From NCBI RefSeq assembly GCF_900129875.1, contig NZ_FQXC01000003.1:124001-188000 (forward strand): a DNA stretch of 64,000 nucleotides. The letters are read 5' to 3'. Under the pieces are notes generated by a model, which worked only from the letters and a program-made list of their open reading frames with translations, made no database searches and was not told where the DNA came from. Positions 1-64,000 of this stretch are shown here, piece after piece; the first letter of the stretch is position 1, and the number at the start of each line of letters is the position of its first letter. The position numbers and the translations under genes were made by a program. This stretch comes from Marivita hallyeonensis (GTDB taxonomy: Bacteria > Pseudomonadota > Alphaproteobacteria > Rhodobacterales > Rhodobacteraceae).

Positions 1-167
1 TGGCGGTGTTGGCAGGGTTGATCGGGGCCGCGTCAGCGCTGGGGGGTCTGGCGGCGTCGTGGCAGTTCGATACGCCCACCGGGCCGACAATTGTGTCGGT
101 GGCGGCCGCGGCGTTCGTCGTGTGTACGGTGATTGGTCTAGTGCGACAGGTGACGGCGCGGGGGTGA
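1..167 (+). CDS. Metal ABC transporter permease (ZnuB type), C-terminal end only
   Basis: The open frame enters from the left edge (first full codon at base 3) and ends at TGA 165-167. The 54 visible residues are hydrophobic and small-residue rich. They contain the run SWQFDTPTGPTIV followed by a last membrane segment and a short basic tail. Permeases of the ABC-3 family that import zinc or manganese (ZnuB/MntB) end this way, with a conserved D-x-P-x-GPTIV element before the final helix. The metal cannot be read from this fragment. The substrate-binding and ATPase partners would lie to the left, outside the window. Confidence 0.6.
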   Translation, partial: AVLAGLIGAASALGGLAASWQFDTPTGPTIVSVAAAAFVVCTVIGLVRQVTARG

Positions 168-364
168 GTGCAGAGCATTGGTGGGCCGCGGTGCGGCGAT
201 CTGATCAGACTTCATGAGCGCTTTATTTCAGCCAAATTCTTTCATTGGGGGGATCGGCGCAGATTGGCCTGCCATATCGCCGTGCCGGGGGGCGGCCCGG
301 CGATGCGCGGCGGCCTTCGGCTTGAATCCGGACGACTAGGCGTTGAGACAATACCCCTTGCAGA

Positions 365-459
365 CTCACCGACCCCTCCGTATATGACGCTCAACAGCGG
401 CGTGTTGGCCTCGGTCGGCACCCACCGAAACGTTCAACGGGCCGCGCGCCCGTTTTTTT
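365..459 (+). promoter_or_regulatory. rimP leader, candidate transcription attenuator
   Basis: The stretch before rimP ends in a perfect intrinsic terminator only 21 bases before the rimP start codon. A terminator in a 5' leader fits attenuation rather than simple separation from the upstream gene. A rimP leader with a 3' Rho-independent terminator is a described alphaproteobacterial RNA family. Assignment to that family is by position and terminator only, because no covariance search was possible. The left boundary is approximate. Bases 168-364 hold no gene I can support. Confidence 0.5.
437..459 (+). terminator. Intrinsic terminator in the rimP leader
   Basis: Six-base arms ACGGGC (437-442) and GCCCGT (448-453) enclose a five-base loop and are followed by seven T residues (453-459). 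The hairpin lies just upstream of the rimP ribosome-binding site, so read-through or antitermination would be needed to express the operon from an upstream promoter. Confidence 0.7.
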
Positions 460-480
460 GTGTTTGGAGCACTGCACGAC

Positions 481-1050
481 ATGTCTGACCTGATCGCGAA
501 AGCTGCGATTGATCGACGTCTTGCCGAGATCGTGACCCCAGTCATCGAGGACATGGGGTTCGAACTGGTGCGCATCCGGCTCATGAGCGGGAAGAACACC
601 ACGTTGCAGATCATGGCCGAACGTCCCGAGGGCGGGATCGAGGTGGATGACTGCGCCGAAATCAGCACGGCGGTGAGCGCGACTTTGGATGTCGAAGACC
701 CGATTCTGGATGCCTATACGTTGGAAGTGTCATCGCCCGGGATCGACCGGCCGCTGACACGCCTGAAGGATTTCGAGACCTTCGAGGGCTACGAGGCGAA
801 GATCGAGACCTCGGACATGATCGACGGGCGCAAGCGCTTCAAGGGCGTGTTGGCCGGGGTCGAGGGCGACGAAGTGCTGATCAATATCGAGGAAGGCACC
901 GTCGGCCTGAAGTTCGACTGGCTGATCGATGCCAAACTGGTCCTGACCGATGACCTGATCAAGGAAATGCTGAAAGCCCGCAAGGCGCAGGGCTTTGACG
1001 AGACAAAATTTGACGACGTGATTGAGGCCCGCGGGCCGGAAGAGGAGTAA
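481..1050 (+). CDS. rimP: Ribosome maturation factor RimP
   Basis: RimP is a cytoplasmic factor needed for maturation of the 30S ribosomal subunit. The 189-residue product has the expected two parts. The N-terminal alpha/beta domain includes [14 protein letters not shown] and the signature [10 protein letters not shown], and is followed by a C-terminal SH3-like beta domain. The ATG at 481 is chosen because GGAG lies about ten bases upstream and homologs start at this point; an upstream GTG at 460 would sit at the foot of the leader terminator. It is the first gene of the rimP-nusA-ylxR-infB operon and ends four bases before nusA. Confidence 0.95.
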
Positions 1051-1054
1051 GCCG

Positions 1055-2737
1055 ATGGCAATCACATCCGCCAACCAGTTGGAACTGTTGCAGACCGCAG
1101 AGGCGGTCGCGCGCGAGAAGATGATCGACCCCGCACTGGTCGTTGAGGCGATGGAGGAAAGCCTCGCCCGCGCCGCGAAGTCGCGTTACGGGTCCGAGAT
1201 GGACATCCAGGTGTCGATCGACCGCAAGACGGGCCGCGCGACGTTTACCCGCGTGCGTACGGTGGTCGAGGATGAAGAGCTTGAGAATTATCAGGCGGAG
1301 TTGACGGTCGAGACGGCGAAGCCTTATTTCGAAGCGCCCAAGCCGAACCAGAACGCTGTCTGGCTGCGCGACGGGCAGCCACTGACGGATTTCTCGGGCG
1401 CGCCACAGGTCGGCGACCAGTTCACGGAAGAAGTACCGCCGGTGGAAATGGGCCGGATCGCGGCGCAATCGGCTAAGCAGGTGATCCTACAGAAGGTCCG
1501 CGAAGCCGAGCGCGATCGTCAGTTTGAAGAGTTCAAGGACCGCGCTGGCACGATCATCAACGGTGTCGTCAAACGCGAAGAATACGGCAACGTCATTGTC
1601 GATATTGGACGGGGCGAGGGCATTCTACGCCGGAACGAGAAGATCGGCCGCGAAAGCTACCGCAATGGCGACCGCATCCGCTGCTACATCAAGGATGTGC
1701 GCCGCGAGACGCGCGGGCCGCAGATTTTCCTGTCGCGAACTGCGCCGGAATTCATGGCGGAACTGTTCAAGATGGAAGTGCCGGAAATCTATGATGGCAT
1801 CATCGAGATCAAGGCGGTGGCGCGTGATCCGGGAAGCCGCGCAAAGATCGCGGTGATTTCCTATGACGGCTCGATTGACCCGGTGGGTGCCTGTGTGGGT
1901 ATGCGTGGCTCCCGCGTGCAAGCGGTGGTCAATGAGCTTCAGGGCGAAAAGATCGACATTATCCCCTGGAACGAGGACATGCCGACCTTCCTCGTGAACG
2001 CATTGCAGCCTGCCGAGGTGAGCAAGGTGGTTCTGGACGAGGATGCCGAGCGGATCGAAGTGGTGGTACCGGACGAGCAGCTGTCTCTTGCTATCGGCCG
2101 TCGCGGTCAGAACGTGCGTCTGGCGTCACAGCTGACTGGGCTCGACATCGACATCATGACCGAGGAAGAGGAATCGGCGCGGCGCCAGAAAGAGTTCGAA
2201 GAGCGCACGCAACTGTTCATGGACACGCTCGATCTGGACGAGTTCTTTGCTCAGCTTCTGGTGGCCGAAGGATTCACCACGCTTGAGGAAGTGGCCTATG
2301 TCGAAGTGGACGAGCTTCTGGTGATCGACGGTGTAGACGAAGACACCGCGGCAGAACTTCAAACCCGTGCGCGGGAGTTCCTTGATGAACAGGCTCGCAA
2401 GGCGCTCGACAATGCGCGCGAACTGGGGGCCGAAGACAGCCTGATCGAATTCGAAGGCTTGACACCTCAGATGATCGAAGTGCTGGCGAAAGACGGCGTG
2501 AAAACGCTGGAAGACTTCGCAACTTGTGCCGACTGGGAACTGGCCGGAGGCTGGACAACCGTGGACGGAGAGCGCGTGAAGGATGACGGACTTCTCGAGC
2601 CGTTCGATATGTCCCTCGAAGAAGCGCAGCATCTCGTGATGACGGCGCGCGTGCTTCTGGGATGGGTCGATCCGACTGAACTTGAGGCGGAAGCCGAGGG
2701 TGAAGAAGCGGTCGAGGCCGAGGAAGAACAGGCCTGA
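1055..2737 (+). CDS. nusA: Transcription termination/antitermination factor NusA
   Basis: NusA binds RNA polymerase and nascent RNA and controls pausing, termination and antitermination. The 560-residue product has an N-terminal polymerase-binding domain, an S1 domain from about residue 165, tandem KH domains ([11 protein letters not shown] and [15 protein letters not shown]) and two acidic helix-hairpin-helix repeats in the C-terminal third. The ATG at 1055 has AGGAG just upstream. Compared with Escherichia coli NusA from memory, about 25 extra residues (roughly 92-117) lie between the N-terminal domain and the conserved [17 protein letters not shown] segment. It is the second gene of the operon. 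Confidence 0.97.
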
Positions 2738-2744
2738 GCACACG

Positions 2745-3410
2745 ATGGGAGTGGCGTCTGAAATGACACGCGGCGGACGGACGAAAAACCGGGAGAGCGG
2801 ACCCGAGCGCAAGTGCATTGCGACCGGTGAGGTGCGCCCGAAATCCGAGCTGATCCGCTTTGTCGTGGGGCCGGACGCCACCCTTGTTCCCGATCTTGCC
2901 GGCAAGCTGCCGGGTCGGGGTATCTGGATCACCGCCAGCAAGACGGCCCTTGAAACCGCGATGAAAAAGAACATCTTTCATCGAGCGGCCAAAACGCAGG
3001 TCAGCGTCTCTCCTACCCTTGTCAGCGACATCGAGCAGCAGCTTGCGCGCAGGGTTGTCGATCTGATAAGCCTCAGCCGGAAGTCGGGTCAGGCCGTGTC
3101 AGGCTACGAAAAAGTCAAAGACGTCCTGTTCAAGGAAACCGCAGAAGTGCTCATTCAGGCCGAAGACGGGTCGAGCCGCGGGAAATCGAAACTCAGCACA
3201 CCGCATTATGGCCACTACATAGGCTGGCTGACGGCGGATGAGCTTGGAATGGCCTTCGGGCGACAAACTGTGATCCATGCAGCGCTTGGTGCTGGTGGAC
3301 TCACGCAACGTGTTGTAGAGGAAGCCCAAAGATTGAAGGGCTTTCGCGTCAGACCGACTGATGCAAAGACGGTGGCAGCGGCCGCCGGGAAGGAAAAAAG
3401 AGCTAGATGA
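2745..3410 (+). CDS. RNA-binding protein, YlxR (DUF448) fused to an L7Ae-like domain
   Basis: The 221-residue protein begins with a YlxR domain (ERKCIATGE, then PGRGIWI) of the kind found between nusA and infB in many bacteria. Here it continues into a C-terminal domain resembling L7Ae/L30e ribosomal proteins, with [20 protein letters not shown] near residue 100. Both halves point to RNA or nucleoid binding; the molecular role is unsettled. Two starts are possible: ATG 2745, and ATG 2763 (MTRGGRTK), which has GGGAG 11 bases upstream and may be the true one. Its stop overlaps the infB start by four bases (ATGA), indicating translational coupling. Confidence 0.88.
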
Positions 3411-5890
3411 GCGATAACGACGGCAAAAAGACATTGGGTTTGCGCGGGGGTCCCCGTTCGGGGAACGTGAAGCAGAGCTTCAGCCACGGGCGCACCAAGA
3501 ACGTCGTGGTGGAAACCAAGCGCAAGCGCGTTGTGGTTCCGAAACCGGGTGCCGCGAAACCGGCTGCGGGTGCAACATCCGGCACGGGTGGACCAGCCGC
3601 GGCGAGCAAACGGCCCGCTGGAATATCCGATGCGGAAATGGAGCGCCGGCTGAAGGCGTTGCAGGCGGCCAAGGCACGCGAAAGCGAAGAAGCCGCGCAG
3701 CGTGAAGCCGAGGAGAAAGCCCGCGCCGAAGAGCGTGAGCGGATGCGCGCCGAGAAAGAGGCCAAAGAGCGCGAACAGCGCGAAGCCGAAGAGCGGGCGC
3801 GGAAGAAAGCCGAAGAAGACGAACGCAAGGCGCGCGAAGCGGCCGAGGCAGCAAAAACTGCCGCAGCGGCACCAGAGGTGCAACCAGCGTCGCGTCAGCC
3901 TTCTGGCGGACCGAAGCCGTCGCAGACGCCCGCACGCAAAACCGAACGCGAGCGCGAGGATCGTGGTCGCCGCAAGGTCGATGACGGCGGTCGCCGGTCA
4001 GGCAAGTTGACGCTGAACCAGGCCCTTGGCGGAGATTCCGGCCGTCAGAAATCGCTCGCTGCGATGAAGCGCAAGCAGGAACGCCAGCGCCAAAAGGCGA
4101 TGGGCGGTCAGGTTGCGCGCGAAAAGGTCGTCCGCGACGTTCAGCTTCCCGAAGCGATCACGGTTGCCGAATTGGCAAACCGGATGACCGAGAAAGTCGG
4201 CGATGTCGTGAAGGCCTTGATGACCAATGGCATCATGGCAACGCAGAACCAAACGATCGACGCGGACACGGCGGAACTCATCATCGAGGAATTCGGCCAC
4301 AAGGTCACACGCGTCTCGGACGCGGACGTGGAAGACGTCATCAAAGAGGTCGAGGACTCGGAAGAAGATCTCCAGTCGCGCCCACCGGTCATCACGATCA
4401 TGGGTCACGTGGACCACGGCAAGACATCTCTCTTGGACGCCATTCGCGAAACGAATGTCACCTCGGGCGAAGCTGGCGGGATCACGCAACACATCGGTGC
4501 CTACCAGGTCACGACGAAGGACGGGACAGTTCTGTCCTTCCTCGACACACCAGGCCACGCGGCGTTTACGTCGATGCGGTCGCGCGGTGCTCAGGTCACG
4601 GATATCGTTGTTCTGGTGGTCGCCGCCGACGACGCGGTGATGCCGCAGACTGTCGAAGCGATCAACCACGCGAAGGCAGCCAACGTGCCGATGATCGTGG
4701 CGATCAACAAGGTCGACAAACCCGATGCAAATCCGACCAAGGTGCGTACCGACCTTCTTCAACACGAAGTGATCGTTGAGGAAATGTCCGGTGAAGTGCA
4801 GGATGTCGAGGTGTCGGCCATCAGCGGTCAGGGATTGCCGGAACTGCTTGAGGCAATCGCACTCCAGGCCGAAATCCTTGAACTGAAAGCCAATCCCAAC
4901 CGTGCAGCGCAAGGTGCAGTGATCGAAGCGCAGCTTGACGTGGGCCGCGGGCCCGTTGCCACGGTTCTGGTTCAGAACGGGACGTTGCGCCAAGGCGATA
5001 TCTTTGTCGTGGGTGAGCAGTACGGTAAGGTCCGTGCGCTGATCAACGACAAGGGTGAACGCGTCAAGGAAGCTGGTCCGTCAGTTCCTGTCGAAGTTCT
5101 TGGCCTGAACGGCACGCCCGAAGCGGGTGACGTCCTGAACGTGACGGAAACCGAGGCACAGGCGCGCGAGATCGCGGAATACCGTGCCAATGTCGCGAAA
5201 GAGAAGCGCGCGGCGGCCGGTGCGGCGACGACGCTGGAACAACTTATGCAGAAGGCGAAAGACGACGAGAGCGTCTCAGAGCTTCCTGTGTTGGTAAAGG
5301 CGGACGTCCAAGGCTCTGCGGAAGCGATCGTTCAGGCTTTGGAGAAGGTGGGCAACGACGAGGTGCGCGTCCGCGTGCTGCACTCCGGTGTGGGCGCAAT
5401 CACCGAGACGGATGTGGGCCTTGCCGAAGCTTCGGGTTGCCCGGTCATCGGCTTTAACGTGCGTGCCAATGCCTCTGCCCGGAACACTGCGAACCAGAAG
5501 GGCGTGGAAATCCGGTACTACAGCGTGATCTACGACCTTGTGGACGATGTAAAAGCAGCGGCCTCTGGCCTGCTGAGTGCGGAGATCAAGGAGACCTTTA
5601 TCGGCTACGCCGAAATCCGGGAGGTCTTCAAGGTGTCCAATGTCGGCAAAGTGGCTGGCTGTCTGGTCACCGAAGGCGTGGCGCGGCGCAGCGCCGGTGT
5701 GCGCCTTCTGCGCGACAACGTCGTGATCCATGAAGGTACGCTGAAAACGCTCAAGCGCTTCAAGGATGAAGTGCCCGAGGTTCAGTCTGGTCAGGAATGC
5801 GGCATGGCGTTCGAGAACTACGACGACATCCGTCCGGGCGACGTTATCGAGATTTTCGAGCGCGAGGAAATCGAGCGTCAGCTCGACTAA
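3407..5890 (+). CDS. infB: Translation initiation factor IF-2
   Basis: IF-2 is the GTPase that delivers initiator fMet-tRNA to the 30S subunit and promotes subunit joining. The 827-residue product has a basic N-terminal region, a long charged helical stretch rich in R, E, K and A (about residues 70-150) and an IF2_N domain near residue 250. The G domain has G1 GHVDHGKT (about 332), DTPGH (about 379) and NKVD (about 432), followed by the beta-barrel and fMet-tRNA-binding domains. It is the last gene of the rimP operon and is closed by a strong terminator at 5913. Confidence 0.98.
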
Positions 5891-5912
5891 TCAGCGGCAC
5901 CAAATGAACACG

Positions 5913-5943
5913 AAAAAGGGCAGCGAAACCGCTGCCCTTTTTT
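5913..5943. terminator. Bidirectional intrinsic terminator after infB
   Basis: A long stem (AAAGGGCAGCG paired with CGCTGCCCTTT, loop of four) is flanked by an A run on the left and a T run on the right. It can therefore stop transcripts from infB on the plus strand and from the small gene at 5963-6097 on the minus strand. Confidence 0.9.
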
Positions 5944-5962
5944 CGTTATTCCCGATGGTTGG

Positions 5963-6097
5963 CTACGCGGTTTGAAGAACGGGTAAACCTGTGAAGATCC
6001 GGTTGCCGACGCGAACGGCGATGCGGCCGTCCGGAAGCGTTTTTTCCAGAATGCCTTGCACAGACATACAGCTGCCGATGATGATTGTTCTGAGCAT
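5963..6097 (-). CDS. Small protein of unknown function, 44 residues
   Basis: The minus-strand frame starts at ATG 6097, with a strong ribosome-binding site (GGGGGAG, seven bases away), and ends at TAG 5963-5965. The product begins MLRTIIIGSCMSVQGIL and contains the tract LPDGRIAVRVGNRIFTGLPV. That pattern, a short beta-rich unit with alternating hydrophobic and charged residues, looks like a compact barrel fragment. There is no signal peptide. It converges on infB and shares the infB terminator. I do not recognise a characterised family. The ribosome-binding site, terminator and protein-like composition make it a likely real gene that length cut-offs would miss. Confidence 0.65.
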   Translation of the reverse strand: MLRTIIIGSCMSVQGILEKTLPDGRIAVRVGNRIFTGLPVLQTA

Positions 6098-6205
6098 GCC
6101 AAATCTCCCCCAAGTTTTGACACACCTTAGGTAGAACGACGGATGCCACTTCGCCAGAAGAAATTATGCCCGTTTGCCTAATCTTTGGTCGAAAGTCGTA
6201 TACAC

Positions 6206-6604
6206 CTACACCCAATCGCGCAAAATCGGAACGAGCGGGATGTCGGCCGGGGGCATCGGATAGTCCCTAAGCTGGTTCGATCGCACCCATTTCAGCGCCT
6301 GCCCCTCTTTCGATTCGGGCGTCCCTTGCCATTTCCGACAGGCGAAAAGCGGCATCAGAAGGTGAAACGTCTCATAGGTATGAGAGGCAAAGGTCAGCGG
6401 CGCAAGGCAGCTTTCCCAAGTGTCGATCCCCAGTTCCTCTTGCAATTCGCGGATAAGGGCGGTTTCAGGTGTCTCATGGGGTTCGACCTTGCCACCCGGA
6501 AACTCCCAAAGCCCGGCCAGTGATTTGCCCTCGGGACGCTGCGCGAGGAGGATGCGACCGTCCGCGTCGATCAGCGCAACCGCCGAAACAAGGACGATTT
6601 TCAC
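6206..6604 (-). CDS. mutT: 8-oxo-dGTP diphosphatase, MutT/Nudix
   Basis: MutT-type Nudix enzymes hydrolyse oxidised nucleotides such as 8-oxo-dGTP to the monophosphate and so prevent A:T to C:G mutations. The 132-residue product carries the Nudix box: [17 protein letters not shown] followed by LQEELGI. The core begins [24 protein letters not shown]. The GTG start at 6604 overlaps the argJ stop (GTGA), so the gene is translationally coupled to argJ as the last member of ppiC-argJ-mutT. Substrate preference is inferred from the family and the length. Confidence 0.88.
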
Positions 6605-7824
6605 GAACGATAGTCCGCGTTGATCGTGATGTACCCGTGGGTCAGGTCGCAGGTCCAGACGGTCGCGGTGCCCTGCCCCATGCCAAGATCGACCGTCATA
6701 TCGATCTCTTGTTGCTTCATGACGGCCGCGCCCTGTTCCTCGCGATAGCCAGGGTCGACCCAACCGTTTGTCGCGACACGCACGTCCCCGAAACGGATGC
6801 TGAGCGTGTCACGGTCGGCAGGCGCGCCCGATTTACCGATCGCCATCACGACGCGGCCCCAATTCGGGTCTTCGCCTGCAATGGCCGTTTTCACTAGCGG
6901 CGAGTTGGCAACCGAAAGCGCGTGGGTTTTCGCATCCTGATCGTTCAGTGCACCGGTTACGGTGATCTGCACGAATTTCGTGGCACCTTCGCCATCACGA
7001 ACGACCTGATGCGCGAGATCCTTCATCACGCTGTGCAGCGCGTCCTCAAAAGCAGGCAGATTGCCATCGACACCGGACGCGCCCGTCGCCGCGACGAGCA
7101 AGGTGTCGGAGGTCGATGTGTCGCTGTCGACGGTGATGCAGTTGAATGTCTTGTCGTTCAGGCGTGTCACCATCGCCTGAAGATCGGCCTGCGCAAGTTT
7201 CGCATCGGTGAAGATGTAGACCAACATCGTCGCCATGTCGGGGGCAATCATGCCCGACCCCTTGGCGATGCCCGCAATGCGCACCTGACCGCCGGGAAGG
7301 TCGGCAGTGGCGGTTGCACCTTTTGGAAAGGTGTCGGTTGTCATGATGGCGCGGGCGGCGTTGGAGATTGCCGTCTCATCCAGCGCTCCGTGCAACTCTG
7401 CAATCTTGGCGGTGATACGGTCATGCGGAAGGCGTTCGCCGATGACGCCGGTCGAACTAGTGAAGACGCGGGTCGCAGGGATACCCGCGACGCTGGCCAC
7501 TTCCTCGCAGATCGCTTTGACCGACTCGTCTCCGGCGCGACCAGTAAAGGCATTGGAGTTGCCCGAGTTCACAATGATCGCTGCACCAGCCTCGTCGCTC
7601 AATCCGATCTTCGCCTGGCAATCAAGCACGTTTGCAGACCGCGTTGCAGAACGGGTGAACGCGCCGGCAACCACCGATCCGGGATCAAGTATTGCAAGCA
7701 TCACATCCGTTCGATCCTTGTACTTTACGCTCGCCTGCGCAGTGGCAAAGCGCGCGCCCTGAATGACGGGCAGGTCCGGAAACCGCTCTGGTGCCAGCGG
7801 CGATACAGAAGTGATCTTGGCCAC
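6601..7824 (-). CDS. argJ: Bifunctional glutamate N-acetyltransferase / N-acetylglutamate synthase ArgJ
   Basis: ArgJ transfers the acetyl group from N-acetylornithine to glutamate in the cyclic arginine pathway. Many members also use acetyl-CoA. The 407-residue product contains the self-cleavage motif [14 protein letters not shown] at residues 188-201. Autoproteolysis before Thr199 yields two chains and frees the threonine nucleophile. The family signature [10 protein letters not shown] precedes it. The GTG start at 7824 lies three bases after the ppiC stop, and the stop overlaps mutT, so all three genes are probably co-transcribed. Confidence 0.96.
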
Positions 7825-7827
7825 GGT

Positions 7828-8679
7828 TTATTCCTCAAGCAGATCGATATTGCTAAGCACGGAGGTGTCGATGTCCTCTTTCACGGTCCGCGTGATGGTG
7901 GCGCTTTCCGTCAGGGTGCTGATGCGCTCTGACACGGCCAACTGGCTCAGCTGGTTTTCGATCTCGCCCCGCACGGTCTCAAGCGCAGGTGCCTCTTGGT
8001 TGCGTTTCTCATTCAGGATGATCACGTGCCAGCCAAACTGCGTCTGGACCGGAGCAGAGATCTCACCAACCTCAAGCGTTTCGACGGCGGCCTGGAATTC
8101 CGGAACCATCATGCCTGGACCGAACCAGCCCAGCTGACCACCGTTCGGACCAGACGGGCCAGTTGATTTCTCGCGCGCGACTTCTGCGAAATCCGCGCCG
8201 TTGTCCAACTCGTCGACGATGGCCACGGCGTCTTCCTGAGTTTCGACAAGGATGTGCGAAGCGTTGAACTCTTCAGTGGGCTCGCTTTGAACGAAGTTTT
8301 CTTCGTAGAACGCTTCAACGGTTTCGTCGGTCACTGTCTCACCCACGATGTCTTCGATGACCTCCGCCGCGGTCAAGGCACGACGTTCGTTTTCCATGGC
8401 AAGCGCGATGCGGCGGCTTTCCTCACCCTCGCTTTGTTGGCTCAGCACGGTTTGCTGCACAATCTGATCAAGGATACCGTCCCAAAGAACGTCATCCGGC
8501 AAACTCTGATACTGCTCGGGCAAAGACGCACGCACCATCAGCATGTGACCAAGAGTGATCTCGGTTCCGTTCACGGTCGCCACGACGCTGTCAACGGCCA
8601 GCTGATCCTGCGCCTGTGCGGGCAAAGCCAACATCAGCGCGAACGCCCCTGCAGACAGTTTGGTGATGAGTTTCGACAT
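7828..8679 (-). CDS. Periplasmic peptidylprolyl isomerase, parvulin (PpiC) type
   Basis: The 283-residue protein starts with a signal peptide (MSKLITKLSAGAFALMLALP, cleavage probably after AQA). It then has a SurA-like N-terminal helical region and a parvulin rotamase domain at about residues 140-235, recognisable from ASHILVETQEDA, GGQLGWFGPGMMVPEFQ and TQFGWHVIIL. It probably helps fold secreted or outer-membrane proteins in the periplasm. A GGGAAGGAA ribosome-binding site precedes the ATG at 8679. It is the first gene of the ppiC-argJ-mutT unit and is divergent from secA. Confidence 0.9.
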   Translation of the reverse strand: MSKLITKLSAGAFALMLALPAQAQDQLAVDSVVATVNGTEITLGHMLMVRASLPEQYQSLPDDVLWDGILDQIVQQTVLSQQSEGEESRRIALAMENERRALTAAEVIEDIVGETVTDETVEAFYEENFVQSEPTEEFNASHILVETQEDAVAIVDELDNGADFAEVAREKSTGPSGPNGGQLGWFGPGMMVPEFQAAVETLEVGEISAPVQTQFGWHVIILNEKRNQEAPALETVRGEIENQLSQLAVSERISTLTESATITRTVKEDIDTSVLSNIDLLEE

Positions 8680-8854
8680 CCTTTGTTCCTTCCCGTGTCC
8701 CCCTTGCGCAAGGGCGACGTTGACACTGTATTTCGCGGACCTTACATCGCCCTATGGCTCTGCGAGGCCGGTCGTTCCCTTGTGACATATGGGCTGTGTG
8801 CGAGGCGGGCAAGCAGATGCCGCACACGAAGATGTCAAAGCTGAAAGAGAGTGC

Positions 8855-11569
8855 ATGCTGGGATTAGGAAAAGTCGCGCGAAAGGTGTTCGGAACGCCGA
8901 ACGACCGAAAGATCAAGACGACCCGCCCAATGGTTGACAAGATCAACGCTCTCGAACCGGAATACGAAAAGCTGTCGGACGCGCAGCTGATCGAAAAAAC
9001 CGCCGAGCTCAAAGCGCGCCATGCAAACGGCGAAACCCTGGAAGATCTGTTGCCAGAGGCATTTGCAAACTGTCGCGAAGCAGCGAAGCGCGCGCTCGGC
9101 CTGCGGGCATTTGATGTGCAGCTGATGGGCGGCATTTTTCTGCATCAGGGCAACATATCGGAAATGAAAACCGGCGAGGGCAAGACACTCGTCGCGACTT
9201 TCCCGGCCTATCTCAATGCGCTGACAGGGCGCGGCGTGCACATCGTGACGGTGAACGACTACCTCGCCCGGCGTGACGCAGAGTGGATGAGCAAGGTCTA
9301 CAGCGCACTTGGTCTGAGCACCGGTGTCGTTTATCCGCGCCAGCCGGATGCCGAAAAGCAGGCGGCGTATGCCAGCGACATCACCTATGCCACCAACAAT
9401 GAGCTTGGCTTCGACTACCTGCGCGACAACATGAAATCCGAGCTGAGCCAGATGTACCAGCGCGATCACTACATGGCGATCGTCGACGAAGTTGACTCCA
9501 TTCTCATCGACGAGGCGCGGACGCCGCTTATCATCTCCGGACCCGCACAGGACCGAAGCGAATTGTACGTGTCGATCGACAAGGTGATCCCGTCACTGGC
9601 CGAAGAGCACTTCACGATCGACGAAAAGACCCGGAACGTCACTTTCACGGACGACGGCAACGAGTTCCTCGAAGAGTTGCTGCACGAGCAGGGTATCCTT
9701 CCCGAGGATCAGTCGCTCTATGATCCGGAAAGCACAACCGTGGTTCACCACGTCAACCAGGGACTGCGTGCTCACAAGCTGTTCCAGCGTGACAAAGACT
9801 ATATTGTGCGCGATGGCGAAGTGATCCTGATCGACGAATTCACCGGGCGGATGATGCCGGGTCGGCGGCTGTCAGAGGGTCTGCACCAAGCCATTGAAGC
9901 CAAGGAAAGCTGTGAAATTCGGCCCGAAAACGTGACACTCGCCAGCGTCACCTTCCAGAACTACTTCCGTCTTTACGAAAAACTGGCTGGCATGACCGGC
10001 ACAGCGCTGACCGAGGCGGACGAATTCGCCGAGATCTATGGCCTTGGCGTGGTGGAGGTTCCGACCAACCGCGAAATCGCGCGGATCGACGAAGACGACA
10101 AGGTCTATCGCACGACGCAGGAAAAGTACGACGCCATCGTGCAGGAAATCAAAGACGCGCACGAGAAAGGCCAACCGGTCCTCGTGGGCACGACGTCTAT
10201 CGAGAAGTCCGAATTGCTGAGCCAGCTGCTGACGAAAGCCGGTTTGACGCACAATGTCCTCAACGCGCGCCAGCACGAGCAAGAAGCCCAAATTGTGGCA
10301 GACGCCGGTAAGCTTGGCGCAATCACGATTGCCACCAACATGGCGGGCCGCGGTACCGACATCAAACTGGGCGGCAATGTCGAGTTCAAGATCATGGAAG
10401 CGATTGCCGCCGATCCGGAAGGCGACCCCGAAGAGATCCGGCAGCGGATCGAGGAGGGCCACGCCGCCGACGAACAAGCGGTGAAGGATGCGGGCGGTCT
10501 CTTTGTTCTCGCCACGGAACGGCACGAAAGCCGCCGCATCGACAACCAGTTGCGCGGGCGGTCCGGCCGACAGGGTGACCCGGGACGCTCATCATTCTTC
10601 CTGTCGCTGGACGACGACCTGATGCGCATTTTCGGCTCTGAACGGCTTGAGAAAGTGCTGTCGACTCTGGGTATGAAAGACGGCGAAGCGATCGAACACC
10701 CGTGGGTGAACAAATCGCTCGAACGCGCTCAGGCAAAAGTCGAAGGGCGTAACTTCGACATCCGCAAACAGCTTCTCAAGTTCGACGACGTGATGAACGA
10801 TCAGCGTAAGGTGATCTTCAGCCAGCGTCGCGAAATCATGGAAGCGCAGGACCTTTCCGAGATTGCGCAAGATATGCGCCACCAGGTGATCGACGACCTT
10901 GTCGACATCTACATCCCGCCGAAATCTTATGCAGATCAATGGGATACCCAGGGCTTGCACGACGCAGTCAAAGAAAAGTTGGGTTTCGAGGCCGACACAG
11001 TTGCCTGGGGCGACGAAGAAGGCGTGGACGCCGATGTGATCCGCGAACGGTTAGAAGAGGCGTCCGATCAAGTGATGGCCGAAAAGGCTGAAGCCTTCGG
11101 TCCGGACACCATGCGCCAGATCGAGAAGCAGGTTCTGTTGCAGACCATCGACAGCAAATGGCGCGAGCATCTTCTGACGCTGGAACACCTGCGCTCTGTG
11201 GTCGGTTTCCGGGGATACGCGCAGCGTGACCCGCTGAATGAATACAAATCCGAAGCGTTTCAGCTGTTCGAGTCGATGCTCGACGGCCTGCGCGAAGACG
11301 TAAGCAAACAGCTCGGCCAAGTCCGCCCAATGACCGAGGAAGAGCAGAAGGCGATGATGGAGCAACTTGCCGCGCAGCAAGCCGCGATGGCAAAGGCAGC
11401 CGAAGCCGCCAATCCTCAGGTCGATGCAACACCCGCTGGAAACCCGGAAAATGCGGTCGAGGGCTTCGACGAAACCGATCCATCGACTTGGGGCAATCCT
11501 GGCCGGAATGCGCCCTGCCCTTGCGGATCGGGGAAGAAATTCAAGCAGTGCCACGGGCGCCTAGTGTAA
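8855..11569 (+). CDS. secA: Preprotein translocase ATPase subunit SecA
   Basis: SecA drives proteins through the SecYEG channel by ATP hydrolysis. The 904-residue product shows Walker A in [13 protein letters not shown] (about residue 106), Walker B in [12 protein letters not shown] (about 210), the helicase-like segment [14 protein letters not shown] and a C-terminal zinc motif [14 protein letters not shown] that binds SecB and lipids. The ATG at 8855 matches the usual [13 protein letters not shown] start and has GAGAG nearby. An upstream in-frame ATG at 8789 is rejected because it would pass through a seven-base-arm stem (GTGTGCG 8796-8802, CGCACAC 8821-8827), a possible leader structure. 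Confidence 0.98.
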
Positions 11570-11671
11570 ATGCTGACGTAAACCTGTCGCAAAGTCTCCG
11601 CAATCGGGCCTTAGGCATACCAAATTCGTCGTGCAGACAGGCTGATGCAGTCAACGCATCGGGAGTCTGCA

Positions 11672-12634
11672 ATGGACCGCAAGTATTCAATGCTCATCGC
11701 CATCGGCACGGTGGCTACAGCGCTTGGGATTGGCGCGGCCATGCAGCTTTGGCCGCTCGGTCAAACCGCGGCCAACGGCGACGCACCGTTACCGGTTTCT
11801 GACGTTCAAGAGGTATCCTCGACCCCGAAGTCTTCGCTGCCAACCGACGCGGCGATGAATGCGTTCCTGCCGGTCTCGGTCGTCTCGAACTCTGTCAAAC
11901 CCGAAGACGCTCCGAAGATCGAACTTCCACAATCAACCGAAGACGCCGGATTTGACTGTACCGTCGACATGACGGCCGAACCGGCAGCTGGCGCGATGAT
12001 TGCAGTCACGCTGTCCGCGCCCTGCTACGGCAGCGAGCGTGTGACGATGCACCACAATGGCATGATGTTCACCGAATTGGTGCAGCCGGACGGCACGCTA
12101 TCGCTGAATATCCCCGCCCTTGCGGAAAGGGCGCTCGTGATCGCGTCGTTCCTTGATGGTGCGGGCGCGGTGGCGCATGCAGAGGTCACGTCCGTTCCCT
12201 TCTACGAACGCGTCGTTCTACAGTGGCGCGGCGACGCAGGACTGCAATTGCACGCGCGCGAATTTGACGCCGAATACTTTTCGGACGGTCACATCTGGCA
12301 AGGGTCAGAAAGCGACGCGTCGCGGGCGGCCACGGGCGAAGGCGGCTTCCTTGTGTCACTCGGGAATGCAGATGCGCCGGATGCCCTCATGGCCGAGGTC
12401 TATACCTTTCCCACGGGTATGACCGACACCTCGGGAACAGTGGCACTCACCATCGAAGCAGAGATCAGTGACGCGAACTGTAACGCCGTGGTCGAAGCCC
12501 AAACACTCGAGATGCGCAACGGCAACGGCCTGCGCGCGAAAGAAGTCACCATCGACGTGCCAAGTTGCGACACGGTCGGTGACTTCTTGTTGTTGAAAAA
12601 CATCGTCGAAGACCTGACAATCGCTCTCAACTAA
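11672..12634 (+). CDS. Membrane-anchored periplasmic protein of unknown function
   Basis: The ATG at 11672 has GGGAG a few bases upstream. The 320-residue product has one N-terminal hydrophobic segment (SMLIAIGTVATALGIGAAM), a proline- and serine-rich linker, and then a beta-rich exported domain. Cysteines in pairs (for example in FDCTVDM, APCYGS, DANCNAV and VPSCDTV) suggest disulphides. I recognise no characterised domain. It follows secA in the same direction, 102 bases downstream, and precedes the PstS-like/OmpA fusion by 23 bases, so a cell-envelope role is likely. That part is inference. Confidence 0.75.
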   Translation: MDRKYSMLIAIGTVATALGIGAAMQLWPLGQTAANGDAPLPVSDVQEVSSTPKSSLPTDAAMNAFLPVSVVSNSVKPEDAPKIELPQSTEDAGFDCTVDMTAEPAAGAMIAVTLSAPCYGSERVTMHHNGMMFTELVQPDGTLSLNIPALAERALVIASFLDGAGAVAHAEVTSVPFYERVVLQWRGDAGLQLHAREFDAEYFSDGHIWQGSESDASRAATGEGGFLVSLGNADAPDALMAEVYTFPTGMTDTSGTVALTIEAEISDANCNAVVEAQTLEMRNGNGLRAKEVTIDVPSCDTVGDFLLLKNIVEDLTIALN

Positions 12635-12657
12635 ACGGGCGGTTCGAGGCGACCTTC

Positions 12658-14217
12658 ATGATCAATTCGCGTGCGGCTTTGGCAGCCGCACTTTTTCTGT
12701 TCTGTGCACCGCTGATGTCGTGGGCGGAAGACGTGACCTTGCGGTCGCGCGATGGCGCCATTGAGCTTTCGGGCACACTTCTTGGGTTCGATGGCCAGTT
12801 TTATCGCGTCGAAACGCAATATGGAGAGCTGACTGTCGACGGTTCCGGTGTTCTTTGTGAAGGGCCGGGCTGTCCGTCGCTCACGGATTTCGTAGCTCAG
12901 TTGTCGATCTCTGGGTCATCGACCATTGGCGAGGTTTTGCTGCCGGCCCTCGTCGAAGGCTTCGCCCTCCAGAACGGCATGAAAGCGCAGCGAATTACTG
13001 AGGACGACACGCATTTCTCATATGAGATCCGTTCGGGCGAAACCGAGGCGCTGATCGGCCGGTTCCGATTTCGCGTATCGAGCACCGACGAAGGGTTTGC
13101 CGACCTACTGGCGGACGAGGCTGACCTCGTGATGGCGCTGCGCGAGATCAGGCCGGGGGAACTTGACTTGGCGCAAGAGGCCGGGCTGGGGTCGCTGGAC
13201 GATGTGAACCGAAGCCGGGTGATCGCTTTGGATGCCATGACGGTCATCGTGTCACCCGTAAACCCGATCACCGCGATATCGGTTTCTGATCTCGCCCGGG
13301 TCCTGTCCGGCGAGATTGACAACTGGCGCACATTGGGCGGACCAGACGCGCCTATCTCGATCCATATGAGGGACGCGCAATCCGGGATATCACAAGCCGT
13401 GGAAGACCGGGTTTTGCGCCGGGCGTCGGTTTCTCTTGTCGAGACTGTCGTCCGACATGACACAAACACGGAACTCGCGAACGCGGTGGCCTCCGACCAA
13501 TTGGCCATTGGCCTGGCGAGCTTTTCAGAAGTCGGAAACAGCAAGGCGCTCGCCCTGACCGGGACCTGTGGTTTTTCGCTGCGCGCCAGTCGGCTGACCA
13601 TCAAAACCGAAGACTATCCTCTCACAGCGCCGATGTTCTTGTACGTGCCCGCGCGGCGGTTGCCGAAACTGGCGCGTGAGTTCCTCGCCTACACGCGCAC
13701 CGCGCCTGCACAAATCATCGCGCGCCGCGCGGGCTTCGTTGACCAGTCCCCGGAAGAGATCAGGCTGAATGCGCAAGGTGATCGCTTGGCGAACGCCGTC
13801 CGGGTCGCGTCCGGGGAGGAGGGGCTTGCCGATTTGAAACGTCTGATCGACACGCTCTCGCCTTTACGGCGCTTGTCTACGTCCTTCCGTTTTGAACCCG
13901 GTCAGACACGTTTGGACGCGCAGTCACGGTCAAATGTGCAGCAGTTGGCACAGGCCATCGAAACCGGGGTTTACGATGGTCGGCGCCTGGTTTTCATCGG
14001 ATTTTCAGACGGCGAAGGGCCAGCCGAGATCAACCTCAGGCTCGCGCGGGAGCGCGCGCAAGCGGTGAAGGATGCCATCGAGGCAGAAGTCGAGGGGTCG
14101 CACCTGTCTCAGGTGGTGATGTCCACCGATGCATTCGGAGAGGCGATGCCTATGGCATGTGACGACACAAGCTGGGGCCGCCAGGTGAACCGGCGGGTCG
14201 AGGTTTGGGTAAGATAG
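12658..14217 (+). CDS. Phosphate-type substrate-binding protein fused to an OmpA peptidoglycan-binding domain
   Basis: The 519-residue product starts with a signal peptide (MINSRAALAAALFLFCAPLM, cut after SWA). Residues about 85-370 resemble PstS-type binding proteins (SISGSSTIGEVLLPALVEGF, then SVSDLARVLSGEIDNW). Residues about 410-519 form an OmpA/MotB-like domain (SFRFEPGQTRL, IGFSDGEG and the terminal VNRRVEVWV). It therefore probably binds a small anion while tethered to peptidoglycan. No transport ATPase or permease is beside it, so a sensing or envelope role is as possible as uptake. It is probably co-transcribed with the gene before it. Confidence 0.85.
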   Translation: MINSRAALAAALFLFCAPLMSWAEDVTLRSRDGAIELSGTLLGFDGQFYRVETQYGELTVDGSGVLCEGPGCPSLTDFVAQLSISGSSTIGEVLLPALVEGFALQNGMKAQRITEDDTHFSYEIRSGETEALIGRFRFRVSSTDEGFADLLADEADLVMALREIRPGELDLAQEAGLGSLDDVNRSRVIALDAMTVIVSPVNPITAISVSDLARVLSGEIDNWRTLGGPDAPISIHMRDAQSGISQAVEDRVLRRASVSLVETVVRHDTNTELANAVASDQLAIGLASFSEVGNSKALALTGTCGFSLRASRLTIKTEDYPLTAPMFLYVPARRLPKLAREFLAYTRTAPAQIIARRAGFVDQSPEEIRLNAQGDRLANAVRVASGEEGLADLKRLIDTLSPLRRLSTSFRFEPGQTRLDAQSRSNVQQLAQAIETGVYDGRRLVFIGFSDGEGPAEINLRLARERAQAVKDAIEAEVEGSHLSQVVMSTDAFGEAMPMACDDTSWGRQVNRRVEVWVR

Positions 14218-14237
14218 GTCGGACATTTCAGATCGGC

Positions 14238-15017
14238 CTAAAGGTAGCCCTCTGATTTGAAACTGGTTTCGCTCGCTTTCCCGATGATCAGATGATCATG
14301 GACGGTAATGCCGACCGCATCGCAGGCGGCGACGATGTCCTGTGTCATGGTGATGTCGGCCTGCGACGGCGTGGGATCCCCAGAGGGATGATTGTGCACC
14401 AATATCAGCGCAGACGCGTTGAGGGCAAACGCCCGTTTGATGATCTCGCGCGGGTAGACGGGCACGTGATCCACCGTGCCCTTGGACTGCATTTCGTCCG
14501 CAATCAGCACATTCTTGCGATCGAGAAAGAAGATGCGGAATTGCTCGGTGTCGCGATGGGACATCGACGCGCGGCAGTAATTTAGAAGCGCAGGCCAGCT
14601 TGAGATCACTTCCCGCTTGAGAACTTTTGTCTGGGTCATGCGATGCGCGGCCGCTTCGATGATTTTCAGATCGATAGCAACCTGCTCCCCGACCCCTTTC
14701 ACTTCGGTCAATCGGTCGATTGGGGCGGAAAGCACCCCGTTAAAGTCGCCAAACGTTTCGATGAGACGGTGCGCAATCGGCTTAACGTCCCCATTGCCAA
14801 GCGTGCGAAAGAGCAGGAGTTCAAGAAGTTCATAATCCGGCAATGGCTCCGCACCGCCGATCAGGAAGCGCTTGCGCAGGCGTTTGCGATGATCTTTGAG
14901 ATACGAGGGGGTTTTGGCACGCGGCTTTGGCGGTTTTTCTACCGTGGGGACGATCCGCGGCGGAGGCGCGGTCGTCTCAAAAAGCGAAAGCTGAGCGGTT
15001 GAAACACGTCGCGGCAT
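14238..15017 (-). CDS. radC: DNA repair protein RadC family (JAB/MPN domain)
   Basis: The 259-residue protein has an N-terminal helix-hairpin-helix region (VKGVGEQVAIDLKIIEAA) and a C-terminal JAB1/MPN-like metal-binding domain with the motif LVHNHPSGDPTPSQAD. RadC proteins are widespread; the original radiation-repair link has been questioned and the molecular activity is unsettled. The gene lies downstream of dnaJ on the same strand, beyond a hairpin and T-rich tract. Its stop is close to, and convergent with, the PstS-like/OmpA gene. Confidence 0.92.
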   Translation of the reverse strand: MPRRVSTAQLSLFETTAPPPRIVPTVEKPPKPRAKTPSYLKDHRKRLRKRFLIGGAEPLPDYELLELLLFRTLGNGDVKPIAHRLIETFGDFNGVLSAPIDRLTEVKGVGEQVAIDLKIIEAAAHRMTQTKVLKREVISSWPALLNYCRASMSHRDTEQFRIFFLDRKNVLIADEMQSKGTVDHVPVYPREIIKRAFALNASALILVHNHPSGDPTPSQADITMTQDIVAACDAVGITVHDHLIIGKASETSFKSEGYL

Positions 15018-15042
15018 GGAGCCGACTTTGTTGGCACGATGC

Positions 15043-15076
15043 TTAAGAAAATGCTAACGGCCCCAAACCGGGGCCG
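15043..15076 (-). terminator. Terminator after dnaJ
   Basis: On the minus strand a CGGCCCC/GGGGCCG stem (15058-15076, five-base loop) is followed by a T-rich stretch reading TTAGCATTTTCTTAAG. It separates the dnaK-dnaJ unit from radC. The T tract is interrupted, so some read-through is likely. Confidence 0.55.
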
Positions 15077-15082
15077 CTTGCC

Positions 15083-16237
15083 TCAACCTTTCATCGAGTC
15101 CCAAAAGCCCTTGACCGATTTGAAAAAGCTCTTGGATTCCGGGTTGTTGTCTTCGCTCAGCTCTTCGAACTCGCGCAGAAGTTCTTTCTGTCGTGAGGTC
15201 AGATTCACCGGCGTTTCAACGGCCAATTCGATGAACATGTCACCCTGCCCGGACCCGCGCAGCGCGGGCATCCCCTTGGCGCGCAGACGCATCTGACGAC
15301 CCGATTGGCTTCCCTGCGGGATCGACACGCGGCTGCGACCGCCGTCGATGGTCGGCACTTCGATATTTCCGCCGAGTGCGGCCACCGTCATCGACACGGG
15401 CACACGACAGTGCAGGTGTACGCCGTCGCGCTCGAAGAGGTCGTGCTTGGCAACTTCGATAAAGATGTACAAGTCGCCCGGAGGTCCGCCACGCAGGCCT
15501 GCTTCCCCCTCGCCAGCGAGGCGAATGCGGGTGCCGGTTTCCACACCTTTCGGAATGTTCACCGACAACGCCCGGTCCTTCTGCACACGGCCCGCGCCGC
15601 TGCAATTCTTGCAGGGATTTTTGATCGTCTGACCAAGACCCGAACAGGTCGGACAGGTGCGTTCAACCGTGAAGAACCCTTGGGTCGCGCGGACCTTGCC
15701 CATGCCCGAACATGTCGGGCAGGTGGTGGGTTCCGCCCCACCTTCGGCACCGGAACCGTTACACTCGCCGCATTGAACGGAAGTGGGCACCTGGATGGTC
15801 TTCTGCATCCCCTGATAGGCGTCTTCGAGCGTGACGCGCAGGTTGTAGCGCAGGTCAGCCCCACGCGACGCGCGCTGACGTCCACCGCCACCACGTTGGC
15901 CACCCATAAAATCGCCAAACAGGTCGTCGAATACGTCTGAGAACGCACTGGCGAAATCACCCTGCCCGCCGCCGAAGCCGCCACCGGGACGACCACCGCC
16001 GCCCATGCCGCCTTCAAAAGCCGCATGACCGTAGCGATCGTAAGCCGCCTTCTTGTCCGCGTCCTTCAGGACCTCGTACGCCTCGTTGGCTTCCTTGAAC
16101 TGTTCTTCGGCCTTCGGATTGTCCGCATTGCGGTCCGGGTGCAGCTCTTTCGCCTTTTGGCGATAGGCTTTCTTGATCTCGTCGGCTGACGCGCCTTTCT
16201 TGAGGCCGAGCACATCGTAATAGTCGCGTTTGGACAT
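15083..16237 (-). CDS. dnaJ: Chaperone protein DnaJ
   Basis: DnaJ stimulates the DnaK ATPase and delivers unfolded clients. The 384-residue product has the J domain with HPD (KELHPDRNA), a Gly/Phe-rich linker around residues 75-110 and four CxxCxGxG zinc repeats: [24 protein letters not shown] and CKNCSGAG. The C-terminal substrate-binding domains complete it. Two ATGs are adjacent, at 16240 and 16237. The second is preferred because GGAGG then sits five bases upstream and the protein begins [12 protein letters not shown]. It follows dnaK in the same direction. Confidence 0.96.
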
Positions 16238-16262
16238 CATGCCCTCCTTTGCCGGAACGTCA

Positions 16263-16291
16263 GAGGCCGGCCCGGTATCCGGACCGGCCTC
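16263..16291 (-). other. Strong hairpin between dnaK and dnaJ
   Basis: Arms GAGGCCGG and CCGGCCTC enclose an inner CCGG-TAT-CCGG stem, giving about 12 GC-rich base pairs. No T run follows on either strand, so it is not a standard terminator. In such an operon it could lower dnaJ expression relative to dnaK by partial termination, or protect the 3' end of the dnaK message. Confidence 0.55.
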
Positions 16292-16315
16292 GTGATTGTT
16301 CCGCCTGAGACAAGC

Positions 16316-18232
16316 TTAGGCGCGCTTGTTGTCGTCGAGATCTTCGAAGTCGGCGTCGACGATCGTGTCGTCGTCGCTTGGCTCATCGGCAGCCGCCGGG
16401 GCATCGTCGCCCTCATCGGCTTGCGCCTTGTAGATCGCCTCGCCCAGCTTCATCGCAGCCTCGGTGACGTTCTGGATGCCGGACTTGATCTTGTCCGCAG
16501 TGACCTTTTCGTCTTCCAGATCATCCTTAAGCGCCGCAATGGCAAGTTCGATCGCCTCGACCGTGGTCGGGTCGACCTTGTCACCATGCTCTTCCAGCGA
16601 CTTTTCGGTCGAGTGGATAAGGCTTTCGGCCTGGTTGCGGCTTTCGACCAATTCGCGACGTTCCTTGTCGGCTTCGGCGTTCTGCTCGGCATCCTGGACC
16701 ATCTTTTCGATGTCCTCGTCCGACAGGCCACCGGAGGCCTGAATGGTGATCTTCTGCTCTTTGCCGGTGCCTTTGTCCTTGGCGGACACGGACACGATGC
16801 CGTTGGCGTCGATGTCGAACGTCACCTCGATCTGCGGCATCCCACGCGGTGCCGGCGGGATGTCTTCAAGGTTGAACTGACCGAGCATCTTGTTGTCGGC
16901 CGCCATTTCACGCTCACCCTGGAACACGCGGATGGTCACCGCATTCTGGTTGTCTTCGGCAGTCGAGAAGATCTGCGACTTCTTCGTCGGGATCGTCGTG
17001 TTGCGGTCGATAAGACGAGTGAAGACACCACCCAGCGTTTCGATGCCCAAGGACAATGGCGTCACGTCGAGCAAGACCACGTCTTTCACATCGCCCTGGA
17101 GAACGCCTGCCTGAATGGCGGCGCCCATCGCAACGACCTCGTCCGGGTTCACACCCTTGTGCGGCTCTTTGCCAAAGAACTTGGTCACTTCTTCCATGAC
17201 CTTCGGCATCCGGGTCATACCACCGACGAGCACAACCTCGTCGATGTCACCGGTGCTCAGGCCCGCATCTTTGAGCGCAGCTTGGCACGGCTTGAGCGAC
17301 GCCTTGATGAGGTCACCAACAAGGCTTTCCAGCTTGGCGCGGGTCAGCTTGAGAACAAGGTGCAGCGGCTGACCGGTCTTTCCGTCCATCGAGATGAAGG
17401 GCTGGTTGATCTCTGTCTGGCTAGACGAGCTGAGTTCGATCTTGGCTTTTTCCGCCGCTTCCTTGAGGCGCTGAAGCGCCATCTTGTCTTGCGTCAGGTC
17501 AACGCCGTTCTCTTTTTTGAACTCGTCCGCGAGGTAGTTGACGATCCGCATGTCGAAGTCTTCACCACCGAGGAACGTGTCACCGTTGGTGGATTTCACT
17601 TCGAACAGGCCATCGTCGATTTCGAGGATCGTCACGTCGAATGTACCGCCGCCAAGGTCATACACCGCGATGGTGCGGGATTCTTTCTTGTCGAGACCAT
17701 AGGCCAGCGCCGCGGCTGTCGGTTCATTGATGATCCGAAGAACCTCGAGGCCCGCGATCTTGCCGGCGTCTTTGGTCGCCTGGCGCTGCGCGTCGTTGAA
17801 GTATGCCGGAACTGTGATGACGGCTTGCGTCACCTCTTCACCAAGGTACGACTCGGCGGTTTCCTTCATCTTCTGCAGAATAAAGGCGGAAATCTGGGAA
17901 GGGGAGTACTTCTCGCCCTTGGCTTCGACCCAAGCGTCGCCATTGCCACCGTCAATAACGGCGAACGGCATGTTCTTGCGGTCTTTCTGGAGATCGGCAT
18001 CGTCGTTGCGGCGTCCGATGAGGCGCTTGACACCGAAGATCGTGTTCTCGGGGTTGGTGACCGCCTGGCGTTTGGCCGGCTGGCCGACAAGGCGTTCGTC
18101 GTCTGTAAACGCGACGATGGATGGGGTGGTGCGTGCACCCTCGGAGTTTTCAATCACGCGCGGCTGCGATCCGTCCATGATCGCGACGCAGCTGTTGGTG
18201 GTTCCGAGGTCAATACCAATGACTTTGGCCAT
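16316..18232 (-). CDS. dnaK: Molecular chaperone DnaK (Hsp70)
   Basis: DnaK binds exposed hydrophobic segments of proteins in an ATP-dependent cycle with DnaJ and GrpE. The 638-residue product has the nucleotide-binding domain ([34 protein letters not shown] and [12 protein letters not shown]), the peptide-binding beta domain and a helical lid. It ends in an acidic tail close to [13 protein letters not shown]. The ATG at 18232 begins [10 protein letters not shown] and has AAGGGA about eight bases upstream; an in-frame ATG six codons earlier is less likely. A heat-shock-type promoter lies about 110 bases upstream. Confidence 0.98.
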
Positions 18233-18343
18233 GTTGTTCGATCCCTTCATTCTTCAAGGCGATGTCACGAGACGAAGACCCATTTCGGCATCCCGCCCCG
18301 CATTTCAGTCCACTGACACAAACGTGTTCAGCAGGTCGCTGGG

Positions 18344-18373
18344 TATATAAGGAGGCGGTTGAACACCTGCAAG
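18344..18373 (-). promoter_or_regulatory. Candidate RpoH (sigma-32) promoter of dnaK
   Basis: Read on the minus strand, CTTGCA (18373-18368) and CCTTATATA (18352-18344) are separated by 15 bases. Alphaproteobacterial heat-shock promoters have a CTTG -35 element and a C-rich, then TAT-containing, -10 element at about this spacing. The position, 112 bases before the dnaK start, fits. The transcription start has not been shown. Confidence 0.55.
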
Positions 18374-18443
18374 CATTCGAAGCCTGTGGAAATCTCGAAA
18401 ATTTTGCATGCCGCGCGGTCAGGATGCGCTTAGATTGTGCGCC

Positions 18444-19043
18444 ATGCCTTTGAATGTGCGCGGTTTCGAAATCTATTCCGGTTACTTCGATGTGTCCGAA
18501 CAGACGTTTCTGGTGGAGGAGATCCGTAGCTGCCTTCGCGCCGCACCGCTCTTTCAACCCGTGACCCCACGCGGAAACCCCATGTCGGTTCGCATGAGTT
18601 CTGCCGGACAGTTTGGGTGGGTCAGCGACCGCCAAGGCTATCGCTATGAACCAAAGCACCCCTCGGGCGTGGCGTGGCCCGCGATCCCCGAACGGTTGCT
18701 CGAAACGTGGCGTGATCTTCTTCCCACAGCACGTCCGCCAGAATGCTGTTTGATCAACTGGTACGCGTCAGACGCCAAGATGGGCATGCATCAGGACAAG
18801 GACGAAGCTGACATGGACCAGCCAGTGGTTTCGGTATCCCTGGGGGACGAGGCCCTGTTTCGCATGGGGAACCAGACGAAAGGCGGCAAGACCGAGTCGA
18901 TCTGGCTCCGATCCGGTGATGTGGTCGTAATGAACGGTCCAGCGCGACGCGCTTTCCACGGGATCGATAGGGTCCGTGCAAACAGTTCGACTCTTCTGCC
19001 AAACGGGGGCCGTATCAATCTGACCCTTCGCGTTGTGACCTGA
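18444..19043 (+). CDS. alkB: AlkB-type DNA repair dioxygenase
   Basis: AlkB uses iron, 2-oxoglutarate and oxygen to remove methyl groups such as 1-methyladenine and 3-methylcytosine from DNA. In the 199-residue product the iron ligands are His116 and Asp118 (MHQDKDE) and His172 (AFHGIDRV). The conserved NWY is at 105-107 and the 2-oxoglutarate-binding arginine is in GRINLTLRV near the end. The ATG at 18444 is chosen from homology (MPLNVRGFEIY); no clear ribosome-binding site is visible. It is divergent from dnaK, and its stop abuts the stop of the converging permease gene (TGATCA). It is unrelated to the alkane hydroxylase of the same name at 61553. Confidence 0.93.
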   Translation: MPLNVRGFEIYSGYFDVSEQTFLVEEIRSCLRAAPLFQPVTPRGNPMSVRMSSAGQFGWVSDRQGYRYEPKHPSGVAWPAIPERLLETWRDLLPTARPPECCLINWYASDAKMGMHQDKDEADMDQPVVSVSLGDEALFRMGNQTKGGKTESIWLRSGDVVVMNGPARRAFHGIDRVRANSSTLLPNGGRINLTLRVVT

Positions 19044-19874
19044 TCAGCGCCGCGCGGCCCACGACACGGATGCATGTCGCCGCGTGTAGAATTCACCCAT
19101 CAAACCGATCATCAAGAGAGCGAGCGTGAGATACGCAACGTACTCCCAGTTGGTGTTGCGCGGCACGTAGTTGATGAATGCGTATCCGCGCGCCTGATCG
19201 ATGGTGTGGAACAACGGGTTCCAGTCGAAAAAGGCAATCATGGACCCCGGCAGCGAATTGGCGACAAACATCTTGCCCGACGCGATCATGTTTGCACGGC
19301 GGTAAATCTGAGACGCCATGCTGACGAAGACCGGGAACCAAGGCTGCAGAGCGAAAAACACCAAGCCAACAGCGCCACCCGAAACCCAGGACAAAAGAAA
19401 CATGCCAATCACTGGCATCGGATCGATCACTTCGGTCAAAACGTACGGATTCACCGCCACGTCGTACACGAAGAGGATGATAATGACCGACAGGGTCTGG
19501 ATATAAAGTATACCCAGCATGCTCGACACGATGGAGATGAAGGTGTTCATCGGTGCGTGCTGCATCATGGCAGATGTCGGACCTTCGGCACCCAAAACAG
19601 CGGCAACAGCCTTGTTGTGGGTCATGAACATGAAGATCCCGGTCAGCAGAAAGATGACGAAATCACCGCGCAGCGCGATGCCTTTGAGACCGAGGATAGA
19701 GAACATGACATAGAAAAAGGTCACGAACAAAAGGGATTGCAGAACGCTAATGAAGATCGAAAGAAATGCGTTTCCGTGCTTCTTGCGGATAGAGCGTACG
19801 GTCGAGTGATAGATCAACTCGAGAATATTGACGGCACCCGAGGCCCGCGTTCGTGGTGCGGTGTTTCCGAACAT
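19044..19874 (-). CDS. ABC-2 type permease of the polysaccharide-export (KpsM-like) kind
   Basis: The 276-residue protein has about six membrane segments (for example FISVLQSLLFVTFFYVMFSI, FVIFLLTGIFMFM and VIGMFLLSWVSGGAVGLVF) and a cytoplasmic N terminus. The late segment ANMIASGKMFVANSLPG before a helix-ending FFDWNPLFHTIDQARG resembles permeases that export capsular or O-antigen polysaccharide. No ATPase partner is beside it; the nearest ABC ATPases in the window (lptB, and the gene at 44563) are of other types. It is divergent from cysQ and the glycan cluster, and it may export the product of that cluster. Confidence 0.82.
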   Translation of the reverse strand: MFGNTAPRTRASGAVNILELIYHSTVRSIRKKHGNAFLSIFISVLQSLLFVTFFYVMFSILGLKGIALRGDFVIFLLTGIFMFMTHNKAVAAVLGAEGPTSAMMQHAPMNTFISIVSSMLGILYIQTLSVIIILFVYDVAVNPYVLTEVIDPMPVIGMFLLSWVSGGAVGLVFFALQPWFPVFVSMASQIYRRANMIASGKMFVANSLPGSMIAFFDWNPLFHTIDQARGYAFINYVPRNTNWEYVAYLTLALLMIGLMGEFYTRRHASVSWAARR

Positions 19875-19994
19875 CGTAAATCTGCCTCTGCCTCAGCCCG
19901 CGTTTCGACGTCAGTTGATCCGACTGTTGTTGCGGACAATCGTTAACGCGATGATAAGGGACGCGTGCTTTCAAATCAATCAAGACGGGGTCCG

Positions 19995-20798
19995 ATGACT
20001 GTTGACTATGATGCATTGATGCAAACCTTGCGCCGCCTCGCGTTGGAAGCGGGTGACCGGATCATGGAGATCTATGACTCCGACGATTTCGAAGTCCGCT
20101 CAAAGTCTGACAGCAGCCCCGTGACAGAAGCCGACGAAGCGGCGGATGCACTGATTTCGGCCGGCCTTCGTCGCGCGTTTCCCGAGATCGCTCTGGTAAC
20201 GGAAGAGCAATCGGAAACCCACGACCTCGACGTACGGGATTTTCTGATTGTCGATCCTCTGGATGGCACAAAGGAATTCATCAACCGTCGTGGCGATTTC
20301 ACCGTCAATATCGCGCTGGTGGAGGATGGTGTGCCGACATTTGGCGTGGTCTATGCGCCTGCGAAGCAACGGCTTTTCTACACCAATGGCGCTGGCGGCA
20401 GTGTTGAGGAAGCCGGGCCGTTTGCCAAGGACACTATTGGAGTCGCAAAACCGATCCGCGTATCGACGCCTGACACGTCGGCACTGATGGTGGTGGCGTC
20501 AAAGTCGCACCGGGATCAGGCGACCGACGACTACATCAAAAAGTACACCGTCAAAGACAGCAAAAGCGCGGGGTCGTCCCTGAAGTTTTGCCTTGTTGCG
20601 ACCGGCGAGGCCGACTTCTACCCACGGCTGGGCCGGACCATGGAGTGGGATACAGCGGCCGGGCACGCCGTTCTTGCCGGAGCCGGCGGTCGCGTCCTCC
20701 GCTTGGACGATCTAACACCTCTGGTCTACGGCAAGCCGACCTTTGCCAATCCGTTCTTCGTCGCCACCGCGCCGGGGGTAGACCTTATTCCCGTGTGA
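19995..20798 (+). CDS. cysQ: 3'(2'),5'-bisphosphate nucleotidase CysQ
   Basis: CysQ converts 3'-phosphoadenosine 5'-phosphate (PAP) to AMP, clearing the by-product of PAPS-dependent sulfate transfer. The 267-residue product has the inositol-phosphatase-type metal motifs: SSPVTEAD, Glu70-Glu71, DPLDGTKEF at 87-95 and EWDTAAGHAVL near residue 220. The ATG at 19995 (MTVDYDALM) is chosen from homology. The stop lies seven bases before the GT2 gene, so it heads the glycan gene train that ends in a sulfotransferase. That context points to PAP recycling during glycan sulfation as well as general sulfur metabolism. Confidence 0.93.
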   Translation: MTVDYDALMQTLRRLALEAGDRIMEIYDSDDFEVRSKSDSSPVTEADEAADALISAGLRRAFPEIALVTEEQSETHDLDVRDFLIVDPLDGTKEFINRRGDFTVNIALVEDGVPTFGVVYAPAKQRLFYTNGAGGSVEEAGPFAKDTIGVAKPIRVSTPDTSALMVVASKSHRDQATDDYIKKYTVKDSKSAGSSLKFCLVATGEADFYPRLGRTMEWDTAAGHAVLAGAGGRVLRLDDLTPLVYGKPTFANPFFVATAPGVDLIPV

Positions 20799-20805
20799 CC
20801 GGGCA

Positions 20806-22062
20806 ATGACACACCGTCTGGTCAGCGTGGTCGTTGTCAGTTGGGACAGGCCCGACTGGTTGCGACGCTGTCTTTTGGCAGTTGGCCAGATGGATCACCC
20901 AAGTTTCGAGGTCGTCGTCGTCGCATGCGCCTCTGGTGTGAAGGTGGCCGAGTTGGTGCGACTGCCGGTTGCCAAAGCCATCATTCCAATCGACAAACCC
21001 AATATTTCTGTTGCGCGCAACTTGGGCATTGGCGCAGCACATGGGGAGGTCGTCGCATTCATTGACGACGACGCGGTGCCGGAACCCACATGGGTCTCGC
21101 ATTTGGTGGCTGCCTTTGATGACCCGTCCGTTGTGCAGGCAGGTGGTGTCACCTTGGGTCGTAACGGCATTTCGGTACAGCACGCGGCCGCGCGGGTCTC
21201 GCTGTCAGGCGTCTCCGAGGACGTGCCAATTGAAACCGAAGCGCCTTCGGTCCTGTCTCCGTCAGCCAAAGCCTGGCCACGGCTGCACGGCACAAACATG
21301 GCGATCCGGCGAAGCGCTCTTGTGGAGCATGGAGGCTTCGACGAACGCTTTTCCTTCTACCTCGATGAGACCGACCTCACGATGCGCATCGCACAAGCGG
21401 GCGGTACGACGATGCATGTTCCGAAGGCGATCGTGCATCATGCGAGCGGGCCAAGCCGGTTTCGAAGCGCAAATCGCGTTCCTCTGCGCCTGTTCGAGAT
21501 CGGGAGATCAGCCGCGGTCTTTCACGCAAAGCACGTGGCTGAAAACAACCGTTACGCGGCACGTGCAGACTTCCTGCAGGAACGAAAGTGCTGGCTATTG
21601 CGGCACATGCAAGGCGGGACACTGACGCCGGACGATGTCTTCAGTCTGATGCGCGAGCTTACGAAAGGTTATGCGCTTGGAACGACACTGACGAAAAAGA
21701 CACCCTCGTTCTCGGACAAGGTGAATGTGGATTACGTCGCTCCGGAAGCGGCTTCGCCTTCCGGTGACGTGTCCTTGGTCGTTCAGAGCACCAACCGAAG
21801 GCAAATCCTCGAGAAAGCCGCACAGGTGGTGCGAGAGGGCACGCGCGTGACCGTTTTCGATTTCACTGCCACGGCGCAATACCACCGGGTGTCGTTTTCT
21901 GACGAAGGTTACTGGCATCACACTGGCGGTATCTTCGGACGCATGCGCAGAGACGAGCCGCTCATTAAATGGGCGACCCGCGCACAGCGCGTCAGCGACT
22001 CACTCGCGTCACTTGACGGGGTGCGATCCGCCGGTCCTTTGTTTGCGGAAACAGAACAATAA
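20806..22062 (+). CDS. Glycosyltransferase family 2
   Basis: The 418-residue protein has a GT-A fold N terminus: VSVVVVSWDRPDWLRRCL, then ISVARNLGIGAAHGE and the nucleotide-sugar/metal motif FIDDDAVPEPTW. The acceptor-side segment GGFDERFSFYLDETDLTMR contains the ED-like motif common in GT2 enzymes. A C-terminal region of about 130 residues has no family I recognise. There is no membrane segment, so it is cytoplasmic or peripheral. Donor and acceptor sugars cannot be read from sequence. It starts seven bases after cysQ. Confidence 0.88.
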   Translation: MTHRLVSVVVVSWDRPDWLRRCLLAVGQMDHPSFEVVVVACASGVKVAELVRLPVAKAIIPIDKPNISVARNLGIGAAHGEVVAFIDDDAVPEPTWVSHLVAAFDDPSVVQAGGVTLGRNGISVQHAAARVSLSGVSEDVPIETEAPSVLSPSAKAWPRLHGTNMAIRRSALVEHGGFDERFSFYLDETDLTMRIAQAGGTTMHVPKAIVHHASGPSRFRSANRVPLRLFEIGRSAAVFHAKHVAENNRYAARADFLQERKCWLLRHMQGGTLTPDDVFSLMRELTKGYALGTTLTKKTPSFSDKVNVDYVAPEAASPSGDVSLVVQSTNRRQILEKAAQVVREGTRVTVFDFTATAQYHRVSFSDEGYWHHTGGIFGRMRRDEPLIKWATRAQRVSDSLASLDGVRSAGPLFAETEQ

Positions 22063-22175
22063 CCCGGAAACGACCGCATTTATTCCCAAGTTATGTCATA
22101 CCCCGCGTCAGATAAGTGTGCCATAATGATCACCGCGCTTTAAGACGCGAAAGACAAAGATAAGGAGCAGCCACG

Positions 22176-23066
22176 ATGCGTAGAAAAGTGACAAAGGCCG
22201 TATTTCCCGTAGCCGGCCTTGGCACTCGGTTTTTGCCGGCAACGAAATCCGTGCCGAAGGAAATCATGACGCTGGTTGACCGTCCTCTGGTCCAATACGC
22301 GATTGACGAGGCGCGCGCCGCCGGGATCAAGGAATTCATTTTCATCACCTCGCGCGGCAAGAGCGCGCTTGAGGATTACTTTGACGAGGCACCCGTTCTT
22401 GAACGCGAGCTGCGCAAAAAGGGCAAGACAGAGCTTCTTGAGACGCTGAAGAACACCAACATGGAAAGCGGCGCGATTGCTTACATGCGCCAGCACAAGG
22501 CGCTGGGGCTTGGACATGCCGTGTGGTGCGCGCGCCGTTTGATTGGGGACGAACCCTTTGCCGTGATGCTGCCGGATGATGTCATCTCGGCCGAAAAACC
22601 CTGTCTGCAACAGATGGTCGAAGCTTACGAGGAAACCGGCGGAAACATGGTCGCCGCGATGGAAGTCCCGCATGAAAAGACATCGAGCTACGGCATTCTG
22701 GATGTGAAAGAAGACATGGGCGCAATGGTGTCCGTGCAGAACATGGTCGAAAAGCCGAACATCGACGAAGCCCCCTCGAACCTTGCAGTCATCGGGCGTT
22801 ACATTCTGGATCCTGCCGTCCTGAGGAACCTGAACAAAAAGAAAACCGGCGCGGGTGGCGAGATCCAACTGACAGACGCCATCGCGCAGGAAATCGACGG
22901 CACAGGTGTTTACGGCTACCGCTTCCGTGGGCAGCGCTTCGATTGCGGGTCGAAGGCGGGATTCCTGCAGGCGACAGTTGCGTTTGGCCTCGCTCGTGAC
23001 GACCTGAAAGACGATTTGCGTGGCTTCCTCGAGTCAGTCATGCAAATCGACAACGCAGCCGAGTAA
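22176..23066 (+). CDS. galU: UTP-glucose-1-phosphate uridylyltransferase
   Basis: GalU makes UDP-glucose from UTP and glucose 1-phosphate. The 296-residue product has the nucleotidyltransferase signature AGLGTRFLPATKSVPKEI, then FAVMLPDDVI and GGEIQLTDAI. AAGGAG lies eight to nine bases before the ATG. With galE directly downstream it supplies UDP-glucose and UDP-galactose to the flanking glycosyltransferases. The 113 bases between the GT2 gene and galU may hold a separate promoter, but I see no convincing -35/-10 pair there. Confidence 0.96.
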   Translation: MRRKVTKAVFPVAGLGTRFLPATKSVPKEIMTLVDRPLVQYAIDEARAAGIKEFIFITSRGKSALEDYFDEAPVLERELRKKGKTELLETLKNTNMESGAIAYMRQHKALGLGHAVWCARRLIGDEPFAVMLPDDVISAEKPCLQQMVEAYEETGGNMVAAMEVPHEKTSSYGILDVKEDMGAMVSVQNMVEKPNIDEAPSNLAVIGRYILDPAVLRNLNKKKTGAGGEIQLTDAIAQEIDGTGVYGYRFRGQRFDCGSKAGFLQATVAFGLARDDLKDDLRGFLESVMQIDNAAE

Positions 23067-23073
23067 CGCTTCG

Positions 23074-24054
23074 ATGAAGATCCTCGTGACGGGCGGTGCT
23101 GGCTATATCGGATCGCACGCCTGCAAGGCACTGGCGCGGTCCGGCTTCACACCCATCACGTTCGACAACTTTTCCACCGGATGGCGTGAAGCTGTGCGGT
23201 TCGGTCCGTACGTTGAGGGCGACCTTACGGACAAAGGGACGGTCGAGAACGCATTCAAAAAGCACCAGCCGGACGCCGTTCTGCATTTCGCGGCGTTAAG
23301 CCGGGTGGATGAAGCGATGGCCAATCCGGGGCTCTACTGGCGCAACAATGTGCTTGGATCTTTGAACCTTGTCGAAACGGCGGTAGAGCACGGTTGCCTC
23401 GATTTCGTGTTTTCATCGACCTGCGCCACCTACGGTGATCAGGATGGCGTCGTCCTCGACGAAGACACGGTTCAAGCCCCCCTGAACGCATATGGCGCCT
23501 CCAAACAGGCGGTTGAGCGAATCCTGCACGATTTCAGCACGACGCATGGACTGCGGCACGTCATCTTCCGCTACTTCAACGTGGCAGGGGCAGATCCCGA
23601 TGCGGAAGTCGGCGAATTCCACAGACCCGAAACGCACCTTATACCGATCGTCCTCGATGCCGTTGCCGGCGCGCGCGATCAGGTGACGATCTACGGGACG
23701 GACTATCCGACCGAGGACGGAACCTGTGTGCGCGATTACGTGCATGTCTCTGACCTTGTCGATGCGCATATTCTTGGATTGCGCTGGTTATTGGACGGCA
23801 AGGAAAACCGGGTGTTCAATCTTGGCACAGGGTCGGGCTTTTCGGTGCGGGAAGTGATAGACGCAGCCCGCCGCGTAACGAACCGCGAAGTCCCGACAGA
23901 GATCGGTGACCGGCGACCGGGGGACGCAATCAAGCTTGTTTCAGGGTCAAGCCGGGCAGAGGAAGAGCTGAACTGGCAACCCACCAAATCGACCATGCCA
24001 CAGATGATCGAAGACGCGTGGCGCTGGCATCAAGTTGCCGATTACAAGGAATAG
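23074..24054 (+). CDS. galE: UDP-glucose 4-epimerase
   Basis: GalE interconverts UDP-glucose and UDP-galactose with bound NAD. The 326-residue product is an extended short-chain dehydrogenase: the Rossmann motif GGAGYIGSH is at residues 8-16, the catalytic pair is Tyr140 and Lys144 (YGASK), and HFAALSRVDEAM and FRYFNVAGAD follow the family pattern. The start at 23074 (MKILVTGGAGYIG) lies seven bases after the galU stop. The 3' end overlaps the next glycosyltransferase gene by about 20 bases. Confidence 0.95.
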   Translation: MKILVTGGAGYIGSHACKALARSGFTPITFDNFSTGWREAVRFGPYVEGDLTDKGTVENAFKKHQPDAVLHFAALSRVDEAMANPGLYWRNNVLGSLNLVETAVEHGCLDFVFSSTCATYGDQDGVVLDEDTVQAPLNAYGASKQAVERILHDFSTTHGLRHVIFRYFNVAGADPDAEVGEFHRPETHLIPIVLDAVAGARDQVTIYGTDYPTEDGTCVRDYVHVSDLVDAHILGLRWLLDGKENRVFNLGTGSGFSVREVIDAARRVTNREVPTEIGDRRPGDAIKLVSGSSRAEEELNWQPTKSTMPQMIEDAWRWHQVADYKE

Positions 24055-25252
24055 CCCCGCTGCGGCACATCTTCTTGATGTGACGCGAACTGTGCGCCGC
24101 GCGGGATATCGTCCAACGGGCATAGACAGGGCGGAGCGCGCTTACATCGCTCATCTTGTGGCATGTCCAACTCCACTTTTCGGCTTGGTGCGGACCAAGC
24201 TGGGATATCTACTGCTGGACAAAAAGGGATGCGCCGCGCTGCTTGCGCACTGCGACACGCCCAAATGGCAGAACGCCGATCTTCTTTCAAAACTCAGCGG
24301 TAGCTCCGACACACCGCGGGCCGCGACGGAAAGCGGGTTGCGAAAGATCGCGGTGGACCGTGCGACAGCCGCCAGGTTGCGTCCGCTGCTGCAAAGGCAT
24401 CTCCCAAGCGGAGCGGTTTATCTCAACGTCGGCCAGACGAACTTCAACGATCGTCTGATCCATGCGCTCCGCGCCTGCGACACGCTTCGGATTGCCGTGT
24501 ACCTTCACGATACGATCCCGTTGGATTGGCCAGATCTGCAAACGCAAAAGTCGCGGTTAAAATTCAAACGCCTGTTCGACCGTGTCGACAGGCACGCGGA
24601 TCTCGTCTTGTGCAACTCTCAGGACACCAAGATGACCGCCCTCCGACACGCGCGTGGGCTAACGGAAGACAAAGTGCATGTGATCTGGCCGGGCCTGCCC
24701 GAGATCGACCCAGGACATCCACCAAAGGGGCCTTGGACGGACAAGCCATATTTCATGGCCATCGGCACCATCGAACCTCGCAAGAACATCGGCTTCCTTC
24801 TCGATATGTGGGAAGACTTCAGAGAACCCGACAGTCCACACCTGCTGATTTGCGGACGGCGTGGATGGCTGAGCGAAGATGTTTTTGCTCGACTGGACAA
24901 CCAACCAGGACATGTTCACGAACTTCCCGATCTGCCAGACCCGGCGATGTGGGCACTCTTGAAAAACAGTTGCGGCTTGTTGTTCCCGAGCATCGTCGAA
25001 GGGTTCGGCTATCCAGCGATGGAAGCGGCACATCTGGGGGTGCCAGTCATCTGCAATGCGTTACCCAGCGTCAAAGAAGTGCTGGATGATTACCCTATTT
25101 ACGCAGACTCCTCCGACAGCTACCTTTGGATGCATAATATCAAGCAACTGGCGCAAGGACGTCGGGGTCAAAGTGGTGAGCAGTTGAGTACTGAAGTAGT
25201 TGAGACGCCGGATTGGCAGGCGCATTTCAATCGGCTGTTTACCATCCTTTGA
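24035..25252 (+). CDS. Glycosyltransferase family 4 (GT-B fold)
   Basis: The 405-residue product has the C-terminal GT-B donor domain of GT4 enzymes: FMAIGTIEPRKNIGFLLDMW followed by LFPSIVEGFGYPAMEAAHLG, which carries the E-x7-E nucleotide-sugar motif. The N-terminal half (LLDVTRTVRRAG, then YLHDTIPLDWPD) is the acceptor domain. The start is uncertain. The longest frame begins at a TTG (24035) inside the end of galE and keeps the conserved LLDVTRTVRR block, whereas later GTG codons would remove it. Mannosyl or glucosyl transfer is typical of the family, but the sugar is not identified. Confidence 0.85.
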   Translation: MPITRNSPAAAHLLDVTRTVRRAGYRPTGIDRAERAYIAHLVACPTPLFGLVRTKLGYLLLDKKGCAALLAHCDTPKWQNADLLSKLSGSSDTPRAATESGLRKIAVDRATAARLRPLLQRHLPSGAVYLNVGQTNFNDRLIHALRACDTLRIAVYLHDTIPLDWPDLQTQKSRLKFKRLFDRVDRHADLVLCNSQDTKMTALRHARGLTEDKVHVIWPGLPEIDPGHPPKGPWTDKPYFMAIGTIEPRKNIGFLLDMWEDFREPDSPHLLICGRRGWLSEDVFARLDNQPGHVHELPDLPDPAMWALLKNSCGLLFPSIVEGFGYPAMEAAHLGVPVICNALPSVKEVLDDYPIYADSSDSYLWMHNIKQLAQGRRGQSGEQLSTEVVETPDWQAHFNRLFTIL

Positions 25253-25294
25253 TACCGCGCGTTACGAGCGACCACTGGCAGAGAAAGCTGTTCA

Positions 25295-26305
25295 TTGGGC
25301 TTGGTGCAAAGATATGGGCTCAGGCTCCAGCGCAAGCGCTGGCGCATACGCGCGTTTCGTAAACGCCGCGAACTGAAGCCTGTTGCCAATCGCACCGATC
25401 AAATCCGCAAGAGCGATATTCTGCTGTTCTGCACGTCTCGGAACGAAGGTGTCCGACTACCGTATTTCCTGAAGTACTACCGCGACATGGGCGTGTCGCA
25501 TTTTCTGTTCGTCGACAACGACAGCACCGATGGCAGCCTGGAGATGCTGTCCGAACAACCGGACGTGTCCGTCTGGCACACACGCAAAAGCTACAAGCGG
25601 TCGCGCTTTGGCATGGACTGGATGAACTGGCTTTTGCGTCGTTATGGACACGATCACTGGTGTCTGACCGTCGACCCGGATGAGCTATTCGTTTATCCGT
25701 TTTGTGACTCGCGACCACTGCCCGCGTTGACGGATTGGCTGGAAGCGTCATCCATCCGCTCGTTCAGCGCGATGCTTCTGGATATGTATCCGAAGGGCCG
25801 GATCGATGCGGTTCCCTATCAGGCAGGTCAGAACCCTTTGGACATCGCCTGCTGGTTCGACTCCGGTAACTACACTCTGAAGCGCAACCACCTTTTGGGG
25901 AACCTGTGGATTCAGGGCGGCCCTAGGGCGCGCATCTTTTTCCCGGACAAACCGGAACAAGCCCCGGCATTAAACAAGATCCCGCTGGTGAAGTGGCATC
26001 ACCGCTATGCCTACGCGAGTTCGACCCACATGCTTCTGCCGCGGGGCCTGAACTACGTCTATGACGAATGGGGTGGAGAAAAAGCCTCGGGCGCGCTTTT
26101 GCACACCAAATTCCTGAGCACCTTTAGCGAAAAAGCTGTGGAAGAGCTGAAGCGTCGGGAGCACTACGCCGGCAGTCAGGAATACGTGGCCTACGCAAGC
26201 GCGCTTCAGGACAATCCCGAGCTGTGGTGCAAATGGTCAGAAAAGTACATCAACTGGCGCCAGCTTGAGATCCTCGGTCTCATGTCCATGGGCAACTGGG
26301 CATGA
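25295..26305 (+). CDS. Glycosyltransferase family 2-like protein (Glyco_tranf_2_4 type)
   Basis: The 336-residue protein shows TSRNEGVRLPYFLKYYRDMG, then FLFVDNDSTDGS and LTVDPDELFVYP, the pattern of the short GT2-like family often found in alphaproteobacterial surface-glycan loci. The N terminus is very basic (RLQRKRWRIRAFRKRRE), which may hold the enzyme on the membrane. The start is uncertain between TTG 25295, TTG 25301 and GTG 25304; none has a strong ribosome-binding site. The stop overlaps the GT14 start by four bases (ATGA). Confidence 0.82.
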   Translation: MGLVQRYGLRLQRKRWRIRAFRKRRELKPVANRTDQIRKSDILLFCTSRNEGVRLPYFLKYYRDMGVSHFLFVDNDSTDGSLEMLSEQPDVSVWHTRKSYKRSRFGMDWMNWLLRRYGHDHWCLTVDPDELFVYPFCDSRPLPALTDWLEASSIRSFSAMLLDMYPKGRIDAVPYQAGQNPLDIACWFDSGNYTLKRNHLLGNLWIQGGPRARIFFPDKPEQAPALNKIPLVKWHHRYAYASSTHMLLPRGLNYVYDEWGGEKASGALLHTKFLSTFSEKAVEELKRREHYAGSQEYVAYASALQDNPELWCKWSEKYINWRQLEILGLMSMGNWA

Positions 26306-28005
26306 GCATCGGGATCGTCATGCTGACCCACACCGCGCTGCATCGGGCAGAGCAAGTGGCGCGGCATTGGACAAAGGCGGGATGCCCTGTTGTCATTCAC
26401 GTCGACCAGATCGTGTCCAACAAGCGCTACAAGGTTTTCAAGGAGCGGTTGAGCGACGATCCTCTGATCCGCTTCTCAAAGCGTCACCGATGCGATTGGG
26501 GCACATGGGGTCTTGTCGCGGCAAGTCAGGACGCAAGCGAATTGATGCTCGCCGAGTTCGAAGAAGTGAGCCATGTCTACCTTGCCTCGGGGTCTTGCCT
26601 GCCGCTGCGCCCTGTGCAGGAGCTGATCGACTATCTCAAGGCAAGACCGCGCACAGACCACATCGAAAGCGCAACCACGGCGGATGTGCCGTGGACCATC
26701 GGTGGTCTTGACGAAGAACGCTTCACGATGCGCTTTCCGTTTTCCTGGCGGCGCAACCGCTACTTGTTCGACCGCTTTGTCGAGTTCCAGCGCAAGTTCG
26801 GGTACAAGCGCAAGGTTCCCGATGGCCTTACACCTCACATGGGCAGCCAGTGGTGGTGCCTGACGCGGCAGACCTTGTCTTCGATACTGCAAGACCCGAA
26901 ACGCAAGGAATACGATCGATACTTCCGACATGTCTGGATTCCCGATGAGAGCTATTTTCAAACGCTCTCACGGTTGTATTCGACCAATATCGTCAGCCGG
27001 TCCCTGACCCTGTCGAAGTTCGATTTTCAGGGCAAGCCACACATCTTCTATGACGATCACCTACAGCTTTTGCGGCGGTCGGATTGTTTTGTCGCGCGCA
27101 AAATCTGGCCAAATGCCGAACGTCTGTACGAAACCTTTTTGAACCCCAAACCCGGGGAATTGAACCTTCAGGAACCTAACCCGGGGAAAATTGACCGGAT
27201 TTTCGCCAAGGCCGTGGATCGCAGAACGCGCGGGCGACCGGGCCTTTACATGCAAAGCCGGTTTCCGAACGAGGATTGGGAAAACGGCGTAACCGCGGCC
27301 AAGTACTCGGTGTTTCAGGGGTTTACCGAACTGTTCACAAATTTCGAACATTGGCTGTCCACGGTGACCGGAGCGCAGGTGCACGGACATCTGTTCGCAC
27401 CTGACCGTGCACATTTCGCTGATGGTCAAACTGTGATGAACGGTGCGCTGTCCGACAACGCCACACTACGGGACTATGATCCAAAGATGTTCCTGACGAA
27501 CCTGCTTTGGAACACGCGGGGCGAACGCCAGTGTTTTCAACTAGGTCCGAACAGCACGCGGCATGTGATCTGGGACATCTGCAAGGATGCAAATGCGCAG
27601 GTGTCAGTTATCAGCGGGGCCTGGGCGATCCCGCTGTTCCAGTCGAACCGGACCTTTGCGGAACTGCGCCGCGAGGCGGCCCATCTTCAGAAAATTGAAA
27701 CTGAAATGCTCGACGCTTTGCGGTCGCCCTATTCCAAGTGCCGCAGGCGTATCTGGACCATGGCGGAATTCATTGAAAGCCCGATGGAAGCAACACAGGT
27801 CATCGTGGATGAAATCGGTGTCCTTCCGAACCGCCGTCTGACCGAAGCCCCGAAGATGGTTGATCTCACTGGCTTTGGGCAGTTCCTGCAGAACCTCAAG
27901 AACCAGGGCATGCACCCCTATCTCATGGGGGACTTCCCTGCAGATCCGGTTGTGCAGACACCACGGCGCCATACGCCACCGCGTCCCTATCTGGTGAAAA
28001 AGTAA
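26302..28005 (+). CDS. GT14-type (core-2/I-branching, xylosyltransferase-like) glycosyltransferase with C-terminal extension
   Basis: The first 290 residues of this 567-residue protein match the Branch/GT14 pattern: SIGIVMLTHTALHRAEQVAR, VYLASGSCLPLRPV, GSQWWCLTRQTL and VWIPDESYFQTL. Family members add GlcNAc or xylose to a glycan or protein. A further 270 residues form a separate domain of the sort I know from Rhodobacterales as DUF5927/DUF5928; its function is unknown. A shorter relative is encoded at 45915-47492. The start overlaps the upstream stop, and the stop lies three bases before the sulfotransferase gene, so the three products are probably made together. Confidence 0.85.
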   Translation: MSIGIVMLTHTALHRAEQVARHWTKAGCPVVIHVDQIVSNKRYKVFKERLSDDPLIRFSKRHRCDWGTWGLVAASQDASELMLAEFEEVSHVYLASGSCLPLRPVQELIDYLKARPRTDHIESATTADVPWTIGGLDEERFTMRFPFSWRRNRYLFDRFVEFQRKFGYKRKVPDGLTPHMGSQWWCLTRQTLSSILQDPKRKEYDRYFRHVWIPDESYFQTLSRLYSTNIVSRSLTLSKFDFQGKPHIFYDDHLQLLRRSDCFVARKIWPNAERLYETFLNPKPGELNLQEPNPGKIDRIFAKAVDRRTRGRPGLYMQSRFPNEDWENGVTAAKYSVFQGFTELFTNFEHWLSTVTGAQVHGHLFAPDRAHFADGQTVMNGALSDNATLRDYDPKMFLTNLLWNTRGERQCFQLGPNSTRHVIWDICKDANAQVSVISGAWAIPLFQSNRTFAELRREAAHLQKIETEMLDALRSPYSKCRRRIWTMAEFIESPMEATQVIVDEIGVLPNRRLTEAPKMVDLTGFGQFLQNLKNQGMHPYLMGDFPADPVVQTPRRHTPPRPYLVKK

Positions 28006-28008
28006 AGC

Positions 28009-29445
28009 ATGGACCGTTTTGACCACTTCGTCGTTTTCGCTGAGATGCGAACCGGGTCGAACCTGCTTGAGGATTACATCAATCAGGTAGACGGCCTGCT
28101 CTGCCATGGCGAGGCGTTCAACCCAAATTTTATCGGCTACCCGAACCGAACCGACATTCTCGGCGTCAGCCAGGCACAGCGCGAAGACAACCCCGAGCGG
28201 CTTTTGAAAGCGATCAAATCCGGGACAGATTGGCTGGGCGGGTTCCGGTATTTCCACGATCACGACCCGCGTATCCTGCCCGCGATCCTTTCCGATCCCC
28301 GCTGCGCGAAAATCATTCTCACGCGGAACCCACTGGACAGTTACATCAGCCTCAAAATCGCGCGGGCGACAGACCAGTGGAAACTGACAAACGTGCGCAA
28401 CCGCAAAGACGCGAAGGCGTATTTCGATTTGCACGAGTTCGAGAGCCATCTGGCACAGACACAAGGCTTTCAGCTGCAAATCCTGCGCGCTCTGCAGGTG
28501 ACCGGCCAGACGGCGTACTACATCGGCTACGACGACCTGCATAATCCGGAAGTGCTCAGTGGACTTGCAACATGGCTTGGTGCCAAGGCGATGCCGGACA
28601 GCTTTGAAAGCAATCTGAAGCCGCAAAACCCGCAATCTCTGTCAGAGAAGGTGGCGAATTTTGACCAGATGGATGTGGCGTTGCGCGGATTGGATCGGTT
28701 TGATCTGACACGGACGCCGAACTTCGAACCAAGACGTGGTCCGGTGGTGCCGGCATACATGGCTTGCAACTCGGTGCCGCTTTTGTTCATGCCTATCCGA
28801 TCCGGGCCTGAACATCAGGTGACCGAATGGATGCAACAACTTGACGGGACCGGAAAAGGTTTGGTCGCCAAGTTCAACCAGAAGTCCCTGCGACAGTGGA
28901 TGCAGGACAATCCGGGTCATCAGCGTTTCACGGTATTGCGGCACCCGCTGGCCCGCGCCCACGCTGCGTTCTGCGATTTCATCCTGAATACAGGACCGGG
29001 CAGCTTTGCCATGATCCGCAATCAATTGATGCGGTTCTACGATCTGGAACTGCCGGACGACATGGCCGACGCCGGATACGACGACCGGGCGCATGCACGC
29101 GCGTTCGACGGCTTTCTTGGATTCCTCAAGGCCAATCTCAACGGGCAGACGAGTGTTCGTGTCGACGCTAACTGGGCAAGCCAGGTCACCTGTCTTCAAG
29201 GCATGTCTGAATTCTGCCTGCCCGATCAGGTGGTTCGGGAAGATGAAATTGCGACAGCACTACCAACGTTGGCTCAAAAGCTTGGCGTGACCAATCTATC
29301 CCAACCTCCTCGATCTGGTCACGAACAGCAAGACAGGCTTTTCCGCATCTACACCCCGCAGCTCGAGAAGCTGTGCCGAGATGTGTACCCGCGCGATTAC
29401 ATGATGTTTGGATTTGGTGATCTGGACATGAAAAACCCCGCCTGA
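28009..29445 (+). CDS. Two-domain sulfotransferase (Stf0-like N-terminal half)
   Basis: The 478-residue product looks like two sulfotransferase modules. The N-terminal half has the PAPS 5'-phosphosulfate loop FAEMRTGSNLLEDY (about residues 10-23) and the 3'-phosphate motif TRNPLDSYISL with Arg106 and Ser114, as in Stf0/NodH-like enzymes. The C-terminal half begins around residue 250, with PIRSGPEHQVTEW in the loop position and RHPLARAHAAF at 311-321. There the serine expected from the 3'-phosphate motif is alanine, so this half is probably not catalytic. The gene ends the glycan train and likely sulfates the sugar product. Confidence 0.83.
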   Translation: MDRFDHFVVFAEMRTGSNLLEDYINQVDGLLCHGEAFNPNFIGYPNRTDILGVSQAQREDNPERLLKAIKSGTDWLGGFRYFHDHDPRILPAILSDPRCAKIILTRNPLDSYISLKIARATDQWKLTNVRNRKDAKAYFDLHEFESHLAQTQGFQLQILRALQVTGQTAYYIGYDDLHNPEVLSGLATWLGAKAMPDSFESNLKPQNPQSLSEKVANFDQMDVALRGLDRFDLTRTPNFEPRRGPVVPAYMACNSVPLLFMPIRSGPEHQVTEWMQQLDGTGKGLVAKFNQKSLRQWMQDNPGHQRFTVLRHPLARAHAAFCDFILNTGPGSFAMIRNQLMRFYDLELPDDMADAGYDDRAHARAFDGFLGFLKANLNGQTSVRVDANWASQVTCLQGMSEFCLPDQVVREDEIATALPTLAQKLGVTNLSQPPRSGHEQQDRLFRIYTPQLEKLCRDVYPRDYMMFGFGDLDMKNPA

Positions 29446-29451
29446 GCGGGG
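29431..29451 (-). terminator. Intrinsic terminator of ptsN
   Basis: On the minus strand the GCCCCGC/GCGGGG stem with a four-base loop (29436-29451) is followed by five T residues (complement of 29431-29435). It overlaps the last codons of the sulfotransferase gene, which converges from the other side. Confidence 0.8.
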
Positions 29452-29456
29452 CTTGA

Positions 29457-29921
29457 TCAGGCTGCCTGGGTCGCCGCGGATTCCGTTATGATCGTGTGCA
29501 GAGTGTTCGCATCACGATTTGCCCGCAGCTTGCTGCAAAAATTCGCATCCCGGAGCGTCCGCGACACCAAGGCGAGCGCTTTCAGATGTTCGACACCGGC
29601 ATCGACCGGCGCCAGCAAAGCGAAAATGATATCCACCGGCTGGCGATCGATCGAATCAAAGTCGATGGGTTTTTCAAGACGAATGAAAACGCCCACAACT
29701 TCGTCCAGCCCATTGAGCCGCGCATGAGGCAAGGCCACGCCATGGCCCACGCCTGTTGGGCCTAGGCTTTCGCGTTCCATCAGAGCCTCGACCGTGTCTT
29801 GCGCCGAAATGCCGTAGGCGGATTCGGCCAATTCAGAGAGATCGTGCATCAATCGCTTCTTGCTGGAAGCCGCAGTCACGACCTTGACGGCCTTGGAACT
29901 CAAAAGGTCTGCAAATTTCAT
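29457..29921 (-). CDS. ptsN: PTS IIA-like nitrogen regulatory protein PtsN
   Basis: EIIA-Ntr is the output protein of the nitrogen phosphotransferase system. It regulates potassium uptake, stress responses and other functions according to its phosphorylation state. The 154-residue product has the phosphorylation site His66 in GVGHGVALPHARL. It lies 36 bases downstream of raiA on the same strand, the usual raiA-ptsN arrangement. No membrane segment is present, as expected for a cytoplasmic regulator. Confidence 0.95.
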   Translation of the reverse strand: MKFADLLSSKAVKVVTAASSKKRLMHDLSELAESAYGISAQDTVEALMERESLGPTGVGHGVALPHARLNGLDEVVGVFIRLEKPIDFDSIDRQPVDIIFALLAPVDAGVEHLKALALVSRTLRDANFCSKLRANRDANTLHTIITESAATQAA

Positions 29922-29957
29922 GTGCTGCTCTTGTTATGGACTTGCGCCGTTGTCCGT

Positions 29958-30521
29958 TTACGGATCAATCCAGCCGATGTTCCCATCATCCCGGCGGTAT
30001 ACGACGTTCACCCCGTCCTTTTTGTCATTGCGGAATACCAAGACCGGTAGACCCGCCAACTCCATCTGCATCACAGCTTCGCCCACTGTCAGAGACGGGA
30101 TTTTCGTCTCCATCTCAGCCACGATAATCGGCTGAAGCGACTCAGGCTCGTCGTCATGCGTCTCCGCTTCGCTCGCGAGGATATATGAAGATGCTCCGAT
30201 GAGTTCAACTGGTTCCGTACGGTCCTTGTGATGATCTTTTAGGCGTCGCTTGTAGCGGCGAAGCTGCTTGTCCATCTTCTCGCAAGCGCCGTCGAAAGCT
30301 GCATAAATCTCGTTCGCATGCGCCTTCGCAGTCGCGTTCAAACCGGTCGACAGGTGAACCACTGTCTCGCAAACAAATTCGTGGCCGCTCTTGGAGAATA
30401 TGACGGTCGCGTCCGTAGGGCGGCCTGCATATTTGCCAAGCATCTCGCCCAGCTCCGTTTGCACGTGCGTCTGGAGCGCTTCACCAACGTCAATTTGTTT
30501 GCCGGTTATCTGGTAACGCAT
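29958..30521 (-). CDS. raiA: Ribosome hibernation promoting factor, long form (HPF/RaiA)
   Basis: Long HPF proteins bind the 30S decoding region and dimerise ribosomes in stationary phase. The 187-residue product has the N-terminal S30AE domain (MRYQITGKQIDVGEALQTHV) and, after a flexible linker, the C-terminal dimerisation domain with EAVMQMELAGLPVLVFRN. It precedes ptsN. In many proteobacteria rpoN lies between lptB and this gene. Here the 224-base space to lptB is too short for it. Confidence 0.95.
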   Translation of the reverse strand: MRYQITGKQIDVGEALQTHVQTELGEMLGKYAGRPTDATVIFSKSGHEFVCETVVHLSTGLNATAKAHANEIYAAFDGACEKMDKQLRRYKRRLKDHHKDRTEPVELIGASSYILASEAETHDDEPESLQPIIVAEMETKIPSLTVGEAVMQMELAGLPVLVFRNDKKDGVNVVYRRDDGNIGWIDP

Positions 30522-30745
30522 AGGGTATCCTTTTTATTGTTTTACCCCTGCACACAAACGCGTCCGGTCGGGCCGGAGCGCGCTTTGCGGGCTAAGGAGA
30601 GGCATCGCCGTGACCGTTGTGTTTGACCGTCCGGCGTTCTTGGCCGGTTGGTTCGAAACGGACGATCAGATGGATCAAACGCCATGTCTCTATTTCAATC
30701 GCAGGTGGATCATGTGTCAATCATTTCCGATAGGCGCAGCCGGAT

Positions 30746-31504
30746 TTAGCTGATGCGGAAATTGTCGCCGAGATAGACCCGGCGGACATTCTCGTTGCGC
30801 ACCACCTCGTCCGGAGAACCCGACATGAGGACCTTGCCGTCATGCAGAATGTAGGCACGGTCGACGATTTCGAGCGTTTCGCGCACGTTGTGATCGGTAA
30901 TGAGAACACCGATCCCGCGCTTCTTGAGGTCTGCCACAAGGTGGCGGATGTCGCCGACGCTGATCGGGTCCACACCGGCAAAGGGTTCGTCGAGCAGCAG
31001 GTACTTCGGATCGGCCGCCAGACAGCGGGCGATTTCGACCCGTCGACGTTCCCCACCCGACAGCGCCAACGCAGGTGCACGGCGCAGATGTTCAATCGAA
31101 AATTCGCCCAAAAGTTCTTCGAGCCGTTCGCGCCGCTTGTGGCGATCCGGCTGGCTGATATCGAGGATCGCACTGATGTTGTCCTCGACAGTCATGCCGC
31201 GAAAGATCGACATCTCCTGCGGAAGGTATCCGATCCCCATGCGCGCACGGCGGTACATCGGCAGATAGGTCACGTCCTCGCCATCGATGAGAACCTGCCC
31301 GCCTTCGGGGTTTACCAGTCCGGCGATTGCGTAGAAGGACGTGGTTTTGCCGCTGCCGTTGGGGCCGAGCAAGGCGACTACTTCGCCGCGCTGCACTTCG
31401 AGAGAGACGTCGCGGATGACGACGCGCTTTTTGTAACTCTTGCGCAAGTGGCGCACGACAAGCCCGCTATCGCCCTCGGTCACGGAAAGATCAGGCTGCA
31501 CCAT
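30746..31504 (-). CDS. lptB: LPS export ABC transporter ATP-binding protein LptB
   Basis: LptB powers extraction of LPS from the inner membrane by LptFG and its movement along LptC-LptA-LptD. The 252-residue product shows Walker [10 protein letters not shown], the Q loop in [13 protein letters not shown], the signature [14 protein letters not shown] and Walker [14 protein letters not shown]. Its ATG overlaps the lptA stop by one base (TGATG), so the two are coupled. LptF and LptG are not in the window. Confidence 0.96.
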
Positions 31505-31986
31505 CAGTTTTCCTCTGACTGGAATACGGTGCGCACGCGTCCGTTCATGCGCGCTGTGCCGGCTTCGAGATCGACATCCATTTCGTCGGACACAAGCGTA
31601 TTGGCCCCTTGGGTCAGAAGCACGCTACCGGTCATACGGATCGTTCCGTCGTTGACGCGGTAATCCGCGCGTTCAGCCTCTGCCGCCTGATCTCCGTTCA
31701 CCAGGGTCACGCCGCCGGTCGCTTCAAGGCGCTCCACACCGGATTGGTCGTCGGTATAAAAGACCAGAACACGCGGCGCTGACAGACGCATCTCACCCTG
31801 ACCGATTACCACATTGCCGGTGAACAACGCCGTTCCGTCGTTCTGTGACACCGATAGAGTATCCGCGCTCACTTCCACGGGGAGAGATGTGTCCTGCTGG
31901 ACCGTTCCGAAAGCAACCTCTGTGCCCTGCGCCATGGCAGACGCCGCAAAGCCCAGCGAACAGAGCACTGACAGGATTCGGATCAT
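31504..31986 (-). CDS. lptA: LPS transport periplasmic protein LptA
   Basis: The 160-residue product has a signal peptide ([20 protein letters not shown]) followed by an OstA/LptA beta-jellyroll domain: [20 protein letters not shown], then [12 protein letters not shown]. LptA monomers form the bridge that carries LPS across the periplasm. Its start overlaps the lptC stop by four bases (ATGA), and its stop overlaps the lptB start. Confidence 0.93.
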
Positions 31987-32579
31987 TCTTGGGCCTCTGC
32001 GTTTTGAGGAGTGTATACCAGTTTCACACCGTCGGTGAACAACAACTGAATGTCAGAGGTCTCAGCAATTTCTTCAACCCGCAGCCTGCCTGCAGTCAGA
32101 ACCAGCCCGGGACCATCCGCATCCACCGGTCCGGTGCTGTCGATCTCGACCCGGTCAATGGCGGCATCCAGCCCGTCCGTCCGAACCGTGTATCCTGAAC
32201 TGCTTTGCAGAACGACACCGTCGCGCAGCAACAATCGATCTGTGTCGTCCATCCTCCCAAGCGTGGCATCTATGGTGATCCTGCTGCCGTCTTCGGTATC
32301 CAAGGTTGCGCGCAAGTCATCGGCGACCATCCCCTCTTGACCCGGCGCGACCACGCGAGCTTGCCGCGCTGCCAGTGTCAAAGCATGCCCTCCGTCCGTC
32401 GTGCCCGCATAGAAAGGACTGCCGACCTGTTCGTTCTGGCTCGGATCAACGCCATTGGCGAGAACCGGGATGGTAGAGATTGGGTCAGGGCTGCGTGAAT
32501 ACAGGAATATCGTCGACAACAAGGCCAAAGCGCCCAGCGGCAGCAGGATCTTCAGCCATGCGATCAGCCGCGAATACAC
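31983..32579 (-). CDS. lptC: LPS export periplasmic protein LptC
   Basis: The 198-residue product has one N-terminal membrane anchor (LIAWLKILLPLGALALLSTI) and a periplasmic LptC-type jellyroll domain. It links the inner-membrane LptBFG complex to LptA. Sequence conservation in this family is low, and the call rests on the domain pattern plus the lptC-lptA-lptB order with overlapping ends. The start is a GTG at 32579, 18 bases downstream of rnd. Confidence 0.9.
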   Translation of the reverse strand: MYSRLIAWLKILLPLGALALLSTIFLYSRSPDPISTIPVLANGVDPSQNEQVGSPFYAGTTDGGHALTLAARQARVVAPGQEGMVADDLRATLDTEDGSRITIDATLGRMDDTDRLLLRDGVVLQSSSGYTVRTDGLDAAIDRVEIDSTGPVDADGPGLVLTAGRLRVEEIAETSDIQLLFTDGVKLVYTPQNAEAQE

Positions 32580-32597
32580 ACGCTTACCCCCGGTCGG

Positions 32598-33212
32598 TCA
32601 GGAATGCGCGAAGATGTCGGTCTCCGGCCAGCCCATGAGATCAAGGCGCGCGCGCGTAGGAAGGAAGTCAAAGCACGTCTGTGCAATCTCCGCCCGTCCC
32701 TCACGCTCCAACATGGCCTGCAAGGCGTCCCGCAGTTTGTGCAGGTAGAGAACGTCCGAAGCGGCATACTCGACCTGCGCCTGACTGAGCGTCTCTGCAC
32801 CCCAATCGCTTGACTGCTGCTGTTTCGAGATGTCGACACTCAGGAGTTCCTGCAAAAGCACTTTGAGACCGTGACGGTCCGTATAGGTCCGTACGAGGCG
32901 GCTGGCGATCTTGGTACAGTAGACCGGGGCAGTCAGGACACCAAACGCGTTGTACAGCGCCGCAATGTCGAACCGCCCGAAATGAAACAGCTTGAGCACC
33001 TTTCGATCAGCCAATAGCTTTTCCAGATTTGGCGCCGAAGTTTGGCCTTTCTCGATCTGGACCAAATGCGCGGTCCCGTCCCCATTGGAGAGCTGAACTA
33101 CACACAGACGGTCGCGGTGCGGATGAAGCCCCATCGTCTCGCAATCGATGGCGACCTCGGGACCCAGATCAAGGTCGTCGGGAAGATCGCGCGCGTAGAC
33201 TTGATGAGACAT
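32598..33212 (-). CDS. rnd: Ribonuclease D-type 3'-5' exonuclease
   Basis: The 204-residue protein consists of the DEDDy exonuclease domain: VAIDCETMGLHP supplies the first Asp and Glu, and YAASDVLYLHKL supplies the last Asp with its tyrosine. It lacks the HRDC domains of full-length Escherichia coli RNase D, as is usual for the short alphaproteobacterial form. It probably trims tRNA or other structured RNA 3' ends. The ATG at 33212 has AAGGGC upstream. It is the first gene of the rnd-lptC-lptA-lptB run. Confidence 0.88.
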   Translation of the reverse strand: MSHQVYARDLPDDLDLGPEVAIDCETMGLHPHRDRLCVVQLSNGDGTAHLVQIEKGQTSAPNLEKLLADRKVLKLFHFGRFDIAALYNAFGVLTAPVYCTKIASRLVRTYTDRHGLKVLLQELLSVDISKQQQSSDWGAETLSQAQVEYAASDVLYLHKLRDALQAMLEREGRAEIAQTCFDFLPTRARLDLMGWPETDIFAHS

Positions 33213-33589
33213 GGTAAGCCCTTCTTTTCCATCAACGGACTGGGGATAGACCCTCAGCCAATGTGGTGCAAGCTGCCCCCCTTTCGCCCCAGTTTGACCC
33301 GATTCTCGAAATTTGGTCTTGATTCGGCCCAAATTAGGGCAAAAATCATCTTAATTGAGACCAACTTCCGCCTAATATATGTCAGTTTATTACAGCCCGT
33401 GATCGGCGGATTTTCGCAGACGCACCAAGGAATTTACGTCAATTTTCGGCTAGCTTGAGGCTCTGACCAATCCCCGACTGTTGCCTCAAACTGAACAATC
33501 AGGTCCGGCGTGAAACGGAAGTATTCTCCGCAATATCGTTTTTGATTTGTGAACAGCGGCAGAAAAGACGGCAAATTGTTTCCGATACA

Positions 33590-33634
33590 TGCAAGAATTG
33601 GCACCCAATCTTCACTTACCTGCAGGATTGGCAC
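33590..33634 (+). repeat. Pair of imperfect 14-15 base direct repeats
   Basis: TGCAAGAATTGGCAC (33590-33604) and TGCAGGATTGGCAC (33621-33634) differ by one insertion and share the TTGGCAC end. The ends are 30 bases apart, close to three helical turns, which suits two copies of a DNA-binding protein on one face. Confidence 0.5.
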
Positions 33635-33850
33635 ATCTCACGCGACAAAAGCCCAAAAGCTGGCTTGTCAGCGCGTTACGTCGAACCAGGCATGCCATCG
33701 GCGGAATCCGCTCGTTCGGCGAAAGATTGCCCACAAATCGTAAAAAGTGATTTTCTTCCATACCTTTGCGAATTCATGCCGGTTGACGGATCGCGTTTTT
33801 GGAGAACGTAGGAGGGGAGTTCACACAAAACTTTCCCCGCCCCCCAAAAG

Positions 33851-33879
33851 TTGACGGAAATAAGGCGCATTGCCATAAA
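33851..33879 (+). promoter_or_regulatory. Candidate sigma-70 promoter for the sugar transferase
   Basis: TTGACG (33851-33856) and CATAAA (33874-33879) are separated by exactly 17 bases. It points at the ExoY-like gene starting at 34122, giving a leader of about 235 bases. Confidence 0.6.
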
Positions 33880-33884
33880 CTAGT

Positions 33885-33919
33885 CATGTTTTGGCAGGCC
33901 ACATTCCTGCCATGTTTTG
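33885..33919. repeat. Inverted repeat inside a direct repeat, possible operator
   Basis: TGGCAGG (33892-33898) and CCTGCCA (33906-33912) form a perfect inverted repeat with a seven-base spacer. CATGTTTTG occurs as a direct repeat on either side (33885-33893 and 33911-33919), 26 bases apart. The element begins six bases after the -10 box at 33874, where a bound regulator would block or modulate transcription. Confidence 0.45.
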
Positions 33920-34121
33920 AGTTGGCACTTGGGGGTTGGTGCTTCCATTAGGGAGTTGCGAAAGGTTCGTCTGCTGAAGTCTGCCACATAGCCTGAAAGC
34001 CTGAATATCCGGTTTCCTGAACCGACGTCCTGTTTGTCGTGCTGCGCGGCAAGCAACCAGTCTTTGCACGCCTTTGTCAGCTTCGCCGCGGACCCCGCTC
34101 AAAGGGTCAAGGGGTGTTCAA

Positions 34122-34811
34122 ATGACACTGCACGTTCGCCAGCCGCTGCCAGGCACAGAAATCGAAACATTGGTCAACGCGGCCTTTGTCCAAACCGAAC
34201 CGAAAAGCCTCTATCGCAATTACATCAAGCGCTTGCTTGATGTGATGCTTGTCCTGATCGCCGCTGTGCCAGTCGTTCTGGTTCTTGGAGTTTGCGCGCT
34301 TCTGGTGTCTCGAGATGGCGGCTCGCCCTTCTACAGCCAGACCCGCGTCGGGCAATTCGGCAAGACGTTCAAGATGTGGAAGCTGCGGAGCATGGTCGCC
34401 AATGCGGACGAAGCACTGGAACGCCACCTCTCCCAGAACCCCCAAGCGCGCGCTGAGTGGAACCGGAACCAGAAGCTTCGCAATGATCCGCGGATCACAA
34501 AGGTCGGCCGCATCCTGCGCAAAACGTCACTTGATGAGTTGCCGCAACTCTGGAACGTCCTGAAGGGGGAAATGTCTCTTGTCGGGCCGCGTCCGATGAT
34601 GGTGGATCAGCAAGACCTGTATCCCGGCTCCGCTTACTACGCCCTGCGTCCAGGTCTGACCGGCTTCTGGCAGGTCTCGGTACGTCACGAGAGCAGCTTT
34701 GCGGAACGTGCGCATTACGATGCCGAGTACCTGAGCAAAGTGAACCTTGCTCAGGATATCGCGGTGATGTGGAAGACGCTGAGCGTCGTGACCAAAGGCA
34801 CAGGCTGCTGA
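34122..34811 (+). CDS. Undecaprenyl-phosphate sugar phosphotransferase, ExoY-like
   Basis: This family starts exopolysaccharide synthesis by moving a sugar phosphate (often galactose or glucose) from UDP-sugar to undecaprenyl phosphate. The 229-residue product has one membrane segment (LLDVMLVLIAAVPVVLVLGV) and the catalytic domain with KMWKLRSM, KTSLDELPQLWNVLKGEMSL, VGPRPM and PGLTGFWQVS. The ATG at 34122 has AAGGGG upstream. It stands alone after a long regulated leader. It could begin the glycan completed by the transferases at 20806-28005, about 5 kb away, but that is inference. Its stop abuts the next gene's stop (TGATCA). Confidence 0.92.
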   Translation: MTLHVRQPLPGTEIETLVNAAFVQTEPKSLYRNYIKRLLDVMLVLIAAVPVVLVLGVCALLVSRDGGSPFYSQTRVGQFGKTFKMWKLRSMVANADEALERHLSQNPQARAEWNRNQKLRNDPRITKVGRILRKTSLDELPQLWNVLKGEMSLVGPRPMMVDQQDLYPGSAYYALRPGLTGFWQVSVRHESSFAERAHYDAEYLSKVNLAQDIAVMWKTLSVVTKGTGC

Positions 34812-35363
34812 TCAGCCTTTATTGACCTCCGCAGCGGTGCGCAGCTTCTGCATCAGGTCATCCAACGCCTTAAGATTGATCTCGTTGGTGAGCCGGCCAT
34901 CCTCGTCGAACTGCTTGGAACTTGCGGCCACCAAGACTTCCGGTCCTTGAAGAAGATGCGGCTGGAATGTGAACAAACACAGACGCAGCATGTTCTGGGC
35001 GCGTTCACCACCGGCCCGGCCCGCGGCCGCCGACATGATCGCAACGGGTTTGTCTTTCCACGGATTTCCGTCCGTGCGGCTGACCCAGTCGAGCGCGTTC
35101 TTCAACACGCCAGGGATGCCTTTGTTGTATTCCGGCGTTGAGATCACGACTGCGTCTGCGTGTGCAATCTGATCTGACAGCGTCTGAACCTCGGCCGGAA
35201 TACCTGTATCCGATTCCATGTCCCCGTCGTACAACGGAAAGCGCAAATTGCCCTCCGCGAAGTCCGCGTCACCGAACAACCGGGCTGCCTCATTCATAAG
35301 CAGTCGATTGGTTGAAGCGCTGCGCAAAGAACCGCAAAGGCCAATTAGTTTCAGGTCTGCCAC
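34812..35363 (-). CDS. NAD(P)H-dependent FMN reductase family protein
   Basis: The 183-residue flavodoxin-fold protein has the phosphate-binding loop LCGSLRSASTNRLL near the N terminus and TPEYNKGIPGVLKNALDWVS in the middle, the pattern of FMN, azo and chromate reductases. It reduces flavin or quinone-like substrates with NAD(P)H; the physiological substrate is unknown. The GTG at 35363 is chosen because GGAGA lies seven bases upstream, while the longer frame from 35393 has no such site. Confidence 0.9.
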   Translation of the reverse strand: MADLKLIGLCGSLRSASTNRLLMNEAARLFGDADFAEGNLRFPLYDGDMESDTGIPAEVQTLSDQIAHADAVVISTPEYNKGIPGVLKNALDWVSRTDGNPWKDKPVAIMSAAAGRAGGERAQNMLRLCLFTFQPHLLQGPEVLVAASSKQFDEDGRLTNEINLKALDDLMQKLRTAAEVNKG

Positions 35364-35441
35364 AGGGTCGTCTCCTTTTCCTTCGACGAGCAATCTGTTG
35401 CGGAAGACCGCGCTGACAACCGCGAAAGACCGTTTACCACG

Positions 35442-35470
35442 AAAAAAGCCCGCGCATTGCGCGGGCTTTT
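35442..35470. terminator. Bidirectional intrinsic terminator
   Basis: GCCCGCGC (35448-35455) pairs with GCGCGGGC (35459-35466) around a three-base loop, with six A residues on the left and four T residues on the right. It is strongest on the minus strand, ending the OmpA lipoprotein transcript before the FMN reductase gene. Confidence 0.85.
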
Positions 35471-35489
35471 CCTGATACTGAGCCGTCGC

Positions 35490-36158
35490 TTACGCGTTTG
35501 GCAGGATCACGATTTCCACCCGACGGTTCTGCGCGCGCCCTTCCGGCGTCAGGTTGCTTGCAATCGGTTGGTCCTCGCCGCGACCGATGCTTTGGATGCG
35601 GAAGGACGGAACGCCTTCACCCATCAGGATGTTCGCAACCGACCGCGCGCGGCGCTGCGACAGATCGAGGTTGTATCCGGCATCACCGGTGTTGTCGGTG
35701 TGCCCGATGACCTGAACTGTGGTGTTCGGATAGGCGAGCAGGCTTTGCCCCACTGTCCGCAAGTCACGCTGCAGATCGGGGCGCAGGTTCGCGCTGTCCG
35801 TTGCAAACAGGATATCCTGCGGCAACGTAACGATCAGGCGGTCCCCGGTGTTGCGGATGCTGACATTGTCATTGCCAAGCTGTGCCCGCAGGTCGGCCTC
35901 TTGACGGTCAAGCTGGTTGCCGATGATCGCGCCACCTGCCCCACCGACAACAGCACCGATCACCGCGCCGCGCCGGCGCTCCTCGGGATCATCACCGGCA
36001 AGGACACCGGCCAACGCGCCGACACCAGCACCGATGGCGGCACCTTGCTTGGCTTGGCGATTGGGATCATTCGGATCGCTGAATCCACCTTCGGTACAGG
36101 CGGACAGAACCAGTGCACCGCAGAGCGCGGGGATCACAAAAAGTTTGGAGAGAGTCAT
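35490..36158 (-). CDS. OmpA-family outer-membrane lipoprotein
   Basis: The 222-residue product has a lipoprotein signal peptide with lipobox LSAC (Cys near residue 21). Two glycine-zipper stretches follow (AAIGAGVGALAGVLAG and AVIGAVVGGAGGAIIG), then a C-terminal OmpA domain with VIGHTDNTGDAGYNLDLSQR and NRRVEIVI. It is probably anchored in the outer membrane and bound to peptidoglycan. It resembles the YiaD family. A terminator lies just downstream. Confidence 0.93.
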   Translation of the reverse strand: MTLSKLFVIPALCGALVLSACTEGGFSDPNDPNRQAKQGAAIGAGVGALAGVLAGDDPEERRRGAVIGAVVGGAGGAIIGNQLDRQEADLRAQLGNDNVSIRNTGDRLIVTLPQDILFATDSANLRPDLQRDLRTVGQSLLAYPNTTVQVIGHTDNTGDAGYNLDLSQRRARSVANILMGEGVPSFRIQSIGRGEDQPIASNLTPEGRAQNRRVEIVILPNA

Positions 36159-36282
36159 AAGTCATTTGCCTCGTTTAACTGTGCCCAAGTGTACGGGTCT
36201 CGTTTCTGCTATGCGATAACATACCCACGCAGACGGCAAATGTCGTGACAAAATCGGCGTCTTTCCGCGCATCCCGACGATA

Positions 36283-37140
36283 TCAGGCCCCGGCCTCCTG
36301 CCGAGCGGCCTCCCAGGCCAGGATGCTGCGTTTGACCGGTAGGCCCCAATGGTAGCCGCCCAATCCACCCGACTTGCGCAAAGCGCGATGGCAGGGGATC
36401 AGGTAGCTGATCGGGTTGCGCCCGACCGCGGTTCCGACGGCGCGCACCGCCTTTGGATGACCGATGAATTCGGCGATCTCGGAATAGGTGGTCACATGCC
36501 CGGACGGGATGCGCATGAGCGCCTCCCAAACCTTGATCTGAAACGGGGCGCCGATCATGAACAACGGTGTTGGCTCCAATGCACCCTCGGCGCCGAAGGC
36601 CGAATTCACCCACGGGTGCAGGCGCGTCGGGTCTTCGACATAGGTGGCCTTGGGCCAGCGGCTGACCAGATCCTCCCACGCATGATCTTCGCCGGTTTCA
36701 GAAGCAAATCCGATCCCACACAGGCCCTTGTCGGTACCCATTACCAGGGCCGGACCAAAGGGGCTTTGGAACCAGCCCCAGTAGATCGTCAAGCCGCCCC
36801 CTTTGCGGGCGAAATCGCCCGGACTCATTGCTTCCCACCGCACGAACAAGTCATGCAAACGGCCGGATCCGGACAACCCGGTCGAATGCGCCGTTTCCAA
36901 TGTCGTGAAGCGTTCTGCCAACAGGGCCTTCGCGTGGCCAAGGGTCAGGTACTGCTGATACCGCTTGGGACTCACGCCCACCCACCGCGAGAAGACACGT
37001 TGGAAATGCGCCGGGCTCATATTCATCTCTAACGCCAGTTCGTCCAGTGACACGGACGGACCCTGCGCATCGATGACGTCAAGCGCCCGGCGCATGACGT
37101 TGAAGTGGTAACCTTGTGTGTCTTCGGCGAGGTTCTGCAT
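36283..37140 (-). CDS. AraC-type regulator fused to O6-methylguanine-DNA methyltransferase (Ada-like)
   Basis: The 285-residue product has an N-terminal AraC helix-turn-helix region (about residues 12-112, with MSPAHFQRVFSRWVGVSPKR) and a C-terminal methyltransferase domain. The alkyl-acceptor Cys250 is in NPISYLIPCHR, with GTAVGRNP before it. The N-terminal zinc and phosphotriester-repair domain of full Ada is absent, so it cannot sense methylphosphotriesters the classical way. It probably repairs O6-methylguanine and may regulate its own or other repair genes. It is divergent from nth. Confidence 0.9.
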   Translation of the reverse strand: MQNLAEDTQGYHFNVMRRALDVIDAQGPSVSLDELALEMNMSPAHFQRVFSRWVGVSPKRYQQYLTLGHAKALLAERFTTLETAHSTGLSGSGRLHDLFVRWEAMSPGDFARKGGGLTIYWGWFQSPFGPALVMGTDKGLCGIGFASETGEDHAWEDLVSRWPKATYVEDPTRLHPWVNSAFGAEGALEPTPLFMIGAPFQIKVWEALMRIPSGHVTTYSEIAEFIGHPKAVRAVGTAVGRNPISYLIPCHRALRKSGGLGGYHWGLPVKRSILAWEAARQEAGA

Positions 37141-37257
37141 CGGATCGGCCCTTCATGTCTTGCACCTGATGTAGCGCAGGCACGGCCTGTCCTTCGACCC
37201 GAAACCTGCGCATCCGACGCTTGCCCCTCCTGATCTCGCGCGGCATACGGGGGCGAT

Positions 37258-37902
37258 ATGGCCAAGCAACTCGATTATCACACGATCCGAGAGATTTTCA
37301 CGCGCTTTCAGGCGGCTGAGGCCGAACCGAAGGGCGAACTCGAACATGTGAACGCGTACACGCTGGTGGTCGCTGTGGCGCTGTCCGCTCAGGCGACGGA
37401 TGCTGGTGTCAACAAGGCTACACGCGGTCTTTTCGCAGTCGCCGACACGCCCGAAAAGATGCTTGCTCTGGGCGAAGAAGGTGTCATTGAACACATCAAG
37501 ACGATCGGGCTTTACCGGAACAAGGCCAAAAACGTCATCAAGCTGAGCCGTATCCTCGTGGACGAATACGGCGGCGAGGTGCCGAATTCACGCGCGGCTT
37601 TGGAAAGTCTCCCGGGTGTCGGACGCAAGACCGCGAACGTAGTGCTCAACATCGGGTGGGGGCATCCGTCGCAAGCCGTCGACACCCATATTTTCCGGGT
37701 CGGCAATCGCACGGGAATCTGCCCCGGCAAAGACGTGGTCGCCGTAGAGCGCGCCATCGAGGATCACATCCCGGTCGATTTTCAGCACCACGCGCATCAC
37801 TGGCTGATCTTGCACGGGCGGTATGTCTGCGTTGCGCGCAAACCGAAATGTGGCGCGTGCCTGATCCGTGATCTTTGCCAGTTCGAGGACAAGACCCAAT
37901 GA
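37258..37902 (+). CDS. nth: Endonuclease III
   Basis: Nth removes oxidised pyrimidines and cleaves the abasic site. The 214-residue product has the helix-hairpin-helix LPGVGRKTANVVLN with catalytic Lys124, catalytic Asp142 in AVDTHIFRV and a [4Fe-4S] cluster formed by Cys191, Cys198, Cys201 and Cys207 (spacing C-x6-C-x2-C-x5-C). The stop overlaps the ridA start (ATGA), so nth, ridA and the kinase gene form a coupled operon. Confidence 0.96.
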   Translation: MAKQLDYHTIREIFTRFQAAEAEPKGELEHVNAYTLVVAVALSAQATDAGVNKATRGLFAVADTPEKMLALGEEGVIEHIKTIGLYRNKAKNVIKLSRILVDEYGGEVPNSRAALESLPGVGRKTANVVLNIGWGHPSQAVDTHIFRVGNRTGICPGKDVVAVERAIEDHIPVDFQHHAHHWLILHGRYVCVARKPKCGACLIRDLCQFEDKTQ

Positions 37903-38300
37903 CCCGGCGCAATGTGCCATCGGGGTCGTATCTGGAGCCGAAGATCGGCTTCAGTCGTGCGGTAAGGATCGGCGCTCATGTCGCCGTCGCAGGCACGGCA
38001 CCAATCGGACCGGATGGCGCAACGGTGGGCATCGGCGATGTTGCCGCACAAACCCGCCGTTGCTTTGATATCGGCCTCGCAGCCCTGCGCGAGGCCGGCG
38101 CGCGACACGAAGATGTCATACGCACACGCATCATGCTGACCGATGCAAGGCGGTGGGCCGAAGCGGCAGAGGTCCACGGAGAGATATTCGCTGACATCCG
38201 ACCCGCCTGCACGTTTGTGGAGGTCAAAGGCTTCGTCGATCCCGATTGGCTCGTGGAGACAGAGATCGATGCTATCGTTTCAGAGGACAAAACCGAATGA
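37899..38300 (+). CDS. RidA/YjgF family protein
   Basis: RidA proteins hydrolyse reactive enamine/imine intermediates released by PLP enzymes. The 133-residue product has the family core: AVRIGAHVAVAGTAPIGPDG, then ALREAGARHEDVIRTRIML, with the arginine that normally binds the carboxylate in RTRIML. Both ends overlap neighbours by four bases (nth stop and kinase start), which shows tight translational coupling. The subfamily and substrate are not evident. Confidence 0.88.
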   Translation: MTRRNVPSGSYLEPKIGFSRAVRIGAHVAVAGTAPIGPDGATVGIGDVAAQTRRCFDIGLAALREAGARHEDVIRTRIMLTDARRWAEAAEVHGEIFADIRPACTFVEVKGFVDPDWLVETEIDAIVSEDKTE

Positions 38301-39289
38301 GCAAAACGTACCAGGTGGTTGGCATCGGCAATGCCGTTGTCGACGTCATCGCGCGCGCGGAGGACACCTTTCTTGATCTGATGGGCATCCAGAAGGGCAT
38401 CATGCAACTGGTCGAGCGTGAGCGGGGCGAGACTCTGTACGCTGCAATGAAGGACCGCGTGGAAACGCCCGGCGGGTCGGTGGCGAACACGCTCGCGGGG
38501 CTTGGCAATCTGGGTCTGCGCACCGGGTTCATTGGTCGGGTGCATGACGACGCTCTCGGCCGGTTTTATGCGGATGCAATGAAGAAAGACGGCACCGACT
38601 TCGTGAACCCACCCGTCCCGGGGGGTGAGTTGCCGACGTCCCGGTCGATGATCTTTGTCTCACCCGATGGCGAACGGTCGATGAACACGTATCTTGGCAT
38701 TTCCGCCGAGCTGGGGCCGGAAGACGTGTCCGAGGACGTTGCCGCCGAGGCGGAGGTGGTCTTCCTCGAAGGCTATCTATTCGACAAGGACAAAGGGAAA
38801 GATGCGTTCATCCGGACCGCGCGCACCTGTCGGAGTGCCGGTGGCAAAGCGGGGATCGCAATCTCTGACCCCTTCTGCGTAGAGCGTCACCGCGACGACT
38901 TCTTGAACCTGATCGAGCACGAGATGGACTATGTCATCGGCAACGAAGCAGAGATCATGTCGCTGTACCAAAACCACGATCTGGAAGCCGATCTCGAAGC
39001 GGTTTCGGCGATCTGCCCTCTGGTGGTCTGTACGCGGTCCGGCGACGGTGTGTCGATCATCCACGAAGGTCAAAGAACCGATATTCCCGTAGAGAAGGTC
39101 GTGCCAGTCGATGCGACAGGCGCCGGCGACCAATTTGCTGCGGGCTTCCTTTACGGTCTGGCGACAGGGCGGGACATGGAAACCTGCGGCCGGATGGGGT
39201 GTGTAGCGGCAGCGGAGGTCATCTCGCATATCGGGCCGCGACCCGAGGCGAACTTGCAGGCATTGTTCCGTGAGAAATCACTGATTTAA
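38297..39289 (+). CDS. Adenosine kinase / PfkB-type carbohydrate kinase
   Basis: The 330-residue product has the ribokinase fold: YQVVGIGNAVVDVIARAED at the start, PGGSVANTLAGLGNLGLRTG for substrate binding and DATGAGDQFAAGFLYGLATG with the catalytic Asp and anion hole. Alphaproteobacterial proteins of this type are usually annotated as adenosine kinase, but PfkB members also phosphorylate other sugars, so the substrate is inferred. The ATG at 38297 overlaps the ridA stop. Confidence 0.9.
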   Translation: MSKTYQVVGIGNAVVDVIARAEDTFLDLMGIQKGIMQLVERERGETLYAAMKDRVETPGGSVANTLAGLGNLGLRTGFIGRVHDDALGRFYADAMKKDGTDFVNPPVPGGELPTSRSMIFVSPDGERSMNTYLGISAELGPEDVSEDVAAEAEVVFLEGYLFDKDKGKDAFIRTARTCRSAGGKAGIAISDPFCVERHRDDFLNLIEHEMDYVIGNEAEIMSLYQNHDLEADLEAVSAICPLVVCTRSGDGVSIIHEGQRTDIPVEKVVPVDATGAGDQFAAGFLYGLATGRDMETCGRMGCVAAAEVISHIGPRPEANLQALFREKSLI

Positions 39290-39312
39290 GCGCGGTTTCT
39301 ACCCATCTCCAG

Positions 39313-39870
39313 TCACCGTCGAAATGGACTTGGGCGCAGGTCGGCCTTGGCGGAGGTCACCACATCGGCGATGCGTTTGGCGCGGGTGGGTGCAGTTTTG
39401 GCCGTTTTGATCCACTCCAATGTGCCGCGTTTGACGGATTTCGGATAGTCTTCCCAGACCTGCCGCAGATCACCTAGTGCATCGAGCAGATCCTGCGGCG
39501 CTTCAAGGCGTTCGACGTCATCGAGAAAGGTCCACATCCCGTTTTCCTTTGCCGCCGAGATCAGCGCTTCGCCCGCCGGGGTCATCAAACCCGCCGCGCG
39601 GGCCTCTTCCACCTTGTCCTTGTTGACGGCGGACCAGGCCGATTTCGGATTTCGCGGCGCGATGCGGTACGACGTGCGGTCGGCGTCGACCTTGCGCGTC
39701 ACGCTGTCGATCCAGCCCCAGCAGAGAAGTTCGGTCACGGCGTCCCCCCACGGCAGGTAGTGATCGGTGTGTTTCTTGTAGACGACCAGCCAGACGCTTT
39801 CTGTGCGCGTGTGATTTTCAGCCAACCACGCACGCAGTTCGGAGCGGGATTTGACTTCGATTTCTGTCAC
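39313..39870 (-). CDS. YdeI/OmpD-associated (OmdA) family protein
   Basis: The 185-residue product carries the family motifs ESVWLVVYKKHTDHYLPWGD, TELLCWGWIDSVTRKVDADR and a C-terminal bacteriocin-protection helix region (KRGTLEWIKTAKTAPTRAKR). The molecular role of the family is unclear. The GTG at 39870 is chosen because AGGGAG lies about nine bases upstream and homologs begin near EIEVKSRSELRAWL. It converges on the kinase gene and lies downstream of polA on the same strand. Confidence 0.88.
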   Translation of the reverse strand: MTEIEVKSRSELRAWLAENHTRTESVWLVVYKKHTDHYLPWGDAVTELLCWGWIDSVTRKVDADRTSYRIAPRNPKSAWSAVNKDKVEEARAAGLMTPAGEALISAAKENGMWTFLDDVERLEAPQDLLDALGDLRQVWEDYPKSVKRGTLEWIKTAKTAPTRAKRIADVVTSAKADLRPSPFRR

Positions 39871-39925
39871 GAATGAAAGGCTCCCTGAAAAGCCGTGAGA
39901 CAAGATTTCGAAGTCTCTTCCAACG

Positions 39926-42748
39926 TCAGTGCGCCTCGGCCCAATTTGCGCCTTGCCCGGCGTCGGCAACCAGCGGGACGGTAAGGTGCACAACCGGGTC
40001 TGCGGCGCCCTCCATCACGTCGCGCGCCGTGGCAATCAGATCATCCTCTGCGCCTTTTTCAACCTCGAAGAGCAACTCGTCATGCACCTGGAGCAACATC
40101 TTTGCGGGCAGGTTCTTGATGGCATCCGGCATGCGGATCATCGCGCGGCGGATGATGTCGGCAGCAGTCCCCTGAATGGGCGCGTTGATCGCAGCGCGTT
40201 TGGCAAAGCCCGCGCGAGGGCCCTTGGCGTTAATCTCGGGCGTGTGAATAACTCGGCCAAAGAGCGTCTCGACCCGGTTATGCTTCTTCGCGAATTCGGT
40301 CGTCTCGTCCATATACGCCTTGATGCCGGGGAAGCGTTCGAAATAGCGGTCGATGAACCCCTGCGCCTCAGATCGAGGAATACGCAGATTGCGCGCGAGG
40401 CCGAAACCGCTGATGCCGTAGATCACACCGAAATTGATCGCCTTGGCCTGTCGGCGCACGTCCGGCGTCATCTCGTCGAGCGGCACGTTGAACATCTCGG
40501 ACGCAGTGGCGGCGTGGATATCCTGCCCGTCTTTGAACGCGTCTTTGAGCGCCTGAATGTCGGCGATATGCGCAAGAATGCGCAACTCGATCTGGCTGTA
40601 GTCGAGCGCGACAAGGGTTTTGCCTTCCTCCGCGACAAACGCCTCTCGGATGCGACGGCCCTCTTCAGTGCGGATCGGGATGTTTTGAAGGTTTGGATCG
40701 GTCGAGGCGAGGCGACCCGTATTCGCGCCAGCGATAGAGTAGGAGGTATGGACGCGCCCGGTGTCTCGGTTGATATGGTTCTGCAGCGCGTCGGTATAGG
40801 TCGATTTCAGTTTGTCGAGTTGCCGCCAGTCCAGAATACGGCGCGGCAGGTCGTGCACTGTGGCCAGGTCTTCGAGGATGTCCGCGCCGGTGCTCCAGTT
40901 GCCGGACTTCCCACGGCTGGGTTTCTTGCCATCGGGTAAGTTCAAATCAAGCTCATCAAACAGGATTTCACCGATTTGCTTCGGCGATCCGACGGCGAAT
41001 TTGCGTCCTGCCAGCTCGTAGATCTCGTCTTCCAGCCCCGCCATCTTCTGGCTGAACGCGTTGGACATTCGGCTGAGCGTGTCGCGGTCAACCTTGATCC
41101 CTGCCATTTCCATTTCGGCCAGCACCGGGACAAGAGGGCGCTCCATGGTCTCGTAGACGCGGGTGACTTTCACCTGATGCAATTGCGGTTTGAACATCTG
41201 CCACAGCCGCAATGTGACTTCCGCATCTTCGGCGGCGTAAGGCGTGGCCTTGTCGATAGGCACACGGTCGAAGGTGATCTGGCTCTTTCCGCTGCCCAGC
41301 AGCTCTTTGATCGGGATCGGCGTGTGACCGAGGTAGCGCTCGGACAACGTGTCCATCCCATGGCTGTGCTGCCCCGCGTTCATGGCGTAAGACATGAGCA
41401 TCGTGTCATCGATCGGAGCAACACTGACCCCGTAGCGCGCCATGATCTTGGCGTCGTATTTCATGTTCTGGCCGATCTTCATCACGGCCGGATCTTCAAG
41501 CAGCGGCTTGAGCGCGGCCAGAGCATCTTCCAGCGGGATCTGGCCCTCTGCCAGATCGTCCGAACCGAAAAGACCCTCACCGCCCTCTGCTTTGTGCGTC
41601 AAAGGGATGTAGCAGGCTGTCCCAGGTTCGACGCAGAGCGAGATACCGACAAGATCGGCAGTCATTTCATTAAGGCTTGTCGTTTCGGTATCGAACGCCA
41701 CCCAGCCTTTTTCATTTGCCGCATCGATCCAAGACTGCAGCGCCTCAAGATCCCGCACGCACTCGTAGGTCGAGGCATCCATGCCGGGCAGATCGGGCGC
41801 ATCCCCAGCCGGCGGGTTGGCCCCCTCGGGTGTCGTATCCGGGATCGCGGGCGGTTCGACATCGAGCGCTTCGGCAATGCGTTTTGTGAGCGTGCGAAAC
41901 TCCATCTCGGCAAGGAATGGCATCAGCTTGTCCGGGTCCGGGTCACGCACTTCGAGGTCGTCCAGCGTGAAATCGAGCGGTGTCTTGTCGTCCAGCACGA
42001 CGAGCTTCTTCGACAGCTCGATCTGGTCGCGCTTCTCGATCAGCGTTTCACGGCGCTTGGGCTGCTTGATCTCTTCCGCGCGGTCGAGAAGTTCTTCCAG
42101 CGAGCCGAATTCGTTGATCAGAAGCGCCGCAGTCTTGATCCCGATGCCTGGCGCACCTGGTACATTGTCAACACTGTCGCCCGCCAAGGCCTGCACATCG
42201 ACGACGCGCTCAGGGTACACTCCGAATTTCTCGAATACGCCGTCACGGTCGATGACGCGATTGCCTTTCATCGCGTCCATCATCACCACCCCATCCCCGA
42301 CAAGCTGCATGAGATCCTTGTCGGACGAAATGATGGTCACCTGCCCCCCGGCATCACGCGCCTGAACTGCAAGCGTCGCAATAATGTCGTCGGCCTCGTA
42401 GCCTTCCTTTTCCTTGCAGGCGATGTTGAACGCCTCGGTCGCACGGCGGGTCAGCGGGATTTGCGGTCGCAAGTCCTCGGGCATCTCATCCCGATTGGCC
42501 TTGTACTGGTCATACATTTCATTGCGGAAGGTATGGCTGCCTTTGTCAAAGATCACCGCCACGTGGGTCGGGGCATCCGGGCCGTGGTTTCCTTCCACAT
42601 ACTTTTGCAACATGTTGCAAAACCCCGAAACCGCACCGATTGGCAATCCGTCCGATTTGCGGGTGAGCGGTGGCAACGCGTGGTAGGCGCGGAATATAAA
42701 GGCCGAGCCGTCGATAAGGTGAAGGTGATGTCCTTTGCCGAATGCCAT
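39926..42748 (-). CDS. polA: DNA polymerase I
   Basis: Pol I fills gaps in repair and removes Okazaki primers. The 940-residue product has an N-terminal 5'-3' exonuclease (LHLIDGSAFIFRAYHALPPL), a 3'-5' proofreading domain with the DxE motif intact (AFDTETTSLNEM) and the polymerase domain with DYSQIELRILAHIAD, RRQAKAINFGVIYGIS and VHDELLFEV. The ATG at 42748 (MAFGKGHHLHLIDGS) follows a G-rich ribosome-binding site. The frame stays open for 88 codons upstream, but that extension does not resemble PolA. Confidence 0.97.
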   Translation of the reverse strand: MAFGKGHHLHLIDGSAFIFRAYHALPPLTRKSDGLPIGAVSGFCNMLQKYVEGNHGPDAPTHVAVIFDKGSHTFRNEMYDQYKANRDEMPEDLRPQIPLTRRATEAFNIACKEKEGYEADDIIATLAVQARDAGGQVTIISSDKDLMQLVGDGVVMMDAMKGNRVIDRDGVFEKFGVYPERVVDVQALAGDSVDNVPGAPGIGIKTAALLINEFGSLEELLDRAEEIKQPKRRETLIEKRDQIELSKKLVVLDDKTPLDFTLDDLEVRDPDPDKLMPFLAEMEFRTLTKRIAEALDVEPPAIPDTTPEGANPPAGDAPDLPGMDASTYECVRDLEALQSWIDAANEKGWVAFDTETTSLNEMTADLVGISLCVEPGTACYIPLTHKAEGGEGLFGSDDLAEGQIPLEDALAALKPLLEDPAVMKIGQNMKYDAKIMARYGVSVAPIDDTMLMSYAMNAGQHSHGMDTLSERYLGHTPIPIKELLGSGKSQITFDRVPIDKATPYAAEDAEVTLRLWQMFKPQLHQVKVTRVYETMERPLVPVLAEMEMAGIKVDRDTLSRMSNAFSQKMAGLEDEIYELAGRKFAVGSPKQIGEILFDELDLNLPDGKKPSRGKSGNWSTGADILEDLATVHDLPRRILDWRQLDKLKSTYTDALQNHINRDTGRVHTSYSIAGANTGRLASTDPNLQNIPIRTEEGRRIREAFVAEEGKTLVALDYSQIELRILAHIADIQALKDAFKDGQDIHAATASEMFNVPLDEMTPDVRRQAKAINFGVIYGISGFGLARNLRIPRSEAQGFIDRYFERFPGIKAYMDETTEFAKKHNRVETLFGRVIHTPEINAKGPRAGFAKRAAINAPIQGTAADIIRRAMIRMPDAIKNLPAKMLLQVHDELLFEVEKGAEDDLIATARDVMEGAADPVVHLTVPLVADAGQGANWAEAH

Positions 42749-43169
42749 GTCGCCCCCCGTTTTGGTTGTCTTTGGTGTGCCACGGACAGCGGCCTGTTGC
42801 CAGCCGCTATCGGTTCGCGATCCGTACGATCCAGCAAGTGTTCCGTACAGAGCTTTCGTCAACGAACTGATATCGGCTCGAACGAGACGCGAGTGCGGAC
42901 GGGTTGAAATGTCATCGGCAGAAATGTTGCGCCGCGGCCACAGACGGTGCGTCGTGCTCCGCCCGTTCGGTACGGCCTCTCCCGGTATCACATGAGGTGT
43001 CGGCTTTGCCACGCTTCATCCCACGATAGATCAACATCTGTGCATTTCTACTTCTGCTTCGCGATTTTTTGCCAACCAGGCGGGGTTCGCGCGACCCTAA
43101 GGACGCGGATTGGGTGGTTCGCGCGGACACGGAGACTATGTTTTTTTCGTACTGGTTGGAGGATCTCAC
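42749..43169. other. 421-base intergenic region upstream of polA
   Basis: This divergent space separates polA (minus) from the small exported protein gene (plus). It contains a short hairpin in the polA leader (AGCGGC 42788-42793 with GCCGCT 42803-42808) and T-rich runs near 43068 and 43141. I see no credible gene and no convincing -35/-10 pair. The open minus-strand frame here is an in-frame extension of polA. Confidence 0.5.
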
Positions 43170-43682
43170 ATGCGCTTTGTGATCATTTTTGCGGGTGCTC
43201 TTACGATGGCAGGGCAGACACTTGCCAGTGACCGCTTAGAGCTAGAGGGCCTCACCCCGGAAACAAATCCCCAAACGGCGATGCCGGTCTGCGAGAACAT
43301 TCCCTTCGACAAAGCAAACTGCGTTCGAGCGTTGGCCTGTCTCGGGTCTGACGGTGTCTATTTCGACGGGCAGGCGCATGGCTGGGATACCGGAATCGTG
43401 ATCGGGTATTTGAATGACGGCACCGCCTGTGAGGGCAACTGGGTTGCCGGTGGGACAGACACACCCGGGCGCGCGAGTTTGCAGTGTGGCGCAGATCTCG
43501 AGGCGAACGTTCTTTACCACACGCTCGACAATGAGACCGGGACTGTGATCGGCAGCGGGACAGATTCACTTGGCCGCGAGATTACGGTTTGGTCGGGCGA
43601 AAAGGTGCTGCAGTTTTTGACCGGGCCTGACGATGACAGCCCGGCTCTGCCTTGTGGACCCGCGCCGATCCCGATCAGCTGA
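43170..43682 (+). CDS. Small exported protein of unknown function
   Basis: The 170-residue product starts with a signal peptide (MRFVIIFAGALTMAGQTLA) and continues as an acidic, glycine-rich beta-type domain. Six cysteines (in VCENIP, ANCVRA, LACLGS, TACEGN, LQCGAD and LPCGPA) could form three disulphides in the periplasm. I recognise no domain. TGGAGG stands about eight bases before the ATG at 43170; the longer frame from 43110 would bury the signal peptide. The 3' end overlaps the converging membrane-protein gene by eight bases. Confidence 0.75.
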   Translation: MRFVIIFAGALTMAGQTLASDRLELEGLTPETNPQTAMPVCENIPFDKANCVRALACLGSDGVYFDGQAHGWDTGIVIGYLNDGTACEGNWVAGGTDTPGRASLQCGADLEANVLYHTLDNETGTVIGSGTDSLGREITVWSGEKVLQFLTGPDDDSPALPCGPAPIPIS

Positions 43683-44304
43683 GCGTCTGTTCAGACGTTC
43701 GTTCCGAGAACCGGCCAAGGCGACGCGCCACTAAGACGATCAAAGCGCCTATGACTGCAAAGGCGATGAGAAGACCGACGATGTTCACGCCGGTCCGGAT
43801 TGCGCCGAGATCTGCAAGGTTCAGGAAGAAATAGGGATACACCCCGTCCACCTGCGCGCGCGCCATGGCGTAAAGACAATACACAAGCGGCAATCCCAAC
43901 CACGGCAGGATATCCGTATAACGGTGCGTGTCTTTCGGAACGAAGATCAGCCAGAACACGACGAATGCTGTTGGGATCACCGTGTGCAACATCGCGTCGA
44001 TGACCCAATCGAGTCCAGTGAAGTCGTTCAGATGCGCAAGCAGCGCATGGTAAACGACTGCGACGATGATGATCGACAATAACAGGTTGCTGAGCCTTTG
44101 CGGCGCGATGGCGCGGCCGAACGCGACGCCGACGCAGACAAATCCGATGAGGGTGTTGGTCCAGATTGTATAAAAGCGATAGATGGCCCAAACAGCTTCG
44201 CCAAAGGTTTCGCCGTCGTCGACAATCCGCAACCAAACGCGCGTGGCCAGCGTCAGGAACACGCCCAGCGCGATGAAAAAAGCCGCCGCGCGCTGGATCG
44301 TCAC
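43675..44304 (-). CDS. Pr6Pr-type integral membrane protein
   Basis: The 209-residue protein has about six membrane helices. It contains IYRFYTIWTNTLIGFVCVGV and HTVIPTAFVVFWLIFVPKD, and later PWLGLPLVYCLYAMARAQVDG before YPYFFLNLADLG. This matches the Pr6Pr family of six-helix proteins, whose function is not established. The GTG start at 44304 overlaps the stop of the zinc-finger gene (GTGA), so the two are coupled. Confidence 0.82.
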   Translation of the reverse strand: MTIQRAAAFFIALGVFLTLATRVWLRIVDDGETFGEAVWAIYRFYTIWTNTLIGFVCVGVAFGRAIAPQRLSNLLLSIIIVAVVYHALLAHLNDFTGLDWVIDAMLHTVIPTAFVVFWLIFVPKDTHRYTDILPWLGLPLVYCLYAMARAQVDGVYPYFFLNLADLGAIRTGVNIVGLLIAFAVIGALIVLVARRLGRFSERTSEQTLS

Positions 44305-44486
44305 GTGTCGACGCTGTCCGCGTGATCTTTGTGAATATATTTGGCGTCGCAATACGGGCATTCGACCCAACCGTGTTCATTGGAAATTTGCAGCCAGACG
44401 CGCGGATGCCCCAACGCCCCTTCGCCCCCGTCACAGGAGATGCGATAGCTGTCCACGATCTTGGTTTCGGGCGCTTGCGTCGTCAT
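44301..44486 (-). CDS. zf-CHCC zinc-finger protein, 61 residues
   Basis: The small protein has the ligand order Cys-His-Cys-Cys: RISCDGGEGALGHPRVWL followed by VECPYCDAKYI. This is the zf-CHCC family, related to the mitochondrial complex I subunit NDUFS6. A role near respiratory complex I is possible by homology. The stop overlaps the start of the Pr6Pr-type gene. Confidence 0.88.
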   Translation of the reverse strand: MTTQAPETKIVDSYRISCDGGEGALGHPRVWLQISNEHGWVECPYCDAKYIHKDHADSVDT

Positions 44487-44562
44487 CGGGTGCGTTTCCT
44501 TTGCTGGCGTAATCCACTAGGTGCGGTGTAAGCGGACACGGGGCATGGGGCAAGAGACAGCG

Positions 44563-45480
44563 ATGACACAGGACGCCATTCGGATCGAGGGCCTGCGCAA
44601 GGTTTATGCGGGCGGCAAGGAAGCGTTGAAAGGCGTGGATTTGACGGTGCCACGTGGATCTGTGTTCGGTCTTCTGGGTCCGAACGGGGCAGGCAAATCC
44701 ACCTTGATCAATATCCTCGCCGGTCTGGTGACGAAAACCTCCGGAAAGGTAACGATCTGGGGTTGGGATCAGGACGTGAATCCGCGCCAATCGCGGGCCG
44801 CTATCGGGGTAATGCCGCAAGAACTGAACCTTGATCCGTTCTTCACCCCGCGCGGCGCGCTGGAGGTGCAAGCGGGGCTTTATGGCGTGCCGAAAGCGCA
44901 GCGGCGGTCGGACGAGATTTTGGAGTTGGTGGGCCTGACGGATAAAGCAGAGGCTTATGCGCGCACCCTGTCCGGCGGCATGCGCCGGCGTCTGTTGTTG
45001 GGAAAGGCGCTCGTACATGCGCCGAACGTGCTGGTCCTCGACGAACCAACCGCCGGCGTGGACATAGAGTTGCGGCAGATGCTTTGGACCAATGTGCGAA
45101 AGCTCAACAAAGAACGCGGGATGACTATTATCCTGACGACGCATTACCTCGAAGAAGCCGAGGAAATGTGCGACGAGATCGCTATCATCAACCACGGTGA
45201 AGTTGTGGCGCGGGACAGTACGCAAAACCTCTTGGGTCAGCTGGACGCAAAAACCATGGTCATCCAGCCCGAGGATGGGCTTGACGCTTTGCCGAAGGCA
45301 GAAGGGATCACCGCAGAGCGCCGTCCCGATGGCACCATCGCCCTGTCATACCGGGCGCATCAAACGTCGGCCGAAGATGTTCTGTCGCTCCTCCGCGATC
45401 AGGGCGTGCGCATCCGCGACGTGCGAACCGAACAAGCTGACCTAGAAGACGTTTTTCTTTCGTTGACCCGCAAAAACTGA
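44563..45480 (+). CDS. ABC transporter ATP-binding protein (ABC-2 exporter type)
   Basis: The 305-residue product has Walker A LLGPNGAGKSTLINILAGL, the signature TLSGGMRRRLLLGKAL, Walker B VLVLDEPTAGVDIE and the H loop TIILTTHYLEEAEEM, with a C-terminal extension typical of drug or lipid exporter ATPases (DrrA/CcmA-like). The ATG at 44563 is chosen (MTQDAIRIEGLRKVY); upstream in-frame starts are weaker. No ABC-2 permease follows. The next gene is on the opposite strand, so the partner must be encoded elsewhere. Confidence 0.9.
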   Translation: MTQDAIRIEGLRKVYAGGKEALKGVDLTVPRGSVFGLLGPNGAGKSTLINILAGLVTKTSGKVTIWGWDQDVNPRQSRAAIGVMPQELNLDPFFTPRGALEVQAGLYGVPKAQRRSDEILELVGLTDKAEAYARTLSGGMRRRLLLGKALVHAPNVLVLDEPTAGVDIELRQMLWTNVRKLNKERGMTIILTTHYLEEAEEMCDEIAIINHGEVVARDSTQNLLGQLDAKTMVIQPEDGLDALPKAEGITAERRPDGTIALSYRAHQTSAEDVLSLLRDQGVRIRDVRTEQADLEDVFLSLTRKN

Positions 45481-45510
45481 ACTTGGGCAGGTCATTACCG
45501 GTTGGCTTAG

Positions 45511-45532
45511 GACGCGGTTTTGATGCCGCGTC
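45511..45532. terminator. Hairpin between converging ABC ATPase and HIT genes
   Basis: GACGCGG (45511-45517) pairs with CCGCGTC (45526-45532) around an eight-base loop. It lies between two converging genes and may end both transcripts, but no T run follows on either side. Confidence 0.35.
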
Positions 45533-45903
45533 TATCGCGCGGGCTGCAGCATACGTCCGAGACCCCGACCTCCCAATACGTGGATGTGCAAATGCGGCAC
45601 TTCCTGAACCCCGGCTTCTCCGGCGTTTGAGATGATGCGATACCCGCCGTCTTGCACGCCCTCTTGTTTACAGACCTCTCCCACGGCGCGTGTGAAATCC
45701 GCGATCTCGGCATCGCTCGCTTCGAGCGCGAAATGGTCGTAGCAAACATACGGCCCCTTGGGGATGACCAGCACATGCACCGGGGCTTGCGGTTGGATAT
45801 CTCGAAAAGCCAGGCTGTGTTCCGTCTCCAGCACGGTATCGTTCGGGATTTCGCCGCGCAGGATTTTGGCAAAGATGTTCTGATCGTCATAGACATAGGC
45901 CAT
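45532..45903 (-). CDS. HIT-family nucleotide hydrolase
   Basis: The 123-residue product has the histidine triad HLHIHVLGG near the C terminus and the typical start FAKILRGEIPNDTVLETE. HINT-branch HIT proteins hydrolyse AMP linked to amines, lysine or sulfate. It begins 11 bases downstream of the GT14 gene on the same strand and so is probably co-transcribed with it. Confidence 0.93.
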   Translation of the reverse strand: MAYVYDDQNIFAKILRGEIPNDTVLETEHSLAFRDIQPQAPVHVLVIPKGPYVCYDHFALEASDAEIADFTRAVGEVCKQEGVQDGGYRIISNAGEAGVQEVPHLHIHVLGGRGLGRMLQPAR

Positions 45904-45914
45904 GGCGGGGTCCT

Positions 45915-47492
45915 CTAATCTGCAAACAGGTGGTCTGTACGCGCAATTTCAAGCGCTTGCTCGCGGGATGCCGAAAGGAAGGTCGCAAGCGCTTTTGCGT
46001 TCACTTCGGCGCTGTTTTCTTCGTGTATACACAGATAGTTTTCGAACTCCGCATCACGGATCCGGTCGCTTTCATGGACGATGTCGTTCCGGATCGTGGG
46101 CAGCAGACGCATGAGCGTCTCGACCGGCGTGCGATCGCCAGCCAGCCCCACACGTGTGGCGTGGCCGATGAGATAGTCGTCCGAAAAATTGCACTGCACT
46201 TCCAATAGCCGGGTCGTGGCGCGGTCACGGCAGAAATCCTCAAGCAGATCAAGGTTGCCGGGGTCCATACACACCACCATGCGATCACTGTCGTAGTAGT
46301 CGAACATCATCCGCATGAGCGACCGCCGGTGGCGATGACGTTTGCCAAGCGTGGTCTGAATACCGCCCATATCAGGCAATTCGGTGTGTTCTTCGTTGAA
46401 CAGGTATTCGATGCAGGGAATGTTCGTCAGTTTTCGGATGCGAGACACAAGCCGCTTGGCCACGTGCCACTTCTTGCAAACGACGATGAGCAATTCCCGT
46501 TCGCGCCCCAGCGTGCTTTCTTTTTCCCAGAACCGCGCCGCAAAGCGGCGACCGATCCGGCCTTTGCCGCTCAGGAACTTGTAGAGCGACCGGCCTTCGT
46601 TCGAGATTTCGAAATTCACACCTTTGGCAGAGTAGAGCGAGCCCAGCCGTTCCTTGAGTTCGAGCGCTTCGGGGCTGATCTTGCGAGCGAACAGGAAGTC
46701 CTGGCTTAGCAGGAGGTCGAAATGGTCGTTGTAGAAGGTGACCGGCATCCCGTAGTCCGAGAACATGAGGAATGTCAGCGTCCGGCACTCGATTTCTTGC
46801 TCAGGCACCAGATGACGGACGAGGGTCTGAAAGAATGTCTCGTCGGGAATCCAGGTTGTGCTGAAGAACCGTTTTACATCTGGGCGCTGCTTGATGAAGT
46901 CGAGTATCGCTTCAACTGTGCGTCTGCGCAGGCACCACCATTGGCTGCCGATCTGGATCTCGAGATCTTCCGGCACTTTGCGCGACAAACCCAGTTTTTT
47001 CTGCAATTCGAGACTTTTGTAGAACAACCACTTGTTGTTGCGTTCGTTCAGGAAGTGCCGATAGATCAGCCGTTCTTCCTTCATGCCGGTCTTGATCCAG
47101 TCCGAGGCGAAGAAATCGAAACTTTCAATGAAATCCGCTTCGGTGCGGTCCAGATAATCGTGGGCGTATTCTGCCGTTTTGATCGCCTGGCAATCTCCGG
47201 ACAGCATGTAGAAATGTGTGGCGCGCGGGAAGGCCTCGACGGCGGCTTCGACCGCGTAGAGGGTGGCCTGAACGAGCGACCATTCCCCCCAACCGCATTT
47301 GATGCGCTTGTTGGCGAACGCCACGTTCGGATTGTCTGAAAGGGCCGTGTGAATGGTTTTGAACGCCGCCGCGTCCGCGCGCGCATCGAAATGAATTGCG
47401 ATGTAATCCCCGACCGCCGTCAGACTAAGCGCCTGACGAATGATGGCGTCAGGGTCCTTGTGACACAGCAATATGAAGGCAATGTTTGCCAT
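45915..47492 (-). CDS. GT14-type glycosyltransferase with C-terminal DUF5928-like domain
   Basis: The 525-residue protein shares the Branch/GT14 layout with the one at 26302: NIAFILLCHKDPDAIIRQ, FYMLSGDCQAIKTAEY, GSQWWCLRRRTVEAI and TWIPDETFFQTLVRH. The C-terminal half, from about residue 320, is a different domain (KKWHVAKRLVSRIRK, then FDYYDSDRMVVCMDPG and FSDDYLIGHATRVG) that I associate with DUF5928 of Rhodobacterales; its function is unknown. It is divergent, across 141 bases, from a sulfotransferase gene, and is followed by a HIT gene. GlcNAc or xylose transfer is a family inference. Confidence 0.85.
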   Translation of the reverse strand: MANIAFILLCHKDPDAIIRQALSLTAVGDYIAIHFDARADAAAFKTIHTALSDNPNVAFANKRIKCGWGEWSLVQATLYAVEAAVEAFPRATHFYMLSGDCQAIKTAEYAHDYLDRTEADFIESFDFFASDWIKTGMKEERLIYRHFLNERNNKWLFYKSLELQKKLGLSRKVPEDLEIQIGSQWWCLRRRTVEAILDFIKQRPDVKRFFSTTWIPDETFFQTLVRHLVPEQEIECRTLTFLMFSDYGMPVTFYNDHFDLLLSQDFLFARKISPEALELKERLGSLYSAKGVNFEISNEGRSLYKFLSGKGRIGRRFAARFWEKESTLGRERELLIVVCKKWHVAKRLVSRIRKLTNIPCIEYLFNEEHTELPDMGGIQTTLGKRHRHRRSLMRMMFDYYDSDRMVVCMDPGNLDLLEDFCRDRATTRLLEVQCNFSDDYLIGHATRVGLAGDRTPVETLMRLLPTIRNDIVHESDRIRDAEFENYLCIHEENSAEVNAKALATFLSASREQALEIARTDHLFAD

Positions 47493-47633
47493 TCAGGGGG
47501 GCATCTGCTCTCATTTATCCTTGTATCTGATTTGATACGCGCGTTCCGCCATTGAATAAACTGCCTTTCTTTGATTTTTTGTTTACGTTACGGGACCACA
47601 AGAGCCCGGTACGAGGCAAAAGGCGGCAGGACT

Positions 47634-48452
47634 ATGGGATTTCCCGGAACGTGGATGACCGAGAGCGAAAGCATGGTCTATCGCGTCGTGCCCAAATGCG
47701 CCTGCTCGACCATCGGGCAGATCATGTTCTATTCCGATCATGGCACTTTCTTCGATGGCGACATTCACGATGCGCAAAGCGGTCTGCACAAGTGGGCGCT
47801 TGAACATAGCAAGGACCCGATCACGCAGCGTGTCCAAGCGCATGACACGTTCGCCTTTACCTGTGTGCGAAACCCTTACACGCGGATCCTGAGCTCGTTC
47901 TTCGACAAGATTTGCGGCATTCAGCGGAACGGCAAACGCTATCGCGGCAACCTCGTGCCGCTGTTGATCCAGAAATACGGGATCGAAGTTGGCGGTGCGG
48001 ACGGCAAACAGGAATTCGACCAGATCCAGAGTTTCCGCCGGTTCCTGCTATTCGCGCGCGATACGATCCGCTGGCGGCGTCCGATGGACCCCGATATCCA
48101 CTGGTCAGCGATGTCGGGCCATATCAGCACGTTCATCGTGAATGGCGGGCATTATGACCACATCTTCTGGACCGAGAGCTTCAATGACGGCATGGCCGAA
48201 GTGTTGGGGCGGACGAAGACGAAGAAGAAGGTCGATCTGAAGAAAATCCCCCGCTTCAATGAAAGCGAGGGGCATGGGCCGAAGCGCGCGCACCCCGTAG
48301 AAGACTACTTCGACGACCTGTCAATGCACTTGGTCTACGAGATGTACAAACGCGATTTCGAGCTGTTCAAATACGACTTCGAAAACCCGGGCAACAAGAT
48401 GCCCATCGGCGAAATCGACCTGGACGAAGTGCACGCCAAGCTGGGCGATTGA
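47634..48452 (+). CDS. Sulfotransferase family 2-type protein
   Basis: The 272-residue product has the PAPS 5'-loop VVPKCACSTIGQIMF (PKxACST at residues 20-26) and the 3'-phosphate motif VRNPYTRILSSFF with Arg79 and Ser87/Ser88. The histidine-rich part after SQRV/VQAHDTFAF follows the family order. It is probably a cytoplasmic carbohydrate sulfotransferase. The ATG at 47634 (MGFPGTW) is chosen over a longer frame from 47571; a short AGG-type ribosome-binding site is present. Together with the divergent GT14 gene it forms a second glycan-modifying pair. Confidence 0.87.
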   Translation: MGFPGTWMTESESMVYRVVPKCACSTIGQIMFYSDHGTFFDGDIHDAQSGLHKWALEHSKDPITQRVQAHDTFAFTCVRNPYTRILSSFFDKICGIQRNGKRYRGNLVPLLIQKYGIEVGGADGKQEFDQIQSFRRFLLFARDTIRWRRPMDPDIHWSAMSGHISTFIVNGGHYDHIFWTESFNDGMAEVLGRTKTKKKVDLKKIPRFNESEGHGPKRAHPVEDYFDDLSMHLVYEMYKRDFELFKYDFENPGNKMPIGEIDLDEVHAKLGD

Positions 48453-48465
48453 TCCACAAAAGGTC

Positions 48466-48696
48466 TCAGACCGGTTTCCGCGTATTCCGCTCTACAAAGC
48501 GACGGACCATTGGTGCCACGACAAGCACCGTCGGGAAGGCGACCACCCAGCTTGGGATCCAGGCGGACATCCAGAGCGCGATGAACCCATCGGTCAGACC
48601 CGCCGCACGCAAGGTCGCGACAAGAGACACGATAAAGGACATCAGCCCCGACAGAAGGAACCCGAAGACAACGGGGGCAAAGCGTGGTGCGAACAT
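48466..48696 (-). CDS. DUF2798 family membrane protein
   Basis: The 76-residue protein has two membrane segments (PVVFGFLLSGLMSFIVSLVA and MSAWIPSWVVAFPTVLVVAP) with the family motif GLMSFIVS and a basic C-terminal tail (RRFVERNTRKP). The function of the family is unknown. The start at 48696 (MFAPRFAPVVFG) matches homologs better than the ATG at 48726. It converges on the sulfotransferase gene with 13 bases between stops. Confidence 0.8.
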   Translation of the reverse strand: MFAPRFAPVVFGFLLSGLMSFIVSLVATLRAAGLTDGFIALWMSAWIPSWVVAFPTVLVVAPMVRRFVERNTRKPV

Positions 48697-48778
48697 GAAG
48701 TGACCTACCCAGATGGCGAATATCAAATTCTGATTTCAGAATATGAAGCTCATGGCTGTATTTCAAGCCGCAATCGGC

Positions 48779-49372
48779 TCAGGCATCCGGAAGTTCATCT
48801 GAAGGGATCATGCGGAAAAAGTCGCCGCCCGACCAAACCCCGAACCACCCGTCGTGATGCGTGCCGCAATCGACCAAACGGTAGAAGCTCTTCCGATCTA
48901 TCAACGCTTCGAGGTTTGCGCGGATCAAAACGTAGGGAGACGGTTCACCGGTCTCGGCGTCGCGCACCACCCGGATCGGATGCTCTGGCCCAGCTGCAGC
49001 CCGATCACCGACATGGGTGGTAAAGGTCAACACCTGCTCTTGGCCCTCACCGGTCACGTTGAAGTCGGTCGCCACGAACGGAGCGTCGTCGACGGTGATG
49101 CCGACCTTTTCGACGGGCGTCACAAGGAAGTATTTCTCACCGTCCTTCCGCAGAATCGACGAGAACAGCTTCACCAGCTCGAACCTGCCGATCGGTGTAC
49201 CCAGATAAAACCACGTCCCGTCGCGCGCGATGCGCATGTCCAGATCCCCGCAAAACGGAGGGTTCCACAGGTGTACAGGCGGCAAGCCTTTGCCTTTGGT
49301 GGCGCGTGCTGAGGCAGCAATGCCCTCAGCGGACGGAATAACACGATCTTGTGCGCTCATTGCTTTTGCCAT
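48779..49372 (-). CDS. DUF1285 family protein
   Basis: The 197-residue protein shows the DUF1285 layout: PPVHLWNPPFCGDLDMRIAR, then WFYLGTPIGRFELVKLFSSI and EGEKYFLVTPVEKVGI-like segments (RKDGEKYFLVTPVEKVGITV). It has no signal peptide or membrane segment. Family structures show a small beta-rich fold; the role is not known. The ATG at 49372 follows GGGGG by four bases; an internal ATG at 49360 is the alternative. It is divergent from the moxR operon across 57 bases. Confidence 0.85.
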   Translation of the reverse strand: MAKAMSAQDRVIPSAEGIAASARATKGKGLPPVHLWNPPFCGDLDMRIARDGTWFYLGTPIGRFELVKLFSSILRKDGEKYFLVTPVEKVGITVDDAPFVATDFNVTGEGQEQVLTFTTHVGDRAAAGPEHPIRVVRDAETGEPSPYVLIRANLEALIDRKSFYRLVDCGTHHDGWFGVWSGGDFFRMIPSDELPDA

Positions 49373-49429
49373 TTTGCCCCCGCGCGTTACACTTTCCTCA
49401 AATCAGATAATCCGCAAGGGAGAGACGTC

Positions 49430-50437
49430 ATGGCCGCAGGCGAAGATTTGGTGGCAGAGATCGAAGCGCTGGAAGAAAAGCTGGCGCAAGCCAAAACTGC
49501 CATCACGCAGCGGTTCATTGGTCAGGAGCGTGTGGTCGAACTTACACTCACCTCGCTCTTGTGCGGTGGTCATGGCCTTTTGATCGGCCTCCCTGGTCTG
49601 GGAAAGACACGCCTCGTAGAGACACTGTCGACCGTGATGGGGCTGAACGGGAATCGTGTGCAGTTTACGCCGGACCTCATGCCAGCCGATATTCTGGGGT
49701 CCGAAGTGCTTGAGACTGGCGCTGACGGAAGCCGGGCGTTCAAGTTCATTCAGGGACCGATCTTCTGCCAGCTTCTGATGGCGGACGAGATCAACCGCGC
49801 CTCGCCTCGAACGCAATCGGCGCTTTTGCAGGCGATGCAGGAAAAAGTCGTCACGGTCGCGGGTGAGACGCGCACGCTGGACGCGCCTTTCCACGTGCTC
49901 GCCACACAAAACCCCATTGAGCAAGAAGGCACGTATCCACTGCCCGAGGCGCAGTTGGACCGCTTCCTTGTGCAGATCGATGTGCAGTACCCGGACCGCC
50001 AGACTGAGAAGGAAATCCTTCTTGCCACAACCGGCGCAGAAGAGGCGGAAGCCTACCAGGTGTTTACAGCAGAAGAACTGATCGCGGCGCAGAGACTGTT
50101 GCGCCGGATGCCAGTGGGCGATGCCGTGGTCGAGATGATCCTCGATCTGGTGCGTGCCTTCCGTCCGCATGATGAACTGGCGGGGGATCGCGTGAAGGAC
50201 ACCGTGGCATGGGGCCCCGGCCCACGTGCCGCGCAAGCGCTGATGCTGGCGGTTCGCGCGAGGGCACTTCTTGAAGGGCGTCTTGCTCCGGCGCCCGAGG
50301 ACGTCATCAACATGGCACGGCCAGTCCTGTCGCACCGGATGGCGCTCACCTTCTCCGCGCGGGCGCGTGGAGACGATCTGGGCAATCTGATTGACGAAGT
50401 TGCGCACGGAATGGTCCCGACCGAGGCCGCTGCGTGA
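49430..50437 (+). CDS. MoxR-family AAA+ ATPase
   Basis: The 335-residue product has Walker A GLPGLGKTRLVE (about residues 53-64), Walker B LLMADEINRASPRTQSALLQ and the sensor region HVLATQNPIEQEGTYPLPEA. MoxR ATPases act as chaperones for maturation of complexes, usually together with VWA-domain proteins encoded beside them. The ATG at 49430 has AGGGAGAG just upstream. Its stop overlaps the DUF58 gene start (GTGA). Confidence 0.94.
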   Translation: MAAGEDLVAEIEALEEKLAQAKTAITQRFIGQERVVELTLTSLLCGGHGLLIGLPGLGKTRLVETLSTVMGLNGNRVQFTPDLMPADILGSEVLETGADGSRAFKFIQGPIFCQLLMADEINRASPRTQSALLQAMQEKVVTVAGETRTLDAPFHVLATQNPIEQEGTYPLPEAQLDRFLVQIDVQYPDRQTEKEILLATTGAEEAEAYQVFTAEELIAAQRLLRRMPVGDAVVEMILDLVRAFRPHDELAGDRVKDTVAWGPGPRAAQALMLAVRARALLEGRLAPAPEDVINMARPVLSHRMALTFSARARGDDLGNLIDEVAHGMVPTEAAA

Positions 50438-51309
50438 CCACGGTAACAGCCCTTCGCCAACGCTCGGAAGAGGAAGCCTCACGGCTTCCGGCACTCTTGG
50501 CCCGCGCCGAGCATCTGGCCGGGACTGTTCTGTTGGGAGATCATGGGCGCCGGCGTTCCGGATTGGGCGACGACTTCTGGCAGTACCGCCCTATGCAGCA
50601 AGGGGATGCGCTGCGTGACATCGATTGGCGGAGGTCTGCAAAAAGCGACACCCAGTTCATCCGGGAACGCGAATGGCAAATCGCGCAGAGCGTGATCCTC
50701 TGGGTCGATCAGGCCGCTTCGATGCGCTTTGCGTCGGACCAAAACCTCAGCACCAAGGCCGACCGGGCGCGCACGCTCGCTCTGGCGAGTGCCATCCTGT
50801 TGATCCGCGGTGGTGAACGTGTCGGTCTGACCGGGTTCGAACTGCCGCCGCGCCGCGGACAGGCACAGATCACCCGTCTGGCCGAGATGCTGTCGGTCGA
50901 CAACGCTGACGACTATTCCGAGCCTGAAGCGCGCGGCATGATCCCGCAATCCCGGGCCATCTTCTTTTCAGACTTCCTCGGCGATCCGGGACCGGTCGAA
51001 GCGGCGCTGACAAAAGCCGCGGACCGCGGGGTACGCGGTGCGTTGGTGCAAATCCTCGATCCCAGTGAAGAAGTGTTTCCGTTTGACGGACGAACCATTT
51101 TCGAAAGCGTGGGCGGTGCCTATGTACATGAAACGCTGAAGGCCGGCGATCTGAGAACACGCTATCTCGACCGGCTGGCGCAGCGCAAAGAGCGGCTTGA
51201 ACACCTGTCGCGATTAACCGGTTGGCAATACTTGTGCCATCACACAAATGACAGCGCGCAATCCGCCTTGCTCTGGATCTACCGCGCGATGGATGGGGCA
51301 CACGGATGA
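50434..51309 (+). CDS. DUF58 domain protein
   Basis: The 291-residue protein has the DUF58 core: LGDDFWQYRPMQQGDALRDI followed by DWRRSAKSDTQFIRERE and a von Willebrand A-like fold start VILWVDQAASMRF. It is encoded directly after moxR in many bacteria and is thought to be a MoxR client or partner at the membrane. The GTG start overlaps the moxR stop, and the stop overlaps the next gene (ATGA). Confidence 0.92.
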   Translation: MTTVTALRQRSEEEASRLPALLARAEHLAGTVLLGDHGRRRSGLGDDFWQYRPMQQGDALRDIDWRRSAKSDTQFIREREWQIAQSVILWVDQAASMRFASDQNLSTKADRARTLALASAILLIRGGERVGLTGFELPPRRGQAQITRLAEMLSVDNADDYSEPEARGMIPQSRAIFFSDFLGDPGPVEAALTKAADRGVRGALVQILDPSEEVFPFDGRTIFESVGGAYVHETLKAGDLRTRYLDRLAQRKERLEHLSRLTGWQYLCHHTNDSAQSALLWIYRAMDGAHG

Positions 51310-54077
51310 CGCTTTTCGGTATCGGTTTCGCCACCCCCTGGCTCTTGCTGGCGCTGCTTGCGCTGCCGATCCTGTGGCTGATCCTGCGGGCCGTTCCACC
51401 CGCGCCGATCCGGCGTCTGTTTCCGGGCGTCGTTCTATTGCTCGGGCTCAAGGATGACGAACAGGTCAGCGACCGTACACCATGGTGGCTCTTGCTGCTG
51501 CGCATGCTCGCGGTTGCCGCCCTGATCATCGGACTTGCCGGACCAATCTTGAACCCCGAAAACAGCGAAGCCACCGCAAGCAACGCACCGCTTCTTGTCG
51601 TTATGGACGGGTCTTGGGCAAGCGCAGCAAGCTGGCGTGCACGCACAGAGGCACTGGACGGGCTGCTAGCACAAGCGTCCCGGGATGACCGCCGTGTCGC
51701 CCTCATGAAACTATCCGCGCCAGAACCGACCAGCTTCCAGGCCGCCGACGATTTGCGCGCGCGCCTTGTGGGCTTGAACCCCGATCCTTGGGAGCCGCGC
51801 GCGGCACAGATAGACCGCGCTCTCACGCTGCTTCCGGATGGCGGATTCGACACGTATTGGATGTCCGATGGACTGGCGCGCGACAGCCGTGAGACACTTC
51901 TGTCCGAGCTTGACTCGCGCGGCACGGTTACTGTGTTCCAGGCGGGGCAAACCATTCTGGGGCTGGCCCCCGCACGGTTCGAAGATGGCAATATCGTTTT
52001 AACGGCGAAGCGCGCTCAGACCGGCAGCGAGAGGGAGGTCACGATCCTCGCGCAGGGACGCGATCCGGCAGGGAACCCCGCCATACTGGCGCGTGCGAAC
52101 GCCTTGTTCGAGGCGGATGCAAACGAAGCTGAAACAGCCCTCGCCCTGCCGTCAGAATTGCGCGCACGGATCACGCGGTTCGAGATCGAAGGCAATCGCA
52201 GCGCTGGCGCCACCACCCTGCCCGACGACAGTTTGCGGCGCCGCGAAGTTGCCTTGATGGCGGGCCGCGAAGACCGCGAAGGCCTGCAGCTCCTGTCGCC
52301 GCTTCATTATCTTGAAAAAGCCCTTGAACCGAGCGCCGACCTTCTCACCGGGGCGCTTCTGGATATGATCCCGGCCAATCCCGACGTGATCGCATTGGCC
52401 GACGTTGCGACCCTTGGTGCCGCCGAGGAGGAAGCCATTCTCGATTGGCTCGAAGAAGGTGGCATCCTACTGCGCTTCGCGGGCCCGCGCCTTGCCGCCA
52501 GTGACGTTAGCCGCGATGAGGAAGACCCCTTGATGCCGGTACGCCTGCGCGCGGGTGGGCGAAGCGTCGGCGGCGCGATGAGCTGGGGTGAACCGAAATC
52601 GCTTGCGGCGTTTACCGAAGACAGTCCGTTCTTCGGTTTGGATATTCCGCCAGACGTGACCATTTCGGCGCAAGTCATGGCGCAACCGGATCCGGCACTC
52701 GCGGAACGCGTGATTGCGCAACTGAGCGATGGCACGCCGTTGGTGACGCGCAAGCCGGTAGGTCAGGGCCAAATCATCCTCTTCCACGTGACGGCCAATG
52801 CCGAGTGGTCTAGCCTTCCGCTGTCTGGGCTTTTCGTACAAATGCTGGAGCGCCTCGCCATCGCCGCAGGCACTTCGGCCGAGCCCACTGCCGAAGAACT
52901 CGCCGGGACGGTCTGGCAGCCGACCGTGGTCCTTGATGCGTTCGGGTCGCTAAGTGACGGAAGCACGCTTCCTGGGGTCGCAGGCGAAGATCTCGCCGAT
53001 GCGCCGCTGAGCGCAGACTTACGTCCCGGCCTATACCAGAATCAAGACCGCGCGGTTTCGCGGAACGTTCTGTCGGCAGATGCGGAATTGACACCTGCTG
53101 TGTGGCCCTCTGACATCCGGGTCGAAGGCCTGTCGCGCTCCGAGGAAACGCCGTTGGCCGGATTTCTCCTGGCCGCTGCCATCGCACTTCTTCTTGTCGA
53201 TATCGTGGCCTCGTTGTTCCTGTCGGGTCGCCTGTCTCGTCCGCGCGGCGTGACTGCGGCAGGGTTACTAGTTGCTGCTTTGCTGTTGCCCGGAATGCCC
53301 GCACAAGCGCAATCACAAGAGGACGCATTTGCCCTTGCCTCCACGGCAGAGGTGACATTCGCGCATGTGGTCACAGGTGACGACAGGCTCGATCAAGTGG
53401 CGCAGGCCGGATTGCGCGGTCTGTCAGAAACGCTCTTCTTCCGCACATCGGTCGAACCGGCAGACCCGGTGGCGGTCAATCTCGAAACGGACGAACTGGC
53501 GTTCTTCCCGTTTCTCTACTGGCCGATCACGCCTGATCAGCCGACGCCATCCGCCGAAGCCTACGCCAAGCTGAACACCTATCTTCGTTCCGGCGGCATG
53601 ATCCTGTTCGATACCCGCGACGCCGACATCGCGCGGTTCGGCACAGGAAGCCCCAATGGGCGCAAACTCCAGCAACTCGCGGCCCCGCTGGATATCCCAC
53701 CGCTTGAACCGATCCCGGCGGATCACGTGCTGACGAGGACCTTCTACCTGATTCAGGATTTCCCAGGGCGGCACAGCAGTCAGGATGTCTGGGTCGAAGC
53801 TTCCCCACCGGATGCCGAGCTGGTGGAGGGCATGCCGTTCCGCAATCTCAACGACAACGTCACGCCGGTCGTGATCGGCGGCAACGACTGGGCATCGGCA
53901 TGGGCGATGGATCGACAGGGCAATCCGCTCTATCCCATTGGCCGCGGGTATTCGGGCGAACGCCAGCGCGAGATCGCATACCGGTTTGGCGTGAACCTGG
54001 TGATGCACGTGCTCACCGGGAACTACAAATCCGATCAGGTCCACGTGCCTGCACTTCTTGACAGACTGGGGCAGTGA
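51306..54077 (+). CDS. BatA-like N-terminal domain and DUF4159 membrane protein
   Basis: The 923-residue protein opens with the BatA N-terminal element (FATPWLLLALLALPILWLIL) and a second helix near residue 65. A large extracytoplasmic region follows, then a membrane helix around residues 617-640 and a secretion-like hydrophobic segment ending PGMPAQAQ. A C-terminal DUF4159 domain begins near residue 680 (EVTFAHVVTGDDRLDQVAQA, LRSGGMILFDTRD). It looks like a fusion of two proteins usually described separately. It is the third gene of the moxR operon, coupled on both sides. The function is unknown; cell-envelope stress or integrity is a guess from family context. Confidence 0.87.
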   Translation: MTLFGIGFATPWLLLALLALPILWLILRAVPPAPIRRLFPGVVLLLGLKDDEQVSDRTPWWLLLLRMLAVAALIIGLAGPILNPENSEATASNAPLLVVMDGSWASAASWRARTEALDGLLAQASRDDRRVALMKLSAPEPTSFQAADDLRARLVGLNPDPWEPRAAQIDRALTLLPDGGFDTYWMSDGLARDSRETLLSELDSRGTVTVFQAGQTILGLAPARFEDGNIVLTAKRAQTGSEREVTILAQGRDPAGNPAILARANALFEADANEAETALALPSELRARITRFEIEGNRSAGATTLPDDSLRRREVALMAGREDREGLQLLSPLHYLEKALEPSADLLTGALLDMIPANPDVIALADVATLGAAEEEAILDWLEEGGILLRFAGPRLAASDVSRDEEDPLMPVRLRAGGRSVGGAMSWGEPKSLAAFTEDSPFFGLDIPPDVTISAQVMAQPDPALAERVIAQLSDGTPLVTRKPVGQGQIILFHVTANAEWSSLPLSGLFVQMLERLAIAAGTSAEPTAEELAGTVWQPTVVLDAFGSLSDGSTLPGVAGEDLADAPLSADLRPGLYQNQDRAVSRNVLSADAELTPAVWPSDIRVEGLSRSEETPLAGFLLAAAIALLLVDIVASLFLSGRLSRPRGVTAAGLLVAALLLPGMPAQAQSQEDAFALASTAEVTFAHVVTGDDRLDQVAQAGLRGLSETLFFRTSVEPADPVAVNLETDELAFFPFLYWPITPDQPTPSAEAYAKLNTYLRSGGMILFDTRDADIARFGTGSPNGRKLQQLAAPLDIPPLEPIPADHVLTRTFYLIQDFPGRHSSQDVWVEASPPDAELVEGMPFRNLNDNVTPVVIGGNDWASAWAMDRQGNPLYPIGRGYSGERQREIAYRFGVNLVMHVLTGNYKSDQVHVPALLDRLGQ

Positions 54078-56122
54078 TGACCGGCAGCATTGTGTTCGAC
54101 CCACTCCTTCCGTGGTTTGTGATTGCCACGCTGGCCACCTTTGCCGCGGCGGGGATCGCTCTTGCCCTGTGGCGCGGCCTGCGGGGTTGGGCGCTGCGGG
54201 CGTTGGCGGCGCTGGTCGTTCTCGCTGCTCTGGCGCAACCGTCCTATCAGGTGGAAGACCGCGCGCCCCTGTCGAACATTGTGCTGATCGTCGAAGATAA
54301 AAGCGCCAGCCAGTCACTCGGCGACCGGCTCGATGCCACGACAAACGCTTCGGTCGCGCTTGCGGCACAGCTCAACACACGTCCAAACACAGAAATTCGC
54401 CGCATCGAGGTCGGAGATGGCGAAGGCGACACCGGAACGTTGTTGATGTCGGCTGTCTCCGATGCCTTGGCCGAGGAACCGCGCGGACGGATTGCCGGGG
54501 TCTTTCTCATCAGTGACGGGCGTGTGCACGACCTTGAGCGGACGCCAGACCTCCCCGCGCCGCTGCACCTTTTGCTGACGGGCGAAGAAACGGACTGGGA
54601 TCGTCGCCTGATCGTAAAGAACGCGCCAGCTTTCGCCATTCTGGGTGAACCGGTTACGTTGACGCTGCGCGTCGAAGACGATGGCGCAGCGCCGGATGCC
54701 ATCTCGACCACGATTGATATCTCGGTGGATGGCGAGGGGCCTCAGCAATTCGATATGCCGATTGGTCAGGACATCGAGTTGCCGATCACTCTGCCGCACG
54801 GTGGGCTGAACGTCATTCAATTCACCGTCCCAGAAGCCGAGGGCGAACTCACCGACCGCAACAACACCGCGCTGGTGCAGATCAACGGCGTGCGCGACAG
54901 GTTGCGTGTGCTTCTGGTTAGCGGGGAACCCCATGCCGGAGGGCGCACATGGCGCAACCTGCTGAAGTCGGACAGTTCAGTCGATCTCGTTCACTTCACA
55001 ATTCTGCGCCCACCCGAAAAGCAGGATGGCGTGCCAGTGACAGAACTGTCGCTGATCGCGTTTCCGACGCGGGAGCTTTTCCTCGAGAAGATCGAGGACT
55101 TCGACCTGATCATCTTCGACCGTTACAAGAGACGTGGTATTTTGCCTGCGATCTACCTCGACAATGTGCGCAGCTACGTCGAAGAGGGCGGTGCCGTTCT
55201 TGTGGCGGCGGGTCCGGATTTTGCCAGTGCAGACAGTATCTATCGGTCGCCCTTGGCCGATATCCTGCCCGCCGAGCCAACCGCGCGTGTGATTGAGCGC
55301 GGCTTTCGGCCCACGATCACCGATCTTGGTGAACGTCATCCGGTGACAGCCGGATTGACCGGCGCAGAGACATGGGGTCGCTGGATGCGACAGATCGAGG
55401 TTGAACCCATCGGCGGTGACGTTGTGCTGAGCGGTGTGGATGACCGTCCGCTTCTGGTGCTCGACCGCATCGGGCAAGGCCGCGTCGCCCTGATTGCGTC
55501 CGATCACGCATGGCTCTGGTCGCGCGGGTTTGAAGGCGGCGGACCACAGCTCGACCTGCTGCGCCGCCTCGCACACTGGATGATGAAAGAGCCAGAGCTC
55601 GAAGAAGAAGCGCTTTGGGCGGAACCGACAGGACAGACGATGCGGATCATCCGCCGGACGCTGGATGAAACCATTGGGCCCGTCACCATCACCCGGCCCG
55701 ACGGCACAGAGGAAGAGATCACCCTTGAAGAAGCCTCTCCCGGCCGGTTCGAAGCGTTATACACGGGTCCGGAGATCGGGCTGTACCGTTTGGCCGAAGG
55801 CGACGCGGACGCCGTTGTCGGGCTTGGCCCAGCCGCTCCGCGTGAATTCGAGGAAACCATCGCAAGCGGGGAGGCTCTTGAACCCGCCATCGACGGCACC
55901 CGAGGTGGTGTGCGTCGGCTTGAAGACGGTCTGCCAAGTATCCGGGCCGTAGGCGAAGGCCGACCCGCTGCCGGACGTGGCTGGCTCGGCATCACCCCAC
56001 GGGAGGCATTCGAAACATTGGATGTCACGCAGACCCCGATGATGCCAGGGTGGCTGACGTTACTACTGGCCTCCGCGCTGATCCTTGGTGCGTGGTTGCG
56101 CGAGGGGCGACGGGATCGTTAG
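54077..56122 (+). CDS. Membrane protein with glutamine-amidotransferase-like (GATase1) domain
   Basis: The 681-residue protein has two N-terminal helices (FVIATLATFAAAGIALALW, then LRALAALVVLAALAQP), a large middle part and one C-terminal helix (WLTLLLASALILGAWL) with a basic end. The stretch LRVLLVSGEPHAGGRTWRNL, followed by DLIIFDRYKRRGILPAIYLD and EEGGAVLVAAGPDF, resembles a class I amidotransferase-like fold without an obvious catalytic cysteine. Start: ATG 54077 (TGATG overlap with the previous stop) is preferred; GTG 54074 is possible. It is the last gene of the moxR operon, and its stop overlaps the stop of the converging RTX gene. Confidence 0.85.
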   Translation: MTGSIVFDPLLPWFVIATLATFAAAGIALALWRGLRGWALRALAALVVLAALAQPSYQVEDRAPLSNIVLIVEDKSASQSLGDRLDATTNASVALAAQLNTRPNTEIRRIEVGDGEGDTGTLLMSAVSDALAEEPRGRIAGVFLISDGRVHDLERTPDLPAPLHLLLTGEETDWDRRLIVKNAPAFAILGEPVTLTLRVEDDGAAPDAISTTIDISVDGEGPQQFDMPIGQDIELPITLPHGGLNVIQFTVPEAEGELTDRNNTALVQINGVRDRLRVLLVSGEPHAGGRTWRNLLKSDSSVDLVHFTILRPPEKQDGVPVTELSLIAFPTRELFLEKIEDFDLIIFDRYKRRGILPAIYLDNVRSYVEEGGAVLVAAGPDFASADSIYRSPLADILPAEPTARVIERGFRPTITDLGERHPVTAGLTGAETWGRWMRQIEVEPIGGDVVLSGVDDRPLLVLDRIGQGRVALIASDHAWLWSRGFEGGGPQLDLLRRLAHWMMKEPELEEEALWAEPTGQTMRIIRRTLDETIGPVTITRPDGTEEEITLEEASPGRFEALYTGPEIGLYRLAEGDADAVVGLGPAAPREFEETIASGEALEPAIDGTRGGVRRLEDGLPSIRAVGEGRPAAGRGWLGITPREAFETLDVTQTPMMPGWLTLLLASALILGAWLREGRRDR

Positions 56123-57471
56123 ATCACCGACGCCAGGTCAAAATCGTCGGTGACGACACCAACAACCTGTAACAAGAACTCGCCGGTCGTGGGATCAAGG
56201 GCATCCGCGTAGAACGTATCGGCCGCATCGCGCGCATCGACCTCGGTGATTGCGAAACCATCGAATAAATCCATGACTGTCTTTGCATGGTCGGTATCGG
56301 ACATTCCAAGATGGACCGCGAAATACGCGCCGATGTCGGTCTTCGTCTCGAGGTAGATACGGTCGGCCTCTTGCTGTGCAATGAAATCGGGGCCGACGTC
56401 AGGGGGGATCGGTGCTTTTGCTCCGTTGATCACCTCGAGAATAAAACTGTCTCGAGTAACGCCGCCACTTTCGAGCGCGTTGGCCCAGAAAGCCAGACCC
56501 TCAGCATCCGGGGTACGACCCAGGACGTTGTTGTAGACAACAGTCGCAAAATCGAGCGTGCTTGTGCCCGGAGGATAGGCCGCGACCGTCTCGGGCTGCG
56601 GGGCAAAGAGTTCGGCCATTTCTTTGAGTGAAACGCCATTCGCAAAGGCCGTGGCCCAGAAGTTCAGGCCGACAGCATCTGGTGCCCGATTGAAGTACGC
56701 GATGTAGAGTTCGATGATGAGCTCAAGCTCTTCCGCTGTAAGTTGCCCTGCCCCACCGAAACTGGCGAAGTCGAAGGCCGGTATGGTAGTCTCACCTTCA
56801 AATTTCAGGCGTTCGATCCCGCTAATCGTGTCAGTCCCGTCGCCATCGACACGCCGATCCTCCACCGTGATAGACGACGGTGTAATGACAATCGTATGGC
56901 TGTTCTGAGGGCCGGAATACTTTGCCGTGTCGACTCCAGCGCCACCTTGAATTGTATCGTTGCCTTCGTCACCCTGAAGCGTGTCGTTACCCTGCTGACC
57001 GAAAAGAGTGTCTGGGCCGTCAGTCCCCACCAGCATATCGGGGCCATCTGTTGGGGTCATATCGGTCGTCGGCGCACCGAAAGAGAGCTGCTGCGAAATA
57101 TTGACAATCGTATTCACGACGCCCGTGTTGTTCAGAATGACCTCGAACGAATCGATGTCCCAGAAACCAGGGCGATTGACCGAGAATTCGTAGGCGTAGA
57201 GTACGTCACCCGGCGACGCACCGTCTCCGAGAATTCCAGTTGTTGAATCGAAAAAGAAATCCCCAGTCTCGGTGACCTGCGAGCTGGTCAGCGTCGCGTC
57301 ATTGTCGACGATGCCGACATAGGGGGCCGGAGCAACTCCCGGAACCGGCGTGGCATTCACCAGACCCCGGATGAGTGTTTCGAACGTGGTACCAGCCGGC
57401 AATGCCTGGTCTGCGACGATGTTGATAAAAAATGTGCTACCGAATTGACCGGACTCAAGCCTGAAGGGCAC
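56119..57471 (-). CDS. RTX-type calcium-binding protein with DUF4214 domain (paralog 1)
   Basis: The 450-residue protein has a beta-rich N-terminal domain and RTX nonapeptides around residues 150-185 (GTDGPDTLFGQQGNDTLQGD and on). DUF4214 units follow from about 245 (LIIELYIAYFNRAPDAVGLN, VVYNNVLGRTPDAEGLAFW). There is no N-terminal signal peptide, as expected for a type I secretion substrate, and it ends with VVTDDFDLASVI. Start: GTG 57471 with GGAGG nine bases upstream. A closely similar gene lies 47 bases upstream on the same strand. No type I exporter is in the window. Confidence 0.88.
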   Translation of the reverse strand: MPFRLESGQFGSTFFINIVADQALPAGTTFETLIRGLVNATPVPGVAPAPYVGIVDNDATLTSSQVTETGDFFFDSTTGILGDGASPGDVLYAYEFSVNRPGFWDIDSFEVILNNTGVVNTIVNISQQLSFGAPTTDMTPTDGPDMLVGTDGPDTLFGQQGNDTLQGDEGNDTIQGGAGVDTAKYSGPQNSHTIVITPSSITVEDRRVDGDGTDTISGIERLKFEGETTIPAFDFASFGGAGQLTAEELELIIELYIAYFNRAPDAVGLNFWATAFANGVSLKEMAELFAPQPETVAAYPPGTSTLDFATVVYNNVLGRTPDAEGLAFWANALESGGVTRDSFILEVINGAKAPIPPDVGPDFIAQQEADRIYLETKTDIGAYFAVHLGMSDTDHAKTVMDLFDGFAITEVDARDAADTFYADALDPTTGEFLLQVVGVVTDDFDLASVI

Positions 57472-57518
57472 TGCTTATGCCTCCTTAGCAGTTAAAAAGA
57501 TGCGCTTAACTATAAAAA

Positions 57519-58880
57519 TCAAAGCGCGATGAAAGCGTCGAAGTAATTGTCTGGCAGAACTGCTAAAACAGGCATCAGGAACTCTGGATTGTCGCCCTCT
57601 ACCGCCTCCGTAAAGGCCCCCGAAGCAGCGCTTGCGGCACCTGCGAAATTCATTGTGCTCGCGTCACCATATGTCTCCATTACGTTATCGGCCGCGTCCA
57701 GATTGGAAAGCCCGTAGAACACCGAGTAATACGCTCCGACCTCTGTCTTCTCCTCAAGATAGGCTTGGTCGGCCAACTGCTGATCTATGAAGTCTTGCGT
57801 CGCATCGACAGGCGGTGTGGCTTTTGCCCCCTTCAAAACTTCGAGTATGAAGACGTCCCTACTGACATTGCCCGAGTCCAATTGCCCGGTCCAGAATGTC
57901 AAACCGGCTGTGTCCGGAGCACGGCCGAGGACATTGGCGTAAACTGTGAGCGCGAACTGTTCGTTGGACACGTCCGACGGAAATGCGGCTTGCGTTTCCG
58001 GCTGGCCTGCGAAATCGGCAGCAATTTCGTCAAGGCTTAAACCACCCTCCTCGCCAAACAGACCACGATTGTAGACAGTGGCCCAGAAGTTCAGGCCCAG
58101 CGCATCGGGTGCACGGTCGTAATAGGCAATGTATAACTCGATCAGCGCGAGGAAGTCTGTGAACTCAAGACCGCCCGCACCGCCGAACTTGGTCAGGTCG
58201 AGAGGACTGGCAGCTGCCTCTCCTTCGAAGGTCAGTGTTTCTACGTCACGTAACGCATCAATCCCGTCACCATCTTCGCGACGATCCTGAATCGTCGTAT
58301 CGCTAGGTGAGATCGTAACTGTGTAATTGTTCTGCGGGCCTGTGTAGGCGGCGGTATCATCCCCGCTTCCGCCTTCAAGCGTATCGTTGCCTGCACTGGC
58401 CTCGAAGGTGTCATTTCCATCAAGACCAAGGATCAATTCCGGACCGTCCGTTCCCATGAGAATATCGGGACCGGGCGTTGCGGCTGGCGTTCCGTTCCCG
58501 CCACCGAAATTAAACGTGATCAAGTCAGAAACTTCGTCAGACGAAGCGTCAAAACTCTCGGTCAGAGCAAAAAGACTGCTGACCTGGATCGACCCTGCGC
58601 CTGACGTCGTAAATTCGTACGCATAGATGTCTGTGTTTGCACCTACAGCACCGGCAATATTGATCTGCACGGCGGCGGTAAAAAGATTGTCATCCGTCTC
58701 CGCCGCGGTACCTTCTTCGGTATCACCGGGAACCAAAAGAAGCTCTTGCGAAAAACTCGCATTATTAAGCACCATTTCCGGAGCGACCTGAACGCTGAAA
58801 TCGCCGGTGGTGGCTTGATCCAGAGAGACAATAATTCGAACTGAATTGCCGTTTTCTTCACCACGAATCGAGACGGGCAT
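57519..58880 (-). CDS. RTX-type calcium-binding protein with DUF4214 domain (paralog 2)
   Basis: The 453-residue protein is laid out like paralog 1. The N-terminal beta domain is poorly conserved. It is followed by GTDGPELILGLDGNDTFEAS and NDTLEGGSGDDT repeats, the shared segment YTGPQNNYTVTISPSDTTIQ and DUF4214 units (LIELYIAYYDRAPDALGLNF, TVYANVLGRAPDTAGLTFW). It ends VLPDNYFDAFIAL. The ATG at 58880 has AAGGTG about eight bases upstream. The pair probably arose by tandem duplication. A surface or secreted adhesion-type role is inferred from the family. Confidence 0.88.
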   Translation of the reverse strand: MPVSIRGEENGNSVRIIVSLDQATTGDFSVQVAPEMVLNNASFSQELLLVPGDTEEGTAAETDDNLFTAAVQINIAGAVGANTDIYAYEFTTSGAGSIQVSSLFALTESFDASSDEVSDLITFNFGGGNGTPAATPGPDILMGTDGPELILGLDGNDTFEASAGNDTLEGGSGDDTAAYTGPQNNYTVTISPSDTTIQDRREDGDGIDALRDVETLTFEGEAAASPLDLTKFGGAGGLEFTDFLALIELYIAYYDRAPDALGLNFWATVYNRGLFGEEGGLSLDEIAADFAGQPETQAAFPSDVSNEQFALTVYANVLGRAPDTAGLTFWTGQLDSGNVSRDVFILEVLKGAKATPPVDATQDFIDQQLADQAYLEEKTEVGAYYSVFYGLSNLDAADNVMETYGDASTMNFAGAASAASGAFTEAVEGDNPEFLMPVLAVLPDNYFDAFIAL

Positions 58881-59026
58881 ATGAATTCACCTTTAAAGCT
58901 GTTTTACAAGAATGAGTCTGAGGCTAGGCAAAAGCCTTTAGCTGGTAAACTTCTTTCTTTCAAAATGAACGGATACGTGAAACCAGGCGCAAAAGAAAGT
59001 GATGCGGAAGCTGACATGCGTCAGCT

Positions 59027-59059
59027 AAAGAACCGCATTGTGGGTGACAATGCGGTTTT
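59027..59059 (-). terminator. Terminator after the dsbA-like gene
   Basis: AACCGCATTGT (59031-59041) and ACAATGCGGTT (59047-59057) form an 11-base perfect stem with a five-base loop. On the minus strand it is followed by TTCTTT, and on the plus strand by TTTTC, so it can act both ways. It lies 24 bases beyond the end of the dsbA-like gene. Confidence 0.65.
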
Positions 59060-59082
59060 CGCCAGTTTCCAGATCTAGAGAG

Positions 59083-59763
59083 TTAGCCGCCTAGACGATC
59101 GTCCAAAATCTGCTGGAATTCCGAGTAACTCATGTTCGAGTAAGTCTCGCCGTCGATCACGAAGGACGGGGTTGAACTGATGCCGTGTTCTTCAGCGTTG
59201 GCCTGGTACCACTCGATGAGTGTGCGGGCTTTGTCGCCATTGCTGAGGCACGCTTCGAGTTGTTCGTTTTCCAGGCCGGCAATCCGGCCGATCTTCCGCA
59301 ACTCGTCGGCGATAGCGGCTTCGGAGCCTGCACGGGTCCAAGCGCTTTGTTGTTCATAAAGCAGGTCTGTGATGCCGAAGAACCGGTCTTCGCCGCCGCA
59401 GCGGGCAATCATGGAGCCCCAGAGCCCGTAGCGGTCGAAATAGACTTCTCGGTAGATGAACTTCACCTTGCCGGTGTCGATGTAGTCAGCCTTCAGGTCT
59501 TTGAAGACCCCGGCGTGGAACGACGCGCAATGCGGGCACGTGTAGGACGCGTATTCGATCACCTCGACCGGTGCGTCTTCTGCGCCAAGGACCATCTCTT
59601 CGACGACGAATGTCTCGCCGCTGGCTTCCTGCGCATTGGCGGCGCCGGGCAAAGCGATTTCCTGACCATTCACGGTTGGAGTGCTTGCCGGTTGGGTGAA
59701 CCACCAGCCCGCACCACCGGCCACTGCTACGGCAAGGGCAATTGTCATCATGCGTTGTTTCAT
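59083..59763 (-). CDS. DsbA-family periplasmic thiol:disulfide oxidoreductase
   Basis: The 226-residue product has an N-terminal signal or anchor segment (MMTIALAVAVAGGAGWWF) and a thioredoxin fold with active site Cys76-Pro-His-Cys79 (EYASYTCPHCASFHAG). The helical insertion and cis-proline segment SSTPSFVIDGETYSNM complete the family pattern. It probably introduces or isomerises disulphides in exported proteins. The dciA-like gene lies 30 bases upstream on the same strand. Confidence 0.92.
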   Translation of the reverse strand: MKQRMMTIALAVAVAGGAGWWFTQPASTPTVNGQEIALPGAANAQEASGETFVVEEMVLGAEDAPVEVIEYASYTCPHCASFHAGVFKDLKADYIDTGKVKFIYREVYFDRYGLWGSMIARCGGEDRFFGITDLLYEQQSAWTRAGSEAAIADELRKIGRIAGLENEQLEACLSNGDKARTLIEWYQANAEEHGISSTPSFVIDGETYSNMSYSEFQQILDDRLGG

Positions 59764-59793
59764 TGCGAAACCCTCTGTTGTCTCTTGATGGAC

Positions 59794-60306
59794 CTAGGCC
59801 CGATTTTGCGTTTTTGAATAGACGTTGCTGGCCAAGCGTTCCAGGGCAGAGCGCAATCCTTCATCCTCAACATCCCTGGTCAGTTTTTTTGCCTGCGGCA
59901 AGATCGTTGGAAGCGCGGTGTCATCGGATCGCACCGGACGATGATCGAAGCTCACCTGCCCTTCGGCAAAGCCGGACGCCGCCGTCTGGGTGATGCGTAG
60001 ATTCGAAATGGCGTTATAGCCGTAAACTGCGTTCACTTTCTCTCGCAATTTCTCTTTCTGCATTTCCAGAATCGGCGCATTGGCCCCTGTGGTAAGCACC
60101 GTCAACGTCGCTCCAAGACCGCCACGACCGTACCGAATGTCGACAGGACGGCAGATCGCAGCAATGTCTTCACCGGCAATCTCGGTCCAGTGAGTGAGGA
60201 GACGTGACTGGGCGAAGCCGCGGGTCTCTGACGCTTTGCGGATCTGCGTCTGCAAAAGGCTCGACGTGCGTTTGAAGCCTCTGGTCTGACCGGTGCGCGT
60301 CGGCAT
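59794..60306 (-). CDS. DciA family protein (DUF721)
   Basis: The 170-residue product starts with a basic tail (RTGQTRGFKRTSSLLQTQIR) and has the DUF721 core LLTHWTEIAGEDIAAICRPV followed by GATLTVLTTGANAPILEMQK. DciA is the ancestral bacterial loader of the replicative helicase DnaB; assignment to that role is by family. The C-terminal part is divergent. It precedes the dsbA-like gene and is divergent from mutY. Confidence 0.85.
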   Translation of the reverse strand: MPTRTGQTRGFKRTSSLLQTQIRKASETRGFAQSRLLTHWTEIAGEDIAAICRPVDIRYGRGGLGATLTVLTTGANAPILEMQKEKLREKVNAVYGYNAISNLRITQTAASGFAEGQVSFDHRPVRSDDTALPTILPQAKKLTRDVEDEGLRSALERLASNVYSKTQNRA

Positions 60307-60388
60307 GTTTGACTCCTCCTGTCGAACACTATCCTAGTGTCGCGGCGCGACCGCAACCAGCCCACAAATCAGAGCAGAGATCAAAGGA

Positions 60389-61444
60389 ATGTCAGACCCG
60401 CGTGATGCACCCGAGCCGCAGGTGCTTTTGGAATGGTATGACCGCCACGCCCGGGACATGCCCTGGCGCGTCGGCCCGTCAGACCGCGCACGTGGCGTCC
60501 GTCCTGATCCGTATCGCGTCTGGATGTCCGAGATCATGTTGCAGCAGACAACAGTGGCCGCCGTCAAAAGCTATTTCGAAGCGTTCACGAACCGCTGGCC
60601 GACGGTCAGCGACCTGGCAAAGGCAGAAGACGCGGACGTCATGGCGGCGTGGGCCGGTTTGGGATATTACGCCCGCGCGCGCAACCTGCTTAAATGTGCA
60701 CGGGTCGTGCACACGGAATACGGCGGCGTCTTTCCAGAGACCTATGACGCCCTGATCGCGTTGCCCGGGATCGGCCCCTATACGGCGGCGGCCGTCGCTT
60801 CGATCGCCTTTGATCGCCCGGAGACCGTTCTGGACGGCAACGTGGAGCGGGTGATGGCTCGGCTCTATGACGATCACACACCACTGCCTGCCGCCAAGCC
60901 CAAACTGATGGACTATGCCTCAGCGTTGACGCCCGAAGACCGCCCGGGCTGCTATGCGCAGGCGGTGATGGATCTCGGGGCCACAATATGCACGCCGCGC
61001 AACCCGGCATGCGGACTTTGTCCATGGCGGTCGGCTTGCCGGGCCTGGACCGCTGGAACCGCGAGGGACCTGCCAAAGAAGACGCCAAAGAAACGCAAAC
61101 CAACACGGTTCGGCATCGCGTACATCGCCCGGCGCGTTGACGGCGCGTTGTTACTCGAGACTCGGCCTGACAGCGGCCTTCTTGGTGGCATGCTCGGCTG
61201 GCCGGGAAGCGACTGGAACGATGCACCGGAGGAAGCCCCACCGATCCACGCCGAATGGCGCTCTATCGACGAAGAAGCGCGGCACACCTTCACCCATTTC
61301 CACCTACGGCTCACGGTGAAAACGGCGCTTGTTCCGATGGATCGCACCCCAGAGCGCGGTCGATTCTTCGCGGTTGAAACATTCGATCCAGCTATGTTGC
61401 CGACAGTGATGCGCAAGGCGTTCAATCTGGTTTCTAAGCCCTGA
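60389..61444 (+). CDS. mutY: A/G-specific adenine glycosylase MutY
   Basis: MutY removes adenine paired with 8-oxoguanine, complementing MutT. The 351-residue product has the catalytic Glu48 in SEIMLQQTTVAAV, the helix-hairpin-helix LPGIGPYTAAAVASIAF, catalytic Asp149 in VLDGNVERV and the [4Fe-4S] ligands Cys201, Cys208, Cys211 and Cys217. A C-terminal MutT-like domain (residues about 240-345) recognises the damaged base. It is divergent from dciA across 82 bases. Confidence 0.96.
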   Translation: MSDPRDAPEPQVLLEWYDRHARDMPWRVGPSDRARGVRPDPYRVWMSEIMLQQTTVAAVKSYFEAFTNRWPTVSDLAKAEDADVMAAWAGLGYYARARNLLKCARVVHTEYGGVFPETYDALIALPGIGPYTAAAVASIAFDRPETVLDGNVERVMARLYDDHTPLPAAKPKLMDYASALTPEDRPGCYAQAVMDLGATICTPRNPACGLCPWRSACRAWTAGTARDLPKKTPKKRKPTRFGIAYIARRVDGALLLETRPDSGLLGGMLGWPGSDWNDAPEEAPPIHAEWRSIDEEARHTFTHFHLRLTVKTALVPMDRTPERGRFFAVETFDPAMLPTVMRKAFNLVSKP

Positions 61445-61552
61445 CCCCGCTGACAAAGGCAACCGGTCACGCAATGACCGCAACGTCAGTCTTGGTGATG
61501 ACAGGCTGCGCCTGCTAGATTTCGCGCCGAACCCTAAGCGTAAGCGATCAAC

Positions 61553-62689
61553 ATGACAGACAGCACCTTTCACCCCTCTGAAACCCGGCTTCCCCTGCGC
61601 GCCGCGCTGCCGTTCTGGTTGTCGCTGTTCATGATTCCGCTTGTCCTCGCGAGCGCGTTTCTTGGCGGTTTCTGGGTGATTGTACCGATCCTCGCGGCGT
61701 GGGGCGTTTTCGCGACGCTCGATGCGGCATTGGGTCTAAGCGTGGACAACCTTGATCCGCAGACCAAAGACAGTGCCTTGGTCTACCACCGGCTCATCAC
61801 GCTGATCTGGGCACCGTTGCAATTCCTGATGATCTTCGGACTGGTCTGGTACGTTCCCCGGGCAGATCATCTGGGCGTGCTCGAGACCTACCTCGTGACC
61901 GTGGGCATGGGTGTTTTGTCGGGCAGTATCGGGATCGTCTACGCGCATGAACTGATGCACCAGAAAAACAAGCTTGAACGCTGGATGGGCGATCTGCTTA
62001 TGAACATGGTGCTTTATGGGCACTTCCGGTCAGAGCACCTGTTGGTCCACCACCGCTACGTTGGAACCCCGCGCGATCCGGTGACGGCACGATATAATGA
62101 GAGTTTCTGGCGGTTCTACCCGCGTGTCCTGAAGGGATGCCTGCTGTCTTCGTTCCGGGCCGAGCGGGACATGCTGGCTCGCAAGAAGCTTCCCTGGTGG
62201 CATCAAAGCAATCCCTTCTGGCGTTATTGGGGGCTGCAGCTCGCCTTCCTCGTGCTGGCGTTTTTGCTTGGCGGCTGGCTCGGTGTCTTGGTCTTCGTGC
62301 TTCAGGCGGTGGCGGCGATCTTTCAATTGGAATTGGTCAACTATGTCGAACACTACGGGTTGACGCGAAAGCATTTGGGTGACGGCAAATACGAACATGT
62401 GAAGCCACGCCACAGTTGGAATGCGTCCCACAAGGCGTCAAACTGGTTCCTGATCAACCTGCAGCGCCACTCGGACCACCATTACAAGCCTGATCGCCGC
62501 TTTCCGCTTTTGCAGACCTACGACGAAGAAGACGCGCCGCAACTGCCTTACGGGTACCCGGTGATGACCTTCTTCGCACTGTTCCCGCGCAAATGGCGCG
62601 CGATGATGAACCCGCGGGTTCAGGCCTGGCGAAAGAAGTATTACCCGGAGATCGAAGACTGGTCCCGATACAACAAGTTGCGCGCCTGA
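61553..62689 (+). CDS. alkB: Alkane 1-monooxygenase (AlkB-type membrane diiron hydroxylase)
   Basis: The enzyme hydroxylates the terminal carbon of medium-chain alkanes in the inner membrane, using electrons from rubredoxin. The 378-residue product has about six helices and the histidine boxes HELMHQ (132-137), EHLLVHH (161-167) and LQRHSDHH (303-310), plus the NYVEHYGL motif (263-270) that separates alkane hydroxylases from fatty-acid desaturases. Boxes 1 and 2 differ by one residue each from the usual HELxHK and EHxxGHH. No rubredoxin gene is seen; a reductase gene begins at 63423. Not related to the DNA-repair AlkB at 18444. Confidence 0.9.
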   Translation: MTDSTFHPSETRLPLRAALPFWLSLFMIPLVLASAFLGGFWVIVPILAAWGVFATLDAALGLSVDNLDPQTKDSALVYHRLITLIWAPLQFLMIFGLVWYVPRADHLGVLETYLVTVGMGVLSGSIGIVYAHELMHQKNKLERWMGDLLMNMVLYGHFRSEHLLVHHRYVGTPRDPVTARYNESFWRFYPRVLKGCLLSSFRAERDMLARKKLPWWHQSNPFWRYWGLQLAFLVLAFLLGGWLGVLVFVLQAVAAIFQLELVNYVEHYGLTRKHLGDGKYEHVKPRHSWNASHKASNWFLINLQRHSDHHYKPDRRFPLLQTYDEEDAPQLPYGYPVMTFFALFPRKWRAMMNPRVQAWRKKYYPEIEDWSRYNKLRA

Positions 62690-62711
62690 ACGACATCAGC
62701 GTTCAACACGA

Positions 62712-62736
62712 AAGGAGGGCAATTTACGTCCTCCTT
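62712..62736. other. Hairpin after the alkane monooxygenase gene
   Basis: AAGGAGG (62712-62718) pairs with CCTCCTT (62730-62736) around an 11-base loop. It may mark the end of the monooxygenase transcript, but no T run follows. Confidence 0.3.
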
Positions 62737-62763
62737 CACTAGAATTTACTGGAGAGCGTCAAA

Positions 62764-62781
62764 AAACTTCGTACGAAGTTT
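62764..62781. promoter_or_regulatory. Perfect 18-base palindrome, possible operator
   Basis: AAACTTCGTACGAAGTTT reads the same on both strands with no spacer. It lies in the 150-base space between the monooxygenase and peroxiredoxin genes, which converge. A dimeric regulator could bind, but no promoter is obvious beside it, so another structural role is possible. Confidence 0.35.
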
Positions 62782-62814
62782 CTTCTGCATTCCCTAATAA
62801 ATTCTTGGGTTTCG

Positions 62815-62844
62815 TTTGAAGACAAGCGTTTGCCAGTCTTCAAA
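62815..62844. repeat. Inverted repeat at the peroxiredoxin 3' end
   Basis: Nine-base arms TTTGAAGAC (62815-62823) and GTCTTCAAA (62836-62844) are separated by 12 bases. The right arm spans the peroxiredoxin stop codon. No T run follows on the minus strand, so it is a possible Rho-independent-like or RNA-stabilising structure rather than a standard terminator. Confidence 0.4.
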
Positions 62845-63328
62845 GCTCTTCTAGAAGGGCTTCACCACCGGACACTTCGCAGACGCCCGGGCTTTCTTCG
62901 ACATGCAGCGCCGTAACCTTCCCATCATCGACAATCATCGCATAGCGCTTCGACCGTCCCATCAAACCTGCCGGTGGGGCATCAAAGTCCATACCCATCG
63001 CTTTGGTGAACGTGCTTTGCGCGTCTCCCAGCATGGTGATCCCGGCCGCCGTGGCACCCGTCGACTCGCCCCAGGCCTGCAGGACAAACGGATCGTTCAC
63101 CGCCACACAGATGATTTCGTCGATGCCTTTTGCCTCGAACTGGTCCTTCGTCCGAATGAAACTTGGCACATGGGCCGAGTGGCATGTCGGGGTGAACGCG
63201 CCTGGAACCGCAAACACGACCAGTTTCTTGCCTTTGGCGTGGTCGGCCAATGACACCGTTTCGGGGCCATCGCTGCCCATTTTCACCAGATCCGCTTGCG
63301 GCAGTTTATCGCCGAGTGCAATCGTCAT
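62840..63328 (-). CDS. Peroxiredoxin, Prx5 (AhpE/type II) type
   Basis: The enzyme reduces hydrogen peroxide and organic peroxides with thiols. The 162-residue product has the peroxidatic Cys49 in VPGAFTPTCHSAHVP and the Prx5-type segment DEIICVAVNDPFVLQAWGES. A further cysteine is in ESPGVCEVSGGE near the C terminus and could be resolving. It is divergent from the reductase gene at 63423, with 94 bases between the starts. Confidence 0.93.
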   Translation of the reverse strand: MTIALGDKLPQADLVKMGSDGPETVSLADHAKGKKLVVFAVPGAFTPTCHSAHVPSFIRTKDQFEAKGIDEIICVAVNDPFVLQAWGESTGATAAGITMLGDAQSTFTKAMGMDFDAPPAGLMGRSKRYAMIVDDGKVTALHVEESPGVCEVSGGEALLEEL

Positions 63329-63422
63329 GTTGTGTCCCTCGCTCTAGAATTGCATTTCCGATGTCCTGCCATATAGGGTCGCGCCGAACCAGACCAATGG
63401 CAGTTCGGAAAAAGGGGCACAG

Positions 63423-64000
63423 ATGGGCCATCTCATTGTTGTCGGGGCCGGACAGGCCGGCGCGTCTTGCGTCGCTCGCTTGCGTGCGAAAGGTTTCGAC
63501 GGTGACATCACCCTGATCGGTGAAGAGCCTGTGCCGCCTTATCAGCGCCCCCCCCTGTCGAAAGCGTATCTTCTGGGAGACATGGACCGCGAGCGGCTCT
63601 ACCTGCGGCCGCGCGAGTTCTATGCAGACCAGAACATCGTTCTCCGTCTTGGCAAACCTGTCACGAAGATCGACCCACAGGCGCAAACCGTACAGGTCGG
63701 GGAAGAGGTTCTGCAATATGATGAACTTGTCCTCACGACCGGATCCAGACCGCGCAGGCTGCCCGCCGCGATCGGGGGTGATCTTGACGGGGTGATGGTC
63801 GTCCGTGCGATTGCAGATGTGGACGCGATGGCGCCCTGGTTTATCGAAGGTGCGAGGCTTCTGATCGTTGGCGGCGGATATATCGGGCTGGAAGCGGCGG
63901 CCGTCGCAGCCAAGCTTGGACTGCGCGTCACGTTGGTTGAAATGGCCGACCGCATCCTGCAACGGGTTGCGTCGCCGGAAACGTCCGATTTCTTCCGCGA
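63423..64000 (+). CDS. FAD-dependent ferredoxin/rubredoxin reductase, N-terminal part
   Basis: The frame starts at ATG 63423 and runs off the right edge after 192 codons. It shows the FAD-binding dinucleotide motif VVGAGQAGASCVARL, the segment PPYQRPPLSKAYLLGD, LTTGSRPRRLP and the NAD-binding motif LLIVGGGYIGLEAAAVA. That matches the ferredoxin-NAD reductase family, which includes rubredoxin and putidaredoxin reductases. Closeness to the alkane monooxygenase makes a role in its electron supply plausible. The partner protein is not visible. Confidence 0.88.
   Translation, partial: MGHLIVVGAGQAGASCVARLRAKGFDGDITLIGEEPVPPYQRPPLSKAYLLGDMDRERLYLRPREFYADQNIVLRLGKPVTKIDPQAQTVQVGEEVLQYDELVLTTGSRPRRLPAAIGGDLDGVMVVRAIADVDAMAPWFIEGARLLIVGGGYIGLEAAAVAAKLGLRVTLVEMADRILQRVASPETSDFFR

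Follow-up and report, generated by a model that had tools for sequence, protein, structure and literature searches.

A nine-gene locus for a probably sulfated capsule appears to be carried by almost all sampled Rhodobacteraceae

In the 64-kb window of Marivita hallyeonensis DNA (the whole stretch that was analysed), we confirmed, with their coordinates and strands, nine genes that a first-pass annotation had grouped into one locus. The order and families proposed there, from a divergent KpsM-like permease through cysQ to a two-domain sulfotransferase, were borne out, and the features are as follows:

19044..19874, minus strand: KpsM-like ABC-2 permease at the divergent head of the locus; weak VexB match and KpsM profile match
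19995..20798, plus strand: cysQ, 3'(2'),5'-bisphosphate nucleotidase (PAP to AMP); TIGR01331
20806..22062, plus strand: GT2-family glycosyltransferase; PF13641/PF00535
22176..23066, plus strand: galU, UTP-glucose-1-phosphate uridylyltransferase; TIGR01099 above cut-off
23074..24054, plus strand: galE, UDP-glucose 4-epimerase; TIGR01179 above cut-off
24035..25252, plus strand: GT4-family glycosyltransferase; PF00534
25295..26305, plus strand: PF13704 (Glyco_tranf_2_4) glycosyltransferase, the second GT2-like gene
26302..27096, plus strand: GT14 domain (Core-2/I-branching, xylosyltransferase-like) with a WIPDES motif; PF02485
27097..28005, plus strand: DUF5927 domain fused to GT14; PF19349, E 8.6e-155
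28009..28743, plus strand: N-terminal domain of the sulfotransferase (Stf0/NodH-like), with an RTGSN loop and a 3'-phosphate-type motif
28744..29445, plus strand: C-terminal domain of the sulfotransferase, PF03567-type; PF03567, E 2.1e-5

From cysQ to the sulfotransferase, the successive intergenic distances are 7, 113 and 7 bases, an overlap, 42 bases, an overlap and 3 bases; the description of the genes as separated mostly by 3-42 base gaps or overlaps holds, with one exception, the 113 bases between GT2 and galU. The ATG at 19995 may be used as the start of cysQ rather than the GTG at 19965. Within the locus, we saw no gene for KpsT, KpsE, KpsC, KpsS or PAPS synthesis. In the E. coli-type group 2 organisation, kps genes form two blocks flanking one serotype region, whereas here kpsM is the only kps gene in the locus and the others are on another contig.

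Gene order was compared among Rhodobacteraceae relatives, as the first-pass annotation had suggested, and proved to be conserved. The close-relative set consists of the best 80 of at least 586 confirmed stretches, with loci that fall short on one side excluded from the count for that side, and the order is kept in these 80 loci as well as in 23 lower-scoring ones. The latter belong to a hand-picked sample of 26 regions from 30 genomes (G133, G139, G285 and G290 were left out), in which 23 regions have the locus, L193 lacks it, L194 has part of it and L195 has it with a broken GT14 gene. Far from being unlinked to glycosyltransferase genes, cysQ is tied to the locus, on the same strand, in all 69 testable loci of the best 80 and in 22/22 testable lower-scoring loci. 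Within the same best 80 of at least 586, the KpsM permease is linked in 67/67 testable loci, the PF13704 gene is present in 77/77 and galE in 59/70, and the sulfotransferase gene lies directly behind GT14 in 77/78, mostly within about a dozen bases. GT2 is 34-55% identical in relatives with a match, and a second PF13704 gene replaces GT4 in some relatives. A kdsB match occurs in 36 of the 80 loci; this gene, located behind cysQ in part of the relatives, and the DUF5927 domain were both missing from the earlier annotation.

Orthologues of GT14 and the sulfotransferase are both present in 277 of 292 Rhodobacteraceae genomes and both absent in 10. In these two-by-two tables, computed from genome lists compiled by hand, matches weaker than 1e-100 were scored as absent (GT14 in G074, G116 and G173; sulfotransferase in G058 and G197). 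Four genomes (G058, G197, G220 and G238) keep GT14 in the absence of a sulfotransferase orthologue, which suggests that cells can sometimes do without the sulfation step of this enzyme. Of 72,556 plasmid records searched for GT14, 17 gave a match, and in none did it span 80% of GT14. Conceivably, the target of the sulfotransferase is some other molecule (lipid, signal or protein) and its gene lies here by chance; the genome encodes other PF03567 sulfotransferases. However, its position directly behind GT14 in nearly all testable close relatives and the joint presence (277/292) and joint absence (10/292) of the two genes make such a coincidence highly improbable.

The KpsM-like permease has no Pfam match at 1e-3 and matches VexB at 7.5e-9, below the curated cut-off; a permease profile of 32 sequences matches the solved KpsM 8tsh_C (E 4e-7, profile positions 20-264). 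Genes for KpsT and KpsE lie on contig C9 at about 244.3-246.5 kb, with TIGR01010 (1.1e-48) and VexC (1.5e-26) as their best matches, yet below the curated cut-offs. On the same contig, at 430.8-435.0 kb, the Kdo transferases KpsS and KpsC match PF05159 above cut-off, and the ORF between kpsS and kpsC resembles, by eye only, the KpsD outer-membrane protein. A sulfotransferase gene adjoins kpsT/kpsE in this genome and was considered as a general second link to the capsule; this link was rejected because that sulfotransferase adjoins kpsT in 1/30 loci, that of this genome itself, with kpsE there in 30/30 (tblastn at E 1e-3 in 1.5-kb flanks; 30 loci of 53 genomes with a match). Counted by hand, 18 genomes are common to this set of 53 and the GT14/sulfotransferase searches.

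The co-loss with KpsC/KpsS is seen in just six genomes: PF05159 is absent from 6 of the 292, and all six are among the 10 that lack GT14 and the sulfotransferase. G074, which is without PF05159, keeps kdsB, galU, galE and cysQ but has lost kpsM, GT14 and the sulfotransferase or retains no more than a remnant of them. Four genomes without the locus still have PF05159 matches (G109, G140, G226 and G173), those of the first three being the three highest-scoring of the matches listed and that of G173 weak. Given the co-occurrence of GT14 and the sulfotransferase and the co-loss with KpsC/KpsS, the locus most likely builds the chain of a Kdo-primed, ABC-exported, sulfated capsule. We propose, with a probability of about 0.72, that this capsule is conserved across Rhodobacteraceae; KpsS/KpsC would prime it with poly-Kdo, sulfate would be added in the cytoplasm, and KpsMT-KpsE would export the product. 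The earlier view that the locus makes, sulfates and may export one glycan is supported in part: the conserved order points to one unit, KpsM and the co-loss with KpsC/KpsS point to export, and the sulfotransferase carries phosphate-binding motifs, with sulfation of the glycan being what we infer. Of the claim that the locus comes with its exporter, KpsM stands; the exporter is incomplete, with KpsT/KpsE and KpsS/KpsC encoded elsewhere.

Capsule loci usually vary between strains and near-invariance is more usual for the LPS core, so that the near-invariance of this locus among relatives speaks against a capsule. The missing KpsT, KpsE, KpsC, KpsS and PAPS genes in the locus, the four genomes that keep GT14 but not the sulfotransferase, the small number of co-loss genomes and the four genomes with PF05159 but no locus also count against our proposal. 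Together with the kdsB matches in 36 of the best 80 (of at least 586) loci and the nearby lptB-lptA-lptC genes for LPS export in the window, the near-universal conservation of the locus would suit an LPS core or O-chain, conserved and sulfated, as its product, with KpsM either exporting the chain or being a passenger. LPS, however, does not require that all six genomes without PF05159 fall among the 10 without GT14 and the sulfotransferase. The linkage of KpsM in every testable close relative also disfavours this assignment, as does G074, where the possible LPS genes kdsB, galU, galE and cysQ survive and the capsule genes do not. We consider an LPS product unlikely and favour the capsule.

In the proposed capsule pathway, GalU and GalE would, by their families, supply UDP-glucose and UDP-galactose, and the GT2, GT4, PF13704 and GT14 proteins would build the chain. 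PAPS would come from a Sat-CysC fusion enzyme, the sole APS kinase match in the genome, whose gene is on a different contig (C14), and the N-terminal sulfotransferase domain, in which the motifs are observed, would move sulfate from PAPS to the glycan. CysQ, a member of the PAP phosphatase family, may then convert PAP released by this and other sulfotransferases to AMP, and KpsM, presumably paired with KpsT and KpsE from the other locus, would export the chain.

The first-pass annotation had spoken of the locus having its own PAP phosphatase, which is too strong. CysQ scores 269.3 bits against the TIGR01331 cut-off of 228.8 and is the only CysQ of the genome, the other five of the six PF00459 matches scoring 56.5-118.6 bits, below that cut-off; thus, it probably serves all sulfotransferases of the genome, in which there are five PF03567 matches, this locus included. 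Furthermore, cysQ is kept in L174 and L191, where the locus sulfotransferase is absent, and in L194, which has lost kpsM, GT14 and the sulfotransferase yet retains cysQ-kdsB-galU-galE. The single CysQ, the PAP removal that five PF03567 proteins would share and these retentions all favour a reading, to which we give even odds, in which cysQ, galU, galE and kdsB are housekeeping neighbours of the capsule genes (kpsM, GT2, GT4, GT2-like, GT14 and sulfotransferase) and PAP removal is uncoupled from the glycan. Conversely, the same-strand linkage of cysQ in every testable locus of both the best 80 (of at least 586) and the lower-scoring sample, and the 7-base gap from cysQ to the next gene here, argue for coupling. 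CysH in this genome carries cysteine pairs that we take to be typical of APS reductases, a type that would leave PAP to the sulfotransferases, but its curated scores point away from APS reductase or are undecided. The housekeeping reading is compatible with the capsule explanation and corrects only the cysQ part.

The N-terminal part of the sulfotransferase has no Pfam match at 1e-3 but aligns with solved sulfotransferases and carries phosphate-binding motifs, RTGSN being present in 78/79 sulfotransferase ORFs; we infer that this domain acts on the glycan of the locus. It resembles Stf0/NodH-type sulfotransferases by fold (1tex) and sequence profile (9vki), but is fused here to a second, PF03567-type domain. 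This C-terminal domain gives 89% in hhalign with the PF03567 sulfotransferase at 47571-48452, and its loop is variable among relatives; by sequence it has no PDB match up to E 10, and it is hardly covered by the VIA-align rows. Outside the linker, profiles of the two domains show no match to one another. The GT14 domain is shared with Core-2 N-acetylglucosaminyltransferase and xylosyltransferase 1, but here it is fused to DUF5927. Compared with the profile of the neighbouring sulfotransferase, DUF5927 gives 84.4% in hhalign (E 7.1e-6, score 46.8), the best of 150 column-permuted nulls scoring 23.96, and RTGSN, the 5'-phosphosulfate-binding loop of that sulfotransferase, occurs in 0/79 GT14 ORFs. 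On these profiles, DUF5927 looks like a degenerate sulfotransferase-like domain without the PAPS-binding loop, a likeness that we report as new. Searched by itself as a profile against the PDB, DUF5927 gave no match better than E 0.36, and DUF5928 of a paralogue, as a single sequence, did not match sulfotransferase profiles. The structural model of GT14-DUF5927 (mean pLDDT 56.9) is too poor to use; its GT14 part was matched, with no sulfotransferase among the 50 fold matches listed. We found no paper naming DUF5927 in a literature search, and its placing as sulfotransferase-like would be the first functional idea for this unnamed family. Speculatively, DUF5927 may bind the acceptor or provide a docking site for the sulfotransferase. 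A more ambitious and rather doubtful reading is that one nearly invariant sulfated capsule of Rhodobacteraceae, in contrast to the capsules of other bacteria, which vary between strains, is built by the linked GT14-DUF5927 and two-domain sulfotransferase, with dead domains coupling sugar addition to sulfation; DUF5927 and the degenerate second domain of the sulfotransferase might then be acceptor-binding or docking modules.

The gene combination, described at first as unfamiliar, has a precedent in the sulfated capsule cluster of Cobetia marina KMM 1449, which contains cysQ and Kps genes (PMC11766843). As presented in that report, the two systems share an ABC-exported capsule, KpsS/KpsC Kdo priming, glycosyltransferases, a sulfotransferase and cysQ; in Cobetia, PAPS synthesis is encoded within the cluster and a sulfated structure has been determined, whereas here the genes for PAPS synthesis and most of the Kps proteins lie outside the locus, which is conserved across the family. 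In Vibrio sp. KMM 8419, the cluster for a sulfated capsule likewise comprises a Kps exporter, sulfotransferases and PAPS supply, but the main text of its report leaves cysQ unmentioned, clusters differ among related strains and kpsC is reported absent (PMC11641403). The KpsMT-KpsE exporter of Schlegelella thermodepolymerans (8tsh), described with a Kdo-glycolipid substrate model, is related through the KpsM profile match, whereas in the present genome the genes for the exporter are distributed among two or more loci (PMC11041684). The RcGTA-receptor cluster rcc01081-rcc01086 of Rhodobacter capsulatus also comprises capsule genes from the same bacterial family; as described, it contains lspL1 and the export genes wza/wzb/wzc, which are absent from the nine genes, and it was rejected as the same locus (PMC10218006).

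Our literature search found, among the matches listed, no characterisation of this widely shared surface glycan or its locus. Rhodobacteraceae are a major family of marine bacteria that includes the roseobacters, which are abundant in the sea. With its presence in 277 of 292 sampled genomes, a capsule locus of this kind would specify a main part of the surface facing phages, algae and grazers, and such a capsule would also be a stable source of sulfated polysaccharide.

All nine genes that the first-pass annotation had recognized at window positions 19044–29445 (a divergent kpsM, then cysQ, GT2, galU, galE, GT4, the PF13704 gene, GT14 and the two-domain sulfotransferase) were found where it had placed them. 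CysQ, GalU and GalE each score above the cut-off of their curated models, family profiles assign the glycosyltransferases to GT2, GT4, PF13704 and GT14, and the second half of the GT14 protein is an additional domain absent from that annotation, PF19349 (DUF5927), a family found in none of 14 control genomes. The permease shows weak similarity to VexB in a curated model, and a profile built from 32 permease sequences hits the KpsM chain in the solved structure of KpsMT-KpsE (E 4e-7). Between dnaK and kpsM lies a gene that we name by eye as AlkB-like (2-oxoglutarate oxygenase; window 18408–19043), which occupies the same place in many relatives.

Gene order was compared in the best 80, that is, the most similar, of 586 confirmed stretches around GT14 relatives from GTDB genomes, counting for each gene only the loci that reach far enough on the given side. 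Among these best 80 of 586, GT14 is directly followed by the sulfotransferase in 77 of 78 testable loci and preceded by the PF13704 gene in 77/77, and the divergent kpsM is present in 67/67; galU, galE and ptsN, the latter behind the locus, follow with 68/70, 59/70 and 66/72. The proposed linkage of cysQ to the glycosyltransferase genes holds in relatives, with cysQ upstream in all 69 testable loci. A kdsB match was found in 36 of the 80, a count that includes cut-off loci, and in four inspected loci (L037, L041, L057 and L076) kdsB immediately follows cysQ. Because the best 80 loci are the most similar ones, we added 26 regions from genomes hand-picked among lower-scoring matches. Gene order is retained in 23 of them (L170–L192), with single genes absent or substituted and GT14 identity as low as 36%; the sulfotransferase is absent from two (L174 and L191), and cysQ and kpsM are present in all 22 lower-scoring loci with a long enough contig. 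Also near the locus is a solitary sugar transferase of family PF02397 (an initiating enzyme of the ExoY type; window 34074–34811), whose distance from it is roughly constant across the nine closest of the best 80 loci (L008–L016).

Of 292 genomes from 112 genera, drawn at the order level and all listed in the family Rhodobacteraceae, 281 carry GT14-DUF5927 (E <1e-100) and 278 the two-domain sulfotransferase; both are present in 277 genomes, neither in 10, GT14 alone in 4 and the sulfotransferase alone in 1. In this last genome (G116, region L195), GT14-DUF5927 is matched only in parts and seems broken, and the adjoining sulfotransferase is intact. PF05159, the KpsC/KpsS family of capsule-priming Kdo transferases (E 1e-10), is absent from 6 of the 292 genomes (G059, G074, G084, G093, G155 and G231) and present in 1 of 14 controls. 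All 6 fall among the 10 without the locus (Fisher p, uncorrected for kinship, 5.7e-10 against GT14 and 3.7e-9 against the sulfotransferase). They represent six genera, in three of which (g36, g24 and g51) other sampled members keep both GT14 and the sulfotransferase. Three further locus-less genomes (G109, G226 and G140) give the strongest PF05159 scores among the matches listed, perhaps reflecting another capsule type, and in the fourth, G173, the match is weak (1.9e-12). A search with KpsT of the window's genome gave matches at E 1e-40 in 53 of the 61 genomes covered; among the 18 shared with the larger set, KpsT is missing only from G093 and G173, both locus-less.

Contig C9 of the window's genome carries KpsS and KpsC (PF05159) on either side of a gene that by eye resembles KpsD and, at a separate site, a pair of KpsT and KpsE genes with scores under the curated cut-offs. 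Most likely, the four glycosyltransferases would lengthen a Kdo-primed chain, the two-domain enzyme would sulfate it with PAPS as donor, and KpsM together with KpsT and KpsE would export it, with CysQ clearing PAP. Of this mechanism, the gene families, motifs, conservation and co-loss were observed, and we infer the sugars, the order of steps, sulfation of the locus glycan and the pairing of KpsM with the distant KpsT and KpsE. A PF03567 sulfotransferase lies just upstream of the kpsE-kpsT pair (L104, 4309–7762; C9, ~244–248 kb). As a regular neighbour of that pair it was rejected, since only the window genome's own locus, out of 30, showed it there. On contig C17, a second KpsE-like gene stands beside a permease and an ATPase, both named by eye (L107, 512–3281), a group that is possibly a second capsule exporter.

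In our reading, the DUF5927 domain fused to the GT14 glycosyltransferase is a putative degenerate sulfotransferase. A profile built from 33 diverse members aligns along 99 columns with the N-terminal, Stf0/NodH-like sulfotransferase domain (E 7.1e-6 at a probability of 84.4%, with a score of 46.8 versus 23.96 for the best of 150 column-permuted copies and 19.8 for a reversed copy), and matches neither the C-terminal domain profile nor that of KpsM. The RTGSN motif of the N-terminal domain occurs in 0 of 79 GT14 ORFs, DUF5927 alone retrieved no sulfotransferase from the PDB by sequence, and the structure model of GT14-DUF5927 was poor (mean pLDDT 56.9), its fold search matching the GT14 part and no sulfotransferase among the 50 matches listed.

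A second GT14 gene (PF02485 with DUF5928) lies divergent to an adjoining PF03567 sulfotransferase, forming a second GT14/sulfotransferase pair (window 45915–48452). Since most of the 292 genomes show two GT14 matches, this gene may also be core. Further along (window 56119–58880) are two adjacent similar proteins, by eye calcium-binding-repeat-like, with a common C-terminal part.

Clusters for sulfated capsules that combine Kps genes with sulfotransferases have been described before (PMC11766843; PMC11641403), and that of Cobetia marina contains cysQ, as does the present locus (PMC11766843). Among the papers listed in our literature searches, we found no report of the family-wide locus and no mention of DUF5927.

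The description of CysQ as the locus's own PAP phosphatase was too strong. Among six PF00459 matches in the window's genome, the locus cysQ alone exceeds the CysQ cut-off, and in one genome without PF05159 (L194) cysQ, kdsB, galU and galE are still beside dnaK, where kpsM, GT4, GT14 and the sulfotransferase were not found, except for a GT14 remnant of 50 residues and GT2-type matches that are weak (24–32%). Judging from this one genome, the locus seems to join general genes to capsule-specific ones.

The sole APS kinase match in the window's genome is a Sat-CysC fusion, and the sole CysH match bears the CC and CxxC cysteine pairs that mark APS-type reductases. Contrary to this motif, the curated models that CysH passes bear PAPS-reductase names, and the APS-reductase model falls under its cut-off. 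If the cysteine motif is right, PAPS in this organism would serve sulfotransferases rather than cysteine.
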